A program made the translations under genes and the position numbers. Below, in pieces: positions 1 to 64,000 of a stretch of DNA of 64,000 bases. How positions within the stretch are numbered: position 1 is the stretch's first letter; each line of letters opens with the position of its first letter. Where the stretch lies: positions 86,713,355 through 86,777,354 of the forward strand of contig NC_132878.1 of assembly GCF_030463535.1 (NCBI RefSeq), written 5' to 3'. A model generated the notes under the pieces. It made no database searches and was not told where the DNA came from. It saw only the letters and a program-made list of their open reading frames with translations. This DNA is from Salminus brasiliensis (taxonomy: Eukaryota; Chordata; Actinopteri; Characiformes; Bryconidae).

Positions 1-443
1 GGTACGAGAGGGTATAAGACAGCACAAGAGGGTATGAGAGGGTACAAGAGGGTATAAGAGAATATAAGAGGGTATGAGAGGGTTCAAGAGGGTATGAGAG
101 CGTATGAGAGGGTATAAGAAGGCACAAGTGGGTACGAGAGGGTATAAGACGCACAAGAGGGTATAAAAGGGTACAAGAGGGTATGAGAGGATATGAGGGG
201 GTACAAGCAGATATGAGAGGGTACGAGATGGTATAAGACGACACAAGAGGGTATGAGAAGGTACGAGAGGGTACGGGAGAGTATAAGATGGCACAAGAGG
301 TTATGAGAGGGTACAAGAGGGCATGAGATGGTACAAGAGGGGAAGAGGGGGTTTATGATGACACAAGAGGGTATGAGAGTGTATGAGATGGTATAAGAGG
401 GTAAACGAAGGTATGAGAGGGTATAAGAGGGTATTGGAGGGTA
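1..443 (+). repeat. AGAGGGTAYR minisatellite, block 1 (cut by window start)
   Basis: Degenerate tandem repeat with a 10-bp unit close to AGAGGGTAYR. It is strongly G/A-rich on the + strand and continues off the left edge. Runs of GGG recur every 10 bases with 7-base spacers, which fits the usual G-quadruplex pattern. The complementary strand has no stop-forming triplets, so all its frames stay open and give spurious Ser/Tyr/Pro/Leu-rich proteins. The block ends where the conserved 5' flank of the first tRNA gene begins. Confidence 0.9.
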
Positions 444-610
444 CATGCAGGTAGACAACAAATGTTGAATTCAAAAAGCTGAAGATTCAGCAGCATCAGT
501 GTTTGACATCACTTAAATTAGCCTACCTACCGAATGTCTAGGTGTGGCACCATTCAGGTGACAGATGTCAACTCTTTATAAGGACACCTGGCCAAGCAGC
601 TTTCATGCAG
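444..610 (+). promoter_or_regulatory. Conserved 5' flank of the tRNA-Thr units, with TATA-like element
   Basis: About 165 bp between minisatellite and tRNA gene, kept almost unchanged in front of all ten copies. It contains a TTTATAA element about 36 to 30 bases upstream of the mature tRNA end and a short palindrome GCTGAA-GA-TTCAGC near its start. TATA-like elements upstream of tRNA genes are known to help TFIIIB placement in some eukaryotes. A role here is inferred from position and conservation only, since tandem amplification alone also preserves sequence. Confidence 0.45.
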
Positions 611-683
611 GGCTCCATAGCTCAGTGGTTAGAGCACTGGTCTTGTAAACCAGGGGTCGCGAGTTCAATTCTCGCTGGGGCCT
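611..683 (+). tRNA. tRNA-Thr (TGT), array copy 1
   Basis: Full 73-nt cloverleaf. The acceptor stem GGCTCCA pairs with TGGGGCC followed by discriminator T. The anticodon stem CTGGT/ACCAG encloses loop CTTGTAA, giving anticodon TGT, which reads ACA and other threonine codons by wobble. The T arm is GCGAG/CTCGC with loop TTCAATT. The A box TAGCTCAGTGG and B box GTTCAATTC match the pol III consensus. There is no intron, and CCA is not encoded, as expected in eukaryotes. A TTTT terminator follows at 692-695. Confidence 0.95.
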
Positions 684-1258
684 TTCAGAACTTTTAAATG
701 TCCAGAAAAAAGATGACCAAGGACACCTGAAGCAGTGAAGGACAGAACTTCACCGTTCACAAATCCTTCTAAATACTGCATCCTGTGAAAAGAAGATTCC
801 AGTGAAATCAGGCTAGTCGTCAGTCTAAGGAATGAGTGGCGTTTCCTGACAGTGCTGTAATCTTCTGCTCTGTCTTGAAGGTCCACCCTAGTCTATAGTA
901 GGCATCACTATAGTCTATAGTTAGAGACTGTAGTTGATCTTTTGAGGCAAATCCTACAACCCTTCACCAAATGTACATTTTTCACAGAGTTATACAGAGC
1001 TCCACATTTTTGGCTGGCAGAAAACATTCAACCGAGCAGTGATACTGACATGAGTGAAAACCCCAGCAACACTAATGAAGGGCTTAATGGAGTCTAAATG
1101 CACTGGTCTTGGAAATGAGAGCGACTATGGCCTAAAGAGTTTGAGAGCACATGGATGCTGGATTAGTCCCCAGACGTTCTTAGCCCAAAACAGGGGCAAG
1201 CACTTCTGCTAGTAGTGTACGTTCTTGGTGCACGTCGTCCACTACCTTCACAACAGTC
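684..1258 (+). repeat. Tail segment of the tRNA-Thr unit (first copy)
   Basis: About 570 bp of non-coding sequence between the tRNA gene and the next minisatellite block, repeated after most other copies. It includes small internal repeats of the type CTATAGT and ends with a segment running into CAACAGTCCAAG, where the minisatellite restarts. Short open frames here are not conserved as proteins. In units 5 and 10 a deleted form of the tail is present. I recognise no gene in it. Confidence 0.8.
692..695 (+). terminator. Pol III TTTT terminator of tRNA copy 1
   Basis: Four T residues eight bases after the discriminator base, in the context AACTTTTAAA. The same site follows every copy except copy 8, where it reads TCTT. 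Confidence 0.6.
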
Positions 1259-1816
1259 CAAGAGGGTACAAGAGGATATAAGAGGGTACGAGGGGGTTTA
1301 AGAGGTTACGAGGGGGTATGAGGGGGTTTAAGAGGGTATCAGAAGGTATTAGAGGGTACGAGGGGGTACGAGAGGGTATAAGACAGCACAAGAGGGTATG
1401 AGAGGGTACAAGAGGGTATAAGAGAATATAAGAGGGTATGAGAGGGTTCAAGAGGGTATGAGAGCGTATGAGAGGGTATAAGAAGGCACAAGTGGGTACG
1501 AGAGGGTATAAGACGCACAAGAGGGTATAAAAGGGTACAAGAGGGTATGAGTGGATATGAGGGGGTATAAGCAGGTATGAGAGGGTACGAGATGGTATAA
1601 GACGACACAAGAGGGTATGAGAAGGTACGAGAGGGTACGGGAGAGTATAAGATGGCACAAGAGGTTATGAGAGGGTACGAGAGGGCATGAGATGGTACAA
1701 GAGGGGAAGAGGGGGTTTATGATGACACAAGAGGGTATGAGAGTGCATGAGATGGTATAAGAGGGTAAACGAAGGTATGAGAGGGTATAAGAGGGTATTG
1801 GAGGGTACATGCAGGT
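1259..1816 (+). repeat. AGAGGGTAYR minisatellite, block 2
   Basis: About 55 imperfect 10-bp units between tRNA copies 1 and 2. The order of variant units, including the AGACGCACAAG and GATGACACAAG types, is nearly the same as in blocks 1, 3b and 4. Whole units were therefore copied together rather than the repeat expanding unit by unit. Confidence 0.9.
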
Positions 1817-1974
1817 AGACAACAAATGTTGAATTCAAAAAGCTGAAGATTCAGCAGCATCAGTGTTTGACATCACTTAAATTAGCCTACCTACCGAATG
1901 TCTAGGTGTGGCACCATTCAGGTGACAGATGTCAACTCTTTATAATGACACCTGGCCAAGCAGCTTTCAGGCAG

Positions 1975-2047
1975 GGCTCCATAGCTCAGTGGTTAGAGCA
2001 CTGGTCTTGTAAACCAGGGGTCGCGAGTTCAATTCTCGCTGGGGCCT
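1975..2047 (+). tRNA. tRNA-Thr (TGT), array copy 2
   Basis: Identical to copy 1 over all 73 nt: anticodon TGT, intact A box and B box, TTTT terminator shortly downstream. It lies 1,364 bp after copy 1, one full repeat unit. Confidence 0.95.
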
Positions 2048-2621
2048 TTCAGAACTTTTAAATGTCCAGAAAAAAAGATGACCAAGGACACCTGAAGCAG
2101 TGAAGGACAGAACTTCACCGTTCACAAATCCTTCTAAATACTGCATCCTGTGAAGAAGATTCCAGTGAAATCAGGCTCGTCGTCAGTCTAAGGAATGAGT
2201 GGCATTTCCTGACAGTGCTGTAATCTTCTGTTCTGTCTTGAAGGTCCACCCTAGTCTATAGTAGGCATCACTATAGTCTATAGTTAGAGACTGTAGTTGA
2301 TCTTTTGAGGCAAATCCTACAACCCTTCACCAAATGTACATTTTTCACAGAGTTATACAGAGCTCCACATTTTTGGCTGGCAGAAAACATTCAACCGAGC
2401 AGTGATACTGACATGAGTGAAAACCCCAGCAACACTAATGAAGGGCTTAATGGAGTCTAAATGCACTGGTCTTGGAAATGAGAGCGACTATGGCCTAAAG
2501 AGTTTGAGAGCACATGGATGCTGGATTAGTCCCCAGACGTTCTTAGCCCAAAACAGGGGCAAGCACTTCTGCTAGTAGTGTACGTTCTTGGTGCACGTCG
2601 TCCACTACCTTTACAACAGTC

Positions 2622-3069
2622 CAAGAGGGTACAAGAGGATATAAGAGGGTACGAGGGGGTTTAAGAGGTCACGAGGGGGTATGAGGGGGTTTAAATGGGT
2701 ATCAGAGGGTATTAGAGGGTACGAGGGGGTACGAGAGGGTATAAGACAGCACAAGAGGGTATGAGAGGGTACAAGAGGGTATAAGAGAATATAAGAGGGT
2801 ATGAGAGGGTTCAAGAGGGTATGAGAGTGTATGAGAGGGTATAAGAAGGCACAAATGGGTACGAGAGGGTATAAGATGCACAAGAGGGTATAAAAGGGTA
2901 CGACAGGGAATGAGAGAGTATAAGACGGCACAAGAGGGTTTAAAACGGTAAAAGAGGGTATGAGAGGATATGAGGGGGTATAAGCAGGTGTGAGAGGGTA
3001 CGAGATGGTATAAGACGACACAAGAGGGTATGAGAAGGTACGAGAGGGTACGGGAGAGTATAAGATGGC
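2622..3069 (+). repeat. AGAGGGTAYR minisatellite, block 3a
   Basis: Minisatellite block that ends abruptly at about 3069, where a 127-bp piece of the unit tail is joined to it. The join looks like an unequal exchange inside the array. Confidence 0.9.
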
Positions 3070-3196
3070 AAAAAAGTTTGAGAGCACATGGATGCTGGAT
3101 TAGTCCCCAGACGTTCTTAGCCCAAAACAGGGGCAAGCACTTCTGCTAGTAGTGTACGTTCTTGGTGCACGTCGTCCACTACCTTCACAACAGTCC
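3070..3196 (+). repeat. Duplicated unit-tail fragment inside the minisatellite
   Basis: Repeats the last ~127 bp of the unit tail (compare 2500-2625, offset about 574 bp), with no tRNA gene attached. It is followed by a second minisatellite block. This makes the spacing between tRNA copies 2 and 3 (1,865 bp) longer than the usual 1,364 bp. Confidence 0.85.
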
Positions 3197-3683
3197 AAGA
3201 GGGTACAAGAGGATATAAGAGGGTACGAGCGGGTTTAAGAGGTTACGAGGGGGTATGATGGGGTTTAAGAGGGTATCAGAGGGTATAAGAGGGTACGAGG
3301 GGGTACGAGAGGGTTCAAGAGGGTATGAGAGCGTATGAGAGGGTATAAGAAGGCACAAGTGGGTACGAGAGGGTATAAGACGCACAAGAGGGTATAAAAG
3401 GGTACAAGAGGGTATGAGAGGATATGAGGGGGTACAAGCAGATATGAGAGGGTACGAGATGGTATAAGACGACACAAGAGGGTATGAGAAGGTACGAGAG
3501 GGTACGGGAGAGTATAAGATGGCACAAGAGGTTATGAGAGGGTACAAGAGGGCATGAGATGGTACAAGAGGGGAAAAGGGGGTTTAAGATGACACAAGAG
3601 GGTATGAGTGTATGAGATGGTATAAGAGGGTAAACGAAGGTATGAGAGGTTATAAGAGGGTATGGGAGGGTACATGCAGGTAG
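3197..3683 (+). repeat. AGAGGGTAYR minisatellite, block 3b
   Basis: Continuation of the 10-bp minisatellite after the duplicated tail fragment, leading into the 5' flank of tRNA copy 3. Confidence 0.9.
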
Positions 3684-3839
3684 ACAACAAATGTTGAATT
3701 CAAAAAGCTGAAGATTCAGCAGCATCAGTGTTTGACATCACTTAAATTAGCCTACCTACCGAATGTCTAGGTGTGGCACCATTCAGGTGACAGATGTCAA
3801 CTCTTTATAAGGACACCTGGCCAAGCAGCTTTAATGCAG

Positions 3840-3912
3840 GGCTCCATAGCTCAGTGGTTAGAGCACTGGTCTTGTAAACCAGGGGTCGCGAGTTCAATTC
3901 TTGCTGGGGCCT
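3840..3912 (+). tRNA. tRNA-Thr (TGT), array copy 3
   Basis: Same 73-nt gene with anticodon TGT and intact A and B boxes. One change in the 3' half of the T stem (CTCGC to CTTGC) turns a G-C pair into a G-T wobble, which should be tolerated. A TTTT terminator follows. Confidence 0.93.
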
Positions 3913-4485
3913 TTCAGAACTTTTAAATGTCCAGAAAAAAAGATGACCAAGGACACCTGAAGCAGTGAAGGACAGAACTTCACCATTCACAAATCCTTCT
4001 AAATACTGCATCCTGTGAAGAAGATTCCAGTGAAATCAGGCTAGTCGTCAGTCTAAGGAATGAGTGGCATTACCTGACAGTGCTGTAATCTTCTGTTCTG
4101 TCTTGAAGGTCCACCCTAGTCTATAGTAGGCATCACAATAGTCTATAGTTAGAGACTGTAGTTGATCTTTTGAGGCTAATCCTACAACCCTTCACCAAAT
4201 GTACATTTTTCACAGAGTTATACAGAGCTCCACATTTTTGGCTGGCAGAAAACATTCAACCGAGCAGTGATACTGACATGAGTGAAAACCCCAGCAACAC
4301 TAATGAAGGGCTTAATGGAGTCTAAATGCACTGGTCTTGGAAATGAGAGCGACTATGGCCTAAAGAGTTTGAGAGCACATGGATGCTGGATTAGTCCCCA
4401 GACGTTCTTAGCCCAAAACAGGGGCAAGCACTTCTGCTAGTAGTGTACGTTCTTGGTGCACGTCGTCCACTACCTTCACAACAGT

Positions 4486-5045
4486 CCAAGAGGGTACAAG
4501 AGGATATAAGAGGGTACGAGGGGGTTTAAGAGGTTACGAGGGGGTATGAGGGGGTTTAAGAGGGTATCAGAGGGTATAAGAGGGTACGAGGGGGTACGAG
4601 AGGGTATAAGACAGCACAAGAGGGTATGAGAGGGTACAAGAGGGTATAAGAGAATATAAGAGGGTACGAGAGGGTTCAAGAGGGTATGAGAGCGTATGAG
4701 AGGGTATAAGAAGGCACAAGTGGGTACGAGAGGGTATAAGACGCACAAGAGGGTATAAAAGGGTACAAGAGGGTATGAGAGGATATGAGGGGGTATAAGC
4801 AGGTATGAGAGGGTACGAGATGGTATAAGACGACACAAGAGGGTATGAGAAGGTATGAGAGGGTACGGGAGAGTATAAGATGGCACAAGAGGTTATGAGA
4901 GGGTACGAGAGGGCATGAGATGGTACAAGAGGGGAAGAGGGGGTTTATGATGACACAAGAGGGTATGAGAGTGTATGAGATGGTATAAGAGGGTAAACGA
5001 AGGTATGAGAGGTTATAAGAGGGTATGGGAGGGTACATGCAGGTA
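4486..5045 (+). repeat. AGAGGGTAYR minisatellite, block 4
   Basis: Minisatellite between tRNA copies 3 and 4, with a variant-unit order matching block 2. Confidence 0.9.
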
Positions 5046-5202
5046 GAAGACAAATGTTGAATTCAAAAAGCTGAAGATTCAGCAGCATCAGTGTTTGACA
5101 TCACTTAAATTAGCCTACCTACCGAATGTCTAGGTGTGGCACCATTCAGGTGACAGATCTCAACTCTTTATAATGACACCTGGTGAATCAGCTTTAATTC
5201 AG

Positions 5203-5275
5203 GGCTCCATAGCTCAGTGGTTAGAGCACTGGTCTTGTAAACCAGGGGTCGCGAGTTCAATTCTCGCTGGGGCCT
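5203..5275 (+). tRNA. tRNA-Thr (TGT), array copy 4
   Basis: Identical to copy 1: anticodon TGT, intact promoter boxes and terminator. Just upstream the flank differs slightly (CTGGTGAATCAGC instead of CTGGCCAAGCAGC). Confidence 0.95.
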
Positions 5276-5727
5276 TTCAGAACTTTTAAATGTCCAGAAA
5301 AAAAGATGACCAAGGACACCTGAAGCAGTGAAAGACAGAACTTCACCATTCACAAATCCTTCTAAATACTGCATCCTGTGAAGAAGATTCCAGTGAAATC
5401 AGGCTCGTCGTCAGTCCAAGGAATGAGTGGCATTTCCTGATAGTGCTGTCATCTTCTGCTCTCCTCTGCTGGCATTTCCACTTATTTCCACAACATTCAA
5501 CTGAGCAGAAATACTGACATGAGTGAAAACCCCAGCACCACTAATGAAGGGGTTAAAGGAGTCTAAATGCACTGGTCTTGGAAATGAGGGCGACTGTGGC
5601 CTAAAGAGTTTGAGAGCACATGGATGCTGGCTTGGTCCCCAGACATCCTTGGCCCAAAAAAGGGCCACGCACTCCTGCTAGTAGTGTACGTTCTTGGTGC
5701 ACGTCATCCACTGCCTGCACAACAGTC

Positions 5728-5876
5728 CAAGAGGGTATGAGAGGGTACAAGGGGGTATAAGAGTATACAAGAGGGTATAAGAGGGCACGAGAGCGTACGA
5801 AAGGGTATAAGACAACACAAGAGGGTATGAGAGGGCATAAAAAGGTACGAGAGAGTATAAGAGGCACAGGCAGGTA
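5728..5876 (+). repeat. Short AGAGGGTAYR minisatellite, block 5
   Basis: Only about 15 units, in a unit whose tail is also shortened. The spacing from copy 4 to copy 5 is only 831 bp. Block 10 has the same short architecture. Confidence 0.88.
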
Positions 5877-6033
5877 GAAGACAAATGATGAATTCAAAAA
5901 GCTGAAGATTCAGTAGCATCAGTGTTTGACATCACTTAAATTAGCCTACCTACCGAATGTCTAGGTGTGGCACCATTCCGGTGACAGATCTCAACTCTTT
6001 ATAATGACACCTGGCCAAGCAGCTTTCAGGCAG

Positions 6034-6106
6034 GGCTCCATAGCTCAGTGGTTAGAGCACTGGTCTTGTAAACCAGGGGTAGCGAGTCCAATTCTCGCTG
6101 GGGCCT
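6034..6106 (+). tRNA. tRNA-Thr (TGT), array copy 5, T loop altered
   Basis: Anticodon TGT and an intact A box, but the T loop reads TCCAATT instead of TTCAATT, so the near-invariant U55 of TTC is lost, and base 48 is A instead of C. The change also falls inside the B box (GTCCAATTC). TFIIIC binding and tertiary folding are probably weakened, so this copy is likely a poor or dead gene. This is inferred from the sequence alone. Confidence 0.85.
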
Positions 6107-6391
6107 TCCAGAACTTTTAAATGTCCAGAAAAAAGATGACCAAGGACACCTGAAGCAGTGAAGGACAGAACTTCACCGTTCACAAATCCTTCTAAATACT
6201 GCATCCTGTGAAAAGAAGATTCCAGTGAAATCAGGCTAGTCGTCAGTCTAAGGAATGAGTGGCATTTCCTGACAGTGCTGTAATCTTCTGGTCTGTCTTG
6301 AAGGTCCACTCTGCCACAATAGTCTATAGTTAGAGACTGTAGTTGATCTTTTGAGGCTAATCCTACAACCCTTCACCAAAAGTACATTTTC

Positions 6392-7010
6392 CGAGAGGGT
6401 AGAATGAGAGGGTAGAAGACGGCACACAAGGGTATGAGAGGGTACAAGAGGGTATAAGAGGATATAAGATGCTATGAGGGGGTTTTAGAGGGTAAGAGGG
6501 GGTTTAACAGGGTACGAGAGGGTATAAGAGGAAAAGAGGGGGTTTAAGAGGGTACAAGTGGTAGAAGAGGGTACGAGTGGGACAAGATGTATGAGAGGGA
6601 ATGAGAGGGTATGGGAGGATATAAGAGGGAACAAGAAGGTATGAGATGGTATGAGAGGTTATAACAGGGTATAAGAGGGCACAATAGGGTATCAGCGGGA
6701 ATAACATGGCACAAGAGAGTATGAGAGGGTATGCGAGGAAATAAGAGGGTACGAGAGGGCAGGAGAAGGGTATGAGAGGGTATTAGAGGGTATAAGAGGG
6801 AACAAAAGGGTATGAGAGCACACGAGAAGGGATGAGAGGGTATAAGAAGGTACGAGAGGGTATGAGAGGGTATAAGCAGGTACGAGAGGGTATGAGAGAG
6901 TATAATATGGCCCAAGAGGTTATGAGAGGGTATGAGAGTGCATGAGATGGTATAAGAGGGTAAACGAAGGTATGAGAGGGTATAAGAGGGTATTGGAGGG
7001 TACATGCAGG
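6392..7010 (+). repeat. AGAGGGTAYR minisatellite, block 6 (divergent type)
   Basis: More degenerate minisatellite, starting inside the unit tail right after AGTACATTTTCC and carrying extra variants (AGAAGG, ATAACAGG). Block 8 is an almost exact copy 2,550 bp downstream. Confidence 0.9.
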
Positions 7011-7169
7011 TAGACAACAAATGTTGAATTCAAAAAGCTGAAGATTCAGCAGCATCAGTGTTTGACATCACTTAAATTAGCCTACCTACCGAATGTCTAG
7101 GTGTGGCACCATTCAGGTGACAGATGTCAACTCTTTATAAGGACACCTGGCCAAGCAGCTTTCATGCAG

Positions 7170-7242
7170 GGCTCCATAGCTCAGTGGTTAGAGCACTGGT
7201 CTTGTAAACCAGGGGTCGCGAGTTAAATTCTCGCTGGGGCCT
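7170..7242 (+). tRNA. tRNA-Thr (TGT), array copy 6, B-box mutant
   Basis: Anticodon TGT, but the T loop is TTAAATT, replacing the invariant C56 with A. This breaks the G19-C56 tertiary pair and the most important base of the B box (GTTAAATTC). Copy 8 shares the change, so it predates the 2.55-kb duplication. Probably a tRNA pseudogene. Confidence 0.85.
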
Positions 7243-7816
7243 TTCAGAACTTTTAAATGTCCAGAAAAAAAGATGACCAAGGACACCTGAAGCAGTGAAG
7301 GACAGAACTTCACCGTTCACAAATCCTTCTAAATACTGCATCCTGTGAAGAAGATTCCAGTGAAATCAGGCTAGTTGTCAGTCTAAGGAATGAGTGGCAT
7401 TACCTGACAGTGCTGTAATCTTCTGTTCTGTCTTGAAGGTCCACCCTAGTCTATAGTAGGCATCACAATAGTCTATAGTTAGAGACTGTAGTTGATCTTT
7501 TGAGGCTAATCCTACAACCCTTCACCAAATGTACATTTTTCACAGAGTTATACAGAGCTCCACATTTTTGGCTGGCAGAAAACATTCAACCGAGCAGTGA
7601 TACTGACATGAGTGAAAACCCCAGCAACACTAATGAAGGGCTTAATGGAGTCTAAATGCACTGGTCTTGGAAATGAGAGCGACTATGGCCTAAAGAGTTT
7701 GAGAGCACATGGATGCTGGATTAGTCCCCAGACGTTCTTAGCCCAAAACAGGGGCAAGCACTTCTGCTAGTAGTGTACGTTCTTGTTGCACGTCGTCCAC
7801 TACCTTCACAACAGTC

Positions 7817-8426
7817 CAAGAGGGTACAAGAGGATATAAGAGGGTGCAAGGGGGTTTAAGAGGTTACGAGGGGGTATGAGGGGGTTTAAGAGGGTATCAG
7901 AGGGTATAAGAGGGTACGAGGGGGTACGAGAGGGTATAAGACAGCACAAGAGGGTATGAGAGGGTACAAGAGGGTATAAGAGAATATAAGAGGGTATGAG
8001 AGGGTTCAAGAGGGTATGAGAGCGTATGAGAGGGTATAAGAAGGCACAAGTGGGTACGAGAGGGTATAAGACGCACAAGAGGGTATAAAAGGGTACGACA
8101 GGGTATGAGAGAGTATAAGATGGCACAAGAGGGTATAAAAGGGTACAAGAGGGTATGAGAGGATATAAGGGGGGTATAAGCAGGTATGAGAGGGTACGAG
8201 ATGGTATAAGACAACACAAGAGGGTATGAGAAGGTACGAGAGGGTATGGGAGAGTATAAGATGGCCCAAGAGGTTATGAGAGGGTACGAGAGGGCATGAG
8301 ATGGTATAAGAGGGGAAGAGGGGGTTTATGATGACACAAGAGGGTATGAGAGTGCATGAGATGGTATAAGAGGGTAAACAAAGGTATGAGAGGGTATAAG
8401 AGGGTATGGGAGGGTACATGCAGGTA
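7817..8426 (+). repeat. AGAGGGTAYR minisatellite, block 7
   Basis: Standard-type minisatellite preceding the first CGT tRNA gene. Duplicated as block 9. Confidence 0.9.
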
Positions 8427-8583
8427 GACAACAAATGTTGAATTCAAAAAGCTGAAGATTCAGCAGCATCAGTGTTTGACATCACTTAAATTAGCCTACC
8501 TACCGAATGTCTAGGTGTGGCACCATTCAGGTGACAGATCTCAACTCTTTATAATGACACCTGGCCATGCAGCTTTCATGCAG

Positions 8584-8656
8584 GGCTCCATAGCTCAGTG
8601 GTTAGAGCACTGGTCTCGTAAACCAGGGGTCGCGAGTTCAATTCTCGCTGGGGCCT
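8584..8656 (+). tRNA. tRNA-Thr (CGT), array copy 7, anticodon-shifted
   Basis: Same 73-nt body as copy 1, but the anticodon loop reads CTCGTAA, so the anticodon is CGT and the tRNA would read ACG only. G35 and U36, the main threonyl-tRNA synthetase anticodon determinants, are kept, so threonine charging is expected. The A box, B box and TTTT terminator are intact. The homologous position 2,550 bp upstream (copy 5) has TGT, so the shift arose within the array. Confidence 0.93.
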
Positions 8657-8941
8657 TTCAGAACTTTTAAAAGTCCAGAAAAAAGATGACCAAGGACACC
8701 TGAAGCAGTGAAGGACAGAACTTCACCGTTCACAAATCCTTCTAAATACTGCATCCTGTGAAAAGAAGATTCCAGTGAAATCAGGCTAGTCGTCAGTCTA
8801 AGGAATGAGTGGCATTTCCTGACAGTGCTGTAATCTTCTGCTCTGTCTTGAAGGTCCACTCTGCCACAATAGTCTATAGTTAGAGACTGTAGTTGATCTT
8901 TTGAGGCTAATCCTACAACCCTTCACCAAAAGTACATTTTC

Positions 8942-9560
8942 CGAGAGGGTAGAATGAGAGGGTAGAAGACGGCACACAAGGGTATGAGAGGGTACAAGAG
9001 GGTATAAGAGGATATAAGATGCTATGAGGGGGTTTTAGAGGGTAAGAGGGGGTTTAACAGGGTACGAGAGGGTATAAGAGGAAAAGAGGGGGTTTAAGAG
9101 GGTACAAGTGGTAGAAGAGGGTACGAGTGGGACAAGATGTATGAGAGGGAATGAGAGGGTATGGGAGGATATAAGAGGGAACAAGAAGGTATGAGATGGT
9201 ATGAGAGGTTATAACAGGGTATAAGAGGGCACAATAGGGTATCAGCGGGAATAACATGGCACAAGAGAGTATGAGAGGGTATGCGAGGAAATAAGAGGGT
9301 ACGAGAGGGAAGGAGAAGGGTATGAGAGGGTATTAGAGGGTATAAGAGGGAACAAAAGGGTATGAGAGCACACGAGAAGGGATGAGAGGGTATAAGAAGG
9401 TACGAGAGGGTATGAGAGGGTATAAGCAGGTACGAGAGGGTATGAGAGAGTATAAGATGGCCCAAGAGGTTATGAGAGGGTATGAGAGTGCATGAGATGG
9501 TATAAGAGGGTAAACGAAGGTATGAGAGGGTATAAGAGGGTATTGGAGGGTACATGCAGG
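8942..9560 (+). repeat. AGAGGGTAYR minisatellite, block 8
   Basis: Near-identical copy of block 6 at +2,550 bp. Confidence 0.9.
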
Positions 9561-9719
9561 TAGACAACAAATGTTGAATTCAAAAAGCTGAAGATTCAGC
9601 AGCATCAGTGTTTGACATCACTTAAATTAGCCTACCTACCGAATGTCTAGGTGTGGCACCATTCAGGTGACAGATGTCAACTCTTTATAATGACACCTGG
9701 CCAAGCAGCTTTCATGCAG

Positions 9720-9792
9720 GGCTCCATAGCTCAGTGGTTAGAGCACTGGTCTTGTAAACCAGGGGTCGCGAGTTAAATTCTCGCTGGGGCCT
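9720..9792 (+). tRNA. tRNA-Thr (TGT), array copy 8, B-box mutant without TTTT
   Basis: Same C56-to-A T-loop change as copy 6. The downstream terminator has also mutated from TTTT to TCTT (around 9801-9804), so transcripts, if any, would read through. Most likely a tRNA pseudogene. Confidence 0.85.
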
Positions 9793-10366
9793 TTCAGAAC
9801 TCTTAAATGTCCAGAAAAAAAGATGACCAAGGACACCTGAAGCAGTGAAGGACAGAACTTCACCGTTCACAAATCCTTCTAAATACTGCATCCTGTGAAG
9901 AAGATTCCAGTGAAATCAGGCTAGTTGTCAGTCTAAGGAATGAGTGGCATTACCTGACAGTGCTGTAATCTTCTGTTCTGTCTTGAAGGTCCACCCTAGT
10001 CTATAGTAGGCATCACAATAGTCTATAGTTAGAGACTGTAGTTGATCTTTTGAGGCTAATCCTACAACCCTTCACCAAATGTACATTTTTCACAGAGTTA
10101 TACAGAGCTCCACATTTTTGGCTGGCAGAAAACATTCAACCGAGCAGTGATACTGACATGAGTGAAAACCCCAGCAACACTAATGAAGGGCTTAATGGAG
10201 TCTAAATGCACTGGTCTTGGAAATGAGAGCGACTATGGCCTAAAGAGTTTGAGAGCACATGGATGCTGGATTAGTCCCCAGACGTTCTTAGCCCAAAACA
10301 GGGGCAAGCACTTCTGCTAGTAGTGTACGTTCTTGTTGCACGTCGTCCACTACCTTCACAACAGTC

Positions 10367-10976
10367 CAAGAGGGTACAAGAGGATATAAGAGGGTGCGAG
10401 GGGGTTTAAGAGGTTACGAGGGGGTATGAGGGGGTTTAAGAGGGTATCAGAGGGTATAAGAGGGTACGAGGGGGTACGAGAGGGTATAAGACAGCACAAG
10501 AGGGTATGAGAGGGTACAAGAGGGTATAAGAGAATATAAGAGGGTATGAGAGGGTTCAAGAGGGTATGAGAGCGTATGAGAGGGTATAAGAAGGCACAAG
10601 TGGGTACGAGAGGGTATAAGACGCACAAGAGGGTATAAAAGGGTACGACAGGGTATGAGAGAGTATAAGATGGCACAAGAGGGTATAAAAGGGTACAAGA
10701 GGGTATGAGAGGATATAAGGGGGGTATAAGCAGGTATGAGAGGGTACGAGATGGTATAAGACAACACAAGAGGGTATGAGAAGGTACGAGAGGGTATGGG
10801 AGAGTATAAGATGGCCCAAGAGGTTATGAGAGGGTACGAGAGGGCATGAGATGGTATAAGAGGGGAAGAGGGGGTTTATGATGACACAAGAGGGTATGAG
10901 AGTGCATGAGATGGTATAAGAGGGTAAACAAAGGTATGAGAGGGTATAAGAGGGTATGGGAGGGTACATGCAGGTA
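10367..10976 (+). repeat. AGAGGGTAYR minisatellite, block 9
   Basis: Near-identical copy of block 7 at +2,550 bp. Confidence 0.9.
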
Positions 10977-11133
10977 GACAACAAATGTTGAATTCAAAAA
11001 GCTGAAGATTCAGCAGCATCAGTGTTTGACATCACTTAAATTAGCCTACCTACCGAATGTCTAGGTGTGACACCATTCAGGTGACAGATCTCAACTCTTT
11101 ATAATGACACCTGGCCATGCAGCTTTCATGCAG

Positions 11134-11206
11134 GGCTCCATAGCTCAGTGGTTAGAGCACTGGTCTCGTAAACCAGGGGTCGCGAGTTCAATTCTCGCTG
11201 GGGCCT
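11134..11206 (+). tRNA. tRNA-Thr (CGT), array copy 9, anticodon-shifted
   Basis: Same sequence as copy 7, with anticodon CGT, intact pol III boxes and TTTT terminator. It reached two copies through the 2.55-kb duplication. Confidence 0.93.
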
Positions 11207-11661
11207 TTCAGAACTTTTAAAAGTCCAGAAAAAAGATGACCAAGGACACCTGAAGCAGTGAAGGACAGAACTTCACCGTTCACAAATCCTTCTAAATACT
11301 GCATCCTGTGAAAAGAAGATTCCAGTGAAATCAGGCTAGTCGTCAGTCTAAGGAATGAGTGGCATTTCCTGACAGTGCTGTAATCTTCTGCTCTCCTCTG
11401 CTGGCATTTCCACTTATTTCCACAACATTCAACCGAGCAGTGATACTGACATGAGTGAAAACCCCAGCAACACAGTAATGAAGGGGTTATAGGAGTCTAA
11501 ATGCACTGGCCTTGGAAATGAGGGTGACTGTGGCCTAAAGAGTTTCAGAGCACATGGATGCTGGCTTGGTCCCCAGACATCCTTGGCCCAAAAAAGGGCC
11601 ATGCACTCCTGCTAGTAGTGTACGTTCTTGGTGCACGTCATCCACTGCCTGCACAACAGTC

Positions 11662-11830
11662 CAAGAGGGTATGAGAGGGTATAGGAGGGTACGAGGGGAG
11701 ACGAGATGGTATGAGGGGATACAAGAGGGTATAAGAGGACATGAGAGCGTACGAAAGGGTATAAGACAACACAAGAGGGTATGAGAGGGAATACAAAGGT
11801 ACGAGAGAGTATAAGAGGCACAGGCAGGTA
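11662..11830 (+). repeat. Short AGAGGGTAYR minisatellite, block 10
   Basis: About 17 units. Same shortened-unit architecture as block 5, preceding the last tRNA copy. Confidence 0.88.
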
Positions 11831-11987
11831 GAAGACAAATGATGAATTCAAAAGGCTGAAGATTCAGCAGCATCAGTGTTTGACATCACTTAAATTAGCC
11901 TACCTACCGAATGTCTAGGTGTGGCACCATTCAGGTGACCGATCTCAACTCTTTATAATGACACCTGGCCAAGCAGCGTTCAGGCAG

Positions 11988-12060
11988 GGCTCCATAGCTC
12001 AGTGGTTAGAGCACTGGTCTTGTAAACCAGGGGTCGCGAGTTCAATTCTCGCTGGGGCCT
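11988..12060 (+). tRNA. tRNA-Thr (TGT), array copy 10
   Basis: Identical to copy 1 with TGT anticodon, intact boxes and terminator. It is the last tRNA gene of the array. Its unit tail is interrupted by the LINE at 12336. Confidence 0.95.
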
Positions 12061-13033
12061 TTCAGAACTTTTAAATGTCCAGAAAAAAAGATGACCAAGG
12101 ACACCTGGAGCAGTGAAGGACAGAACTTCACCATTCACAAATCCTTCTAAATACTGCATCCTGTGAAGAAGATTCCAGTGAAATCAGGCGAGTCGTCAGT
12201 CTAAGGAATGAGTGGCTTTTCCTGACAGTGCTGTAATCTTTTGCTCTGTCTTGAAGGTCCACTCTGCCACAATAGTCTATAGTTAGAGACTGTAGTTTAC
12301 CTTTTGAGTCTAATCCTACAATACTTCACCAAATATACCAAAAGTCTGCACCAAAAAACAGAGCAGGGAACACTCTGGACCTGATCTTCAGCAGACCTGT
12401 CCCTGCTCTAGATGTGGCTGTGACTCCTTTGGACTTCTCTGATCACCACTTTCTCTCCTTCTGACTCCCCCTCTCCGCTCTTTCAACCACTGCTTCTGCA
12501 AGTTCTTCCACTCTTCACCGCAATTTTCGCTCTGTCTCCCCCTCAGCTCTTCCTCATCTTGAATCCTTCTCCTCTCTCCCACTAGAAACTGCTACAGACA
12601 CTCTTCTTTCATTTATCTCCACCTCTGTCGACCTTCTCTGCCCTTTCTCACCTAGGTCAGCAAATTCTTTTTCACCTTCCCCGTGGCTGTCAGATGTTCT
12701 CTGCAACAACCGTAGAGAGCTGAAAGGAAGTGGCGGAAGTCACAACACGACTCCGACCTCCACTCCTATCAGTCTCTTCTCTCCAGGTTCAGAACGGAAG
12801 TTGCGGCTGCTAAAGCATCTCACTACAGGGGAAAACTGGAAGCATCTGCATCTGACCCACGCAAACTCTTCACCATCTTCTCCTCTCTCCTCAACCCTTC
12901 AACTCCCCCACCACCCACTACCCTGTCTGCACAAGATTTTGTCTCCTTCTTTGAAGAAAAGGTTGACAAGATCCGTTGATCTTTCCCCCCTGCCTCTACC
13001 CCGCTCTCTACACTTGGCCCTCCTCCTCCCTCT

Positions 13034-13214
13034 CAAGGATTCAAGGATTCAAGGAGACTTTATTGTCATTCGCATCACATGTGGTACATGGGGTGGAACG
13101 AAATTGTGGTACCCAAGGACCCAGTTTTACCCAGACAGCAGTACTTAAATAAATAAAATATACATAAATATATAAAAATATATGTAAAAATGAAAATGTA
13201 AAAATGAAAAATCC
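13034..13214 (-). mobile_element. Retroelement 3' tail inserted in the LINE
   Basis: Reverse-strand insert ending in repeated TTCAAGGA units next to an AATAAAG-like tail, typical of fish LINE 3' ends. It is flanked by the pyrimidine direct repeat CCTCCCTCT at 13025-13033 and 13215-13223, a likely 9-bp target-site duplication. It interrupts the host LINE frame. Confidence 0.7.
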
Positions 13215-14655
13215 CTCCCTCTGTCCTGCTTCTCTCTCTTTCCACAGATGACCTCCTACATCTTCTCACCTCTAATAATCCTACCACCTGTCCGCTAGAC
13301 CCTGTTACATCCCCTCTGTTCCAAACAATTGCTCCAAACCTCCTTCCTTTCATCTCCTTCATCATAAAAAGCTCTTTGTTGTCAGGTCAGGTACCATCCG
13401 CCTTCAAGTCTGCCAGAGTTGTGCCTATCCTAAAGAAGCCTACTCTGGACAGCTTGGACATCAGCAACTACAGACCCATTTCTCTTCTTTCCTTCCTCTC
13501 AAAGATTCTCGAACGCTCTGTATACAACCAACTGTCTCTCTTTCTCACCCTGAACAATGTACAGGACCCTAACCAGTCTGGCTTCAAAGCTGCACACTCT
13601 ACTGAAACTGCTCTCATTGCAGTTACAGAGAAGCTCCATGCAGCTAAAGCTGCCAAACTGTCATCGGTTCTGATCCTTCTTGACCTCTCTGCAGCTTTTA
13701 ACACAGTGGACCACAAGGTCCTCCTGTCTATCCTTGCCGGCCTTGGAATTACCGGCTCTGCATGGCGATGGTTTGCATCGTACCTGCAGGGATGCTCATA
13801 CCAGGTCACGTGGCAGGGGGACACGTCCGCTCCTTGTAGTCTCTCCACTGGTGTTCCACAAGGCTCGATTCTTGGTCCTCTTCTTTTCTCACTCTACACT
13901 CACTCTCTTGGTAAAGTGATATGCTCTCATGGATTCTCTTACCACTGTTACGCCGACAACACTCAACTCATGCTTTCTTTCCCACCGTCTGACACACAGG
14001 TTTCTGCCCGCATCACAGCATGCCTCGCTGATGTCTCTTCTTGGATGGCGGCTCACCACCTCAAACTCAACCCCAGCAAGACGGAGCTGCTGTACATCCC
14101 GGGAACTGCTGGACCAAAAAACGATCTTGCCATCTCCTTTGAGAACTCACTGATTACTCCTTCTACAGAAGCTTGAAGCCTTGGTGTAGTCATGGGTGAT
14201 CAGTTATCGTTTTCAAGTCATGTTGCAAATGTAACTCGGTCCTGCAGATTTCTCCTGTACAACATCCGGAGAATTCGACCCTTCCTCTCTAGAGAGGTCG
14301 CCCAGGTGCTCGTTCAGTCTCTCGTCACTTCCAGACTTGACTACTGCAACTCTCTTCCGGCTGGTCTCCCTCTGCGCACCATCAGGCCCCTGCAACTCAT
14401 CCAGAATGCAGTGGCACGGGTCGTCTTCAACGTCCCTAAATTCAGCCATGTCACTCCACTGCTGCGTTCTCTTCACTGGCTTCCTGTAGCTGCTTCCCGC
14501 ATCAGATTCAAAACCCTGACGCTGGCCTACAAAGCCAAGAACGGACCAGCCCCTCCGTACTTGATGGCAATGGTCAAAAGCCGATCCGCACCTAGAGCCC
14601 TTAGAGCTTCAAGTACGGCTCTGCTCGATCCGCCATCCCTCAAAATCCGTGGAAG

Positions 14656-14872
14656 TGGTTGGTATGGCGCAACAGATAATACCACTACCTGCTAGTGAGC
14701 TACCTCACCACGTAGGAGACTGGGGTTCGATTCCCAGTCTGGGTGACTATGCTGCGCTACACCAATAAGAGTCCTTTGGCAAGACTCCTAACACTATATT
14801 GGCCCACCGCTGTAATACAAGTAACCTTGTAAGTCGCTCTGGATAAGAGCGTCAGCTAAATGCCATAAATGT
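14656..14872 (+). mobile_element. tRNA-derived SINE nested in the LINE
   Basis: The head resembles a tRNA with B box GGGGTTCGATTCC. The tail (GTAAGTCGCTCTGGATAAGA and onward) matches the 3' end of the surrounding LINE, so the SINE presumably uses that LINE's machinery. The LINE sequence GGAAG|ACAAG is split by the insert. A second copy lies at 28142-28388. Confidence 0.85.
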
Positions 14873-15140
14873 AAGACAAGTGTCCTGGCACCAAAGTGGT
14901 GGAACGAGCTTCCCTTGGGTGTCAGAACAGCCGAGTTGCTCGCTGTCTTCAAATGCAGACTGAAGACCCACCTCTTCAGAGAATACAAATGGTTATTGAC
15001 TTGTGTTTAGTAATGTCTAAAGCTTAAAGGTATCTTTGAACTATTAGTGTATTCTAACTAGCTATGGTTTTTCTTGGATAAATGGTAAAGCACTTTTGTA
15101 AGTCGCTCTGGATAAGAGCGTCTGCTAAATGCCGTAAATG

Positions 15141-15392
15141 TACATTTTCCACAGAGTTACCGAACCCCACAGTTTCTCCCCTTGCCCTGAGGTGACTGCC
15201 CACCACCCCAGTTGTGTGCCCTCATGGCCATAATCAGTAGCGTGTGTTCGCTGCCACAGATGGGTTAAATGTGGAGGTTGTGGAAGTGATTAATCTTACT
15301 CTCAAAACAGGGCCACACTCTTCTGCTAGTAGTGCACGTTCTTGGTGCACATCGGCCACTGCCTGCACAACAGTCCAAGAGGGTACAAGCAG
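15141..15392 (+). repeat. Right-hand remnant of the last tRNA-Thr unit
   Basis: Sequence beyond the LINE resumes the unit tail (TACATTTTCCACAGAG). It is then interrupted by a decayed SINE piece (about 15171-15295, GCCACAGATGGGTTAAATG). It ends with the tail terminus CTGCTAGTAGTGCACGTTC through CAACAGTCCAAGAGGGTACA. It contains no tRNA gene and just one minisatellite unit, marking the original right border of the array. Confidence 0.8.
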
Positions 15393-15423
15393 CTTCTGCA
15401 GCACCATTGCTTGACAGATAACA

Positions 15424-15774
15424 ATAAAGTATTGGGACATCCGCTAATTTAAAGTTTCTGCCTAAATCAAGGGGACTTAAGATTTTATTCTGCTTTTGTT
15501 GGAGTAACTGTCTACATGCTCCAGGGAAGATGTTCTACTAAAATGTGGAGCACTGCTGTAAAAACCTGTTTGCATTAGTTAGTGAGGTCAGGATGTAGAA
15601 TGACCAACACCCCCACCTCATCCCTAAGCCCTATACTATTGGCAGCACTTCTCTACAGGGACTAGACAAGCAGTGCATGTGCATTTGCTTATCTGTGTCA
15701 GCAATGGGTGCAACTTGAAGTAGCTGAAGACATTAATTAGAAGTGGTGTCCACAAACATTTGGACATACAGCGT
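15424..15774. mobile_element. Mariner-like MITE, shortened copy
   Basis: Begins with the terminus AGTATTGGGACAT and ends with GGTGTCCACAAACATTTGGA, the two ends of a ~490-bp non-autonomous family found about ten times in the window. It encodes no transposase. It lies between the tRNA array and the 3' end of ino80c. Confidence 0.75.
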
Positions 15775-15934
15775 ATCTGATTTTCCCTGGCTGTTTCTCT
15801 GCTTAGGCCCCCCTCTAAAGAAGAGTAAGGGTAAACATCTATTTTAAGTTTAATAAACTTAGTGTCACAATTTAGTATCAACAGTAGAGGGCAGCAAATA
15901 CAAAGCTCAAAATCAACACGAAGCCAACAGAGCT

Positions 15935-16325
15935 CTTCAAAAACTATGGCTTTATTTTACAAATAACTTACATAACATACAAAAGTTGTTTAAGCCACAT
16001 CCATCCCAAAATCCAGAGCTTTTGCTTATTAATGAACATCTGCGTTAAAAGTATAATTTTCTCTCGTGGAGGAAAATGATGTTGTCTACTGGACAACAAG
16101 CTTACCTCGACATTTCAGACGTTAATAACCTACATACATTATGTACAAGCCTGCTTTTATAAGGATCAGAATGTAGATCCATGACTCGCTGTCCTTTTCT
16201 TCAAGTACTCAGTGGTACCTGACAATTTCCTTTAGACCCCCTTCCAACGTGGTTCCAGGACCGCCTTGTCTACCTCTTCGATGGAGCCAGTGTAGGTACA
16301 TGTACTATATATAGGAGATGTTCTC
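15935..16325 (-). other. ino80c: ino80c 3' UTR and polyadenylation signal
   Basis: Non-coding stretch after the ino80c stop codon. The reverse strand carries AATAAA at 15951-15956, so cleavage is expected around 15930-15940. No other gene is seen between this point and the tRNA array. The UTR end is inferred. Confidence 0.6.
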
Positions 16326-16457
16326 TCAGGGGACGATGCAGGTGGCCTTTCGAAGAGCCAGGTAACCCGTCACTACATCTGTGGGGAGCAGGCGGATGTA
16401 GGAGAACTCCTCAGATGAGGTAAAGCGTAATTTAGTCTGAGGGTCTGTGTAATTTGC
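16326..16457 (-). CDS. ino80c: ino80c terminal coding exon 5
   Basis: 43 codons and TGA. Acceptor TTCCAG. Encodes the second half of the YL1 C-terminal domain and the conserved GYLALRKAT end. Confidence 0.93.
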   Translation of the reverse strand, partial: ANYTDPQTKLRFTSSEEFSYIRLLPTDVVTGYLALRKATCIVP

Positions 16458-19400
16458 CTGGAAAACAAAGTGCAGAAAAGGAAGTTACAGCAAAGAATGA
16501 AACATACACCAAGCCCGACCTGCTTACAAAAACACAGCTAAATGAGCCTTCTATTCAAATGGGTTCAGAAGGCCCTCTCTAGCATCACCAGCTTTAGTTT
16601 TGGCTAAAGACTTCTTTTTGTAAATGCTTTTCTATGGCTGACTTACCATCACCTCTGCATTTGACTGTTAAAAATGGCTTTCAAATCTTGCTTCTTTCCA
16701 TACTGTGCTAATATACAACTGACTCTTTTACTATTCTATCTTAGAGACATTTACATTTACTGCTTTAGCTAACACTCTTATCCAGAGCGGCCTGCATTTG
16801 AATCATGTTACACAAGTAAGAGAACGTAAAGTTATGGGTCTTGCCCAAGGACAATGTCGGTATAGTGGTGGGGCTGGGCTGGCCCACCATGCTATACCAA
16901 CCACATTCAACCAACTACTAACATACATAGACCAAACTGTTGGTACCTTTTTAAGGGGTTAAATTGTCAAGACAATTTTATTAAATTCAATTGGACTTTG
17001 AGTTTAATAAAATTGGAAAAAAAAAAACAACAACAATGTTACTGTTAGTTACTTAATGTTAGTCAATTAATGCAAAAATTTACAAATATGTGCAAATGTA
17101 TGACTGAAGCCTGGGTGATTATACTAATAGTAAAACATAATAAATATGTAGAGCAGTGATGTGTTGTGTGCTTAAATGAACAGTAAAACAGAAAGTCCAG
17201 GAGTGTATGCTGAGGTAGACCAGTCTGGTATTGTAGTATCACATATGTAAATGAGGTGTACAGTGCAGTGTTGAGTATAGCAGCTAGTGTTCAGGTAGAG
17301 AGAACAGAACACAGCTTATGTATAGAGTTCCAGTTAAAGTGCACAGTGCATACAGTTCCTGAGGCAGTGGAGCTCAGTGTGGGTATGATGAGTGAACTCA
17401 CCGGTAATCCTGAGATATCAGAGTACTTTTTAGGAGGCTTCATTGAAGGAGGAGAATCTATATTATAATCTATAAGAAGCAGAAGCAGAAGACATGTCTA
17501 TTGAAACGATTCAAAAACCATGCAAATCATAATCGACTAATATAAAACATAAACTAGTTTAAATCCGAGCTGAGGAGTTCTGACTCATACTTACAGTTGG
17601 GATCACTGATTTTCCAGGGTAGTGCTCTCTCGGCTGCCAGAATCTGCTTCAGATTCTTCCATGTCCGATTCTTCTTCCCTGCTGCCGCACCTCCAATACC
17701 TGAATGCTACAGAGAACGGAGTGGAGTGAAAACAAGGAAATTACGCATTTGGAGATAAGTAGTCACTGCCAGCATGTGGAAATTAGACACCTCTTATATG
17801 CGTCATGTCACAAAACACATGCAGAGCCAAGATTCAAGGACTGTGTGTGTATCTATTAGATTTTTCTTTGGCAAACCACTCTTGTTGCATGTTATGTGTT
17901 GTTGATCTTCTGCCTTTCTTTAAATACAGGCATGCAAACTATATTTACAGTAACGGTTTGCCATCGAATAATCTAATTTACACAGTTTTCATCCATTTAC
18001 CCTAAAGGAACATCTCAGTCAAGTTATATTTGGGGCTTGAATAAATTTGAATGTCCAACTCAGCTAAGTGTCCTGTTACATCTGCTCCAATGCAACTGGT
18101 GGTTTAGCAGCACAAGCTGGGATCTCATCTAAAGTCCTACCACAAAGTTGGGGTCTTTAAAAGGCAGAGGCTTGGTGGCAGGCTCAACAGGCTGCGCACA
18201 GGCATCTGCTGTAGCAACCGGCTTCCCATCTGCTGAATCAACGATCACAATCTGAAAACACACAAGCAAAGCCAAAAACAATTACCACAGCACACACAAG
18301 CTAATATCCTATGCGTCTGTCAGTGAGACTGCCTAGCCAAGTAAAGTCTGCTCAGTTAGATGCTGAACACCCCCCTTAAAATAGACTGGCTCTGTTGCAA
18401 AGCAGTCACCTAAATGTTTAGTTAAAAGGGAAGGAGATAGTCAGCACTGCTGCTAACCCGTTCATGACTGGTGATGCTACTAACAACAGCCAAGCCAACA
18501 AGAATTAAATAATTTTAATAACTACATCACTAACTTTAATGGCATTTGGCTGATGTTCTTATCCAGAAGAACACACATTTGAATCACGTTACACAGGTAG
18601 GTGAACGTAGAAGTTTTGCCCAACAACTTTTAATGTAGCATGGGGAGGTTGTTTAGAAAGCAAGGCTTAATCTTCCACAATTCAAACAATGCACTGACAT
18701 TTAAAAGATGTCATACAGTGCATTTCCTCAGTATTTTAAAGTGTTCTGAGATGTCTACGTAGATAGAAGACAAGCTGTGCTGCAGTGTTATGGATTGGTT
18801 GACCGGGCCTGATAATACAGAGGAAGATCAGCCAGGAAAGAGCTGCAATAGTCAAGCCTCAGAACCTAATAAGAGAAGAAGAGCTGAACCAGGTGCGTTC
18901 GAGCAAACTGGACACAAGCGGTAAAGCCCTGTCCTTTTCAACTTCAGCCCCAGTGCATTTTCTTGGTATTTCGTTCCTGCACAGGTTGCCAACCCTATTT
19001 CTGGATCTTGGACTTGGATCTCCCGGTCCTACACATTTTAGTGTTTCACATGTTACCAACACAGTTAACTAATTCAACTAGAGTTGGGAATCTTTGTGTT
19101 GCAGACGTTTTTAACTCTGCACATGTAGGTATTCAGGTTTCAGGTATTCTCTGATATTATTTCACCATATAGGCTTTTATGGATATTTATGAGTGTTAAT
19201 AAATGAGTACGTGTTTATGTATGAATATTCATTTATATAGTTACACACAGACTTCCCATCGCCATGGTCCTACAACTTAAACCCTTCGATCACAACATCC
19301 CAATCACTGTGGACGCCTGGGTTTCCCCAGTGCCCTCGTTTTTGGAAAGCCATATGGTCACTGTAATCCATACTTTGGTTTCAGAGGTTTCAGAGGATTT

Positions 19401-19883
19401 AACTCCTTCCCACTGCCACAACATCCCAAAATGGTCACCTATTGTAGTGTGTCTAACGTGCTTAAATTGCATAGAGAAATAATGAACAGATCCTATAATG
19501 AAAAATGAACCGACTCTTGAACCGAATCTAAAACCGTACCGAGGCTGAACCTATACCCCTCACCAGAACCAGGGCACTAGCGCCCCCTAGCGATCAAACA
19601 ACAGCGGAAAAGCAGACTGTCCGCTCTTAAATCCTCGGTCCTGTCTGACCTGAGCTGGTCCAGGCCCAAGGCCGGAGGCTGGTGCAGAAGCAGGCTGCAC
19701 TTTCCTCTTCTTGCTGTTGTTGTTTACGGTGTTGTTGATCTGGAGCTGCGGAGGTCCGGCGGGACTCGCTGCTCGTTTCTTCCCCCTCGCCGCCGCTAAG
19801 ACCGGCACTAGTTTAATGGTGCCAGAGGCCCCCGAACTCAGCTCCCCAGTGCCCGCTGAGGCCGGAGTGGACGGAGCTGCCAT
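16326..19883 (-). CDS. ino80c: INO80 complex subunit C (Ies6 homologue), five-exon gene
   Basis: Subunit of the nuclear INO80 chromatin-remodelling complex, which slides nucleosomes and exchanges H2A.Z. The family pairs with the Arp5 module. Coding exons (minus strand): 19650-19883, 18141-18251, 17595-17706, 17402-17469, 16326-16457. They give 218 codons with GT/AG junctions and matching phases. Residues 1-78 are low-complexity with basic patches (GKKRA, KKRKVQ), likely nuclear localisation. Residues 106-152 contain PLPFKDPNFVHSG and KKNRTWKNLKQIL, the family signature. Residues ~168-197 (KKYSDISGLP, ANYTDPQTKLRF, EEFSYIR) form the YL1 C-terminal domain. The protein ends GYLALRKATCIVP. Human INO80C has about 190 residues, the N-terminus being the variable part. 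The start was chosen at MAAPST because it opens the first exon in a CpG-rich promoter. An upstream in-frame ATG exists. Confidence 0.93.
16745..16920 (-). repeat. Decayed LINE/SINE tail in ino80c intron 4
   Basis: Reverse-strand copy of the tail ending in ACTCTTATCCAGAGCGGCC, followed by a relic body running to CTATACCAACCAC. Related fragments lie at 18535-18660 (intron 1) and 37110-37320. Confidence 0.6.
17402..17469 (-). CDS. ino80c: ino80c coding exon 4
   Basis: 68 bases completing the split Tyr codon and encoding YNIDSPPSMKPPKKYSDISG, LP. Acceptor TTATAG, donor GTGAGT. Small exon, easily missed by open-frame searches. Confidence 0.9.
17595..17706 (-). CDS. ino80c: ino80c coding exon 3
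   Basis: 37 codons plus one base, from HSGIGG through SDPN, with acceptor TTCTCTGTAG and donor GTAAGT. Contains the most diagnostic block of the family, RTWKNLKQIL followed by ERALPW. Confidence 0.93.
18141..18251 (-). CDS. ino80c: ino80c coding exon 2
   Basis: 37 codons, acceptor TTTTCAG, donor GTAGGA, phase 0 at both ends. Carries KPLPFKDPNFV, the start of the conserved region. Confidence 0.9.
18535..18960 (-). repeat. Decayed LINE-like fragment in ino80c intron 1
   Basis: Starts with a degraded tail (GGCATTTGGCTGATGTTCTT) and later contains CAATAGTCAAGCCTCAGAAC, resembling reverse-strand L2-type 3' regions of fish. No frame remains. The assignment is tentative. Confidence 0.4.
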
Positions 19884-20035
19884 GGGTTTAAACTGATATC
19901 CGCGATAAACAAACACTGAACACACGGTTAGCTACATGCTAACGGATACAGCACCCATAACAGCCGGACAGAAAGTCCGTCTCAGCGCCAGCTTCAGAAA
20001 AAACGTTCCGCTTTACTTTAGTTCCGCGTCATTTT
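19560..20035 (-). promoter_or_regulatory. ino80c: CpG-rich promoter and first exon region of ino80c
   Basis: CpG density rises clearly over the surrounding AT-rich DNA and falls away beyond 20035. It covers coding exon 1 and the short 5' UTR. This is the usual promoter type of a housekeeping nuclear gene. The transcription start is probably within 19890-20035. No TATA box is evident. Confidence 0.6.
19650..19883 (-). CDS. ino80c: ino80c coding exon 1
   Basis: 78 codons from MAAPSTPAS to GPGPAQ. The donor after CAG reads GTCAGA, phase 0. Ala/Ser/Pro-rich with Lys/Arg clusters. This is the poorly conserved end of the protein, so the exact donor is the least certain junction of the gene. Confidence 0.85.
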
Positions 20036-20770
20036 AAAAAACCAAACAAATATATAACACATTAAAATAAATAAAAATAGGCAAAATGTAGTTGAAAAGG
20101 CAGATCTAAAACAAAAAAGAAAAAAAATACACAAAGACGTTAAAACAAATGAAAACTTAAATATAAAAAAATGAAAAAAAAATAATAATAAAAAATGCAC
20201 GTTTAGAAGGAATCTGAAGATGACTGTGTAAACTGCTGTTAGTCTATTATGTGATTGCAAATAATAATAAATAATAATAATAAATAGAAAATAAAGACTG
20301 TATCTGAAACTAGAGCTAGCTGACTTGATGCCTTACAAGTCAATGCCTAAGAAGGCAGTTCAGTGATAAGGGTCTCTGCTATCGAATCACACTGCCAGGG
20401 TATTGACAGCTCACTGCTGGGTTTGAGCATTTAGCTGTGTTGTCGTTAACCATTAGCATTTTTGCCCAATAAAACAGGAGGCTAGACTACTAAACTACTA
20501 GATTCAGACATGACTGGGTGCCTTCCTGCCTGAGTCCTCTCTGAGTAGCAGCATTTGTTTACATTTCAGACACAGCAAAAAATATGCATATTACTACAAG
20601 TAGGTAAAAAGATAACCATTAAAAACAAAACAAAAATAAATACAATAAAAAAAACAACTTTCATAAAATGCACTGAAATAAATAAGCAAAAAAAAAAAAA
20701 AAACATAGAAAAATGGGAAAATGGAAAAATTGTAGGTTCTAGTTCAGGCCTATGAAAAAGCTTTAGGTTT
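20036..20770. other. AT-rich intergenic DNA, no gene seen
   Basis: A-rich simple sequence (runs of AAATAA, AAAAC) upstream of the ino80c promoter. No coding similarity, RNA gene or clear transposon. Confidence 0.6.
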
Positions 20771-20771
20771 A

Positions 20772-21075
20772 TGCAGTCTTTTGCAAAGGTCTGTCCACCC
20801 CTTCTGAATTTGTACGGTTGGTATAGTGTGGTATGTAAGAACACCGCCTTCCCTTTGCCAGAGTAGAGTTTGATTTCCTGTCTCAGTGAGCCACACTACA
20901 CCAATCAATTCTCAATATGATAAAAACAGAAAAAATAGGAATGTCAAATATGTGCAGGAATATCCCACAATAAAGTTTGTTTCCTGTTGCGGATTTGCTC
21001 ATTTGTTTATAGTTAGAAAATCAACAAAATGTGTCATTTGACAAGGGGCACCCAAACCTTCGCATAAGACTGTAT
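20772..21075. mobile_element. Mariner-like MITE with nested SINE-like fragment
   Basis: Inverted ends of about 33 bp: the left begins ATGCAGTCTTTTGCAAAGGT and the right ends CGCATAAGACTGTAT. A SINE-like piece (about 20818-20910, GGTATAGTGTGG to ACACTACACCA) sits inside. No transposase. Confidence 0.65.
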
Positions 21076-21289
21076 TATTATAAACGTCCACTTTGAATAA
21101 AAAAAAAAAAAAAACAGACATAATATATTCTATACATAACCACATTTGCATAAAACATAATGAAAAGAAAGAGTGAACCACTTTCTTTAAGCCATCTCCC
21201 TGAATGTGATTTGAATTTGAGCCTTCGGACAATACCTCACCTTTCCCTCTCCCACCAGTTTCAGTTATTGCTGAAGTTAAGTTTGATTT

Positions 21290-21540
21290 ATGCTTTATGG
21301 CAAACTACCTCATTATGAAATAAGGACGATAATGGCATTTACATTTCAATCTCATCTACTGCCCTGGAACAAAATGACTAATTAACTTTGGGCAGGAGAA
21401 GGCCTGTAGGTGTGCCTCCTAGGCTATTCATTCCCCTTGCTCTCATGAGTTAAAGACAATACCCACCTCAGTGCTTATGGGGGAGAAGAGAGAAAGAAAT
21501 CCATTATTCATAATACAGTAATAGCATTTGGAAGATTTAC
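21290..21540. other. Unique non-repetitive stretch, possible conserved element
   Basis: Looks unlike the surrounding transposons, with balanced composition and TAAT-type motifs (CTAATTAACTTTG, TCATTATG). It could be a conserved non-coding element, but this rests only on its appearance. Confidence 0.25.
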
Positions 21541-21824
21541 AGTGCCAACCATGCAGAGAATGAATAATACATCTCCATCATCCTCTCTCTCCTTCTCTCT
21601 ACCTCCCTCTCTCTCTCTCTCCCTACTTGCTTTTTTCTTTCGTTACATGGGAGAAAAAGAGAGGGGCGAGCACACAGAGCAAAGGAAATGACACCAGGCA
21701 TCGATATAAGCATGGTTACAGGCCTTGTGTTGGCCTTACCCACATCTAACTGTAGGAATATTTATGTACAAGCAAGAAATGATGTACTTGCTCAAGTACT
21801 TTAATACATTATATTATATACACA

Positions 21825-22870
21825 GTGCCATGCAAAAGTTTGAGCACCCTTGGTCAATTTCTTTTGTTATTGTGAATGGTGAGTGAGCAGAAGATGAACT
21901 GATCTCCAAAAGCATAAAGTTAAAGATGTTTTTAAAGCATGTTTTAAGCACATTGTGTTTACAATTTTAATGTGAAAAAAGTCAAGTTTGGCCTTCTCAA
22001 GAGACTCGAGCTCTCAGATCTTAATTAGCTTGTTAGGGCTTTGGCTTGTTCACTGTCAAGGTTAGGAAAGGCCAGGTAATGCAAATGGCAAAGCGTTCTA
22101 AGTACTCTGACCGCTCAAACCTTGTTTTAACCATCAGCAGCCAGGGTCTTCTCTGAGCTGCTTCTTAGCATTCTGACCAGCAAAATGTCCATATCTGATG
22201 CCCGCAAAGCAGGTAAAGTCTATATGAAGATAGTGACGCTTAGTCCGGTGGCTGCTTTTATGAAGTAAATAAGAAATGGCAGTTAAAGCAGCTTTATGCG
22301 AGACTTGGTATTTCTTGCTCCTGGGCTCCCCCTACAGTGGGGGAGTGTATTTTGTGCTTTGAGCCACCTCTAAAGGACATATTTTACACGTGCAATTTCT
22401 GGACAAGCGGAGAGCTACAGAACCATCACTGAAAGTGAATCATGTGGGCTGAGGTGGTACAGTAATATTACAGGATTTTACATGAATATGACTCGGCATA
22501 CGCAGTGTTACCGAGTTCTCACAAGCATTTTCCTGCTCACTTCTCCATAGTGACATAGTGCAGTTGGCAGTGTGCCGAGCCTGGTGTGGGAATGAGGAAG
22601 ACCAGTCTCTCTATTATACTCCAGGGAGCATCACAATGATTTAGAAGCTTATTTTAAGGTAAAATGCTAATGCTACCTCTCCAACTGTTAAGCAGAGGTT
22701 TGGGGTTGTGTTGCAGCCAGTGGCACTGAAGCTATTTAATGAGTAGAGGGAAGAATGGATTTAATTCTATACCAAAGGATTCTGGAAGGAAACACCACAC
22801 CATCTGTAAAAAGTGGAAGCTTTTTGAACAGGGGTGCCGAGACTTTTGCACCATAAATACAGTGAAAGAA
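21825..22870. mobile_element. Decayed Tc1/mariner-like element
   Basis: The left end CAGTGCCATGCAAAAGTTTG and right end GGGGTGCCGAGACTTTTGCA are inverted relatives. The interior of about 1 kb has no intact transposase frame. A CTCCCCCTACAGTGG segment in the middle suggests later insertions. Confidence 0.6.
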
Positions 22871-22979
22871 GAATATGTTGCTTCAGTAAATTGAGTAATA
22901 CCATAATATGCAAAAGTTTGAGTTCTGAACAGTTTTTTATGGTTTACCCTGACCATGTCCCTTAAAAAAACGTTTTACT

Positions 22980-23640
22980 TCATTATAGTTTCTGTCCAAA
23001 CATTAAATGTTTCTTAGTTTGTTTAGATGCGTGAGGGCGCTCTTGAGCGAGTCCAAATTGAATGGGTCTATAATTCTTATTAAGAAAACTGCTCTTGATT
23101 TCTCAACACGGACCAGCACTCAACGCTGCTCATATTTTTGAACGCTGTCCAGGTTTATGCTGCGTTCCATCTCAACTGAATGTCACACATTTTTGAGCTC
23201 CAAGTAGGGCATGTCAACCGGAATGTCCCCAGAAGTTGGATTTCCTACTTAGAAAGTCAAGAGAGCCTCACCAACCCCAAATTCAGAAATCATGATGGCC
23301 GATTAGATTAGATTCACCATAAAACACTGGATTGTCAAACCAGCTGTAAGCTGTTCAGCCACAGCAAAATGTAGCAAAATATATATTTAAACCGAAACAG
23401 TGCTCTTTTTAACACGGTCGCGTACAATAAAAGTTGCAGCAGCCTGTTTTGTAAAGGACTTTTTCCCGAATCTGTTGTGTGTTCTGCCTCTCGTTGCTGA
23501 CTGGGTAAGGCCACTAACACACTCACTGAATGAGACAAAACATACCTCAGATACCACTGCACACCATTTCTCACCATTTCATATTTTTCAGCTCTTTATT
23601 ACCTTTATTACCTTTAGTACTTTCTACTTTTTTTAATTTA
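22980..23640. other. Intergenic DNA, nothing recognised
   Basis: No gene, RNA gene or clear repeat family. Only short random open frames. Confidence 0.5.
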
Positions 23641-23803
23641 TCCCCTACCCTATTTATTGTTTAGTGTCATTTTCCTTTAGTTTAAGACTGTGTTCTGTGT
23701 TTCTTTGTTACTTGTCATACATGTTGCTCTCACCAAGACAAATTCCTTGTATGGGTAACATACTTGGTGAAATAAAGAGATTCTGATTCTGATTCTGATT
23801 CAA
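23640..23803 (+). mobile_element. 3' tail of a CR1/Rex-type non-LTR retroelement
   Basis: Ends GAAATAAAGA followed by GATTCT repeats, the common 3' tail of teleost non-LTR elements, preceded by the CAAATTCCTTGTATG motif. Only the 3' untranslated end is present. Confidence 0.65.
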
Positions 23804-24400
23804 CATATTGTTCAACCTGGAAATCGTACCAAAATGTACAAACGTACAATTCACATTAATTATTTATATAATACGTTCTTCTACTTCAAAAATGACAAAA
23901 AATACTAATCCTGCCTGAACAACATTTTAATACCTTGTTTAGCCGCATTCATCCCCATCTAATAAGGACTCGGTCAGGAGAACCCTCTTGCATAGTTGCT
24001 TCTCAAGAACATCAAACCTTCTAGGTATTAGAGGTATTTAGCTCACATAAAAACACTCTTTTTTGAGAACCCCGTTTTCTACGTTTTCATGTAGACAAGC
24101 AAAAAGCAGCTTTTTGGAAATCCTGACATCACAATGTTAACCTCTACACTGTTATTGCTGACTAATGACTGGGTTTACTCTTCCTTTACACTGTGACAAG
24201 ACATACTGAGCTCACATTTGGATGAAAAAAAAGCCACAAAAACTTATTTCTGCTTGATCAGGAGTGTGTGGGTGAGTTAGACCCCGTTTACACCTGATCA
24301 CTTTATGTGACTAGTTTCAGGTTTGTATTCTGATAAGATTTTATCCACATGTATTCACACTCGGTAGTCAAATGTGTCTCCGGTTAGTTCAGACTGAAAT
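23804..24400. other. Intergenic DNA, nothing recognised
   Basis: AT-rich, no supported feature. Confidence 0.5.
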
Positions 24401-24404
24401 CTGT

Positions 24405-24552
24405 GGGACGGAATATGTTGGGGCTGAATTCCCAGTCTATGAATATGCTGTGCTACACCACTAAGAGTCCTTGGGCACGTCTCCTAACACCTTTGCAATA
24501 TAAGTAACTTTTCTCTGGATAAGAGTGTCAGCTAAATGCAGTAAATGCAAAC
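24405..24552 (+). mobile_element. Degenerate tRNA-derived SINE
   Basis: Diverged 3' part of the family at 14656 and 28142: CCCAGTCTATGAATATGCTG, GCTACACCACTAAGAGTCC and the tail CTCTGGATAAGAGTGTCAGC. The tRNA-like head is lost. Confidence 0.65.
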
Positions 24553-24732
24553 AGTGTCCTAGAAACAGTGACATTGCCACATCAGGTTTTAGTCTTGCCT
24601 TTTCTTGGTGTCACAAAATGGTGCTTCAACATACTGTGCTTAAGTGTGTTTTAGCTGTCAAACTTACTTCTAGAGGAATTTGACCCCCTGCTGGGCTGGC
24701 ATGCTTACATGTGAATTGTAAAGTAACTGCAG

Positions 24733-24778
24733 GCATCCATTAGAAGGTGTGTCCACAAACATTTGGACATATAGTGTA
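24733..24778. mobile_element. Terminal fragment of the mariner-like MITE
   Basis: Only the end GTGTCCACAAACATTTGGAC followed by ATATAGTG remains. Confidence 0.65.
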
Positions 24779-24779
24779 G

Positions 24780-25500
24780 GTTTGGAAATTGTGGTTCAAA
24801 GCACACATTCAGTGAGTGTGATGCTTGTATATTAGTGTGATATATCAGGAAAAAGCTCTACTGATCCTCAGGTGGCGAGAATGTCAGCGCAGGACGTGAT
24901 CAGACTGTTAGTAAGAACAGTCCGTCCACAGCAACAGAGAGAGGAATATTCTAGTAGAGCTGCAGTTACAGATTTAATGTTGGGTTTCCTTTAATTTGTC
25001 ACCCGTGCTTTAGATTCCCTGTGAGCTGAGAAAAACAACAGGCTTATTTTACATGCAAACACAGTGAGCAGACACCTTCAAAAGAATACCCTCTCTTTTT
25101 CATTTTCCCTTTCTGCTTCCATGTGTTTGCTTTGCATTTCGTTATTTGAAGAAGCCGGAGTCATTTCTCCTGCACCGTCGACAGCATCTGACATTATTCC
25201 AGCAGAGAGAACCTCACACAGTTAGATAGATAAAAAGATATGTCTGATGAATGAACCGTGATTTTTCAAGGCCTTGCACAGAATAAATGGCCTGTCGTGA
25301 CTGTTGGTAACTCTGATTTGTCTCATGTATTTTTATTGTAAGTCAGTTTGTGGGAACATGGGGTGCATTTGATTTGATTGAGATTTACAGAAATCAGATG
25401 TTCGGTTCAGTCAGGTAGCCATGTAAGATAAAGAAAAATAAAATTCCATGTGTTAATCATTTTAACTTATTTATTGATAAGTGTTTTGGTTTTGAATGCG
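24780..25500. other. Mostly unique intergenic DNA
   Basis: No gene seen. Around 25010-25330 the sequence is non-repetitive and of even composition, so it may hold a conserved element. Nothing in it can be named. Confidence 0.35.
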
Positions 25501-25698
25501 CCCTCAGTATACACACTTGTTTTCAGGGGGCTATTTGTGTGTACTGAATTTTAATGAATATGTCTATGTGTATATCTCAGTATACTCACTTTTTTATTTA
25601 GGGGGCTACTTGCGTATACTGAATATTAACAAATATGTTTATATGTATACCCCCAATATACTCACTTTCTAGGGGGCTACTTGCATATAATGAATTTT

Positions 25699-25746
<48 letters not shown>

Positions 25747-25975
25747 CACTTTTCTAAGGGGCTACTTGCATATACTGAATATTAACAAATACATTTATAT
25801 GTATACCCCCAGCATACTCACTTTTTTATTTAGCGGGCTACCCACATATACTGAATATGAACAAATATGTTTATATGTATACTCCCAGTATACTCGCGTA
25901 TACTGAATATGAACAAATATGTTTATATGTATACCCCCAGTATAATCACTTTTTTTATTTAGGGGGCTACTTTTG
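25500..25975 (+). repeat. AT-rich tandem repeat of ~70-86 bp units
   Basis: Five to six units, each with CAGTATACTCACTTTTTTAT, GGGGGCTACTTGC, ATACTGAATATTAACAAAT and GTATACCCCC. An (AT)n run at about 25706-25743 replaces part of one unit. A related, more diverged cluster is at 29630-29815. Confidence 0.85.
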
Positions 25976-27525
25976 TAACATATGCACTGCCCAGTGCTAT
26001 ATAATACCTTCTAATGATGTGTACAACCTCAAAAATGTTTTTATTATTGCGCTGTTCCAACAATATTTTAAGGTGTACACTTGCAGTACACTCATTATTC
26101 GTACTGGGTAACTTGTTTATCAGTCAAAGGTACATTTAATGTGGAAAGTTTGAACATTTGAGAGATAAGACAAATTTAAATACTTAACAGATTGCACATG
26201 AGCATTTGCTAAAACTGCAACTGAAAAAGTTTGGGACCAGCCCATAATGTTTTCATGGTTTGCTAGTTTCCCTGCAGTAGTATATTAGCAATTAACCACC
26301 ACTTGGTCTCAAAATAAGGTTTCAACACTCTGGACATGTGGCAGATAGTGTTTTTCATAATACAAATGAGATACCAAACCAACTTTACAGAAAGCTAACA
26401 CACATTCACCCACATAAAGTCACACTGCACCCTGCACTTTACAACTAGCAGCTCAGTCGTACTGTAACTGAAGGCTAAACCTTTCACTGTAAGCGCCTAT
26501 GTGTAAACAGTAATGTGTTACATCTGTATATTCATAACTTACAGTGTGTATATTTGAACAGTGCAGTCGTGTGCATACAGTACATTATTATATACAAGCA
26601 CTTAACACTTTTCCACCTGTGTTAATGTGACATGACAATAAACCTGATAGTACAGCCCATAAATTTAAAGGGCATGGAGGCCATAAAAACTCACTAAGAG
26701 CATCCTGGAGAATAAATAGTTGGATTTGTCAGTGGAATAACAAGCATTGGTATTGTGGTAGAGAGCAATCTCAGCCACTCAAATACTACAGTTAGTCTGA
26801 ACCATGGGTTGTTGCAATGTGAAGAACAGGTGTGAAGAGGTGGTCGAGCTCTTGAGTGAATGACATTGTGGGAATTTTGCATTTGATTCACATATGATTC
26901 ACATATCATGATCATAGAAGTAATGATTGAAATCTGAGCAGGTCTTTGCCAGTAATTCTTAATCTTAACAGTAGGCTTGACAGTGATGAGTGGATGCCTA
27001 TGTGTATCACAGGGGCCTGAAGAACATTCCAGACACGTACAGACATCTTTTCATTATGGAATCTGGGACATAATTCATACGGGTATATCATAAACAGCAC
27101 ATCTTGTAGACAGAAGAGAACGCTAGCCTTCTGGCCCAAAACTGCAATTTAAAATTCACATCCTTGCTTATCTGATTGTGTGTTCTTGCTTTTCCCTCGG
27201 ATGGCCCGCACTGAAACCTTTTCACTCCCGCTGTGGGTGAAAGACTCATATACGAGAGACGGCGAGACAGCTAAAGAAAGCGGTTGACGTCTCATTCATA
27301 TTTCATCACCACAGCGTTGCTGTTACAAGTGGCCGGCACACGTGGTATATAAATAAACTACTAGAGCCGGAGATGTCGTGTTGCGGCTCCATTGCAAACA
27401 AACATGAATGTTTTATGAGGCAAAGTTGAACTGCAGTAAATGAGAGAAAGGGTCGTTTCCCCAGGCCATTGTTTCTAAAGCCACCCCTGTTCAATAAACA
27501 TTGAATACACCAAGAAGAGGACTGC
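25976..27525. other. Intergenic DNA without recognised gene
   Basis: No coding exon or RNA gene could be supported. The part at about 27140-27500 is unique-looking and moderately GC-rich and may be a non-coding conserved stretch. A short GT run lies at 27534-27552. Confidence 0.4.
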
Positions 27526-27879
27526 TGTGCATGTGTGTGTGTGTGTGTGTGTCAGAGCTGCTAATGTAGATGTTTACATTTTCTGTTCCTTCTGGAATGG
27601 AAAAACACACACACACTTCTCGCAAATGGATGTGGTATCAGGCCTAATCCGATGGATGATGCTATCAAAGGGGTATCAACTCACATTCCAGGCAGAAACA
27701 CAGACATAGTCAGTGGTGGCTGCTGTAGTGCTGAAGCATGGCTGACCCTGGCTTTCAAAACTGGGAAAAAGGGAATGGGAATTTTCTTCCCACTTCCTCT
27801 GAGCCAAATATCCCACCCACTCACCAGGAATCCCCCTATCACTTGCAACAATCCTTACTTGTGATACTTGTGAAGTCAG

Positions 27880-28095
27880 CCCTGCCTATTTTTTCGAACT
27901 TCCACCAATGCAGCATCAGGCTGGCAACTTGCTCTGAGGAAAGCCTCTGCCAGCCAGTATCACAATGGGACTGATGAGGGGAGAGAGCACCATCTGCCCA
28001 CCTAGAGAGAGCATAGACGATCGTGCTCTCACAGGCTCTGGCTGCTGATGGCAAAGCAGCATGACCTGGGGTTCACATTCGCGATCCACTGGCCA
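27880..28095 (-). mobile_element. tRNA-derived SINE of a second family
   Basis: On the reverse strand it has a head like AACCCCAGGTCATGCTGC, a body with CATCAGCAGCCAGAGCC and AGAGCACGATCG, and CTCTCTAGGTGGGCAG. A plus-strand relative with a clear tRNA-like B box lies at 50284-50540. Confidence 0.6.
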
Positions 28096-28100
28096 ACAAG

Positions 28101-28890
28101 ACATTTACATTTACATTTAGGCATTTAGCAGACACTCTTATTGTGTGGTTGGTGTGACACAAGTGTGGTTGGTGTGGCGCAACAGATAACACCACTACCG
28201 GCCAGTAAGCTACCACACCACGTGAGAGACTAGGGTTTGATTCCTGGTCTGGGTGACTGTGTTGCGCTACACCAATAAGAGTTCTTAGGCAAGACTCCTA
28301 ACACTACATTGACCCACATTGGTAATACAAGTGACCTTGTAAGTCGCTCTGGATAAGAGCGTCAGCTAAATGCCATAAATGTAAATGTCTTATCCAGAGA
28401 AACTTACAAAAGAGTTTTGCTATTTACCCAAGAAAAACCTCACCTAGTTTGAATAGACTAAAAATTCAAAGATACCTCTAAGTTTAGACTCTACTAAACA
28501 CAAGTCAGTAAGAGGACCACTCTGCTAATCGCCCAAGTATTCTCAGAAGAGGTGGGTCTTCAGTCTGGGTTTGAAGACAGCGAGCAACTCTGCTGTTCGG
28601 ACACCAGGGGAAGCTCGTTCCACCACTTTGGTGCCAGGACAGAAAAAAGCCTGGACGCTTGTCTTCCGTGGATTTTAAGGAATGTTGGGTCGAGCAGAGC
28701 CGTACTTGAAGATCAAAGGGCTCTTGGTGCGGATCGGCTTTTGACCATTGCCATCAAGTATGGAGGGGCTGGTCCGTTCTTGGCTTTGTAGGCCAGCATC
28801 AGGGTTTTAGATCTGATGTGAGCAGCAGCTACAGGAAGCCAGTGAAGAGAACACAGCAGTGGGGTGACATGGCTGAATTTAGCAGTGCCA
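28101..28890 (-). mobile_element. 3' fragment of the L2-type LINE (reverse strand)
   Basis: Matches in reverse the LINE at 12336-15140 from the C-terminal coding part (GCTGAATTTAGCAGTGCC) to the 3' tail (ACATTTACATTTAGGCATTT). It shares segments such as CACTTTGGTGCCAGGACAG and AGGAAGCCAGTGAAGAGAAC. A SINE on the opposite strand splits the tail. No intact frame. Confidence 0.8.
28142..28388 (+). mobile_element. tRNA-derived SINE nested in a LINE tail
   Basis: Better-preserved copy of the family at 14656, with a duplicated start (GTGTGGTTGGTGTGACACAA then GTGTGGTTGGTGTGGCGCAA). B-box-like GGGTTTGATTCC and LINE-type tail are present. TCTTAT on both sides (28136-28141 and 28388-28393) is the likely target-site duplication. 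Confidence 0.85.
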
Positions 28891-28904
28891 CGGAAGAGAC
28901 ACTT

Positions 28905-29045
28905 TTGGTTCCATAAGAACCCTTTAAGAACCCTTTACATTAAGTGAAGGTTCTTTAAAACTTCTTCACTCCCATACATCTGATCTGCAAACAAAGTTCT
29001 TTAAGGAGCCAAAAGTGGTTCTTCTATTTATTTTTAAGAGTGAAG
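28905..29045. mobile_element. Small hairpin-type MITE
   Basis: Inverted ends built on CACTTTTGGTTCCATAAGAA and AAAGTGGTTCTTC, with internal AAGAACCCTTTAAGAACC. A related piece is near 47500-47620. Confidence 0.5.
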
Positions 29046-29629
29046 AATACATTATGTAGCCTTGTGAAAGGGGTTAGAGAGGTTAATAGTGAGGCAGGAT
29101 CAGCTGACTGACATCTTTGGGAAGCTTGTGATGGGGAAAGCTAACACTGTTCTATCTCCTTGGAAGAGGGAAAGTCTGAGTTATTGCCCTCTGGACGACA
29201 CTTCAGTGTGTTACAGCAGATAACTAAGAGGTTTAGAAAATAATTTATTCAATTGGCTCTATAAATACTTAAAAGGACAGGGAAAAGGGGGAAATTGCCC
29301 TCTCTAGCTCAGTTAGAAAAATGCTTACTCACGTCCTACGAAAGTCCTGCAGTTTAAAGACAAGGAAAACCTTCTCCTGATGCTCTTGAAGGTACGTAGG
29401 AAAACCTTTTAAAGCTCCGGCTGCTTTGAGGTGAATTTGTTTGAGGCAGACTGTTTATTTATTCTGTTTAAGTACTGTAGTAACTGTAGTAACTGTCTTC
29501 AATGACACATCAGTGGAGGAAATGGATCAGAGCAGAAATGAATGTCAGATATGAAGAACTGAGCAGCTTTCAAAGGTAAAGTTAGCAAGCTAGCCCGGAA
29601 TCTAGATATCTAGGCCCTTAAATTGACTA

Positions 29630-29815
29630 AATTTTTATGGGGTTACTTGCATATACTGAATTTTAGCAAATGCGTCTAAAAGTGTTTACCCCCAGTGTAC
29701 CGGGATACTTGCATATACTATATTTTAACTAACATTTATATGTTTATGTGTATATGTTTATTACCCCAGTATACTCACTTTTTGGGATACTTAATTTTAA
29801 CAAATAAATTATATT
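29630..29815 (+). repeat. Second, diverged cluster of the ~80-bp AT-rich repeat
   Basis: About two units with TTGCATATACTGAATTTTAG, ACCCCCAGTGTAC and CCCCAGTATACTCACTTTTT, clearly related to 25500-25975, 4 kb away. Confidence 0.75.
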
Positions 29816-29834
29816 CATGTTGAAAACCCTGCAA

Positions 29835-30000
29835 AAAAAACAGCTTAGACTAACATAGCTGCTAAACAAGCATTTGCTGTGTTTTGGATGCTTGTATGCT
29901 AGTCAGTTTTGCTGGTGATGAAACCAGCATATCAGCAGCACTAGGACAGCATAAACCAGCTTTGTAACCTATGCTGGTCTAGACTGTTTTTTAAAGCATG
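29835..30000. mobile_element. MITE with CCAGCAT/ATGCTGG repeats
   Basis: Ends AAAAAACAGCTTAGACTAAC and CTGGTCTAGACTGTTTTTTA are inverted. The interior repeats AACCAGCAT and ATCAGCAGCA. No coding capacity. Confidence 0.5.
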
Positions 30001-31610
30001 AGAAAGACAGAATTGCCCTGTTCCCCGCAATTTTCATTAGAGTAATACTAATACTAGAGTTAGCTTCTTTACATTTTATTAGCCCATAGATCAATGGGAA
30101 GACCTGCTGTCAGCACTGCAGGGATTCCCAATATACAGTGGATTCGCGTAATGCATGCAAGGCATTATAGTGAGAGAACATTTATAAATGTTGGAAGCAT
30201 GAAAGGGATACAAATATGGATTCTGTCAAAAATGGATTCTTCCCAAAGGTTGGGAAATGAGAGATAATGCTATGCTATAAACTATAGCTTTAGTTTTTAT
30301 TCAACACCTATATCTGACTTTTTCTATGGCTAATTATAAATCTATAGACTAGTATTTGTGTCAGCTGATGACTGTAGAAAGCATGGACGCTGTGTAAAAA
30401 AAAATATTGCACAGGTACAGTGTGGTGTGCTTGCTTACACAGGGTTTGTACTCCTGTAAGCCAGTTGGAGGGTAGTAGTATTACCCATAAACAATAAAAA
30501 AAATATAGTGAAATACAAACAATACAGAAAAACATGGACACTGTGGTTTCTATACCTTCCATTCTACAGAAATAAAGCACAAACTGTCCATCACAATAGA
30601 AACCAGAGGGGGAGCCACACTCGTCTACTCATGTAGTAGACCCGTCCCTTTTTCCTTGACCAAATGTGTCTTAGACCGCCTTCAGTGAGCTTATTTAACA
30701 GAAGCAAACTGGATGTTTCCTTCAGATACCCAGTTTATCCAGAATGTGTACATTTTCAACAGTAACAGCGCAGCTCATGTAAGTTCCACTACAACTCAGC
30801 TGCTCCATGTAATGAACAGAAAAGGGTGCAATGCTGGTCCTGCAGACAGTCTCTTCCAGCCAAGCCTTTCAATTACTTCATTCCTAAGTGTAAAAATGAC
30901 CCAATATTAACACAGGGAAAACTATTGGAATTAGAAACTGGAGATGGAAAGATGGGTTAGAAGAGGACAATGAGATGGAAATGGGCTGTTTTGTCATTGA
31001 AATATGAGGATGGGTGGAACTACACATCATACTGCAAGCAGCCAGCAGAGGCACTAGTCCTTCACTTTTGAGAGATGTTGCACTTTCCCTGTTTTCTACA
31101 GTCACTGGTGTCAACAGAGTTACCTCAAAGCAAATGTCTGTCTTTCCAACAAAAACACACGTATTTTTGATATCATTAATAAGCATGCATGACCCTATCG
31201 CAGTCCAATATACTACAATTTCCAAATAATAAGACAAGCACAAAGTGATCGGAAACAGCTACAGAAGATGTCCACTGAGCACAGTTTTGATTGAAGGATA
31301 AGGACTCTAAACTAAATGGGCAAAGTCATGTGACTGATATTGCACTGACAGAAAGACTGTGGTGTGCAAGCATGTACCCCTGTTATGCTGTTGCTAGCAT
31401 CACAATTCCACTGGCCTAGTTAGCGCAGTTTAACATTTAGCGATTGGCGTATCTAGGCTACTTCAGGATGAGGGTTAAGGAAAACAACTAAGAGTGTTTA
31501 TAATTGTTTTGTAGGTCACAGTGCTTTGCTATAGTTTTATCCAGGTGTCTCCTCCCTTTAACCCTGTCATAGCCCAAAGTCCTAGTTCCATTTATCAAGA
31601 TGGGGGTTGG
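30001..31610. other. Intergenic DNA, no gene recognised
   Basis: Short open frames only, with no recognisable protein. A few AT-rich runs. Confidence 0.5.
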
Positions 31611-31614
31611 TCTT

Positions 31615-31960
31615 CCAGCTCAAAGCAGAATTCAACTGAACTCCAGACCACATTCTTTCCCTATGCCATAATCATATGCTAAGGCCATGGTCCGAACTCA
31701 TCCATCATTTTCATGTGATCTGGAACTACCTGCCATGTTCTTCACTGTTGTGCCCAGACCATCAGTAGTGGTTGGATTTTTCCTCTCCACACATTTACAC
31801 ATGCAGTCCTGTTAGTTCTCAATGGGATTTAAAGCTGGTGATAGTTCTGGTCATGGCATCAACTGAGTTCCCTCAAACCAATCCCAAGCCACTGTAATGC
31901 TTTGTCTTGTTGGACTATCCAGTCATTTGTGTGGTTTTCCTCTTTTAAGTTTATAGAAGC
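31615..31960 (-). pseudogene. Decayed Tc1-like transposase C-terminal region
   Basis: The reverse strand translates in pieces to WIVQQDK and PIEN-like remnants separated by stops and frameshifts, resembling the end of the DDE domain (WxFQQDNDPKH ... DLNPIENLW) of Tc1/mariner transposases. Not functional, and the boundaries are approximate. Confidence 0.5.
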
Positions 31961-32488
31961 ATTAGATCTCTTGGAAACATCAGAAACAGTCAATAACCAT
32001 TAGCATTTAACATGGATGCGTCTGAGAAATTCTTTCAGGCCACCAGCGTATTTTATAACATGTGAAAGAAAGATCAATCTTTTAGTATTGATTTGCACTA
32101 TTTATTTCTGTGTGGGGCTGCAGAAAGAGAAAGTAATTGTGCCAATTTTGCCCCAAAGCAATAATCACGCTTCTGTTATCCAGAGACTCAGTATGCACAC
32201 AAGCTGAAACACAAAACGATAAGGAAACTTAATCAGTGTGTTTTTATTATTATACCTCCTAAAATTTGGGAACGCAAAATTAGATCAGTAGAGATTGATT
32301 CCACACAGAAAGGATAGCTTTACAAGAATCTGCATTAGTTTTGTGCTTTGAATTAGTTCATCCTTTAGAATCTCTACAACTGGCTTGTAGGCCAGATAAC
32401 CAGTGATATGCTGCACTGACCCAGTGAGCTGGACATTGATCAACTGCAGTGTGTATGTATTTTAATTGCTCTGTCCTATGTGGCCTAG

Positions 32489-32882
32489 AGAGGAATATAT
32501 TCACCTGTTGAGCCTTTGTTTTCTTTCTCATTCTCTTCAGAGGGTTCTTTCAGTAAGTAAGTGTCATGTGGCCTTATGGATAGTGCACTACACTAATGTG
32601 TTATCTTTTTTTTTTTTTTTTTTACAAATAAATTTCCATCTTTAATAGACAGGCAAATTTCATCAATTTGGTGAAGACTACTCTTCATGTGTGCCTACCA
32701 CAAATTCAAAAATCTGCACAACTGTATAATAACAATATCTCACAGAGCTTTTACTTTTGAAACATATAAGCAAGTTCTTTTATGCTTTTATGTAGGTGGA
32801 AATATGAATAGACATAATTGACTATAGTTTATAGGGTATTTGCATGCTTGCATGTTTGCACACTCTTGTCTGTGTTCACATA
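32489..32882 (+). repeat. Inverted repeat A, left arm
   Basis: Runs from GAGGAATATATTCACCTGTT to TGTCTGTGTTCACAT and pairs in reverse with 33480-33860 at roughly 90% identity by eye. A poly-T tract in this arm faces a poly-A/AT tract in the other. No transposase is visible between the arms. Confidence 0.85.
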
Positions 32883-33324
32883 AATGAAGAAATTGCTCTC
32901 AAATCTCACACAATGAGGTGTCAACACATGCAGCTAACATCATTACACTGTTACAACAGTGCAGGCCTGAGACGAGGCCTGCTGATAGAGTCTGATGAAA
33001 GCATAATAATGTATAATCGACTAAACACAAACAACAATCAGCTAAATACTGCAAACTCATTACTAAATTGGGCTTTAGCAGTGCAAAGAGGCTTCACTTG
33101 AGTGACAGATCCATTTTTTGTGTGAAATTCAAGGTTGACAATTAAAACAATCACACTAAGTCTAGTGGAGGTTCTAGACCACTGGGGGGGCCAGTGAACA
33201 ATAAGAGACGAATGTTAATGTAAAATATAATCAGTTTTCAGTTTCATTGTACTATATTATATATTCTGTATTCTATAGTTTCTCATCTTCCACACAAAAA
33301 GATCAACAATGAGCACAATCAACA

Positions 33325-33478
33325 AACTTTCGGCCTGCTGGTGGGCCATTGGCTGTTTAAGGGGTTAAATGAGGTGTGAGTCACCTCACATTTGCAAACA
33401 CACAGCAACAAAGTGGGACACTGGTGTAAAAACACATTTTCCAGTCGGAACCGTTTAGTTGTTAAGGACTAGAAGGAG
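33325..33478 (+). repeat. Inverted repeat B, left arm
   Basis: From ACTTTCGGCCTGCTGGTGGG to GGACTAGAAGG. Pairs in reverse with 33862-34012, nearly identical. Related single copies occur near 35150-35205 and 38580-38640, so it belongs to a dispersed family. Confidence 0.85.
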
Positions 33479-33479
33479 A

Positions 33480-33860
33480 TGTGAACACAGACAAGAGTGT
33501 GCAAACATGCAAGCATGCAAATACTCTATAAACTATAGTAAATTCTGTCTATTCATATGTCCACTTACATAAAAGCATAAAAGGACTTGCTTATATGTTT
33601 CAAAAGCAATTGCTGTGAGATATTGTTATTATACAGTATGCAGATTTTTGAATTTGTGGTAGGCACACATGAAGAGTCGTCATCACCAAATTGATGAAAT
33701 GTCCCTGTCTATTAAAGATGGAATTCATTTGTAAAAAAAAAAATATATATATATAGTGTAGTGCACTATCCATAAGGCCACATGACACATACTTACTGAA
33801 AGAACCCTCTGAAGAGAATGAGGAAGAAAACAAAGGCTCAACAGGTGAACATATTCCTCT
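33480..33860 (-). repeat. Inverted repeat A, right arm
   Basis: Reverse copy of 32489-32882. It forms exactly the spacer between the two arms of repeat B. Confidence 0.85.
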
Positions 33861-33861
33861 C

Positions 33862-34012
33862 ACCTTCTAGTCCTTCAACTAAACGGTTCCGACTGGAAAA
33901 TGTGTTTTTACACCAGTGTCCCACTATGTTGCTGTGTGTTTGCAAATGTGAGGTGACTCACACCTCATTTAACTCCTTAAACAGCCAATGGCCCACCAGC
34001 AGGTCGAAAGTG
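33862..34012 (-). repeat. Inverted repeat B, right arm
   Basis: Reverse copy of 33325-33478, starting CACCTTCTAGTCC and ending CAGCAGGTCGAAAGT, with only a few mismatches. Confidence 0.85.
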
Positions 34013-34880
34013 TTATTACAAACCCCTAATACCAAAGAATAGCCCCACCAGTCTGTGCAGAATTCCCTGTAGTTACTGGGTTATACACATTCGTGTGTAA
34101 TAAGCCTTTCAGTGTTAAGGGGTTAATGGGGAGGCCAAGCTTGTATGAGATGATCAGTCTCACCAGGATCTTGCAGCCGTTTCTATGATTGTTGCCTGAT
34201 GTTGCAGCAGCGTTATCAGTATTTATGGCAATGGTTTTTGGAAAATTAAATGTACCTTTGAGAAACGAAATGATACAGTTGTATAGGTTTTAGTTGACAG
34301 GGGCTGTGTAGACATGCCAAACCCCACCCCCTTTCCTCCCACTCCCAAAACATGGACGGCTTGGCTCTGTTCCCTTCTGATCTACAGAAATGAAGCCAAT
34401 ACTGTCTGCCATGTGTTTAAATTTGCATCTTGAGTCTGCACAGAGTGGAGGGTGAATGAATGTGATATCACTTATGACCTTTATTATTCATATTTTCATT
34501 ACATCCATATGCAAGATCACACACTTTGCTTTTCATGTGGAGTGTTGGGTACAGCCTTTATGGCTGCCATTACCTACTTGGCCAGTTTAAAAATGAATTG
34601 GCAGGAGAATATAATGAAGTTTTGGCTTCTGGTGGGTGACTTTTAAGCAAACGTTGGCTTAGAGATTTTTGCTGGACCTAGCAGCTTTGTCTACCACAGG
34701 GGAAGCTAGAAATACAGCAGGATCTGTGAACTTTCTTTAAAGATTACCACAGGGACCTGCTGGGCACATGTACCATGATAAAAATACTGCTCGCTGTCTT
34801 CCCTTTTCATAGTTTTGTTCTTATGTAGTGCTGCTTTGATTTTGATGGACTAAATAAGGATCAATTTAGGTAGCTGTATT
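34013..34880. other. Intergenic DNA, no gene recognised
   Basis: Begins with more of the dispersed repeat family next to inverted repeat B (up to ~34090), then unique sequence without supported genes. Confidence 0.45.

Positions 34881-34881
<1 letters not shown>

Positions 34882-34919
<38 letters not shown>
34882..34919 (+). repeat. (CA)n microsatellite
   Basis: About 18 perfect CA dinucleotides. Confidence 0.95.
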
Positions 34920-34922
<3 letters not shown>

Positions 34923-35702
34923 TATTGGTCAGAACTTTCCAGAATGAAATGAATGCAAAAAAATGACTACAGCAGCCATGTCCAACACCAAAGCTGCATC
35001 TGGCTTCTTAATCTCCACTTTCTTATTCAAGATTTTTGTTCCACCTTAACCTCTTAGAGCAGCTTATTACACACTAAGGAGTATTATTCAGAAACTACTG
35101 GGACTTCTGTACAAACTGGTGGGGCTATTCTTCAGTAAGAGAATTTTGTAATAACACTTTCGGCCTGCCAGCAGATCATAGGCTTTTTAAGGGTTTCATT
35201 GGTGCAGCAGTTTCATTTTGGTGCCTGTATAGGTGCGAACGGAAAATTCAAATAAGAAGCCAACCTCAGCTTTATCCCATCGCCAGGAAACCACTGAACT
35301 TGAAAATTGGAGTTTATAATCTTCAGGGAATATTTTAATGAAAGGCAGATGATAAAATGCAGCATTGTCAGCTCCAGACTGACAATTAGCAAGCTAACTT
35401 AGTGAGACTGCTGCCAGCAGTGATGAGTGATGGTGTTTACATCATGCCTGATACTCTAAATGCTGTGATTGGCAATTGAGATGTCTTAGGGTAATCAAAT
35501 GCTGTTTAATGGGCTAACATTTTGACAGTTTTCCTGAGGATGGAAGATGGCTATGTTAGGATACTCTGCATTTGGAATGCAGTCTGAAAATGGAGATGCC
35601 ACTGTCCTCCAATACACATTAAGAAATACCAAATATTTCTTAGTCCAATCACAAACACTTTTGTATGACACCTGTTGGCTTGAATTCACCAGTGATGAAT
35701 TC

Positions 35703-35835
35703 AGTGGGCAGTGGCGGTTCAGAGGGGGCAGTGGTGGCTCACTGTGTGTGTTCACTACCACAGATGGGTTAAATGCAGAGGACACATTTCGCTGTACATA
35801 GTACAGTGACAAATATGTGCACCTTTACCATTGGC
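35703..35835 (+). mobile_element. SINE 3' part (third family)
   Basis: Contains TTCACTACCACAGATGGGTT and ACATTTCGCTGTACA, the recognisable 3' half of a tRNA-derived family with fuller copies at 52689 and 58195. Confidence 0.7.
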
Positions 35836-35929
35836 TCTGAACACTATTGGGCCTTGAGGTTTAACCTCATAGTTAGCCAGATCTTCAGGATAGAAGGCAG
35901 GAAGCAAATGCAAGTAGTCTTAGGCTACG

Positions 35930-37010
35930 TTCATATTACGAGCCTCATTAATCACTTTTGCTCAGATCAGCTTTGGCTATCTTGACGATTCACATGCATG
36001 TAAGTGATCTATATCCACTGCTGATGTGAATGAATCTGTCTCTGAAACAGCACACGTGCAATTTAATATGTTAATATACGTCAACTCTGTTGTTGTTTTG
36101 CCGCGCTGCAGGTGCTGACTGATGACTACATCACTTTGCATGTGCATACAGACAAAAGGATGTGTGAAATCCGATCTGACCGTTTGAATTCATTTAAGAA
36201 GCCCACAAATTGGATACTTATCAAATCTAGGATCAAATATGAAAGGATATGTTCACACTGCAGGCAAATCGGATGTCCGCACTGTTATTTGCAAGTGATC
36301 AGATCAGATTTGTGTGTCCAGGTATCACAAACCTATTTGTGTGGGTTGATGAGGTAACAACATAGATGCTTTCGATATGTCCATCATATCAGGCCGTGTC
36401 CACATAAGTCCTTATTGGCAAGTCTCTTCACTCTGCAGCCACCTTTGCGATGCCGCCGGGCAGTTATTTCCAGTCACACAATACCATGCTCTTATTTATA
36501 TAAATGAGAAGTAATTAACATTTCCAAAATATTGGAAACTGAAGATTAAATTACTGTTTTAAAAACGTTTTAAATCCCTGATAACAGCTGTTAAAAAAAA
36601 CAACTCATCCTGGCTCTTTTTTTTAATGGTGGGACTTTTTCAGTAAAACGGATATTCCAACTAGTGCCTGGTCTCCCCATTTAAAACGTCTCTGGTTTCA
36701 TACGCAGCAGCAGGACAGGTAGAAATTGCTCTCAAATTGATGTGGTTGTTGTCGACGTGTTGTGAGGGATGCATAAGACACAGTTTGAGTGCCCAGTGTG
36801 TCCAGAATGAGACTAATCCAATTACAATCGCATTTCAAGCCACCTCCAAATGTGGTTTAAATCTGATTTGCAAAAATCAGATTTCATGTCGTTTTTAGCC
36901 GTCCAGCCTATCAAAAATCAACCTGGATACAATGTAGATGCCAAAAATCCGATATGGGCTGGCAGTCAGAGCAAGTGACTCAAATCTGATTTCAAAAGAA
37001 GGGAAGAAGT
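35930..37010. mobile_element. Possible non-autonomous hAT-like element
   Basis: Repeated motifs typical of fish DNA transposons, such as GTTCACACTGCAGGCAAATC, AAATCTGATTT and AAATCCGATATGGG, occur in both orientations over about 1 kb. The ends are not securely defined and no transposase is present. The assignment is tentative. Confidence 0.4.
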
Positions 37011-37109
37011 TTTTTTTTCAGAGCTTATTGTGAATCTTGTGTGAATCCTATTGTGAATAGACAGGACTAGCGATTGCAGGACAACAGAGCAAGGTTCTGG
37101 CCAGTACCT

Positions 37110-37320
37110 AAATATCATGACATTTACAGCGTTTACCTGAGGCTTTTATCCAGGGTGATTTACATTTGATCCATCTCACACAGGTAAGCAAATGTAACAT
37201 TAGGAGTCTTATTCAAGGACCCCACTGCCATCCTCGTGCCAAGGTACTAAACCCCACCTTGCCATTGGGATGGAAAACCACTATGCTAAATCAACCACCA
37301 GCACAATATTGTGCTGAAGA
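37110..37320 (-). repeat. Decayed LINE/SINE tail
   Basis: GGCTTTTATCCAGGGTGATT followed by CATCTCACACAGGTAAGCAA and a relic ending AACCACTATGCTAAATCAAC. Same family as 16745-16920. Confidence 0.5.
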
Positions 37321-37399
37321 TATTGCATGACATATTTTGCTTGTGGTTGGTGTAGCATAGCAACACTCTTTCATTGTTTTTCACCATGCGTTCGGCATA

Positions 37400-37910
37400 T
37401 AATATAGGAGCTCTTGCAAATATTGTAGAAGTTGGTTGAATTTGCTTGATTTTGCAACTGTAAATTCCTGGAAGGACGTCTGCTAGACTAATTCACACAA
37501 AGCTCCCAGCAGACTTATTCTACAGCTTTTATAGCTTATCTTAGAACCAAGCAATTTAGCCTAATGATTAACTAGGCCATTTCCTTAATGAATCTTAATG
37601 CTGATGAGATAAAATGCTTCTGCTCCATCCCTGATTAAGCAAGGCTAATGAATTATGGCATCTGTCTATGGCAATCCTGATGTAATATTAAGTCATCTGT
37701 TTGATTGGTTACTGTGTCTGTCCTTCATGAGCTTCTGCCAAGACAAACACTTATCTTTCTTGGCCCATAAAATCCTATTGTCAGATTTTTATTCTGAGAT
37801 CAGACAGTAATTGTGTCGCAGTTGTAATTAAACACTGTCAGAGGTTTCACTCATTTCTTCCATGTCGTTATCAGAACCTGCAACACAACATTTGGCAGCT
37901 AAAGACGAAA
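37400..37910. other. Unique stretch rich in homeodomain-like motifs
   Basis: Non-repetitive sequence with clustered TAAT/ATTA and CTGATTAAG-type motifs, without coding potential. Appearance is consistent with a conserved non-coding enhancer, but no alignment is available. Confidence 0.3.
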
Positions 37911-38815
37911 AGTAGATGACTGTTTTTGAACACCTGGTAGACTTAAATGTGTTGTAAATGTTTTTTAATTGGAATTAAATGACCCACGTAGGAGTATATT
38001 GCTAAAGTAAGTAAACATACATACACATTTGAATAGGAGTTTCAAGTTTGCAATATTATGATTCTATATAGACCTACAATATACGGTTATTAGTATGAAA
38101 GATAGATTCTTACTTCAGATTCTTACATTACAATGAATAGACTGTCTGATTCAGTGATTCAATGATTCATTTATTCAGGCCAAGCAAACATCTGATCTGT
38201 TAGTAATGGAGAAGGACCTGGAAAGCATACAGCACAAACACATGACAGAAAAGAGGCCATATAACTGTAAGCAAATTCAACCATTTTGAAATCAAAATGC
38301 AAAATGCGTTACAGTATATATTTTATATAGCGTAAGTGTACTGACAGCCATTCGTATTCCCAGTGTGAGTTCTCATGTTATCAAAGTAGCTTGCAAAATG
38401 TTACTGCAGGTTTGTAGTTTTGCTTATACCTGATAAGGCCACCTATTCTGGAGTGTTATTTTCCACTATTACACACAGATTTTCCTATGCATTAAATGTA
38501 CCATAATGCTATACATAAGTATGATATTTAGCTTATTTAAAAAATTAATAATTGTCCAGTGGGCAAAAAAAGAGACATTTGTACAAACTGGTGGGGCAAT
38601 TCTGTGGTAACACTTTGGCAGGCTGAAGCCTTTTTAAGGTGTTCACACCACACAGGTCCATGGTTATGCACGGGTGTACTGTTATAATCACTGATACGCT
38701 CAACAACAGAAGTAATGATAATATGGCTAAATCAGCCCCATTATATATTTCCAATGGCTGGTCCACCAGGATGACACAGTGATGTAGTTAGAAGGTGTGG
38801 ATTGTGATCTACAAC
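37911..38815. other. Intergenic DNA with one dispersed-repeat fragment
   Basis: Mostly AT-rich and featureless. Around 38580-38640 a fragment (GTACAAACTGGTGGGGCAAT) belongs to the same family as inverted repeat B. Confidence 0.4.
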
Positions 38816-38817
38816 CT

Positions 38818-38995
38818 GTTTAGGTAAATGTGCACGTATTTGTCACTGTACAGCGAAATGTATCCTCCGCATTTAACCCATCTGGTAGTGAACACACACT
38901 CACACACACACACATGTGTTAGGGGCAGTGAGGGTAAAGGGCCCAACAGTGGCAGCTTGCCGAGCCCGGGAATCGAACCCACAACCCTGTTATCA
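38818..38995 (-). mobile_element. SINE of the third family (reverse strand)
   Basis: Contains TTTGTCACTGTACAGCGAAA, CATTTAACCCATCTGG, a CA tract, and the reverse of a tRNA-like B box (GGGAATCGAACCCACAACCC). Confidence 0.8.
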
Positions 38996-39097
38996 ATATC
39001 CCATAATCTACAACTTAGACATACGGTTACACAGATGGTACAAAAAATGCACTCAGTGAGAATCAGTTTGACCAAATAATCAAAAATGACACTTTTC

Positions 39098-39215
39098 TGT
39101 GGGCTATGCCAGGCGTGGGCTAGAGGGGTAAGTCCCCGAGCATTGAGCTGAGGAGCAGTGGGACTGTGTTTTCTGGAATTATGGTGCTCCATCCAATACT
39201 TTTGGGATGAGCTCT
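39098..39215. mobile_element. Internal fragment of the mariner-like MITE
   Basis: GCCAGGCGTGGGCTAGAGGG through CTCCATCCAATACTTTTGGG, matching the middle of the family. Both ends are missing. Confidence 0.7.
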
Positions 39216-40380
39216 GTGAGTCTGACCTCTGCACCCTACACAATACTGAGTCTGCATTCTTAAGAGTTGTCAATGATCTCCTAATTTCTACTGATGCCAG
39301 TCACCTTAATGTCATCATCTGCCTGGACAGTTTTAAAACCATAAAACGTGACATATTTCTTTCGAGACATTCATGCAGTAGTCCGTTGGCTTAGCCATTT
39401 CAGTCCTCTGTTTTACTAATAAGCAACAACTGTTGTATATAGGCATCCAAAGATAACTGCTTGGCCCATAGAAAAAGATCAGGGCGTGCCCCAGAGGTCT
39501 GTCCTTGGTCCCTACCTGTTCACATTATGTATTTATTTTTTGGTTAGATCATTTGTAATAATGGTAGTTTTCATTGTTATTATAAAGACATTCAGATTTA
39601 CATTCTCAAATCTGGGTCAGGCTCTGGACTTCTGGTCAGTCACTGGCAGGTTTGAGGCTGCCACTCTCAAATGTTGTAACTTTGTGGCATAAACCTTTCT
39701 AAACTGCTGTAATCTTGCATCTGTAAGAACAACTTAACAAAATAATAACAAATTAATAACAAAAATAATAACAAATTAATAACAACATGTTTGAAGTTTT
39801 TGCTGCAAACTGTAAGTCTTATATATTGTTCAGCATTTTGTCCTAAAAGTGTCTGTGGGTTTAACAAAAAAAAAATCCTTTTCACTTTTTAACATTATGT
39901 GAATTAGGCAATGATAAATGAATTCTCTGATCAATGCATCAGTATATAAGCAAAAAAATATTTCTACACTGACTTCCATTCAAAGTTCAGAAGGTTTTTG
40001 GCCATTTTATTTTAAAGTCAGGTCATATAACATGTTTATGTGTAGTCAAAATAAAATTAAAGCCTTATAAAAAGACTTTTAATGTAAATAATGTAAACAC
40101 AAATAAATAATAAACACAAATAGTAAATAGTAAAAAAATCCCGCACGTTTATACGTCGATTCAATCGGACGGTTCATTGAGTTCGACTGATTCGGTTCAA
40201 TGAACTGAATCGAACCTCACATAAAAAGTCATCAGAGCGTAGGAATCAAAGAGAGCCCCACCTCCAAATCTCGGAGGATTATTATTATTATGAAATATTA
40301 GGCTTAACCACTGCCCGCGTCGGTAAATGACACTCATTTATCTGTCATTTAGTATTTTGTTGACCCATTCTGACTGTTTT
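39216..40380. other. AT-rich intergenic DNA before the CpG island
   Basis: No gene supported. Around 40150-40220 there is a cluster of imperfect inverted copies of CGGTTCAATGAACTGAATCG-like sequence of unknown meaning. Confidence 0.45.
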
Positions 40381-41135
40381 CTTCCGGGTTGAGGAGGTGG
40401 GCGGGTTTCCTCCGGCTCCTCCTCCGCCGAGCAGCGGCGCTCACTCAGCGCTCCAGCCCGAGCAGAGCACCAGCAACGCGGAGTATCCGCTCTCTGTCTT
40501 CGCCTGCTACACTTCACGATTACCGCCAGTAGGAGCGACCGGGCACGGCCAATTTTGGAGGTCGTTGTTTCTTATTGAAGGCGATAACTAAATTAAGCAA
40601 ACTGCTGCCGGGAGCTGTTCTCCGAGGCGGGGAATCACACGGTCTGCTGGGAGGTAGCTAACGCCGCCGCCACCACCACCACCGCTGCCGCCACCACCAC
40701 CGCCGCCGTCTCAGGCTGCATGGGAGCCCCTCGTTCTTCGTCGGGACGCGGCTAGCTAGCAGGCTTCCAACCCCCTCCCCTCCCTTCCCTTCTTCCCTTC
40801 TCTCACACTTATCAAGCTAGAGCCAGAGACTTTCAACAGACCCTCGTCGGACGGATAACTATCTAGCTATACAGAGCGTGTAGCGGTGAGCTCGGACGGA
40901 CGTCCGTTATTCGGGGAAGCTTCTCGGCGGAGGACTGCGCTCCTTTTCTGTCTGGAGTGAAGAGACATTTTCTGCTCGTCCGCTGTAGAGCTACTCACAG
41001 AGGGGGAGGAGGAGGTGGAGAAGGTCGGAGGGAACCGGAATGCGACTTTTCCGACGTTTGTGAGCTTTCTGGAGAAGGAAAAGACCTGCACATTCACACG
41101 ACATCTCGGTAACGGTATGTGTCCGGAGGGGGTGG
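40380..41135 (+). promoter_or_regulatory. CpG island promoter, probably of galnt1
   Basis: The strongest CpG-rich region of the window, with GC boxes (GGTGGGCGGG), a CCG/CCA triplet tract at about 40662-40710 and a pyrimidine tract near 40770-40800. It ends sharply at the presumed first intron. The strand is inferred from the donor at 41114/41115 and from conserved synteny. Confidence 0.7.
40440..41114 (+). other. Putative non-coding exon 1 (5' UTR) of a galnt1-like gene
   Basis: Transcribed exon inferred from the CpG island and a good donor (AACG|GTATGT at 41114/41115). GTAACG six bases earlier is an alternative. No long frame runs into the donor, so the exon is probably untranslated. In vertebrates INO80C and GALNT1 (a Golgi polypeptide GalNAc-transferase starting mucin-type O-glycosylation) are adjacent and divergent, as here. 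The gene name is therefore inferred from synteny, not from coding sequence. The start coordinate is approximate. Confidence 0.45.
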
Positions 41136-41318
41136 CTGTTGTCATTTTACAGGAACTTGTGCTGTAGCTTAGCTAACTTGTGACTCCACTGTGGATTTCT
41201 GAGCGTTTAGCTGTTTACTAGATTATTAATGACTTGCTAGCTTATCATTTGTATTCCAACTTTAACTAGACAGCCAATTATGCACCATTAACATCCTTAA
41301 ATATGTTCACTTTCAGTT

Positions 41319-41746
41319 ACACTCTGTGTCCAAATATTTATGGACACCCCTTCTAATGCATGCATTCAGCTACTTTAAACTGCACCCATTGCTGACACCC
41401 CCCCCCCCACACACACACACACACACACACGGCCTGTCTGGTCCCTGTAGAGAAGTATTGCCAGTAGACTAGGACTCTCTGGGGCAGATAAACGAGCTAT
41501 GGCACCATGCGTAATGTCAGGCGTGGGCTAGAGGGGTGTAGTAAAGCCCCCCAGCATTGAACTGTGGTGCAACCGTGTTCTCTGGAATAGTGGTCCCCCT
41601 TACCTTACTAACATTCCGATTGTTGCTGATTGCAATCAAATCCTCACAGCCGGAAGTCTTCCCAGCACCGTTCAGACAGGGTTTTAATACCCTTCAAAGA
41701 AATGGTGAGTCTGCAGTTGTCCAAATACTTTTGTCCTTATCGTGTA
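41319..41746. mobile_element. Mariner-like MITE just inside the presumed intron
   Basis: From CACTCTGTGTCCAAATATTT to AAATACTTTTGTCCTTATCG. The interior matches the family, with a CA tract replacing the bases after GCTGACAC. Confidence 0.75.
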
Positions 41747-44700
41747 TGTCTGTATATCTCATTGTATTGTATATGTGAGTCCGTCACGTTATACAGGTCT
41801 GCTCATGGTATCAGTATGGACCAAGTGGCGCTGGTTAAGGAGTTTCCCTGTGTTAGTGTGTCTCTGCTAATAGACTTAAGAGCTTGATAGCGACTGATGA
41901 CATGACAGGAGAAAGCAGGCAACCGGCCTTCACCGCTGAACACCAAAGCTTGCCAGGATGTACAACACGGCCTGCACCGCTCAATAAGTTGTCAGTCAGG
42001 CTTACAGAGTATGACAGCCTCCGAGCGCAGCTCTGGTGGGCACTGCCAGCATCTCTGGGCTTGATTACATTTGGAGCTGTGCGGACGGGGCGGCTTTGAA
42101 GATCCGTTGGCGCGATTGATGATTGATCGTGGAGTCGGAAGATGCTCTTATGTCTCAGTAATCACTCCAAAGCCCATTAGGAGATGAGAGAGCGGAGCCG
42201 GCAGCTGATTGGCCCCAGGAGCCTGCCAGCCAGCCAGGATGGAAGCTGTAAGGGCAGGAGAGGCCAAGGGAACCGAGGAAAGGGGTCTGTCATGTTTTCT
42301 CAGAGGAGCGAGAAGAATGGACCATCCATTATTTATCCACTGATCCTTTGCTAGGCTTCTTCCCCTTAGAGCCAGCGGTGCAGGGTGAGCTTTGAGAGGA
42401 AGCTTCCGGGCTGTTGTGTGAGTGTGTGTGGTTGTTATTTTGGGGTAATTGGTTGGCCAGGTGTCATGGCCAAAACAGGACCCACTGGGGAGGAAAATTC
42501 CCTTTAACTTAAAAAAGGGTCACCATATGACACCGCTTCCATCAAGGCATGTTGATTATCCACCACGTAGCTCAGGAAGAGCTTCATAACTGAGTTTGAA
42601 TGGAGCGTGATGTTGAAGTGTTTGACTGAATTGGCTCCTCTGAAGCTCAGGCCTTGGCTGCATCTGAAGGAAGTGAATCATATTCCACAAAACAGGGGCC
42701 TTAAAAACACGGCCTGCTGTTTCCCTCCCTCAGCAGGAGTTTTCGCAGCAGCCCAGCAGATGCACATCCTCAACATTAACGGTGTTTGTGTGTGTGTGTG
42801 TGTCTAGTGACCTCAGTATGTGAGTTTTTACACAGTGAAGTGACTGAGTGACAGTACAGTACAGAGCCAGCACAGAGTCAGCTGTGCTACTTTCGAATGC
42901 TATAATTGATCAGAATCAATTGGAATAATATTTACTGAAGGATGCAGCAGTTTCTTAGGCCACAGTAAAACTCTCATGCTGTTTTCCAGCAGAATTGTTG
43001 GTGTTGTTGTCTGTATTAGAGGGAAATCCACTTATATTTTTCAGATTCTGAACATAATTAAAGTTTTGTAAATGTGTAAACAGCCATTCAGAGTGGTTTG
43101 GTGTGAAATGTTCGAGAGAACCTTACAGAGTCAGAATTGTTCGCAGTGGTGGTGATCAGAACCAGATACCTTCTAACAGAAGGTTGATAAATGAGATGAT
43201 TAAAAAGCAGAAATGTCGCCATACCAGAAATACTGAAATTCTATGATTTCTAATACCAGATTTGATACCGCAACAAAAATAAACTAATAAATAAATATAA
43301 ACTAGATTTTTTTTTCAAGCAGCAAGAGTGTGATGAAGTCTTAGGTTAATGAAGTGTGATAGTGTTTTCTTCTCTTCAAATAATAAAAAAAATAAAACTG
43401 TCACAAAAATCTAGTACAGATCATCTGTACAGTGGCATAGCATTTCTATTGCAGTGCCCCATTGCCTGAAATATGAAAAAAATGAATGCTAATAGCCTGG
43501 GTGTAATAAATAATATGACAAAATGTTAATATTAAAAAAAAAAAAAACCCAGCCTGGGCATAAAAACTTGCTGATTGGCGCACTGAACTGGTTTCCAGTA
43601 TCAAGTCCAGCATTGGCTCATAACCATGAAGTGTGGTCTAGCGATCATCATATGTCCGTAACAGCTTCCTTTCATAAACACTCAGCAGGGTTTTGACTGC
43701 TGACCCGAGCCGTGCTGTACTTCGGTATAGAGATACTTCTAGGTATAAGTAGGACGAACCAGCGCGGTGCTTCTGTTGTTAAGAAAACCACAGAGGTTGC
43801 TGCAGGCTCTTTTTCCGAATATCATTGGTTACGAGCCCTGAATGCAGTTCACTAACAGTAATGCTAACGCTTAGATGAATCTCGCTCACCTTGAATTCTG
43901 TGTACAGACCTGGAGGTCTGTCTTTGAGGTGCTTAGATAAAGTTTGAGGTGTTTTCTCATTTCGTTCTGAATACTCACACATTGTTTGCATACTGATCCC
44001 TGATCATCCGACTCAACTCCCGACTCCTTCTTGTTCTTCCTCTACACAAATATTTTTATTCTGAGGCATTATTTTCTTAAAAAGTGCAGAAGATTTGAGA
44101 AGTTGGTCATATTTTTCTATTTAATATATTTCCAAAGTGTACCAAAAATAATGGAATTGTGGTGAAATTTGAGACTGCATGATTAATTCGCTTCCGAATC
44201 AATTGTAATCAAATGGGGAATGTGTGTGAGGTCTGGGATTCACACTCCTAACATTGCAGTGCAATTTGTGCATGTGTGTGAGAGGTCATTTACACAGTGA
44301 GTATGTCTGTGGTTGTGAGTGTCCCATGAAGTGACCGCTGAACAATGGTGCCATTCTACGACTCTGCCTCGCTGCTCCCTGGGTTTGGCCGAATATGTGC
44401 CGGGACAGACACACACACACACTGCAGATGGAGGAGATCGTGTTCCCGCCGGCACCTGGCATCACGGAGCACAGGAATGCCATTGTTTCCATCCAGCCGA
44501 CTCACTTTCCCGGACACGCCGTAGCAGTAAGAGGGTTGAAACTGAATTACAAGTCATACGTCTAACAGGATAGGCAGGAGAGTGCTTTCAAGAGCCGTAG
44601 AGTCGACGAGAGCCATTAGCGTGTACGGCAGGAGTGGATGTGAAGGTGGCGGTGGTGGAAGGTAGGAATCGATTATAGTAATACTCTCTGTGCTCATTTT

Positions 44701-44999
44701 TTTGGGCCAAACCAACAATTGGATGTAGAAATATGTTAGGTAAGACAGTCTAACCTTGTTTGTTCTTGGTCTTGTTTATATTAAACCAGATCAGATCATC
44801 CCATGGTTACAGATGCCCTGGAGTGTGGAGCTGTATTTGTCCTGGCAAAGTTGAATAATAAGAGTGGGGTGCGTGAAAATGACCTACCGTGAGCACTATT
44901 GTCCAAAACCCCCAAAACTGATTGATAAGTCCTCTCTAATAAGAAAAGTAAGGAAGTAAAAGTAAGGATATATATGGATAAGGATATATATATATAAAA

Positions 45000-45123
45000 T
45001 CCATCATTCCAGACAGTACAGTTTTACTGCTCCACAGCTCATGGGCTTTATACCCTTTATACCCTTCCAGCCTTTATACCCCTTTATATCCCTCTAGCCT
45101 CTAGCCTACACCTGGCATTAGGC

Positions 45124-45130
<7 letters not shown>
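45000..45130. mobile_element. Fragment of the mariner-like MITE
   Basis: CACAGCTCATGGGCTTTATA and CTACACCTGGCATTAGGCAT match the middle of the family, with a local expansion of CCTTTATACC. It runs directly into an (AT)n array. Confidence 0.6.

Positions 45131-45184
<54 letters not shown>
45127..45184. repeat. (AT)n microsatellite
   Basis: About 29 AT dinucleotides. Confidence 0.95.
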
Positions 45185-45187
<3 letters not shown>

Positions 45188-45577
45188 GATAAGACTTAAT
45201 ATAAGTATAAAGTATATAAAGCCAAAACTGTGCATGAAATGTATGTATTTATTTATAAATAAATAAAAAATAAATAAAATAACTGGGTGCTTAATAGGTT
45301 TGCAAAACCACTTCTAAGCATTTTTCTATTTACTATCGAAGAACAACTCAAAATACTCAATAGTACGGCAGCTTTAAAAGACTGAGCTGTCTCTGCAGTC
45401 TTTAGACCCCCCTCTTTACGCTTTCCGTTGATTGATTGCGTTACCGCGCACCGTGCACTGTGAACATTATTATTAATCAATAATACTAGTGCGTGTTTTT
45501 CCTCCTCCACCTTGACCTGTCATGAAATAAACACACCAGCTGCCTCACTGTGCCTGCAGGCTAAAATAAAAGTGTGG

Positions 45578-46080
45578 GTAAAAGTATTGGGACACCTGCT
45601 CATTGTTTCTTCCACATTAAGGGTATTATAAAGAGTTTGTCCTGCTTTTGTTTGTTGAACCATCTCTACTGTCCAGTGAAAACTTTCTACTAGATTTTGG
45701 AGCACTGCGGTGAGGATTTGATTGCATTCAGCGACAAAAACATTAGTAAGATCAGGATGTTGGATGATCGGCACCCAACCTTACCCCCAAACCCCCCAAA
45801 TCATTCCAAAAGTATTGGCTGGAGCACCATCCATTATTCCAGACAATAGAGTTTTACAGCTTCACAGCTCAGGGGCTTTATACCCCTCTAGCCTACACCT
45901 GGCATTAGGCATGATGGCAGTAGGTTCATGTTTATCATCTGTCTACTCCAGTTCTATCCAGTGTTCTATTCAGTTGGCAAGCTGTGCGCATTTGCACATC
46001 TGTGTCAGCACTGGGTGCAACTTCAAGTAGATCAATGTATTCATTAGAAGGGGTGTCCACAAACATTTGGACATTTGATG
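45578..46080. mobile_element. Mariner-like MITE, near full length
   Basis: From AAAAGTATTGGGACACCTGC to GTGTCCACAAACATTTGGAC. About 500 bp, no transposase. The short frames across it are repeat translations. Confidence 0.85.
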
Positions 46081-47671
46081 TAAGGATGGCCACCTCATAG
46101 TTCAAAGATTTTGTATTGTCCTCATCTTCCCGTGTCTCCAGTACTGCCAGGATTTCGCCCCCCTCCTTCAGTGTGGATGTCTGAGGTGTTACAGGAGACA
46201 AGTAGTCCCACCCAGTTGTCACAATCCAACCAAATCTCGATGGATAAAATCACATCCCGTCTGTAATTATTTCCCCCATGTATATCCTGTTTCACTCAGA
46301 TGTTCGCCACGTTATTGAAGGGAATTTGGTTTCTGATTTCCAATTGACTTGATTTAAAAAGCGTGGTGTCAAATTGAATCCAATTGGGTCATGGTGATAT
46401 CTGAGAATCTACAGAATCAAATCTACGCCTGCAGACGGATTTATACCCCTGCTGTTCGGCCGTTACCAGAGGTGGAGGCACTGCGATCTGAGTGGCATTC
46501 TGTAATAGATTTGATTAAGTCTTGCCAACTGGCACATTCTGGAGCACTTTGATATCGAAGCTCAGGTTGAGGCACGACTCTGAAAAGGTGCTGATTGTGT
46601 GGATAAGACAGAAGGGACCCGTTATCTGCAGAACAAAGTGCTGGAAACAAATCATGAGCAGCCCGACACCAGGAAAGTGATTTGGTTCGTTTTGGTTGAG
46701 TTGCACCAACCAGGCAGGCTCATTATCATATCTAAATTGGCCAAACACTTGTGTGTCTTAAGAGTTTTCCTGGCCTGCTTTAGCTTTTGGATGCAAGCCC
46801 TTCCGGTTAAAACTTCTGAACAGTTGTTCAAATTAAGAAGTTACCAAAGAGTTTGGCATCACTTGGCGATCACACTTGCTTTTATAGGAACGTCTGTGGT
46901 CAAGTTACATCTTACTTCTCTTCTGGCACAGGAAGAAGTTACATCAGCTTATGGTTACAGATGCATGCTCACTAGTTCCCCACTTTCTTGGTAGGGTCAG
47001 ACAGAGGCCCAGATGTAAGTTAGAGCATAGCAGTGGCGCATGGTGTGCCTTGATGTGACCCCAGTATGTGCGCACAATGTGTCTGAAGCTAGTGTTTGGT
47101 TTGCTATGGCTGAAGCTAGAAATGCACCACCTGATAACCCTAGTGAGTTTTGGAAGCTATAGTGGAATAGCGGCGATGGCTTGGCATAAAATCAATTCTA
47201 TTAATGAATGTTCAGTGACTGCCATAAGTTGCCCTTCTTGGTTCTCCAGCTCATTTACATTTTCTAAAAGTCCTTGTTATAGTGTTCTTCGTCTTGCTGT
47301 TGTTGGCTGCATTTAGCAGTAACACTTGCACTGCTGTGTTGTGAATGTAATGAATAAGCTAGCCAGCTAGTGTGGCTAGTTATTGTTACCTAGATAGTTG
47401 CCTAAGACAATAGTGATGGAGAGTACCACATCAACCTCTGCACCTCTACGACATGAGTGTTCAGTGGTTGTTTAGTAAAGGCACTGGATCTATGTAGAAC
47501 CATGACAACGTTAACTGACTGGTTAAATGGTTCCTCTCTATGGTAGAAAACATCTTGTTGATGGTTCTTTTTAAAACCTTTTAAAACTGATCTAGGACTT
47601 TCTCTCTATCCAGCACCAAAAAGAGGTTTACTGTTGTTGCTTAGAGTGTAGTTTCAGCAGTCATGTGTGCT

Positions 47672-48345
47672 GTATTTCCAGATATTTGTGGACATACCTT
47701 CTAATAAACACACTCAGCTATTTTAAGTTGCATCCATTGCTGACACAGATGTGCAAACACACACACCTCTCCAATCCCTAGTAGTTGTCAATGGTCAAAA
47801 GCCGATCGGCACCAAGAGCCCTTCGAGCTCGGCTCGACCCGCCATCCCTCAAAATCCATGGAAGACAAGCGTCCAGGCTTTTTTCTGTCCTGGGTGTCCG
47901 AACGGCAGTCGCTCGCTGTCTTCAAACCCAGACTGAATACCCACCTCTTCTGAGAGTACTTGGGTGAATAGCAGAGTGCTCCTCTTACTGACTTGTGTTT
48001 AGTAGAGTCTAAACTTAGAGGTATCTTTAAATTATTAGCCTATTTAAACTAGCTGAGGTTTTTCTTGGGTAAATAGCAAGTAGCATTTAGCAAGTCGCTC
48101 TGGATAAGAGCGTCTGCTAAATGCCTTAAGTGTAGTTGGGGAGCTAGGGATGAGATGGGGTGGTGACCCTCCAACATCCTGACCTCACTAATGCTCTTGT
48201 CATTGTCTCTTGTATTCATTCAAATCCTCACAGCAATGCTTAAATGTCTACTAGAAATCCTTCCCTGGATAGTAGAGACAGTTACTACAACAAGAAACAA
48301 TAAATGAGGAACTGTCCAAATACTTTTGTCTAGAAAAATATTGGA
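47672..48345. mobile_element. Mariner-like MITE split by a LINE fragment
   Basis: The left part is 47672-47784 (CAGATATTTGTGGACATACC onward) and the right part about 48129-48345, ending TCCAAATACTTTTGTCTAG. The LINE fragment between them shows the MITE inserted first. Confidence 0.8.
47785..48128 (+). mobile_element. L2-type LINE 3' fragment inside a MITE
   Basis: Closely matches the LINE of 12336-15140 from AATGGTCAAAAGCCGATCGG to the hairpin tail CGCTCTGGATAAGAGCGTCT. It includes the undisturbed version of the site (CATGGAAGACAAGCG) into which a SINE went at 14655. Coding remnants only. Confidence 0.85.
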
Positions 48346-48714
48346 CATTGACATCAACCCACAATTTCAACATCAGTGCACAGTGTTCAGGTCATTACCT
48401 CCTGCTGGTTTAGTGTATGTGGACTTGTCCCTGAGAGCCACCGAGCACATGTTCTAGTGCTATGATTGTTTGCAAGCTTCCAGTAAACAAACATTGATGT
48501 TTTCCCCAAAGCTTCCTGGACCCGCCTCTTCCTCGCGGCAGTCACAGTATCGTTCAGGGATAAATAATTGCAGCAATAATAAGTAATAATGTGCCTATTA
48601 AGCTTTAAGCAGACAATAGACAACATGTGTTTTGACGTTAAGAAGCAAATAATAAGGGAGATAAGTGAGTGTGCTATTGGTAATGTTTGTTTTTGACAGA
48701 GGAAATGGAGCAAT

Positions 48715-48835
48715 AAATGGATTACTAGTGGGGTCTCGCTTCCTCACAGAGGAGGAATCTAGTGGACTGGACCAGTGTTGGAGATCTTGGAGGTCTTTCT
48801 ACTGAACCAAGACTTTTCTTTTAATTTGACTAATG
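48715..48835 (+). repeat. Dispersed duplicated segment, copy 1
   Basis: TGGAGATCTTGGAGGTCTTT and CTACTGAACCAAGA recur at 51775-51805, with matching upstream GTCTCGCTTCCTCAC. Not a family I recognise. Confidence 0.7.
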
Positions 48836-50167
48836 GACATGTTGACAGACATCTTCCCCTGTCTCTGCTCTCTGCCATGCTGCTCTGTAATTAAATTAAA
48901 GCTCATTAGGCTAGATTTGATCTCTAGCATGTTGGACAGCGGTGCACGTTCTCCATCATTAGGTGCCCTATCAGCAGCTGTGACATCATTTTTTCATTTT
49001 TTTTTTTCTTTTCTTTTTTCTAAGCTGTTGATATCTTGACCCTTCATCTTGAGACGTCTCTCCTGGGGGCCGACCTGCCCTTCGGCGAACGCGGAGACAT
49101 TAACAAGACAGCTTAACCTCCGAGGTTTGAGGATTGTTCTAGCGCAGAATCTGCGATTCCTTTGTGAGCTTGATGATAGTCCGGCCCTTCTGACCGGCTC
49201 TTATCAACGTTTTCCCACACAGTCGTGCCCTGTCTAGCTCATCAGCAGAAACGCCCTCTTTTCTGTTCTCCTTCAATTCTCACCTTTTTTCTCCTTCCCT
49301 TCTGCCTCTCAGGAGAGGTTCAGTCATTTTAGATGAAGAATAATTAAGCCTTCAAGTGCAGAGGACCTAAATACTGAATGCTAATTGTCTGATCACTGTC
49401 ACTTGAGACATTGATCTAAATGGGAGGTGTGTGTGATAGGGATTCATATGAAAACACAAAGAGGCCATGATGAATTGAAACAGCCGCCTTAAGTGAACAG
49501 GCTGGGGATGCAGTGTAGAACACACATGGACATTATTTTCATATGTTAAGAGCAAAGCAAGCAACTACGGTTTCAGATATTTGATGATGAAAGCCAAAGG
49601 GCCGTCTAGGTTTGTGTTTGTCCAGCATCACAAGCAGAAATCTCAAAGTTGTTTCCATTGTGGATCTGGATGAATTAAAACAAAGAGGGTTAAAAAAAAC
49701 TAGTCGGCTGCTCTACTCTGCCGTTCTTGTATCTCTAATATGATCTGGACTCTGAATTAAACGTAACTGATGAGCTCGCCATCTTCCCCTGAAGGATTTG
49801 TTTAGGCTAGCAGGCCTATATGGAGGTTGGCATGATGGTGCAGGGTAATGTGTGGTTCTGCATATGTTTGGCTTATAAGTACATCATAAAACCTTTGAGT
49901 GGAGCTCATATTCTGTTGTTTATTGTTGTTTATTAGATTAGTGAATGTGGAGAACCTTTTGCATTTTTTACAGTCATGATTCTTCATGGGACCAAAAGTA
50001 GTCTTGCTATGTCATTGCTCAAAGATCCATTTGTAGCACTTTTCTTTTTAACAGTGCAGTACGTAAACTATAAACCTAGGTTTCTCCTCGGCGTCCCCAG
50101 CCAGTGCAAGGGTTTGTTGAACCAGCACTTTTAAATGAACATAATGAAGTATTGATTAACTAAGCTA

Positions 50168-50735
50168 AGTGTTGGATGATACGCTATATGCACCCATTGC
50201 TGACACAGATGTGCAAATGTGCACACGTAAGCAACATGTCTAGTCCCTGTAGAGAAGCATTGCCTCTGGAATAGGACTCTCTGGGGCCCAGAATGACTCA
50301 GTGGTCTAATGTGCTGCTTCTGTAGCCCGGGGGGTCGCGAGTTTAAGTCCCGAGCCATGCCGCCTTGCCATCAGCATCTGGAGTCATAGACAGCACAATT
50401 TGTCTCCTCACTATTAGCTGATGTTGGCTTGCACCGACATCTGTTAAGCTTTCCTCTGAGAGTGTTGGCTGCCTGCCGATGCCACACAGTTTTCTGTCTT
50501 TGCGTGTATCGGAGCACCAATAAAAGGGGGTAAATGGCATTCTTAAAAAGAATATGACTTTTTTTGGGATGAATTTGGGAGTTGGGGGTGAAGGGGGGTA
50601 GGGGGTGTGATCAATCAAATCCTCCTTCCCTGGACAATGGAGACAGTTAGTCCAACAAAACAGGATAAACTTTTTTTTTTAATATATCCTTGGAATGAGC
50701 TGGTGTCCCAATAATTTTGTCAGTTTAGTGTAAGC
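50168..50735. mobile_element. Mariner-like MITE carrying a SINE
   Basis: The left part starts at ATGCACCCATTGCTGACACA and the right part runs from AATCAAATCCTCCTTCCCTG to GTGTCCCAATAATTTTGTC. The SINE at 50284-50540 sits between them. Confidence 0.7.
50284..50540 (+). mobile_element. tRNA-derived SINE of the second family
   Basis: The head AGAATGACTCAGTGGTCTAA has a tRNA-like A box, followed by GGTCGCGAGTTTAAGTCCCG as a B box. The body has GCCATCAGCATCTGGAGTC. Inserted in a MITE. Confidence 0.7.
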
Positions 50736-51559
50736 TCATAAAAATGGGCTCCAAACAAGTGGAGCTTCAGAAAGGCCCAGAGTTGTGCAACCTGTACTTA
50801 TGGTGTTGAAGTATAAGCAGTCTTTTATGAGTGCTATGTGACGTGATGGTAATGGACATCTGTTGAATTGCACAAAGAAACCAGAGCTTCAGTGGAGAGG
50901 CTCAGTAACTCAGTAAGTTGCAGCAGTGTTGTTTGGAGCAAAAGTATACTGTGAAGAACCCATGCTGACAGTTTGACATCCCTGCAGTTTTTATGTATGA
51001 GGGTGAGCGCGTGCCTTCTTTATACCCTGCTGCTTGTATCGCCACACCACATGCGCGCATGTGCGGTAGAAAGAGCGAGATGGATGGAGAGTTCGACAAC
51101 GCTCCTGGCTTTCTCTCGTTACAGATAGTGTTCTGTGGAAATGGGTCATCTTTTGCCAAGAGGGAACAGAGCCAGGCCTGTCTAAAGAAGCTGAGCTAGG
51201 AAGCAGCCAGCCCACTAACAGCCAGTGTAACACAATACCACAGGCTAACAGGCTAGCACCTCTACCCTCCATTCAAGGAGCAGCACGGGCAAAGATCTAT
51301 CAAACTAACTCAACCCTCTGTATCCCTGCGGGGACTGTGACAGGTCGGACTTTGCTCACAGTGTGAGGAGGTCGGCTGTGAAGGAGTGGAATGTAAAAGT
51401 GACCTGCTGAGAAGACTAGCCAAGCCCCATCTTGGCATGCTTTTACATATTGCACTGCTTTTGCATTATGGTTTGTTTAAGCCATTAGTGAGGGGTTTCG
51501 AACACACTAGGCTGAATGAAATTAAGACAGATTAAGGAAGGTTATGGTTACAAACCTAT

Positions 51560-52010
51560 GGACGCTTTGGTGGGTCATCACATTTCTGAAGAGAGAGAGG
51601 CTGGACAGTAAATAAGAAGTATCTGGCCAAGTTAGAACAGCGTACGACCGACCCTCAGACGTTGTAGTTGTGCCTATAAACATCAGCTCTAATTGGATTA
51701 GTAGTGGAGTCTCGCTTCCTCACTGTGGAGGGTCTAGTGAATTGAACCAGATGGTGAATTCACAGTGGTGGAGATCTTGGAGGTCTTTCTACTGAACCAA
51801 GATTGTTCTTTTAATTAAACTAACTGCTCTCTGCTTTGGGGTGGGGTGGCGGGGGAGGGAGGTGTGGTGTGGGGGGTCAAACTGAATGTCACCACGTTTC
51901 TGAAGGGAGGAGCAGGACATTTAAATAAGACATGGAAGGCATCTGGACAGCTTAGAACATTGTATGACCCTCAGACATTTTAGTCACGCCTATAAACATC
52001 ACAAAGTAAA
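51560..52010 (+). repeat. Local tandem duplication (~320-bp offset)
   Basis: The segment at about 51570-51685 (CACATTTCTGAAGAGAG ... GCCTATAAACATCA) is repeated at about 51890-51998. The spacer 51690-51830 is the second copy of the segment at 48715-48835. The copies are clearly diverged. Confidence 0.7.
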
Positions 52011-52688
52011 GAGGCCCAAAAACAAGACGCCTTTAATTAGCGTGGACTTGTGGGCCTACTTAAAGAGGACTAATCCCAACAGCAAGTTACTTCAGTACAG
52101 TGCAGCACTGATGGAAAAGTAGCACAGCCTTCATTCAGAGACAGAATGTGACTCCTTTGGGTTTTGCTATTTTGACAGGCACGTCTCCTGAAGAAAGATT
52201 AAAGTCAGTCACAAACCTGAAAGCCACAAAGGTTTCTCCCCAGGATTCCTCTTTGTGTTTTTTGCCCTTTCTTCTCTTTGAGAGGATACATTGACTCTGA
52301 GGGTCCTACAGTCATTTGGTAAAATGTTTCCATTAATGTCAAAAACCTTTTATTTATGTGTATATATACGTATACATAAACATGGAGTAAACAGGCCCAG
52401 CTGATCAAGGATCAAAGCGAACCAGGGTGCGTTTATACTCGTCAGCTTTGGTTCAGTTAAAAACTAACCCTGGTGGAATTGCTCTGTTAGTGCAGTTCGT
52501 TAGAGTAAGTATGAGCACTGTCTTTCGACCTGTGGTGCGGACCGAGACCACCTGAGTATGAGCGTTTGGAGTATGAACACAATACGAACCACACTCTGGA
52601 CATGAGGACACAAGATGGTTGTGGTATAGGCGTTCTTGCAGCTAGAGTTGCAGCTAGACGCCTTGGTTTAGCGGAGGTTAAGACTGCA

Positions 52689-52985
52689 GTGGTGGCTCAG
52701 CGGTCAGAGCTCTGGGCTATTGATCACAGGGTTGTGGGTTCGATACCCGGGCTCGGCTAGCTGCCACTGTTGGGTCCTTGAGCAGGGCCTGTCGCCCTCT
52801 CTGCTCCCCGGGCGCTGGAGTTGGCTGCCCACCGCTCTGGGTGTCTGTATGTGCTCACTGCCCCTATTTCCATATTGTGTGTGTGTGTGTTTGTGTGTGT
52901 GTTCACTACCACAGATGGGTAAAATGCGGAGGACACATTTCGCTGTAAATAGTACAGTGACAGATGTGCACCTTTACCTTTACCT
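52689..52985 (+). mobile_element. tRNA-derived SINE of the third family, nearly complete
   Basis: Head GTGGTGGCTCAGCGGTCAGA (A box) and GTTGTGGGTTCGATACCC (B box). The body has GCCACTGTTGGGTCCTTGAG, a short GT tract, then CACTACCACAGATGGG and a tail with repeated CCTTTA. Best copy of the family here. Confidence 0.85.
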
Positions 52986-53234
52986 GTGTCAGTTTGGACG
53001 CAGCTACAGTCATGTTCAGTTTTACAGCATCTGTTGTTCCGTGGCAATGAACAAAGTAACGTGTACACAATCACAAAAGTGCTCAACTGCTAATATCAAG
53101 ACGATGGGATTTAATGTGCCAGGTTGAAGGGTTACATTTTAAGCCTAATTGTCCTGCTAGTTATTGTGTGGAAATATGGTAGCATGATTTTTTTTTTATT
53201 GTTTTATTGGGTTAGCCATGTCCTAAAGATTAGA

Positions 53235-53450
53235 TTAGTGGCCTTAGGACAGGAAGATCGCTGATCAGTCCCCTGGACTGGCAAGAAGTGTATGTGTGGG
53301 GGAGCAGGCATGGCCTGAAGATCGGAGAAGTGGGCTTGGGAACGGAAGGCCGTCTGTTAGATTCCCTGGACCTGCCGGAAAGGGGGGTGAGGGGAGTGAA
53401 GGAACAGCGCCTTCTCCTCCCCCAACAGCTGGGGTGCACTTAGCCAAGAC
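53235..53450. repeat. SINE-like relic
   Basis: GTTAGATTCCCTGGACCTGC looks like a degraded B box, with a GC-rich body ending CAACAGCTGGGGTGCAC. Family uncertain. Confidence 0.35.
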
Positions 53451-53619
53451 TCTGAACTCTGAACTGTGATCTGACTGTCAGACGTTCAGATTTTTATTTT
53501 AGTCGGACTGCCATTAGTGTGTAAACCCCTCGTTCCAAAAAGCAAATGCACATTCAGGGATGGATAGGACCTTCACCATATTCTTGCTAGTAGCTTGGTT
53601 ATAGTGTTTTGGACATTTT

Positions 53620-53990
53620 TATGGTATGTTCTGGTTCGACTCGTCACTGCAGGACAATACAAAGTTATTTTGGCTGTTCACTTTATCCTGTCATTAACAT
53701 TTCCAGGATGACTGTCCCCACATTCCCAGGCCATGAGGCGAGGCGTCATTGAATTCTATGGGCATCACAGTCACTAGATCACAACCCACTTAAACACATA
53801 TGGAAGATTTTGGACAGGATCACCATACCAGTTGAGAAAATACCGTAGGTACCTGCTTCAAGGACTGGTAGAATCAATGCCAAGGCTCATTTTAATCTGG
53901 CAGCTTGTGATGGCCCAACACCTTACCAAAGACACTGTATCGTCGCTGTCCCGCAAAACCCTGTATCACCATTTGAGCTATGTTTCACTT
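53620..53990 (+). pseudogene. Decayed mariner/Tc1-like transposase region
   Basis: Translates in fragments with stops to pieces recalling the end of DDE transposases, for example THMEDFGQD and GTCFKDW. No open frame. The family call is tentative. Confidence 0.35.
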
Positions 53991-54829
53991 TTGGATGTAA
54001 TATAAATCTGACAGTTGTTGTTTACATTGTGTCAGATTTTCAGGAACAAAAGACCAATAGAAATGCTTCAAAAGGCCTTGGAATAAAGTGTGTTACATTA
54101 ACTTCCATTAAAATGGAAGTCATTGTTTTTTCCTTCAATGAGCCACAGTTTGTACATCAGAAAAGTCAGGCTGAAGTTTATTCCTTCCAAACCGGTCTCG
54201 ATGGGATGTGATGTTCACAGAAGCCACATATTGAGTTGAGGCTTGGACTGCTTACTCATGCTTGCTGAAGCAAAAAGAGGTGTCACCATTTCTAAGGTCA
54301 TCTCTCCATGCTGGGAAGTTTGGCTCGGGTTACTGGTCAGTGTTGCATGTAAAAAGATCAAGTGGTGTATGTGTGGGGAGATCATGTGTATTAGCAGAAC
54401 ACTCTAGTTCTCTAGCTTCTGTGAAATGAGATTACTCCAGATCTCCATCCTTGATGTGATTTTCTCAGTTCATGCCTCAGTGCCAGCCCTGCTTTGTGCA
54501 GGTGTTTGAGTTTGAATCCAATTACTCGCAGCTTCAGAATTTCGGTACCGCTGATCAGCTCAAGACCTTAAAATATACCAGAGTCTTTAACCCACGGACG
54601 TCTGGTGCTATGACTGTTTGCTGTGCTGTTTATGCCTTTCATTTACATATAATCCACTCTGTATTGATGGGGCTGAGTATTAAGGATGCGCTGATTTGGG
54701 AACTGTGACCAATGTTGTTATTAAATATTTCTGTAAATGTATCTGCTGACACCGATGCACATGGACATGTTTATAAATATGCAATAGAGTACATTTATTA
54801 TATAAGTTCTTCTGTATCAATAGCGAGTG

Positions 54830-55322
54830 CACTATATGGACAAAGGTATTGGGACACCTGCTTATTCATGGTTTAAGTAGTTTATCCAGCTTTTAATGGA
54901 GTAACCGTCTCTCTCCACTGTCCAGGGAAGACTTTCTACTAGACTTTAGAGCACTGCTTTGAGGAGTTGATTGCATTCAGCAACAAGAGTGTTAGTTAGG
55001 TCAGGATGTTTAATGATCACCTCCCCAGCTCATCCCAGAAGTATTGAATGGAGCACCAACACCCCATCCCAGAGAACACAGTCCCACTGCTCCACAGCTC
55101 AATGCTGGGGGGCTTTATACCCCTCTAGCTCACGCCTAGCATTAGGCAGCATGGTCCAATAGGTTCATGTTGATCTGCTCCAGGGAGTCCTATTCTATTG
55201 GCAATATTTCTCTGCAGAGATTAGACAAGCTGTGCATCAGTCTGTGTCAGCAACAGGTGCGACTTAAAGTAGCTGAATGCATCTATTAGAAGGGGTGTCC
55301 ACAAACATTTGGACATATAGTG
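54830..55322. mobile_element. Mariner-like MITE, complete reference copy
   Basis: 493 bp with imperfect inverted ends: CACTATATGGACAAAGGTAT on the left and ACATTTGGACATATAGTG on the right. No coding sequence. The other copies in the window can be read against this one. Confidence 0.88.
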
Positions 55323-55886
55323 GATGTGACTTGTGAGTGGTTGCTAGCCCCCCCCCCTCATAGAGAGTGGTACAGTGTGAAGCAGCTCTGCAGACACGTA
55401 ACAGGCTGATGAGTAAGCGCTATCCCAGCGATGGTGCCGATGTGGACTAACAAAGATCGGACACACCTTAACAGTTAGTATTGTCATGTCGTTGCTTGCA
55501 TGATAGCGGACAGTTCACTTTGTGCTCCACGTCACACAGAAAGTGACGGAGTACATCATTTTTTTTTTCTCATACAGAAGTATAAGTGGGGTCATAAAGA
55601 TCAGTAAAGCCATCCCTATGTTAATATATGCAAGTTTTTCCACTATACATTTCCATACAGATATTTGGCATAGATGTGTGTGTATTATAAGATTAGAGAA
55701 ATTCTGAAAATGCAGGATTTTTTTTTTTTTTTTTTAATGTGAGACTGTAGCTCCTTCATTCGTTTCAGTGAGAAAATTTTATACAGACTATAAGAAGAGC
55801 TATTTCAGTTCATGTAACCCATGGGAAACTTTGAAGAGTTAAAGTTATGTTCAGTAGTTTTACCTCAAAAAGGGGGCAGCATTTGA

Positions 55887-55986
55887 AGCTGCATGCCAAG
55901 TGCTTTAGGCTTTAGTCTAGAGCCAAGTTTGTTACTCTCCATGCACTCGTCTCTGGACTAAAGCCTAAAGCACTTGGCATACAGCT
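55887..55986. repeat. 36-bp perfect-type hairpin
   Basis: The left arm 55887-55922 pairs with 55951-55986 over 36 bases with one mismatch and one G-T pair. The loop is 28 bases. The arm core is CCAAGTGCTTTAGGCTTTAG. Confidence 0.85.
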
Positions 55987-56299
55987 TTAGTTGTATTTCT
56001 GTTGTATGGTGAGAGAGAGAGCTAAAAAAAAAGAAATAGAGCACCAACTCCTGAGGCAATGTAGTGCTTGACAGTGTCATCTATACTGGTGTATGAGTGT
56101 AAGACCTTGCGTATACTGGTGTAAGACCAGTATTGACTCTTCGTTTTAATGGAAACTAATGTTATTGTATGGTAGTTGCTCGTTGCTTCAGGCTGTGTTA
56201 AAATACGTTACTGTAAAGTTTCTCTGTGCATGCTTCTGTACGGCTAACATTTACAACACTGTGTGTATTGTAGTATGACGTATACCAAAAATACCACTT

Positions 56300-56460
56300 T
56301 AGGACATTTTAGAGGTGGGGGACCAGCATAGTTTGCTGATTTCCCTGCTTTAACACACCCACTCGCAGCCACTTGAATGTGATGTGCTTGAGCAGGAAAA
56401 GTGCACAGCTGTGCAGGAATTCAGCCCTCCAGGACTGCAGTTCCCCACCCCTGATTTAGG
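56300..56460. repeat. Dispersed repeat fragment
   Basis: GCAGGAATTCAGCCCTCCAG and TTCCCCACCCCTGATTTAG are features of a repeat common in fish genomes. The class is uncertain. Confidence 0.4.
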
Positions 56461-57004
56461 GCCATTTTAACAGACGAATAAAAGAACAAAATGATGAAAT
56501 CCGCTTTGTAGGATCTCTTGCTTTGATATAATGCTGAATAATGCTGAATTTTATCCCACTTGTGCTGAATTCAGTCAAGACTAAAGAGAGTTAAAGAAAG
56601 GAAAGCAACTAAAGCCACGGTCAGACCGGGTTTGGTCAGCGAATTGATGTGAAATGTGAAATTCACACATTTCAATGAGCGGCTGATTTTTAAGTGTTCT
56701 GAGATCTTTTATAATCCCTTGCCAGACTCCTCTGCATCCCCCACCTTCTTTCTGAAGGCCTCAGAGAGAGATACTTGGACACCACTCACTTCAACAATCC
56801 AGAGCAAACCAGAATAAATGTCTGAGGTTTAAATAAGACCGGCTTCTCCAAAATCCTCTCTGACCCATGTTTTAATCGTCTGCAGGCTGCAGCTGATTCT
56901 AATTTTGGACTTTTTAAGTGTTAATAAATGTCTGTGTCCGTACTGTCGGTACGGAGTTGCAGCATTCCCTAACTAGCTAAAGCATTTTTATTGACCAGAA
57001 ATTA

Positions 57005-57006
<2 letters not shown>

Positions 57007-57088
<82 letters not shown>
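57007..57088 (+). repeat. (GT)n microsatellite 1
   Basis: About 41 GT dinucleotides. Confidence 0.97.
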
Positions 57089-57089
<1 letters not shown>

Positions 57090-57320
57090 CCATTAAGTTG
57101 AAAGGTTTTATCAGCTACTTATGTGGAGAACAGGCCAAAGGCCTTGTTTGGACTTCTAGCAGTGTGTTTCTGTACTGCAGGTGATCTCTTCCATCATTGG
57201 AGGCCTTAACGATGTGTCTCTTGTAAAAACTTGTATCATGATAATGATAAAAAATGGATTATTATGCAGCCCTATTACTTACCCGAGATATTTGAGAGTC
57301 AGCTGGGCCTTGCCTGAGAC

Positions 57321-57432
<112 letters not shown>

Positions 57433-57575
57433 GGCTGCCTGCATGATACTGTCCTGCAATTCCTTATGTTATTTATACTCGCTCATGCTTGGCCCTGCCT
57501 GTGGCTGTGTGTAGGGGCTCTGACAGCTTGTCCTTCTCAAGGGAGATGCATCCTCTCCATTTCTCTCTCACTTCT

Positions 57576-57577
<2 letters not shown>

Positions 57578-57650
<73 letters not shown>
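57578..57650 (+). repeat. (GT)n microsatellite 3
   Basis: About 34 GT dinucleotides. A (TC)n run follows at 57756-57784. Confidence 0.95.
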
Positions 57651-57651
<1 letters not shown>

Positions 57652-57752
57652 CTGGCTAGCGTAGAGTTGGCAGATGCTCATGTGTCTAACATGCTGCTGC
57701 ATGGTGGGTAGGTGCCACGCTGAAGTGTTTGTGCATGCTGTGATCCTGATTG

Positions 57753-57787
<35 letters not shown>

Positions 57788-58194
57788 TCCTTTGTTTCTC
57801 TGTCTCTTTCTCTCTCTCACTCTGTCTATCCCTTATTCATGTTCTCTCAGCCCCCTCTCCGGCTCCCTACTACCTTCCCTCTACCTTTTTTCTCCTTTGC
57901 TGCTCTTCTATAAACGTTTTGTACTTTTACAAGATGAATGCAGCAGAGCATTTGTTCCACTCGTGTAAACCAGTACAGTCACATCTGTTCTACCTGGTTT
58001 GTGCTGGTCCATGAACAATATATGTTCAGCGTGTTTCCAGTGAACACTGCCCATCAAGCGTTTGCCGTGTTGACATTGTTACTAAAGTGAACCAGACGGT
58101 GTGGACTAAAACATACCTACTTCATTTAAGATTTAAAGGTTTAAGAAATGGTATTGTTTTTGTCATTTTGTGTAAAGTGGTGTTGTTGTACAGG

Positions 58195-58363
58195 GCAGTG
58201 GTGGCTTAGCGGTAAGAGCTCTGGGCTATTGATGACAGGGTTGTGGGTTCAATACCCAGGCTTGGCAAATGCCACTGTTGGGCCCTTGAGCAAGGAGCTT
58301 CACCCGCCCTGCTTCCCGGATGCTGCAGCAGTGGCTGCCCACTGCTCTGGGCAGGTTTGCTAA

Positions 58364-58432
<69 letters not shown>

Positions 58433-58440
58433 CACTGCAC
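58195..58440 (+). mobile_element. tRNA-derived SINE of the third family with expanded GT tract
   Basis: Head GTGGTGGCTTAGCGGTAAGA, B box GTTGTGGGTTCAATACCC, body CCACTGTTGGGCCCTTGAGC. Its internal GT tract (58364-58430) has grown to over 30 repeats, compared with a few in the copy at 52689. Confidence 0.8.
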
Positions 58441-59684
58441 TGCAAGTCTTGAAAATGAATCCGAAGGCCCATACATTTTTAAAAACCTGCTCTTGTTACC
58501 ATAGAAGATGCTTTAAGGGACGTGAAGCTGGACATTGCAAAAAGCTAAGAGTCACATATTTCCATAAAGCAACATTTGCTTTATCTGACTAATACAGTTC
58601 CTCTAACTGAATAGAGGGTGTCCTCAAACTGTGTATCTCTGAGGTCACACCAGTCTAGTTTAGAGGCACTGAAGTGGACTGTTTTTATCTACCTGTAGAG
58701 ATAAAGCTCTCTCAGCAGTTACATGCAAATTCATCCACTGAAGCCAGGGGCAGGACTTGCCTTGAAGTAGTACAGAATTTGGATGCAGCCAGCAACATCT
58801 CGGTAGGTTCTTTTATAGTCAGTCATGGCTGTATGGCACTCATTGAAGCCCTGCTATAATCTGAAAAGCATGCTAGATGCTTATGTAAGGTGACACATTT
58901 GGATTTCTTGTTTTGCTTTGAGTTTTGGTTCCTTTAGTCAGTCTCCAGCGCCTCCAGAGCCTGTACAAGGTTAATTTACCCCATGCTTTAAACGGACCTA
59001 CATAAGCCCAGTTTAATATTCCTAATGCATGTCTGTAGACTTGCCCTGCAGCACGTACAGGTAGTTTTCCATTTCTGTGCTAATGTTAGGTTAAAGTGTA
59101 ATACATTTGCTAATAGCAAAATACACACCTATGGAATAAGCCATTTATTGGAAAAAAAGGAAAAGGTGAGTGTGTAGAATCTTCTGAAGATTGTAAATGT
59201 ATTGGTTAAAGCTTTTAATGAATGTAAATGAGTCATTCTCAGGACTAGACGCCTTTGTGAAGATGTAAAAAGTTAATCATTCAGCTCTGCAACAACCATC
59301 CAACCCAGTCACGTTCAGGAATGTGATGGAGGTTGAAGCAGGAACCTTCTATTGCGCAAACGAATGTTTTCACATCAGATATTTCTGTGCTTGGCACCAC
59401 GCCAGGTATGTTTATGGCAACGTTTGTTAACTAAGAATAACTCAGAAACAGAAAGTCGGAACAGGGATGAAATATTGAGCTTGATGAGCTTGAGCTGAAA
59501 GTACAAATGTTTTTGTAGGCAGAGAAGAGGGAAGATAATCTTACCTCTGTTTGAACTTTGCGGTCAAACTTTGCAACTTTGATGATGTCACTTCCTCAAA
59601 ACCAGAGTAGAAGGATCAAACCATTCTTTTTTATTTTACAGGGGGATACATGGCAGTGTTACGGGGTTGAATTGAAAGGCATTG

Positions 59685-60062
59685 AAGTATTGGGACACCT
59701 GTTCATTCATTGTTTCTTCCAAAATCAAGGGTATTAAAAACAGTTTATCCTGGAGTCTCTACTGCCCAGAATGGCTTTATACTAGATTCTGAAGCATTGC
59801 TGTAAGGATTTGATTGCATTCAGAGACAAGGACCTTTGTAAGGTTAGAACGTTGGATGAGCGCTGCCTCATATAGTCAGCAACTCCCCAAGTAAGTATTG
59901 AATATATATATATATATCTATCTTGAATACTTAAGTATTGAAAGGAGCATCATCCATCATTCCAGAGAACACAGTTCCACTGCTCTACAGCTCAATGCTG
60001 AGGGGCTTGATACCCCTCTAGCCCACACCTGGCATTAGGCATAGTGCCAATAGGCTCTTGTT
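59685..60062. mobile_element. Mariner-like MITE, partial
   Basis: From GAAGTATTGGGACACCTG to AATAGGCTCTTGTTAATC. It has a short AT run inside and lacks the right end. Confidence 0.75.
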
Positions 60063-60323
60063 AATCCGTGCTTTTAATAATCTACATGAATGTGATGTAA
60101 ATCAATTGGGAGATGCCAGAATGCTGGTAATTGTCAGGAAGCGTGGAAGACCTTTTAAATGTTTTTCATTTATTAAAGGTGTTAATCTGCTGCGTAATGT
60201 GAGTCAGGTACATTTAGTGATTTTCCTAATTGAGAATATTAACCAGATGTCTTAAAAGCTTAAAGGGCACCAGATCCTTAGAATCACTCAAATGTGTTAC
60301 CTCCATATGTGCTCCTTCTCAAA

Positions 60324-60535
60324 CTGTGTGTCTGTGTGTGTCTGTGTGTGTCTGTGTGTGTCTGTGTGTGTCTGTGTGTGTGTCTGTGTGTGTCTGTGTG
60401 TGTCTGTGTGTGTCTGTGTGTGTCTGTGTGTGTGTCTGTGTGTGTGTCTGTGTGTGTGTCTGTGTGTGTGTCTGTGTGTGTGTCTGTGTGTGTCTCTGTG
60501 TGTGTGTCTCTGTGTGTGTGTCTCTGTGTCTGTGG
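60324..60535 (+). repeat. TGTGTGTC-type microsatellite
   Basis: GT repeat interrupted at regular 8- or 10-base intervals by TC (GTCTGTGTGT), changing to GTCTCTGTGTG at the end. Confidence 0.95.
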
Positions 60536-60941
60536 TATAGGTGGTATGTAAAGCTTGCTGAGATGCAGGTGTTTTTGTAACATCTGTAACACTGAACACA
60601 TGTTAAGCACTCACACACACATTAAAGCGCTGTGCTTTGTGGACCAGGGTGCTGAATGACTGAGGCTCAGAAGAAAGTGGTGCAGCAAAGGTTAAAGCAA
60701 CAGTTGAATTGAGGTTTCAGATAACAGCTCGAGTGGAGCGCTCTGCTCTGTTTATGACTCAAGTCTTCTGTCTGTGTGACTAATACAAGTTTGAGTGCTG
60801 GGTTTCTGCCAGCGTCAGACAGCTGTTATTCCGTGTCGTCACTAAAACTAAAAACACTCGGGATGGTCCGCGCAGGGGCTATATGTTGTTAAGACGTCTG
60901 TGCCGTTTCAGCTCTCAGAGGTAATTCTCTTTGCTCCTTTC

Positions 60942-60955
60942 GTCTCCATAGCAAC
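60942..60955 (+). promoter_or_regulatory. RFX X-box
   Basis: GTCTCCATAGCAAC fits the RFX consensus GTHNYYATRRNAAC at every position. It lies in unique sequence inside the presumed intron. One such match could occur by chance in a region this large. Confidence 0.4.
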
Positions 60956-61214
60956 TTACCTTCTCGGGTCACTCCCATGGCTCTTCGCCAGTGCTCATTA
61001 ACTTTGCTCTGCGGTCTTGTGTGTCGGGATGCACAATATGCTGTTAATGCAAATGTTTTCACGACACACTGTGATGTGATGTACTATGAGACAGAAATGA
61101 GCGAGCACTGTGAGCTTTTTACCGTTCAGCTGATGTTTGGGTTGTTGGATGGATCAAGACGTTCACATGATCCGACAGTGAAGAAGAGCAAATGAACAGT
61201 TTTGTAGCAAACCT

Positions 61215-62215
61215 TTGCTGTCTGTCTGTCTATCTTTAGGCCTATCTCTCTGTCTGTCTGTGTTTCATCTGTAGACCATACATCTATAGACATATCTGTC
61301 TATAGGCCCATCTGTCTGTTTGTCTATAGAACATCTATCTATCTGTCTGTAGACCAATTTGTCTGTTAGTCTGTGTGTAGCCCAAGCTGCCTGTTTATCT
61401 TCATCTGTAGACCCATCTGTCTGAAGGTCTGTCTGCCTGTAGACTAATCTCTCTGTCTGTTTATCTTCATCTGTAGACCATCTATCTATAGATACATCTG
61501 ACTATAGGCTCGTCTGTCTGTCTGCCTGTAGACCAATCTCTCTGTCTGTTTATCTTCATCTGTAGACCATCTATCTATAGATACATCTGACTATAGGCTT
61601 GTCTGTCTGTCTGCCTATAGACCAATCTCTCTGTCTGTCTATCTTCATCTGTAGACCATCTATCTATAGATACATCTGACTATAGACTCGTCTGTCTGTC
61701 TTTTTTTTTTAATCTGGAGACCGCCTTTCTGTAGACCATCTTTCTCGTCATCTTTCTATGTTTGTAAGTCTGCGTATTGCCCAAGCTACCTGTTCATCTT
61801 CATCTGTAGACCATCTGTCTCTCTGTCTATAGACCCATCTATCTGTCTGTAGGCCTATCTCTGTCTACACTATCTGTTCTACATCTACTTGTTTGTCTAT
61901 AGACCAATTTGCCTGTTGGTCTGTTTGTAGCCCAAGCTGCCTGTTTATCTTCATCTGTAGACAGCCTGCCTATAGAACGAGTATCTGTCTATAGACCAAT
62001 TTGCCTGCTAGTCTGTGTGTAGCCCAAGCTGCCTGTTTATCTTCATCAGTAGACTTGTCTGTCTGTCTGTCTATAGACCCGTATGTCTGTCTAGTTGTAA
62101 CCCGGTTATTCTGTCCGTAGACCCATCTGTCTGTTAGTCTCTATCTGTACACTCCGCTGTCTGTCTGTAGACCTTTCTGTCAATCCGTCTGTCTGTCTGT
62201 AGACCTGTCTGGCTA
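61215..62215 (+). repeat. TCTG/TCTA-derived array with ~89-bp higher-order units
   Basis: About 1 kb of CTGT and TATC tetranucleotides mixed with GTAGACC. At 61451-61700 an 89-bp unit (TTATCTTCATCTGTAGACCA ... TAGATACATCTGACTATAG) is repeated three times nearly exactly. Confidence 0.85.
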
Positions 62216-62534
62216 ATCAGGCAGAAGAACATGGCGTATCACCTGAATATCTGACGCGTGTTTACAACAGAAGATGCTAGGCTAACAGTGTTTACAAACA
62301 TGGTCATTCATTTCTTTAAATATGAGCTCAGAACTCTAATTCATCAAAGTTTATTAACAGTACTGTTCAGTAAAACAGCCCAGACCTTTAAGTTAAAACA
62401 GGAACAGTCAGTCAGAATGGCATTTATTTATTTATTTATTTAGTCATTTATTTAGACTAAATGATATGTATGAACAAAAACTTGAGGCTACAATCCACTG
62501 GAGAGCTGAACCATTGACCGTAAAGAGGATATGA

Positions 62535-62960
62535 GATGTACAGTCTATTGCAAAAGTTTGGACACCCCAGGTCAAATTACGTGTGCTCTTGCTTTTCTGT
62601 AGCACTGTAAAGAAGTTCACACATCCTCTGCACAGACACACTTCTGCACACTACACACAGCATAATTACTGTTTAGTAGCTTAATTAAACATATTGCAAA
62701 AACAAATGAATAAAATGTGTGTGAAAAAGTAATGGCACATTAAATATTTTCTGTTAAAAAAATAAATAGACATGCTCTAAAATATGCAGAATAAGACAAA
62801 TAAGACAAACATGGTTTATTGTGATTAATGGCACTAATTGTGTTCTGACAGCTCTAATTGCAACAACCATATCACAGTGTGTTTTCTACCCCCTGCAATA
62901 TGCCTGATGAGGGGGATTTGTTTGTGTGTGTCTCAGAAAACGAAATCCTAGTTGTGTTCT
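62535..62960. mobile_element. Mariner-like MITE of another family
   Basis: Starts CAGTCTATTGCAAAAGTTTG followed by GACACCCCAGG, a typical Tc1/mariner-type end. The interior is AT-rich and the right end is not securely located. Confidence 0.45.
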
Positions 62961-64000
62961 GCTGGCAGTGTGTTGTCATGTTCCCGTGCTCTGCCGCTCT
63001 GTGTTGTTGCAAGCTTCAGTGAGGAAACATAAACTGTGAGTGAAAGCTGAAGCATCTGTGCTGTTCTTCAGACAGTGAGTCAGCAGTCCCCCCCTACCCT
63101 CTTCCCCCACGCTGTACACACACTCTCTCAGAGGCCTTCAGCCTTCCGTCACACTCCCCGCAGCCATATGCCTGAGCTGAGCCACTGAACTCATCCCAGC
63201 TGCGCACCCATGAAGCCAAGTTAGTGGTTCTTAGTCCCAATCCAGTCCCACGTTCACTCCCACTTCTGCATTTTCTGTATTTTACTCACCTCGTCAGATC
63301 ATTATGAAGACCTCCATGCTGAGAGTTCAGCATTCCCAGCATCTGCTACACCTCGCACCTTCATCCTGATGTACCAGTACTTACACAAACTCCATCTGAG
63401 GTTGAAGATCCTACAACTCAGACCTTCACAGAAGCTCTTCTTTCACTCCGAAGCTGTACTGCTACACTGAAACTCAAACTGATCTTGATGTAATATAATA
63501 ATCAGTTCACTCATGCATAACAAATGACCAGAGGCGGATGGGTCTTTGTTCCTCCCAAGGTTCCTTGCTCCAGGCTCTTTTTCTGGCCATCTTTGGCTTG
63601 CTCACTTGGGGTTAGGCTACAGGTTCTACAGCATTTAGCTATTTTATTTTATTAGTCTTTATTAGTCTCATTTCTGTACCATAAGGTTGTAAAAAGTAAG
63701 GCCGTGTATTGGCAGGAACCTGGGGATCTGTATCACGACACACAGGCTGCAGTATTGTAAGCAAGGTGATACATTTTTTAATGCAAATTGTCATAGTATA
63801 AAAACAGCCCACCATATGCCTAAAATCTGGGGAAAGGGGTTGACTTTTTATCCAATCAGAAGAGTGGGATCTGATGATGAGTGCAACACGTCTAGCAGTT
63901 GGGGGTTAAATGCAACACAACATGCAGCACTGTCTCCCACCAATCTTTACATGTAAACGAAAGTGTTTTTGAGAATCGATACAGTATTTCAAAACATCAT
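62961..64000. other. End of window, no gene recognised
   Basis: Mixed unique DNA. At 63540-63620 a fragment with GTTCCTCCCAAGGTTCCTTG resembles a repeat common in fish, class unknown. Confidence 0.4.

Follow-up and report, generated by a model that had tools for sequence, protein, structure and literature searches.

Tandem tRNA-Thr genes interleaved with a decamer minisatellite: a probable case of birth and death by exchange of whole units

The window analyzed here, a stretch of 64,000 nucleotides, begins with an array of tRNA-Thr genes in which blocks of a G-rich decamer (AGAGGGTAYR) separate all nine pairs of neighboring genes. This array bears on whether a spacer repeat acts as a cause of changes in tRNA gene number or as a passenger of the genes that it separates. 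An earlier note on this DNA had proposed the former, through the formation of quadruplexes by the minisatellite.

Organization of the array

ARAGORN identified ten tRNA-Thr genes, all on the plus strand, within positions 1 to 12300 (Table 1), and all ten matched the complete Rfam model RF00005 at high scores (67 to 73.7 bits for a gathering score of 29). Outside the minisatellite, both the 5′ flanks (about 160 bp) and the 3′ flanks (up to about 575 bp) are homologous between units. The locus thus combines a single kind of tRNA gene, a single orientation, and homologous flanking units, as found in a tandem array. The sequences fall into several classes, since four of the ten genes are identical and canonical, one displays a mild change in the T stem, two have a CGU anticodon, and three are altered at core residues. 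Residues 48, 55, and 56, which are conserved in tRNAs, are retained in seven of the ten genes and altered in u5, u6, and u8, which are, from these substitutions, probably decayed copies. The T run downstream from u8 is also changed, from TTTT to TCTT. A TATA-like element is present upstream of the tRNA gene in all ten units and AGAACTTTTAAA is found in nine of them. Variable sites account for 5 of 73 positions in the tRNA genes versus 18 of 160 and 15 of 185 in the flanks, constraint on single copies not being evident.

Eleven decamer blocks, whose ends were placed by us, sum to 5224 bp or 42% of positions 1 to 12300. All 24 exact copies of the 20-mer AGAGGGTAYRAGAGGGTAYR in the window are located within these positions, and 100 shuffles yielded none. 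Searches with a 30-base minisatellite pattern returned no stretch from a collection of viral contigs and one stretch (L001) from a collection of genome contigs, neither collection comprising vertebrate genomes. L001 belongs to a bacterial metagenome-assembled contig (61% G+C) with 3.6 copies of a 10-mer and no tRNA genes, and its best 20 matches to the window are all inside that 10-mer repeat; we rejected it as a relative and attribute the match to chance. A 22-base pattern from the 5′ flank also had no match in the viral collection, which holds no vertebrate genomes.

The window opens inside a minisatellite block, indicating that the array continues past the left edge. On the right, the array is broken by an element at 12.3 to 15.1 kb that contains both a reverse transcriptase domain (RVT_1, E 1.1e-33) and a UnaL2 3′ element (15085 to 15138, RF00436, 69.1 bits), as expected for an L2-type LINE. 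Beyond this element, a relic unit extends to about 15.43 kb, in which ARAGORN found no tRNA gene and 87 bp of which are 88.5 to 90.4% identical to the units. The few decamers in the relic may reflect contraction rather than a seed. The window also holds an INO80C exon, which together with the L2/UnaL2 elements points to a vertebrate and probably to a teleost. Regarding the earlier note, the number and the location of the genes were borne out, as was the view that shared flanks and minisatellite are parts of one tandem tRNA-Thr unit, and its idea that exchange between units altered copy number also found support. The description of ten tRNA-Thr genes has to be amended for the two CGT anticodons and the three copies with core changes, and the extent of 1 to 12300 contains the ten genes but excludes the continuation on the left and the relic beyond the LINE.

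Table 1. Positions of the array components within the window
Feature	Positions	Strand	Remarks
b1	1..445	+	Truncated by window edge; no G3N1-7 match
u1 tRNA-Thr(UGU)	611..683	+	Canonical; ARAGORN, Rfam
b2	1259..1811	+	No G3N1-7 match
TATA-like CTTTATAA	1938..1945	+	37 bases upstream of tRNA u2; putative function
u2 tRNA-Thr(UGU)	1975..2047	+	Same sequence as u1
b3a	2622..3070	+	Ends at junction into 3′ flank sequence
Partial 3′ flank without tRNA gene	3071..3195	+	125 bp; splits b3a from b3b
b3b	3196..3676	+	Minisatellite block
u3 tRNA-Thr(UGU)	3840..3912	+	C63T, T-stem G-C to G-U
b4	4487..5041	+	Minisatellite block
u4 tRNA-Thr(UGU)	5203..5275	+	Same sequence as u1
b5	5728..5868	+	Short block; no G3N1-7 match
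u5 tRNA-Thr(UGU)	6034..6106	+	C48A and T55C; probably damaged
Duplicated two-unit segment	6123..8844	+	Matches stretch 2550 bp downstream; 7/2722 mismatches
b6	6392..7006	+	615 bp
u6 tRNA-Thr(UGU)	7170..7242	+	C56A, T loop/B box; probably damaged
b7	7817..8420	+	604 bp
u7 tRNA-Thr(CGU)	8584..8656	+	T34C, anticodon switch
b8	8942..9556	+	615 bp; gapless copy of b6 with 2 mismatches
u8 tRNA-Thr(UGU)	9720..9792	+	C56A; presumed effect
b9	10367..10970	+	604 bp; gapless copy of b7 with 1 mismatch
u9 tRNA-Thr(CGU)	11134..11206	+	T34C
b10	11662..11823	+	Short block
u10 tRNA-Thr(UGU)	11988..12060	+	Same sequence as u1; final gene before LINE
L2-type LINE	12339..15138	+	Within the unit 10 3′ flank; boundaries approximate
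Relic terminal unit	15137..15432	+	Fragments of 3′ flank, some 1.5 decamers, beginning of 5′ flank

Exchange and divergence between units

Exchange at the level of units was revealed by the 2550-bp duplication together with mosaic units. Just upstream of the duplicated segment, comparison at the same offset gave 12 mismatches in 244 positions. The u7 unit is the same as the u9 unit through position 8844, except for a difference at 8520, and the same as the u5 unit from 8845. Because the similarity of u7 switches from u9 to u5, the exchange is placed in the flank preceding the minisatellite, which starts at 8942. The exchange point maps to positions 8672 to 8845, an interval of at most 173 bases located 16 to 189 bp past tRNA u7, and narrows to 8841 to 8845 unless u5 carries a private change at 6291. 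The minisatellite blocks were copied with the duplication at unchanged lengths (615/615 and 604/604 bp, with 2 and 1 mismatches), and substitutions amounted to 3 in 1219 positions inside the blocks versus 4 in 1503 outside. The four-gamete test, applied to columns 1 to 418 of the core left after exclusion of the minisatellite, identified 24 incompatible pairs among the 105 pairs formed by 15 informative sites, corresponding to at least three exchange or recurrent-mutation events. A single exchange is well placed, and gene conversion could leave an equal pattern.

Divergence of less than 5% was observed for 22 of the 55 block pairs, with internal gaps of 70, 50, 10, 2, or 1 bp, sizes that fit in-register changes of decamers plus rare small indels. 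Blocks b6 and b8 differ from the other long blocks by 11.4 to 11.8%, with many gaps. For the unit pairs with block divergence below 5% (25 of 36 pairs being excluded at 5% or more), divergence was higher for the block than for the 3′ flank next to it in 9 of 11 cases (overall 1.99% versus 0.95%), the other two pairs being members of the recent duplication. We therefore rejected the idea that the minisatellite is a passenger evolving at the neutral rate of the flanks. Other rearrangements did involve minisatellite sequence, as shown by the junction at 3071 and by the b6/b8 difference, and the minisatellite may have had a role in older exchanges. A short similarity (ATGGC) was recognized by eye at the 3071 junction, any mechanism being presumptive. 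Divergence is not confined to the last gene unit, since u10 differs by 3 to 8% from the other units, the 5′ flank of u4 by 5 to 6%, and the 3′ flanks of u4 and u9 by as much as 8% from those of other classes. An effect of position at the array edge is clear only for the relic.

Quadruplex potential and explanations for the array

A total of 492 decamers were recognized at a threshold of 7 matches out of 10, of which 316 kept GGG and 166 were perfect. The strict recurrence of GGG every 10 bases with 7-base spacers, reported in the earlier note, was true for only 129 of the 324 GGG spacers; the remainder comprise 78 spacers of 17 bases, 46 of less than 7 bases, and 71 of other lengths. Neither is the minisatellite of kilobase scale, as the blocks range from 141 to 615 bp, b3a and b3b counting as two blocks with 125 bp of flank between them. 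That long tracts fit the G3N1-7 rule held in part, with 14 nonoverlapping matches covering 655 bp in 8 of the 11 blocks; the rule is satisfied by only 34 of the 302 windows of four G tracts. Of these 34, 32 have three loops of 5 to 7 bases, and in 2 the loops add up to at most 12 bases; the match with the shortest loops is at 8392 to 8414. None of the 302 windows has all loops of 4 bases or less, so that the array lacks the short loops of quadruplex minisatellites of the CEB1/CEB25 type. Shuffle means summed over the blocks were 4.75 versus the 14 matches observed. This excess is modest, because in no single block does the count surpass the highest value among 200 shuffles of that block, and because some blocks were copied from others. 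The consensus was retained at the GGG positions at frequencies of 0.78, 0.90, and 0.85, compared with 0.825 to 0.93 at the other fixed positions; GGG is not specially conserved. Allowing quadruplexes in folds based on RNA parameters, a rough proxy for DNA quadruplexes applied to 4 of the 11 blocks, led to gains of 0.2 (b2), 0 (b4), 1.6 (b6), and 0 (b10) kcal/mol.

Birth and death of tRNA genes by whole-unit exchange, with the minisatellite as a faster-evolving passenger, is the explanation that we regard as probable. It is supported by the homologous units, the recent two-unit duplication, the mosaic units, and the diverged relic at the edge, as well as by the canonical tRNA scores and the upstream elements (TATA-like in all units, AGAACTTTTAAA in all except one). 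A nuclear tRNA-Thr(UGU) gene with its 5′ and 3′ flanks would have been amplified in tandem, and units would then have been duplicated, lost, and mixed as whole units underwent unequal crossing-over or gene conversion, the outcome being birth and death with partial homogenization. The 10-bp minisatellite may have arisen from a short spacer seed as decamers were gained and lost in register, and would change somewhat faster than the flanks while otherwise travelling along with the unit. Internal promoters would drive Pol III transcription of most copies, and three copies would be decaying. The tRNAs of the two genes switched to CGU would continue to accept threonine and would decode ACG.

In the proposal of the earlier note, quadruplexes formed by the minisatellite stall replication forks and promote unequal exchange, thereby driving tRNA copy number. 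The G-rich strand bias that runs along the array, the excess of G3N1-7 matches, and the G4Hunter scores (787 of the 4960 25-base windows in the blocks score 1.2 or higher, compared with 420 of 48376 elsewhere in the window) point in this direction, as do the faster divergence of the blocks and the location of one side of the 3071 junction in a block. The G3N1-7 consensus also overlooks many G4-seq sites (PMC5491262, in extract), so that our counts may understate quadruplexes, and weak quadruplexes may form at some block sites. In yeast, however, minisatellites are destabilized only by short-loop, thermally stable quadruplexes (PMC5491262, in extract), whereas the loops are long here, GGG is unremarkable, the placed exchange lies in the flank, and the copied blocks have kept their lengths. 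Having come out weak by regular expression, shuffles, loop lengths, G4Hunter, and per-position conservation, a quadruplex driver is unlikely.

The position of the placed exchange, close downstream from tRNA u7, would suit a mechanism in which the tRNA genes themselves are the recombination-prone part, exchanges beginning at Pol III complexes that act as fork barriers; tRNA genes have been called recombination hot spots, probably for this reason (PMC2652664, in extract). This proposal is doubtful, since it rests on one event and the long, well-conserved homology at that site could suffice alone. Sequences with such a 10-bp period are linked to nucleosome affinity, and TA and GGG steps about a half-turn apart might phase nucleosomes, making the minisatellite a chromatin spacer or barrier between tRNA genes. 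Nine of the 11 blocks contain 0 to 2 phase jumps despite 10 to 15% decamer mismatches in the phase-keeping blocks, and a boundary role has been proposed for a human tRNA array (PMC4041453, in extract). In-register duplication of repeats also preserves phase, though, and there are five jumps in b6 and another five in b8; with mismatches and jumps shared by descent, we do not claim a constraint on phase, and consider nucleosome phasing extremely unlikely. It is very unlikely, too, that the phase-keeping repeat is a working part, one that sets the distance between Pol III genes through fork control or chromatin phasing and maintains the ability of the units to recombine; if it were, the array would be a nursery for new isoacceptors, with the change from UGU to CGU already at two copies. 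Between cause and passenger, the evidence favors a passenger, although not conclusively. Under birth and death by whole-unit exchange, the array is a compact and readable record of a vertebrate-like tRNA family growing, decaying, and changing anticodon.

Comparison with known tRNA gene arrays

A tandem tRNA repeat of Xenopus is an older example of such arrays. No vertebrate tRNA array with a minisatellite spacer was found among the matches listed from the open-licence literature (titles and abstract starts). Teleost tRNA genes are clustered, with nearly all pairs parallel in Danio; the extract of that study (PMC2888827) describes clustering and does not mention a unit with an embedded minisatellite. 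The animal Hydractinia harbors evenly spaced arrays that share with the present one similar tRNA genes and homologous spacers, no minisatellite spacer being described in the extract (PMC11067881). Closer is the human 1q23.3 tRNA array, which also consists of vertebrate tandem tRNA units containing simple tandem repeats (PMC4041453, in extract). Each of its 7.3-kb units carries five tRNA genes, which belong to several types and lie on both strands, in addition to four simple repeats and a CTCF site. Copy number differs between people and changes in families, variation that is a feature of the human array, whereas the array described here is known from one sequence.

The closest parallel in spacer structure is provided by Entamoeba, in which tRNA units are arranged in tandem arrays with repeats, generally of 7 to 12 bp, between genes as part of a larger unit, and for which concerted evolution or unequal exchange has been proposed (PMC2652664, in extract). 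Here too, short tandem repeats, of 10 bp and thus within that range, belong to the arrayed tRNA unit. According to the same extract, almost all tRNA genes of this protist are arrayed, with up to five per unit and A+T-rich spacers; in contrast, the present array has one type of tRNA, a G-rich decamer, a vertebrate-like genome as its host, and patchy homogenization. The association of a tRNA gene and a short tandem repeat in an arrayed unit therefore parallels Entamoeba and bears on whether arrays of this kind have originated more than once.

The tRNA-Thr genes and the decamer repeat

ARAGORN and the Rfam tRNA model bore out the earlier note's claim of ten tandem tRNA-Thr genes, all of which lie on the plus strand between 611 and 12060. 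Although ARAGORN was run in its bacterial setting, all ten calls were confirmed by Rfam (67 to 73.7 bits). Residues 55 and 56 of tRNAs are near-universal in the T-loop, hold the D-loop contact and lie within the B box, and residue 48 pairs with residue 15. Because these structurally key residues are changed in u5, u6 and u8, the three genes have probably decayed. A TATA-like CTTTATAA is located 37 bases upstream of the tRNA in all ten units, and AGAACTTTTAAA, whose T run could act as a Pol III transcription end, directly follows the tRNA in all units except u8, which carries TCTT at this site.

The degenerate decamer AGAGGGTAYR forms 11 blocks (5224 bp in total), placed before the first gene and in all nine gaps between neighboring tRNA genes. 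A minisatellite between the genes had been claimed and is present, but not at the claimed kilobase scale, since the blocks span 141 to 615 bp each. There are 24 exact copies of the double decamer; 100 shuffles yielded none. Mismatch to the consensus, scored with two-fold ambiguity permitted at two positions, was 10 to 15% per block, and phase jumps numbered zero to two in 9 of the 11 blocks and five in each of blocks b6 and b8.

Features of the array and its surroundings (u1 to u10, tRNA-Thr genes in order)
Feature	Position	Strand	Observation
u1, u2, u4, u10	611-683, 1975-2047, 5203-5275, 11988-12060	+	Identical tRNA sequences
u3	3840-3912	+	C63T; T stem G-C to G-U
u5	6034-6106	+	C48A, T55C
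u6, u8	7170-7242, 9720-9792	+	C56A
u7, u9	8584-8656, 11134-11206	+	T34C; anticodon UGU to CGU
L2-type LINE	~12339-15138		RVT_1 (E 1.1e-33); UnaL2 at 15085-15138
Stretch in LINE 3' part	14650-14870	+	Own UnaL2 at 14816-14869
Relative of this stretch	28388-28641		Opposite orientation
Relic unit	15137-15432
INO80C-like stretch	16329-16460	-	In-frame match to YL1_C (E 1.8e-07); match to INO80 complex subunit C C-terminus, PDB chain 9gcg_I (E 1e-18)
Further LINE-like fragments	24419-24560, 28165-28882, 47775-48134		UnaL2 at 28326-28379 and 48078-48130
Tandem repeat	61427-61701		89 bp, 3.1 copies, 96% match; in TCTGTCTGTAGACC-type repeat region (~61.3 to 62.2 kb)

Exchange between units and the role of the minisatellite

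The 5' and 3' flanks are common to the units, and the unit classes defined by the 5' side are not those defined by the 3' side. When the four-gamete test was applied to columns 1 to 418 of the unit core, which excludes the minisatellite, 24 of the 105 pairs of 15 informative sites failed; leaving recurrent mutation aside, at least three exchanges are required. A two-unit duplication of 2550 bp is the clearest event: positions 6123-8844 differ from the sequence 2550 bp downstream by 7 mismatches in 2722, and positions 5879-6122 by 12 in 244. Up to and including 8844, unit u7 matches u9 with the single exception of 8520; from 8845 on, it matches u5. Because the agreement changes there, the sequence places a crossover or conversion-tract edge between 8672 and 8845, narrowing to 8841-8845 if u5 base 6291 is not a private change. 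This breakpoint lies 16 to 189 bp past the u7 tRNA, ahead of the next block (start 8942). The CGU anticodon is linked in its two copies through this duplication, and u7 and u9 thereby exemplify an isoacceptor switch spread by unit duplication; they are like the switches surveyed in the available text of PMC3923123, in which the first anticodon base was the site of 39 of 44.

The copied blocks kept their lengths (615 and 604 bp) with two and one base differences; counted by position, there are 3 differences in 1219 bases within blocks versus 4 in 1503 outside. Block pairs less than 5% diverged (22 of 55) were gapless or had gaps of 70, 50, 10, 2 or 1 bp. The 11 of 36 unit pairs with blocks below that 5% threshold were used to compare blocks with adjacent 3' flanks: the block was the more diverged in nine (overall, 1.99% versus 0.95%; ratios of 1.4 to 4.2), and the two other pairs are those of the recent 2550-bp duplication. 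Over older unit pairs, blocks thus appear to evolve faster than 3' flanks, which counts against the minisatellite being a pure passenger. At junction 3071, a block is fused to a 3' flank at a short similarity, and b6 and b8 differ from the long blocks b7 and b9 by 11.4 to 11.8%, with many gaps; both observations indicate that the minisatellite took part in some rearrangements. In our judgment, a twofold faster rate is the expectation for an ordinary minisatellite, and quadruplexes, which the earlier note had linked to copy number, are unneeded.

Recurrence of GGG every 10 bases with exactly 7-base spacers, also proposed there, holds for 129 of 324 spacers and fails for the remainder (46 shorter, 78 of 17 bases and 71 others). 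GGG is retained in 316 of 492 recognized decamers, and a per-position comparison of the blocks found the three G positions (0.781, 0.902 and 0.847) conserved not above the other fixed positions (0.919, 0.934, 0.862, 0.825 and 0.923). Non-overlapping G3N1-7 matches numbered 14, a count that includes blocks copied from others, versus a summed shuffle mean of 4.75; three blocks had none, and no block exceeded the maximum of its own 200 shuffles. Among 302 windows each spanning four consecutive G runs, all loops were ≤7 in 34 (loop sum ≤12 in two of these) and ≤4 in none. According to the available text of PMC5491262, minisatellites in yeast were destabilized only by quadruplexes with short loops, sequences with several loops >4 are false positives of the G3N1-7 consensus, and many G4-seq sites are missed by it. 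G4Hunter scores reached 1.2 in 787 of 4960 block windows versus 420 of 48376 (scored on either strand) elsewhere in the window, and in view of this excess weak or local quadruplexes may form in the blocks.

The right edge of the array

The LINE lies within the unit 10 3' flank, and past it the unit resumes in order, with 3' flank pieces, ~1.5 decamers and a 5' flank, after which ARAGORN found no tRNA gene. The 3' flank pieces of this relic (up to 87 bp at 88.5 to 90.4%) had a local score of 52, whereas 287 background windows scored 37 at most, and the 5' flank score of 34 was reached by none of 500 shuffles and 499 background windows. Because the outermost, diverged relic has almost no minisatellite, it suggests that the unit predates the repeat expansion; a later contraction would look alike. 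A general edge effect was not borne out: u10 is 3 to 8% from the other units, yet divergence is also seen in the inner u4 and u9. On its left side, the array extends past the window edge.

The stretch in the LINE 3' part contains a box that we take to be GGTTCGATTCC-like, and ARAGORN found no tRNA gene there; the stretch is probably a tRNA-derived SINE that carries an L2 tail and is nested in the LINE. The INO80C-like stretch is the probable last exon of INO80C, its 3' end facing the array.

Comparison with known systems

Each element of the Thr array is already known. The available texts report large tRNA clusters in teleosts (PMC2888827) and a human tRNA VNTR at 1q23.3 whose 7.3-kb units carry four simple repeats besides their five tRNA genes and vary in copy number (PMC4041453). 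None of the matches listed, in the accessible portions of the open-licence literature, describes a vertebrate-like genome in which one tRNA type alone is combined with a long spacer of G-rich decamers. Arrays of tRNA genes with similar spacers occur in Hydractinia, and the authors of that work describe such arrays as unusual outside Entamoeba, with one mammalian example (PMC11067881, in part). Nearly all tRNA genes of Entamoeba are arrayed in tandem, and the arrayed unit includes the tandem repeats, generally of 7 to 12 bp, that separate the genes (PMC2652664, in part); the Thr array is similar in having short tandem repeats between genes within the unit.
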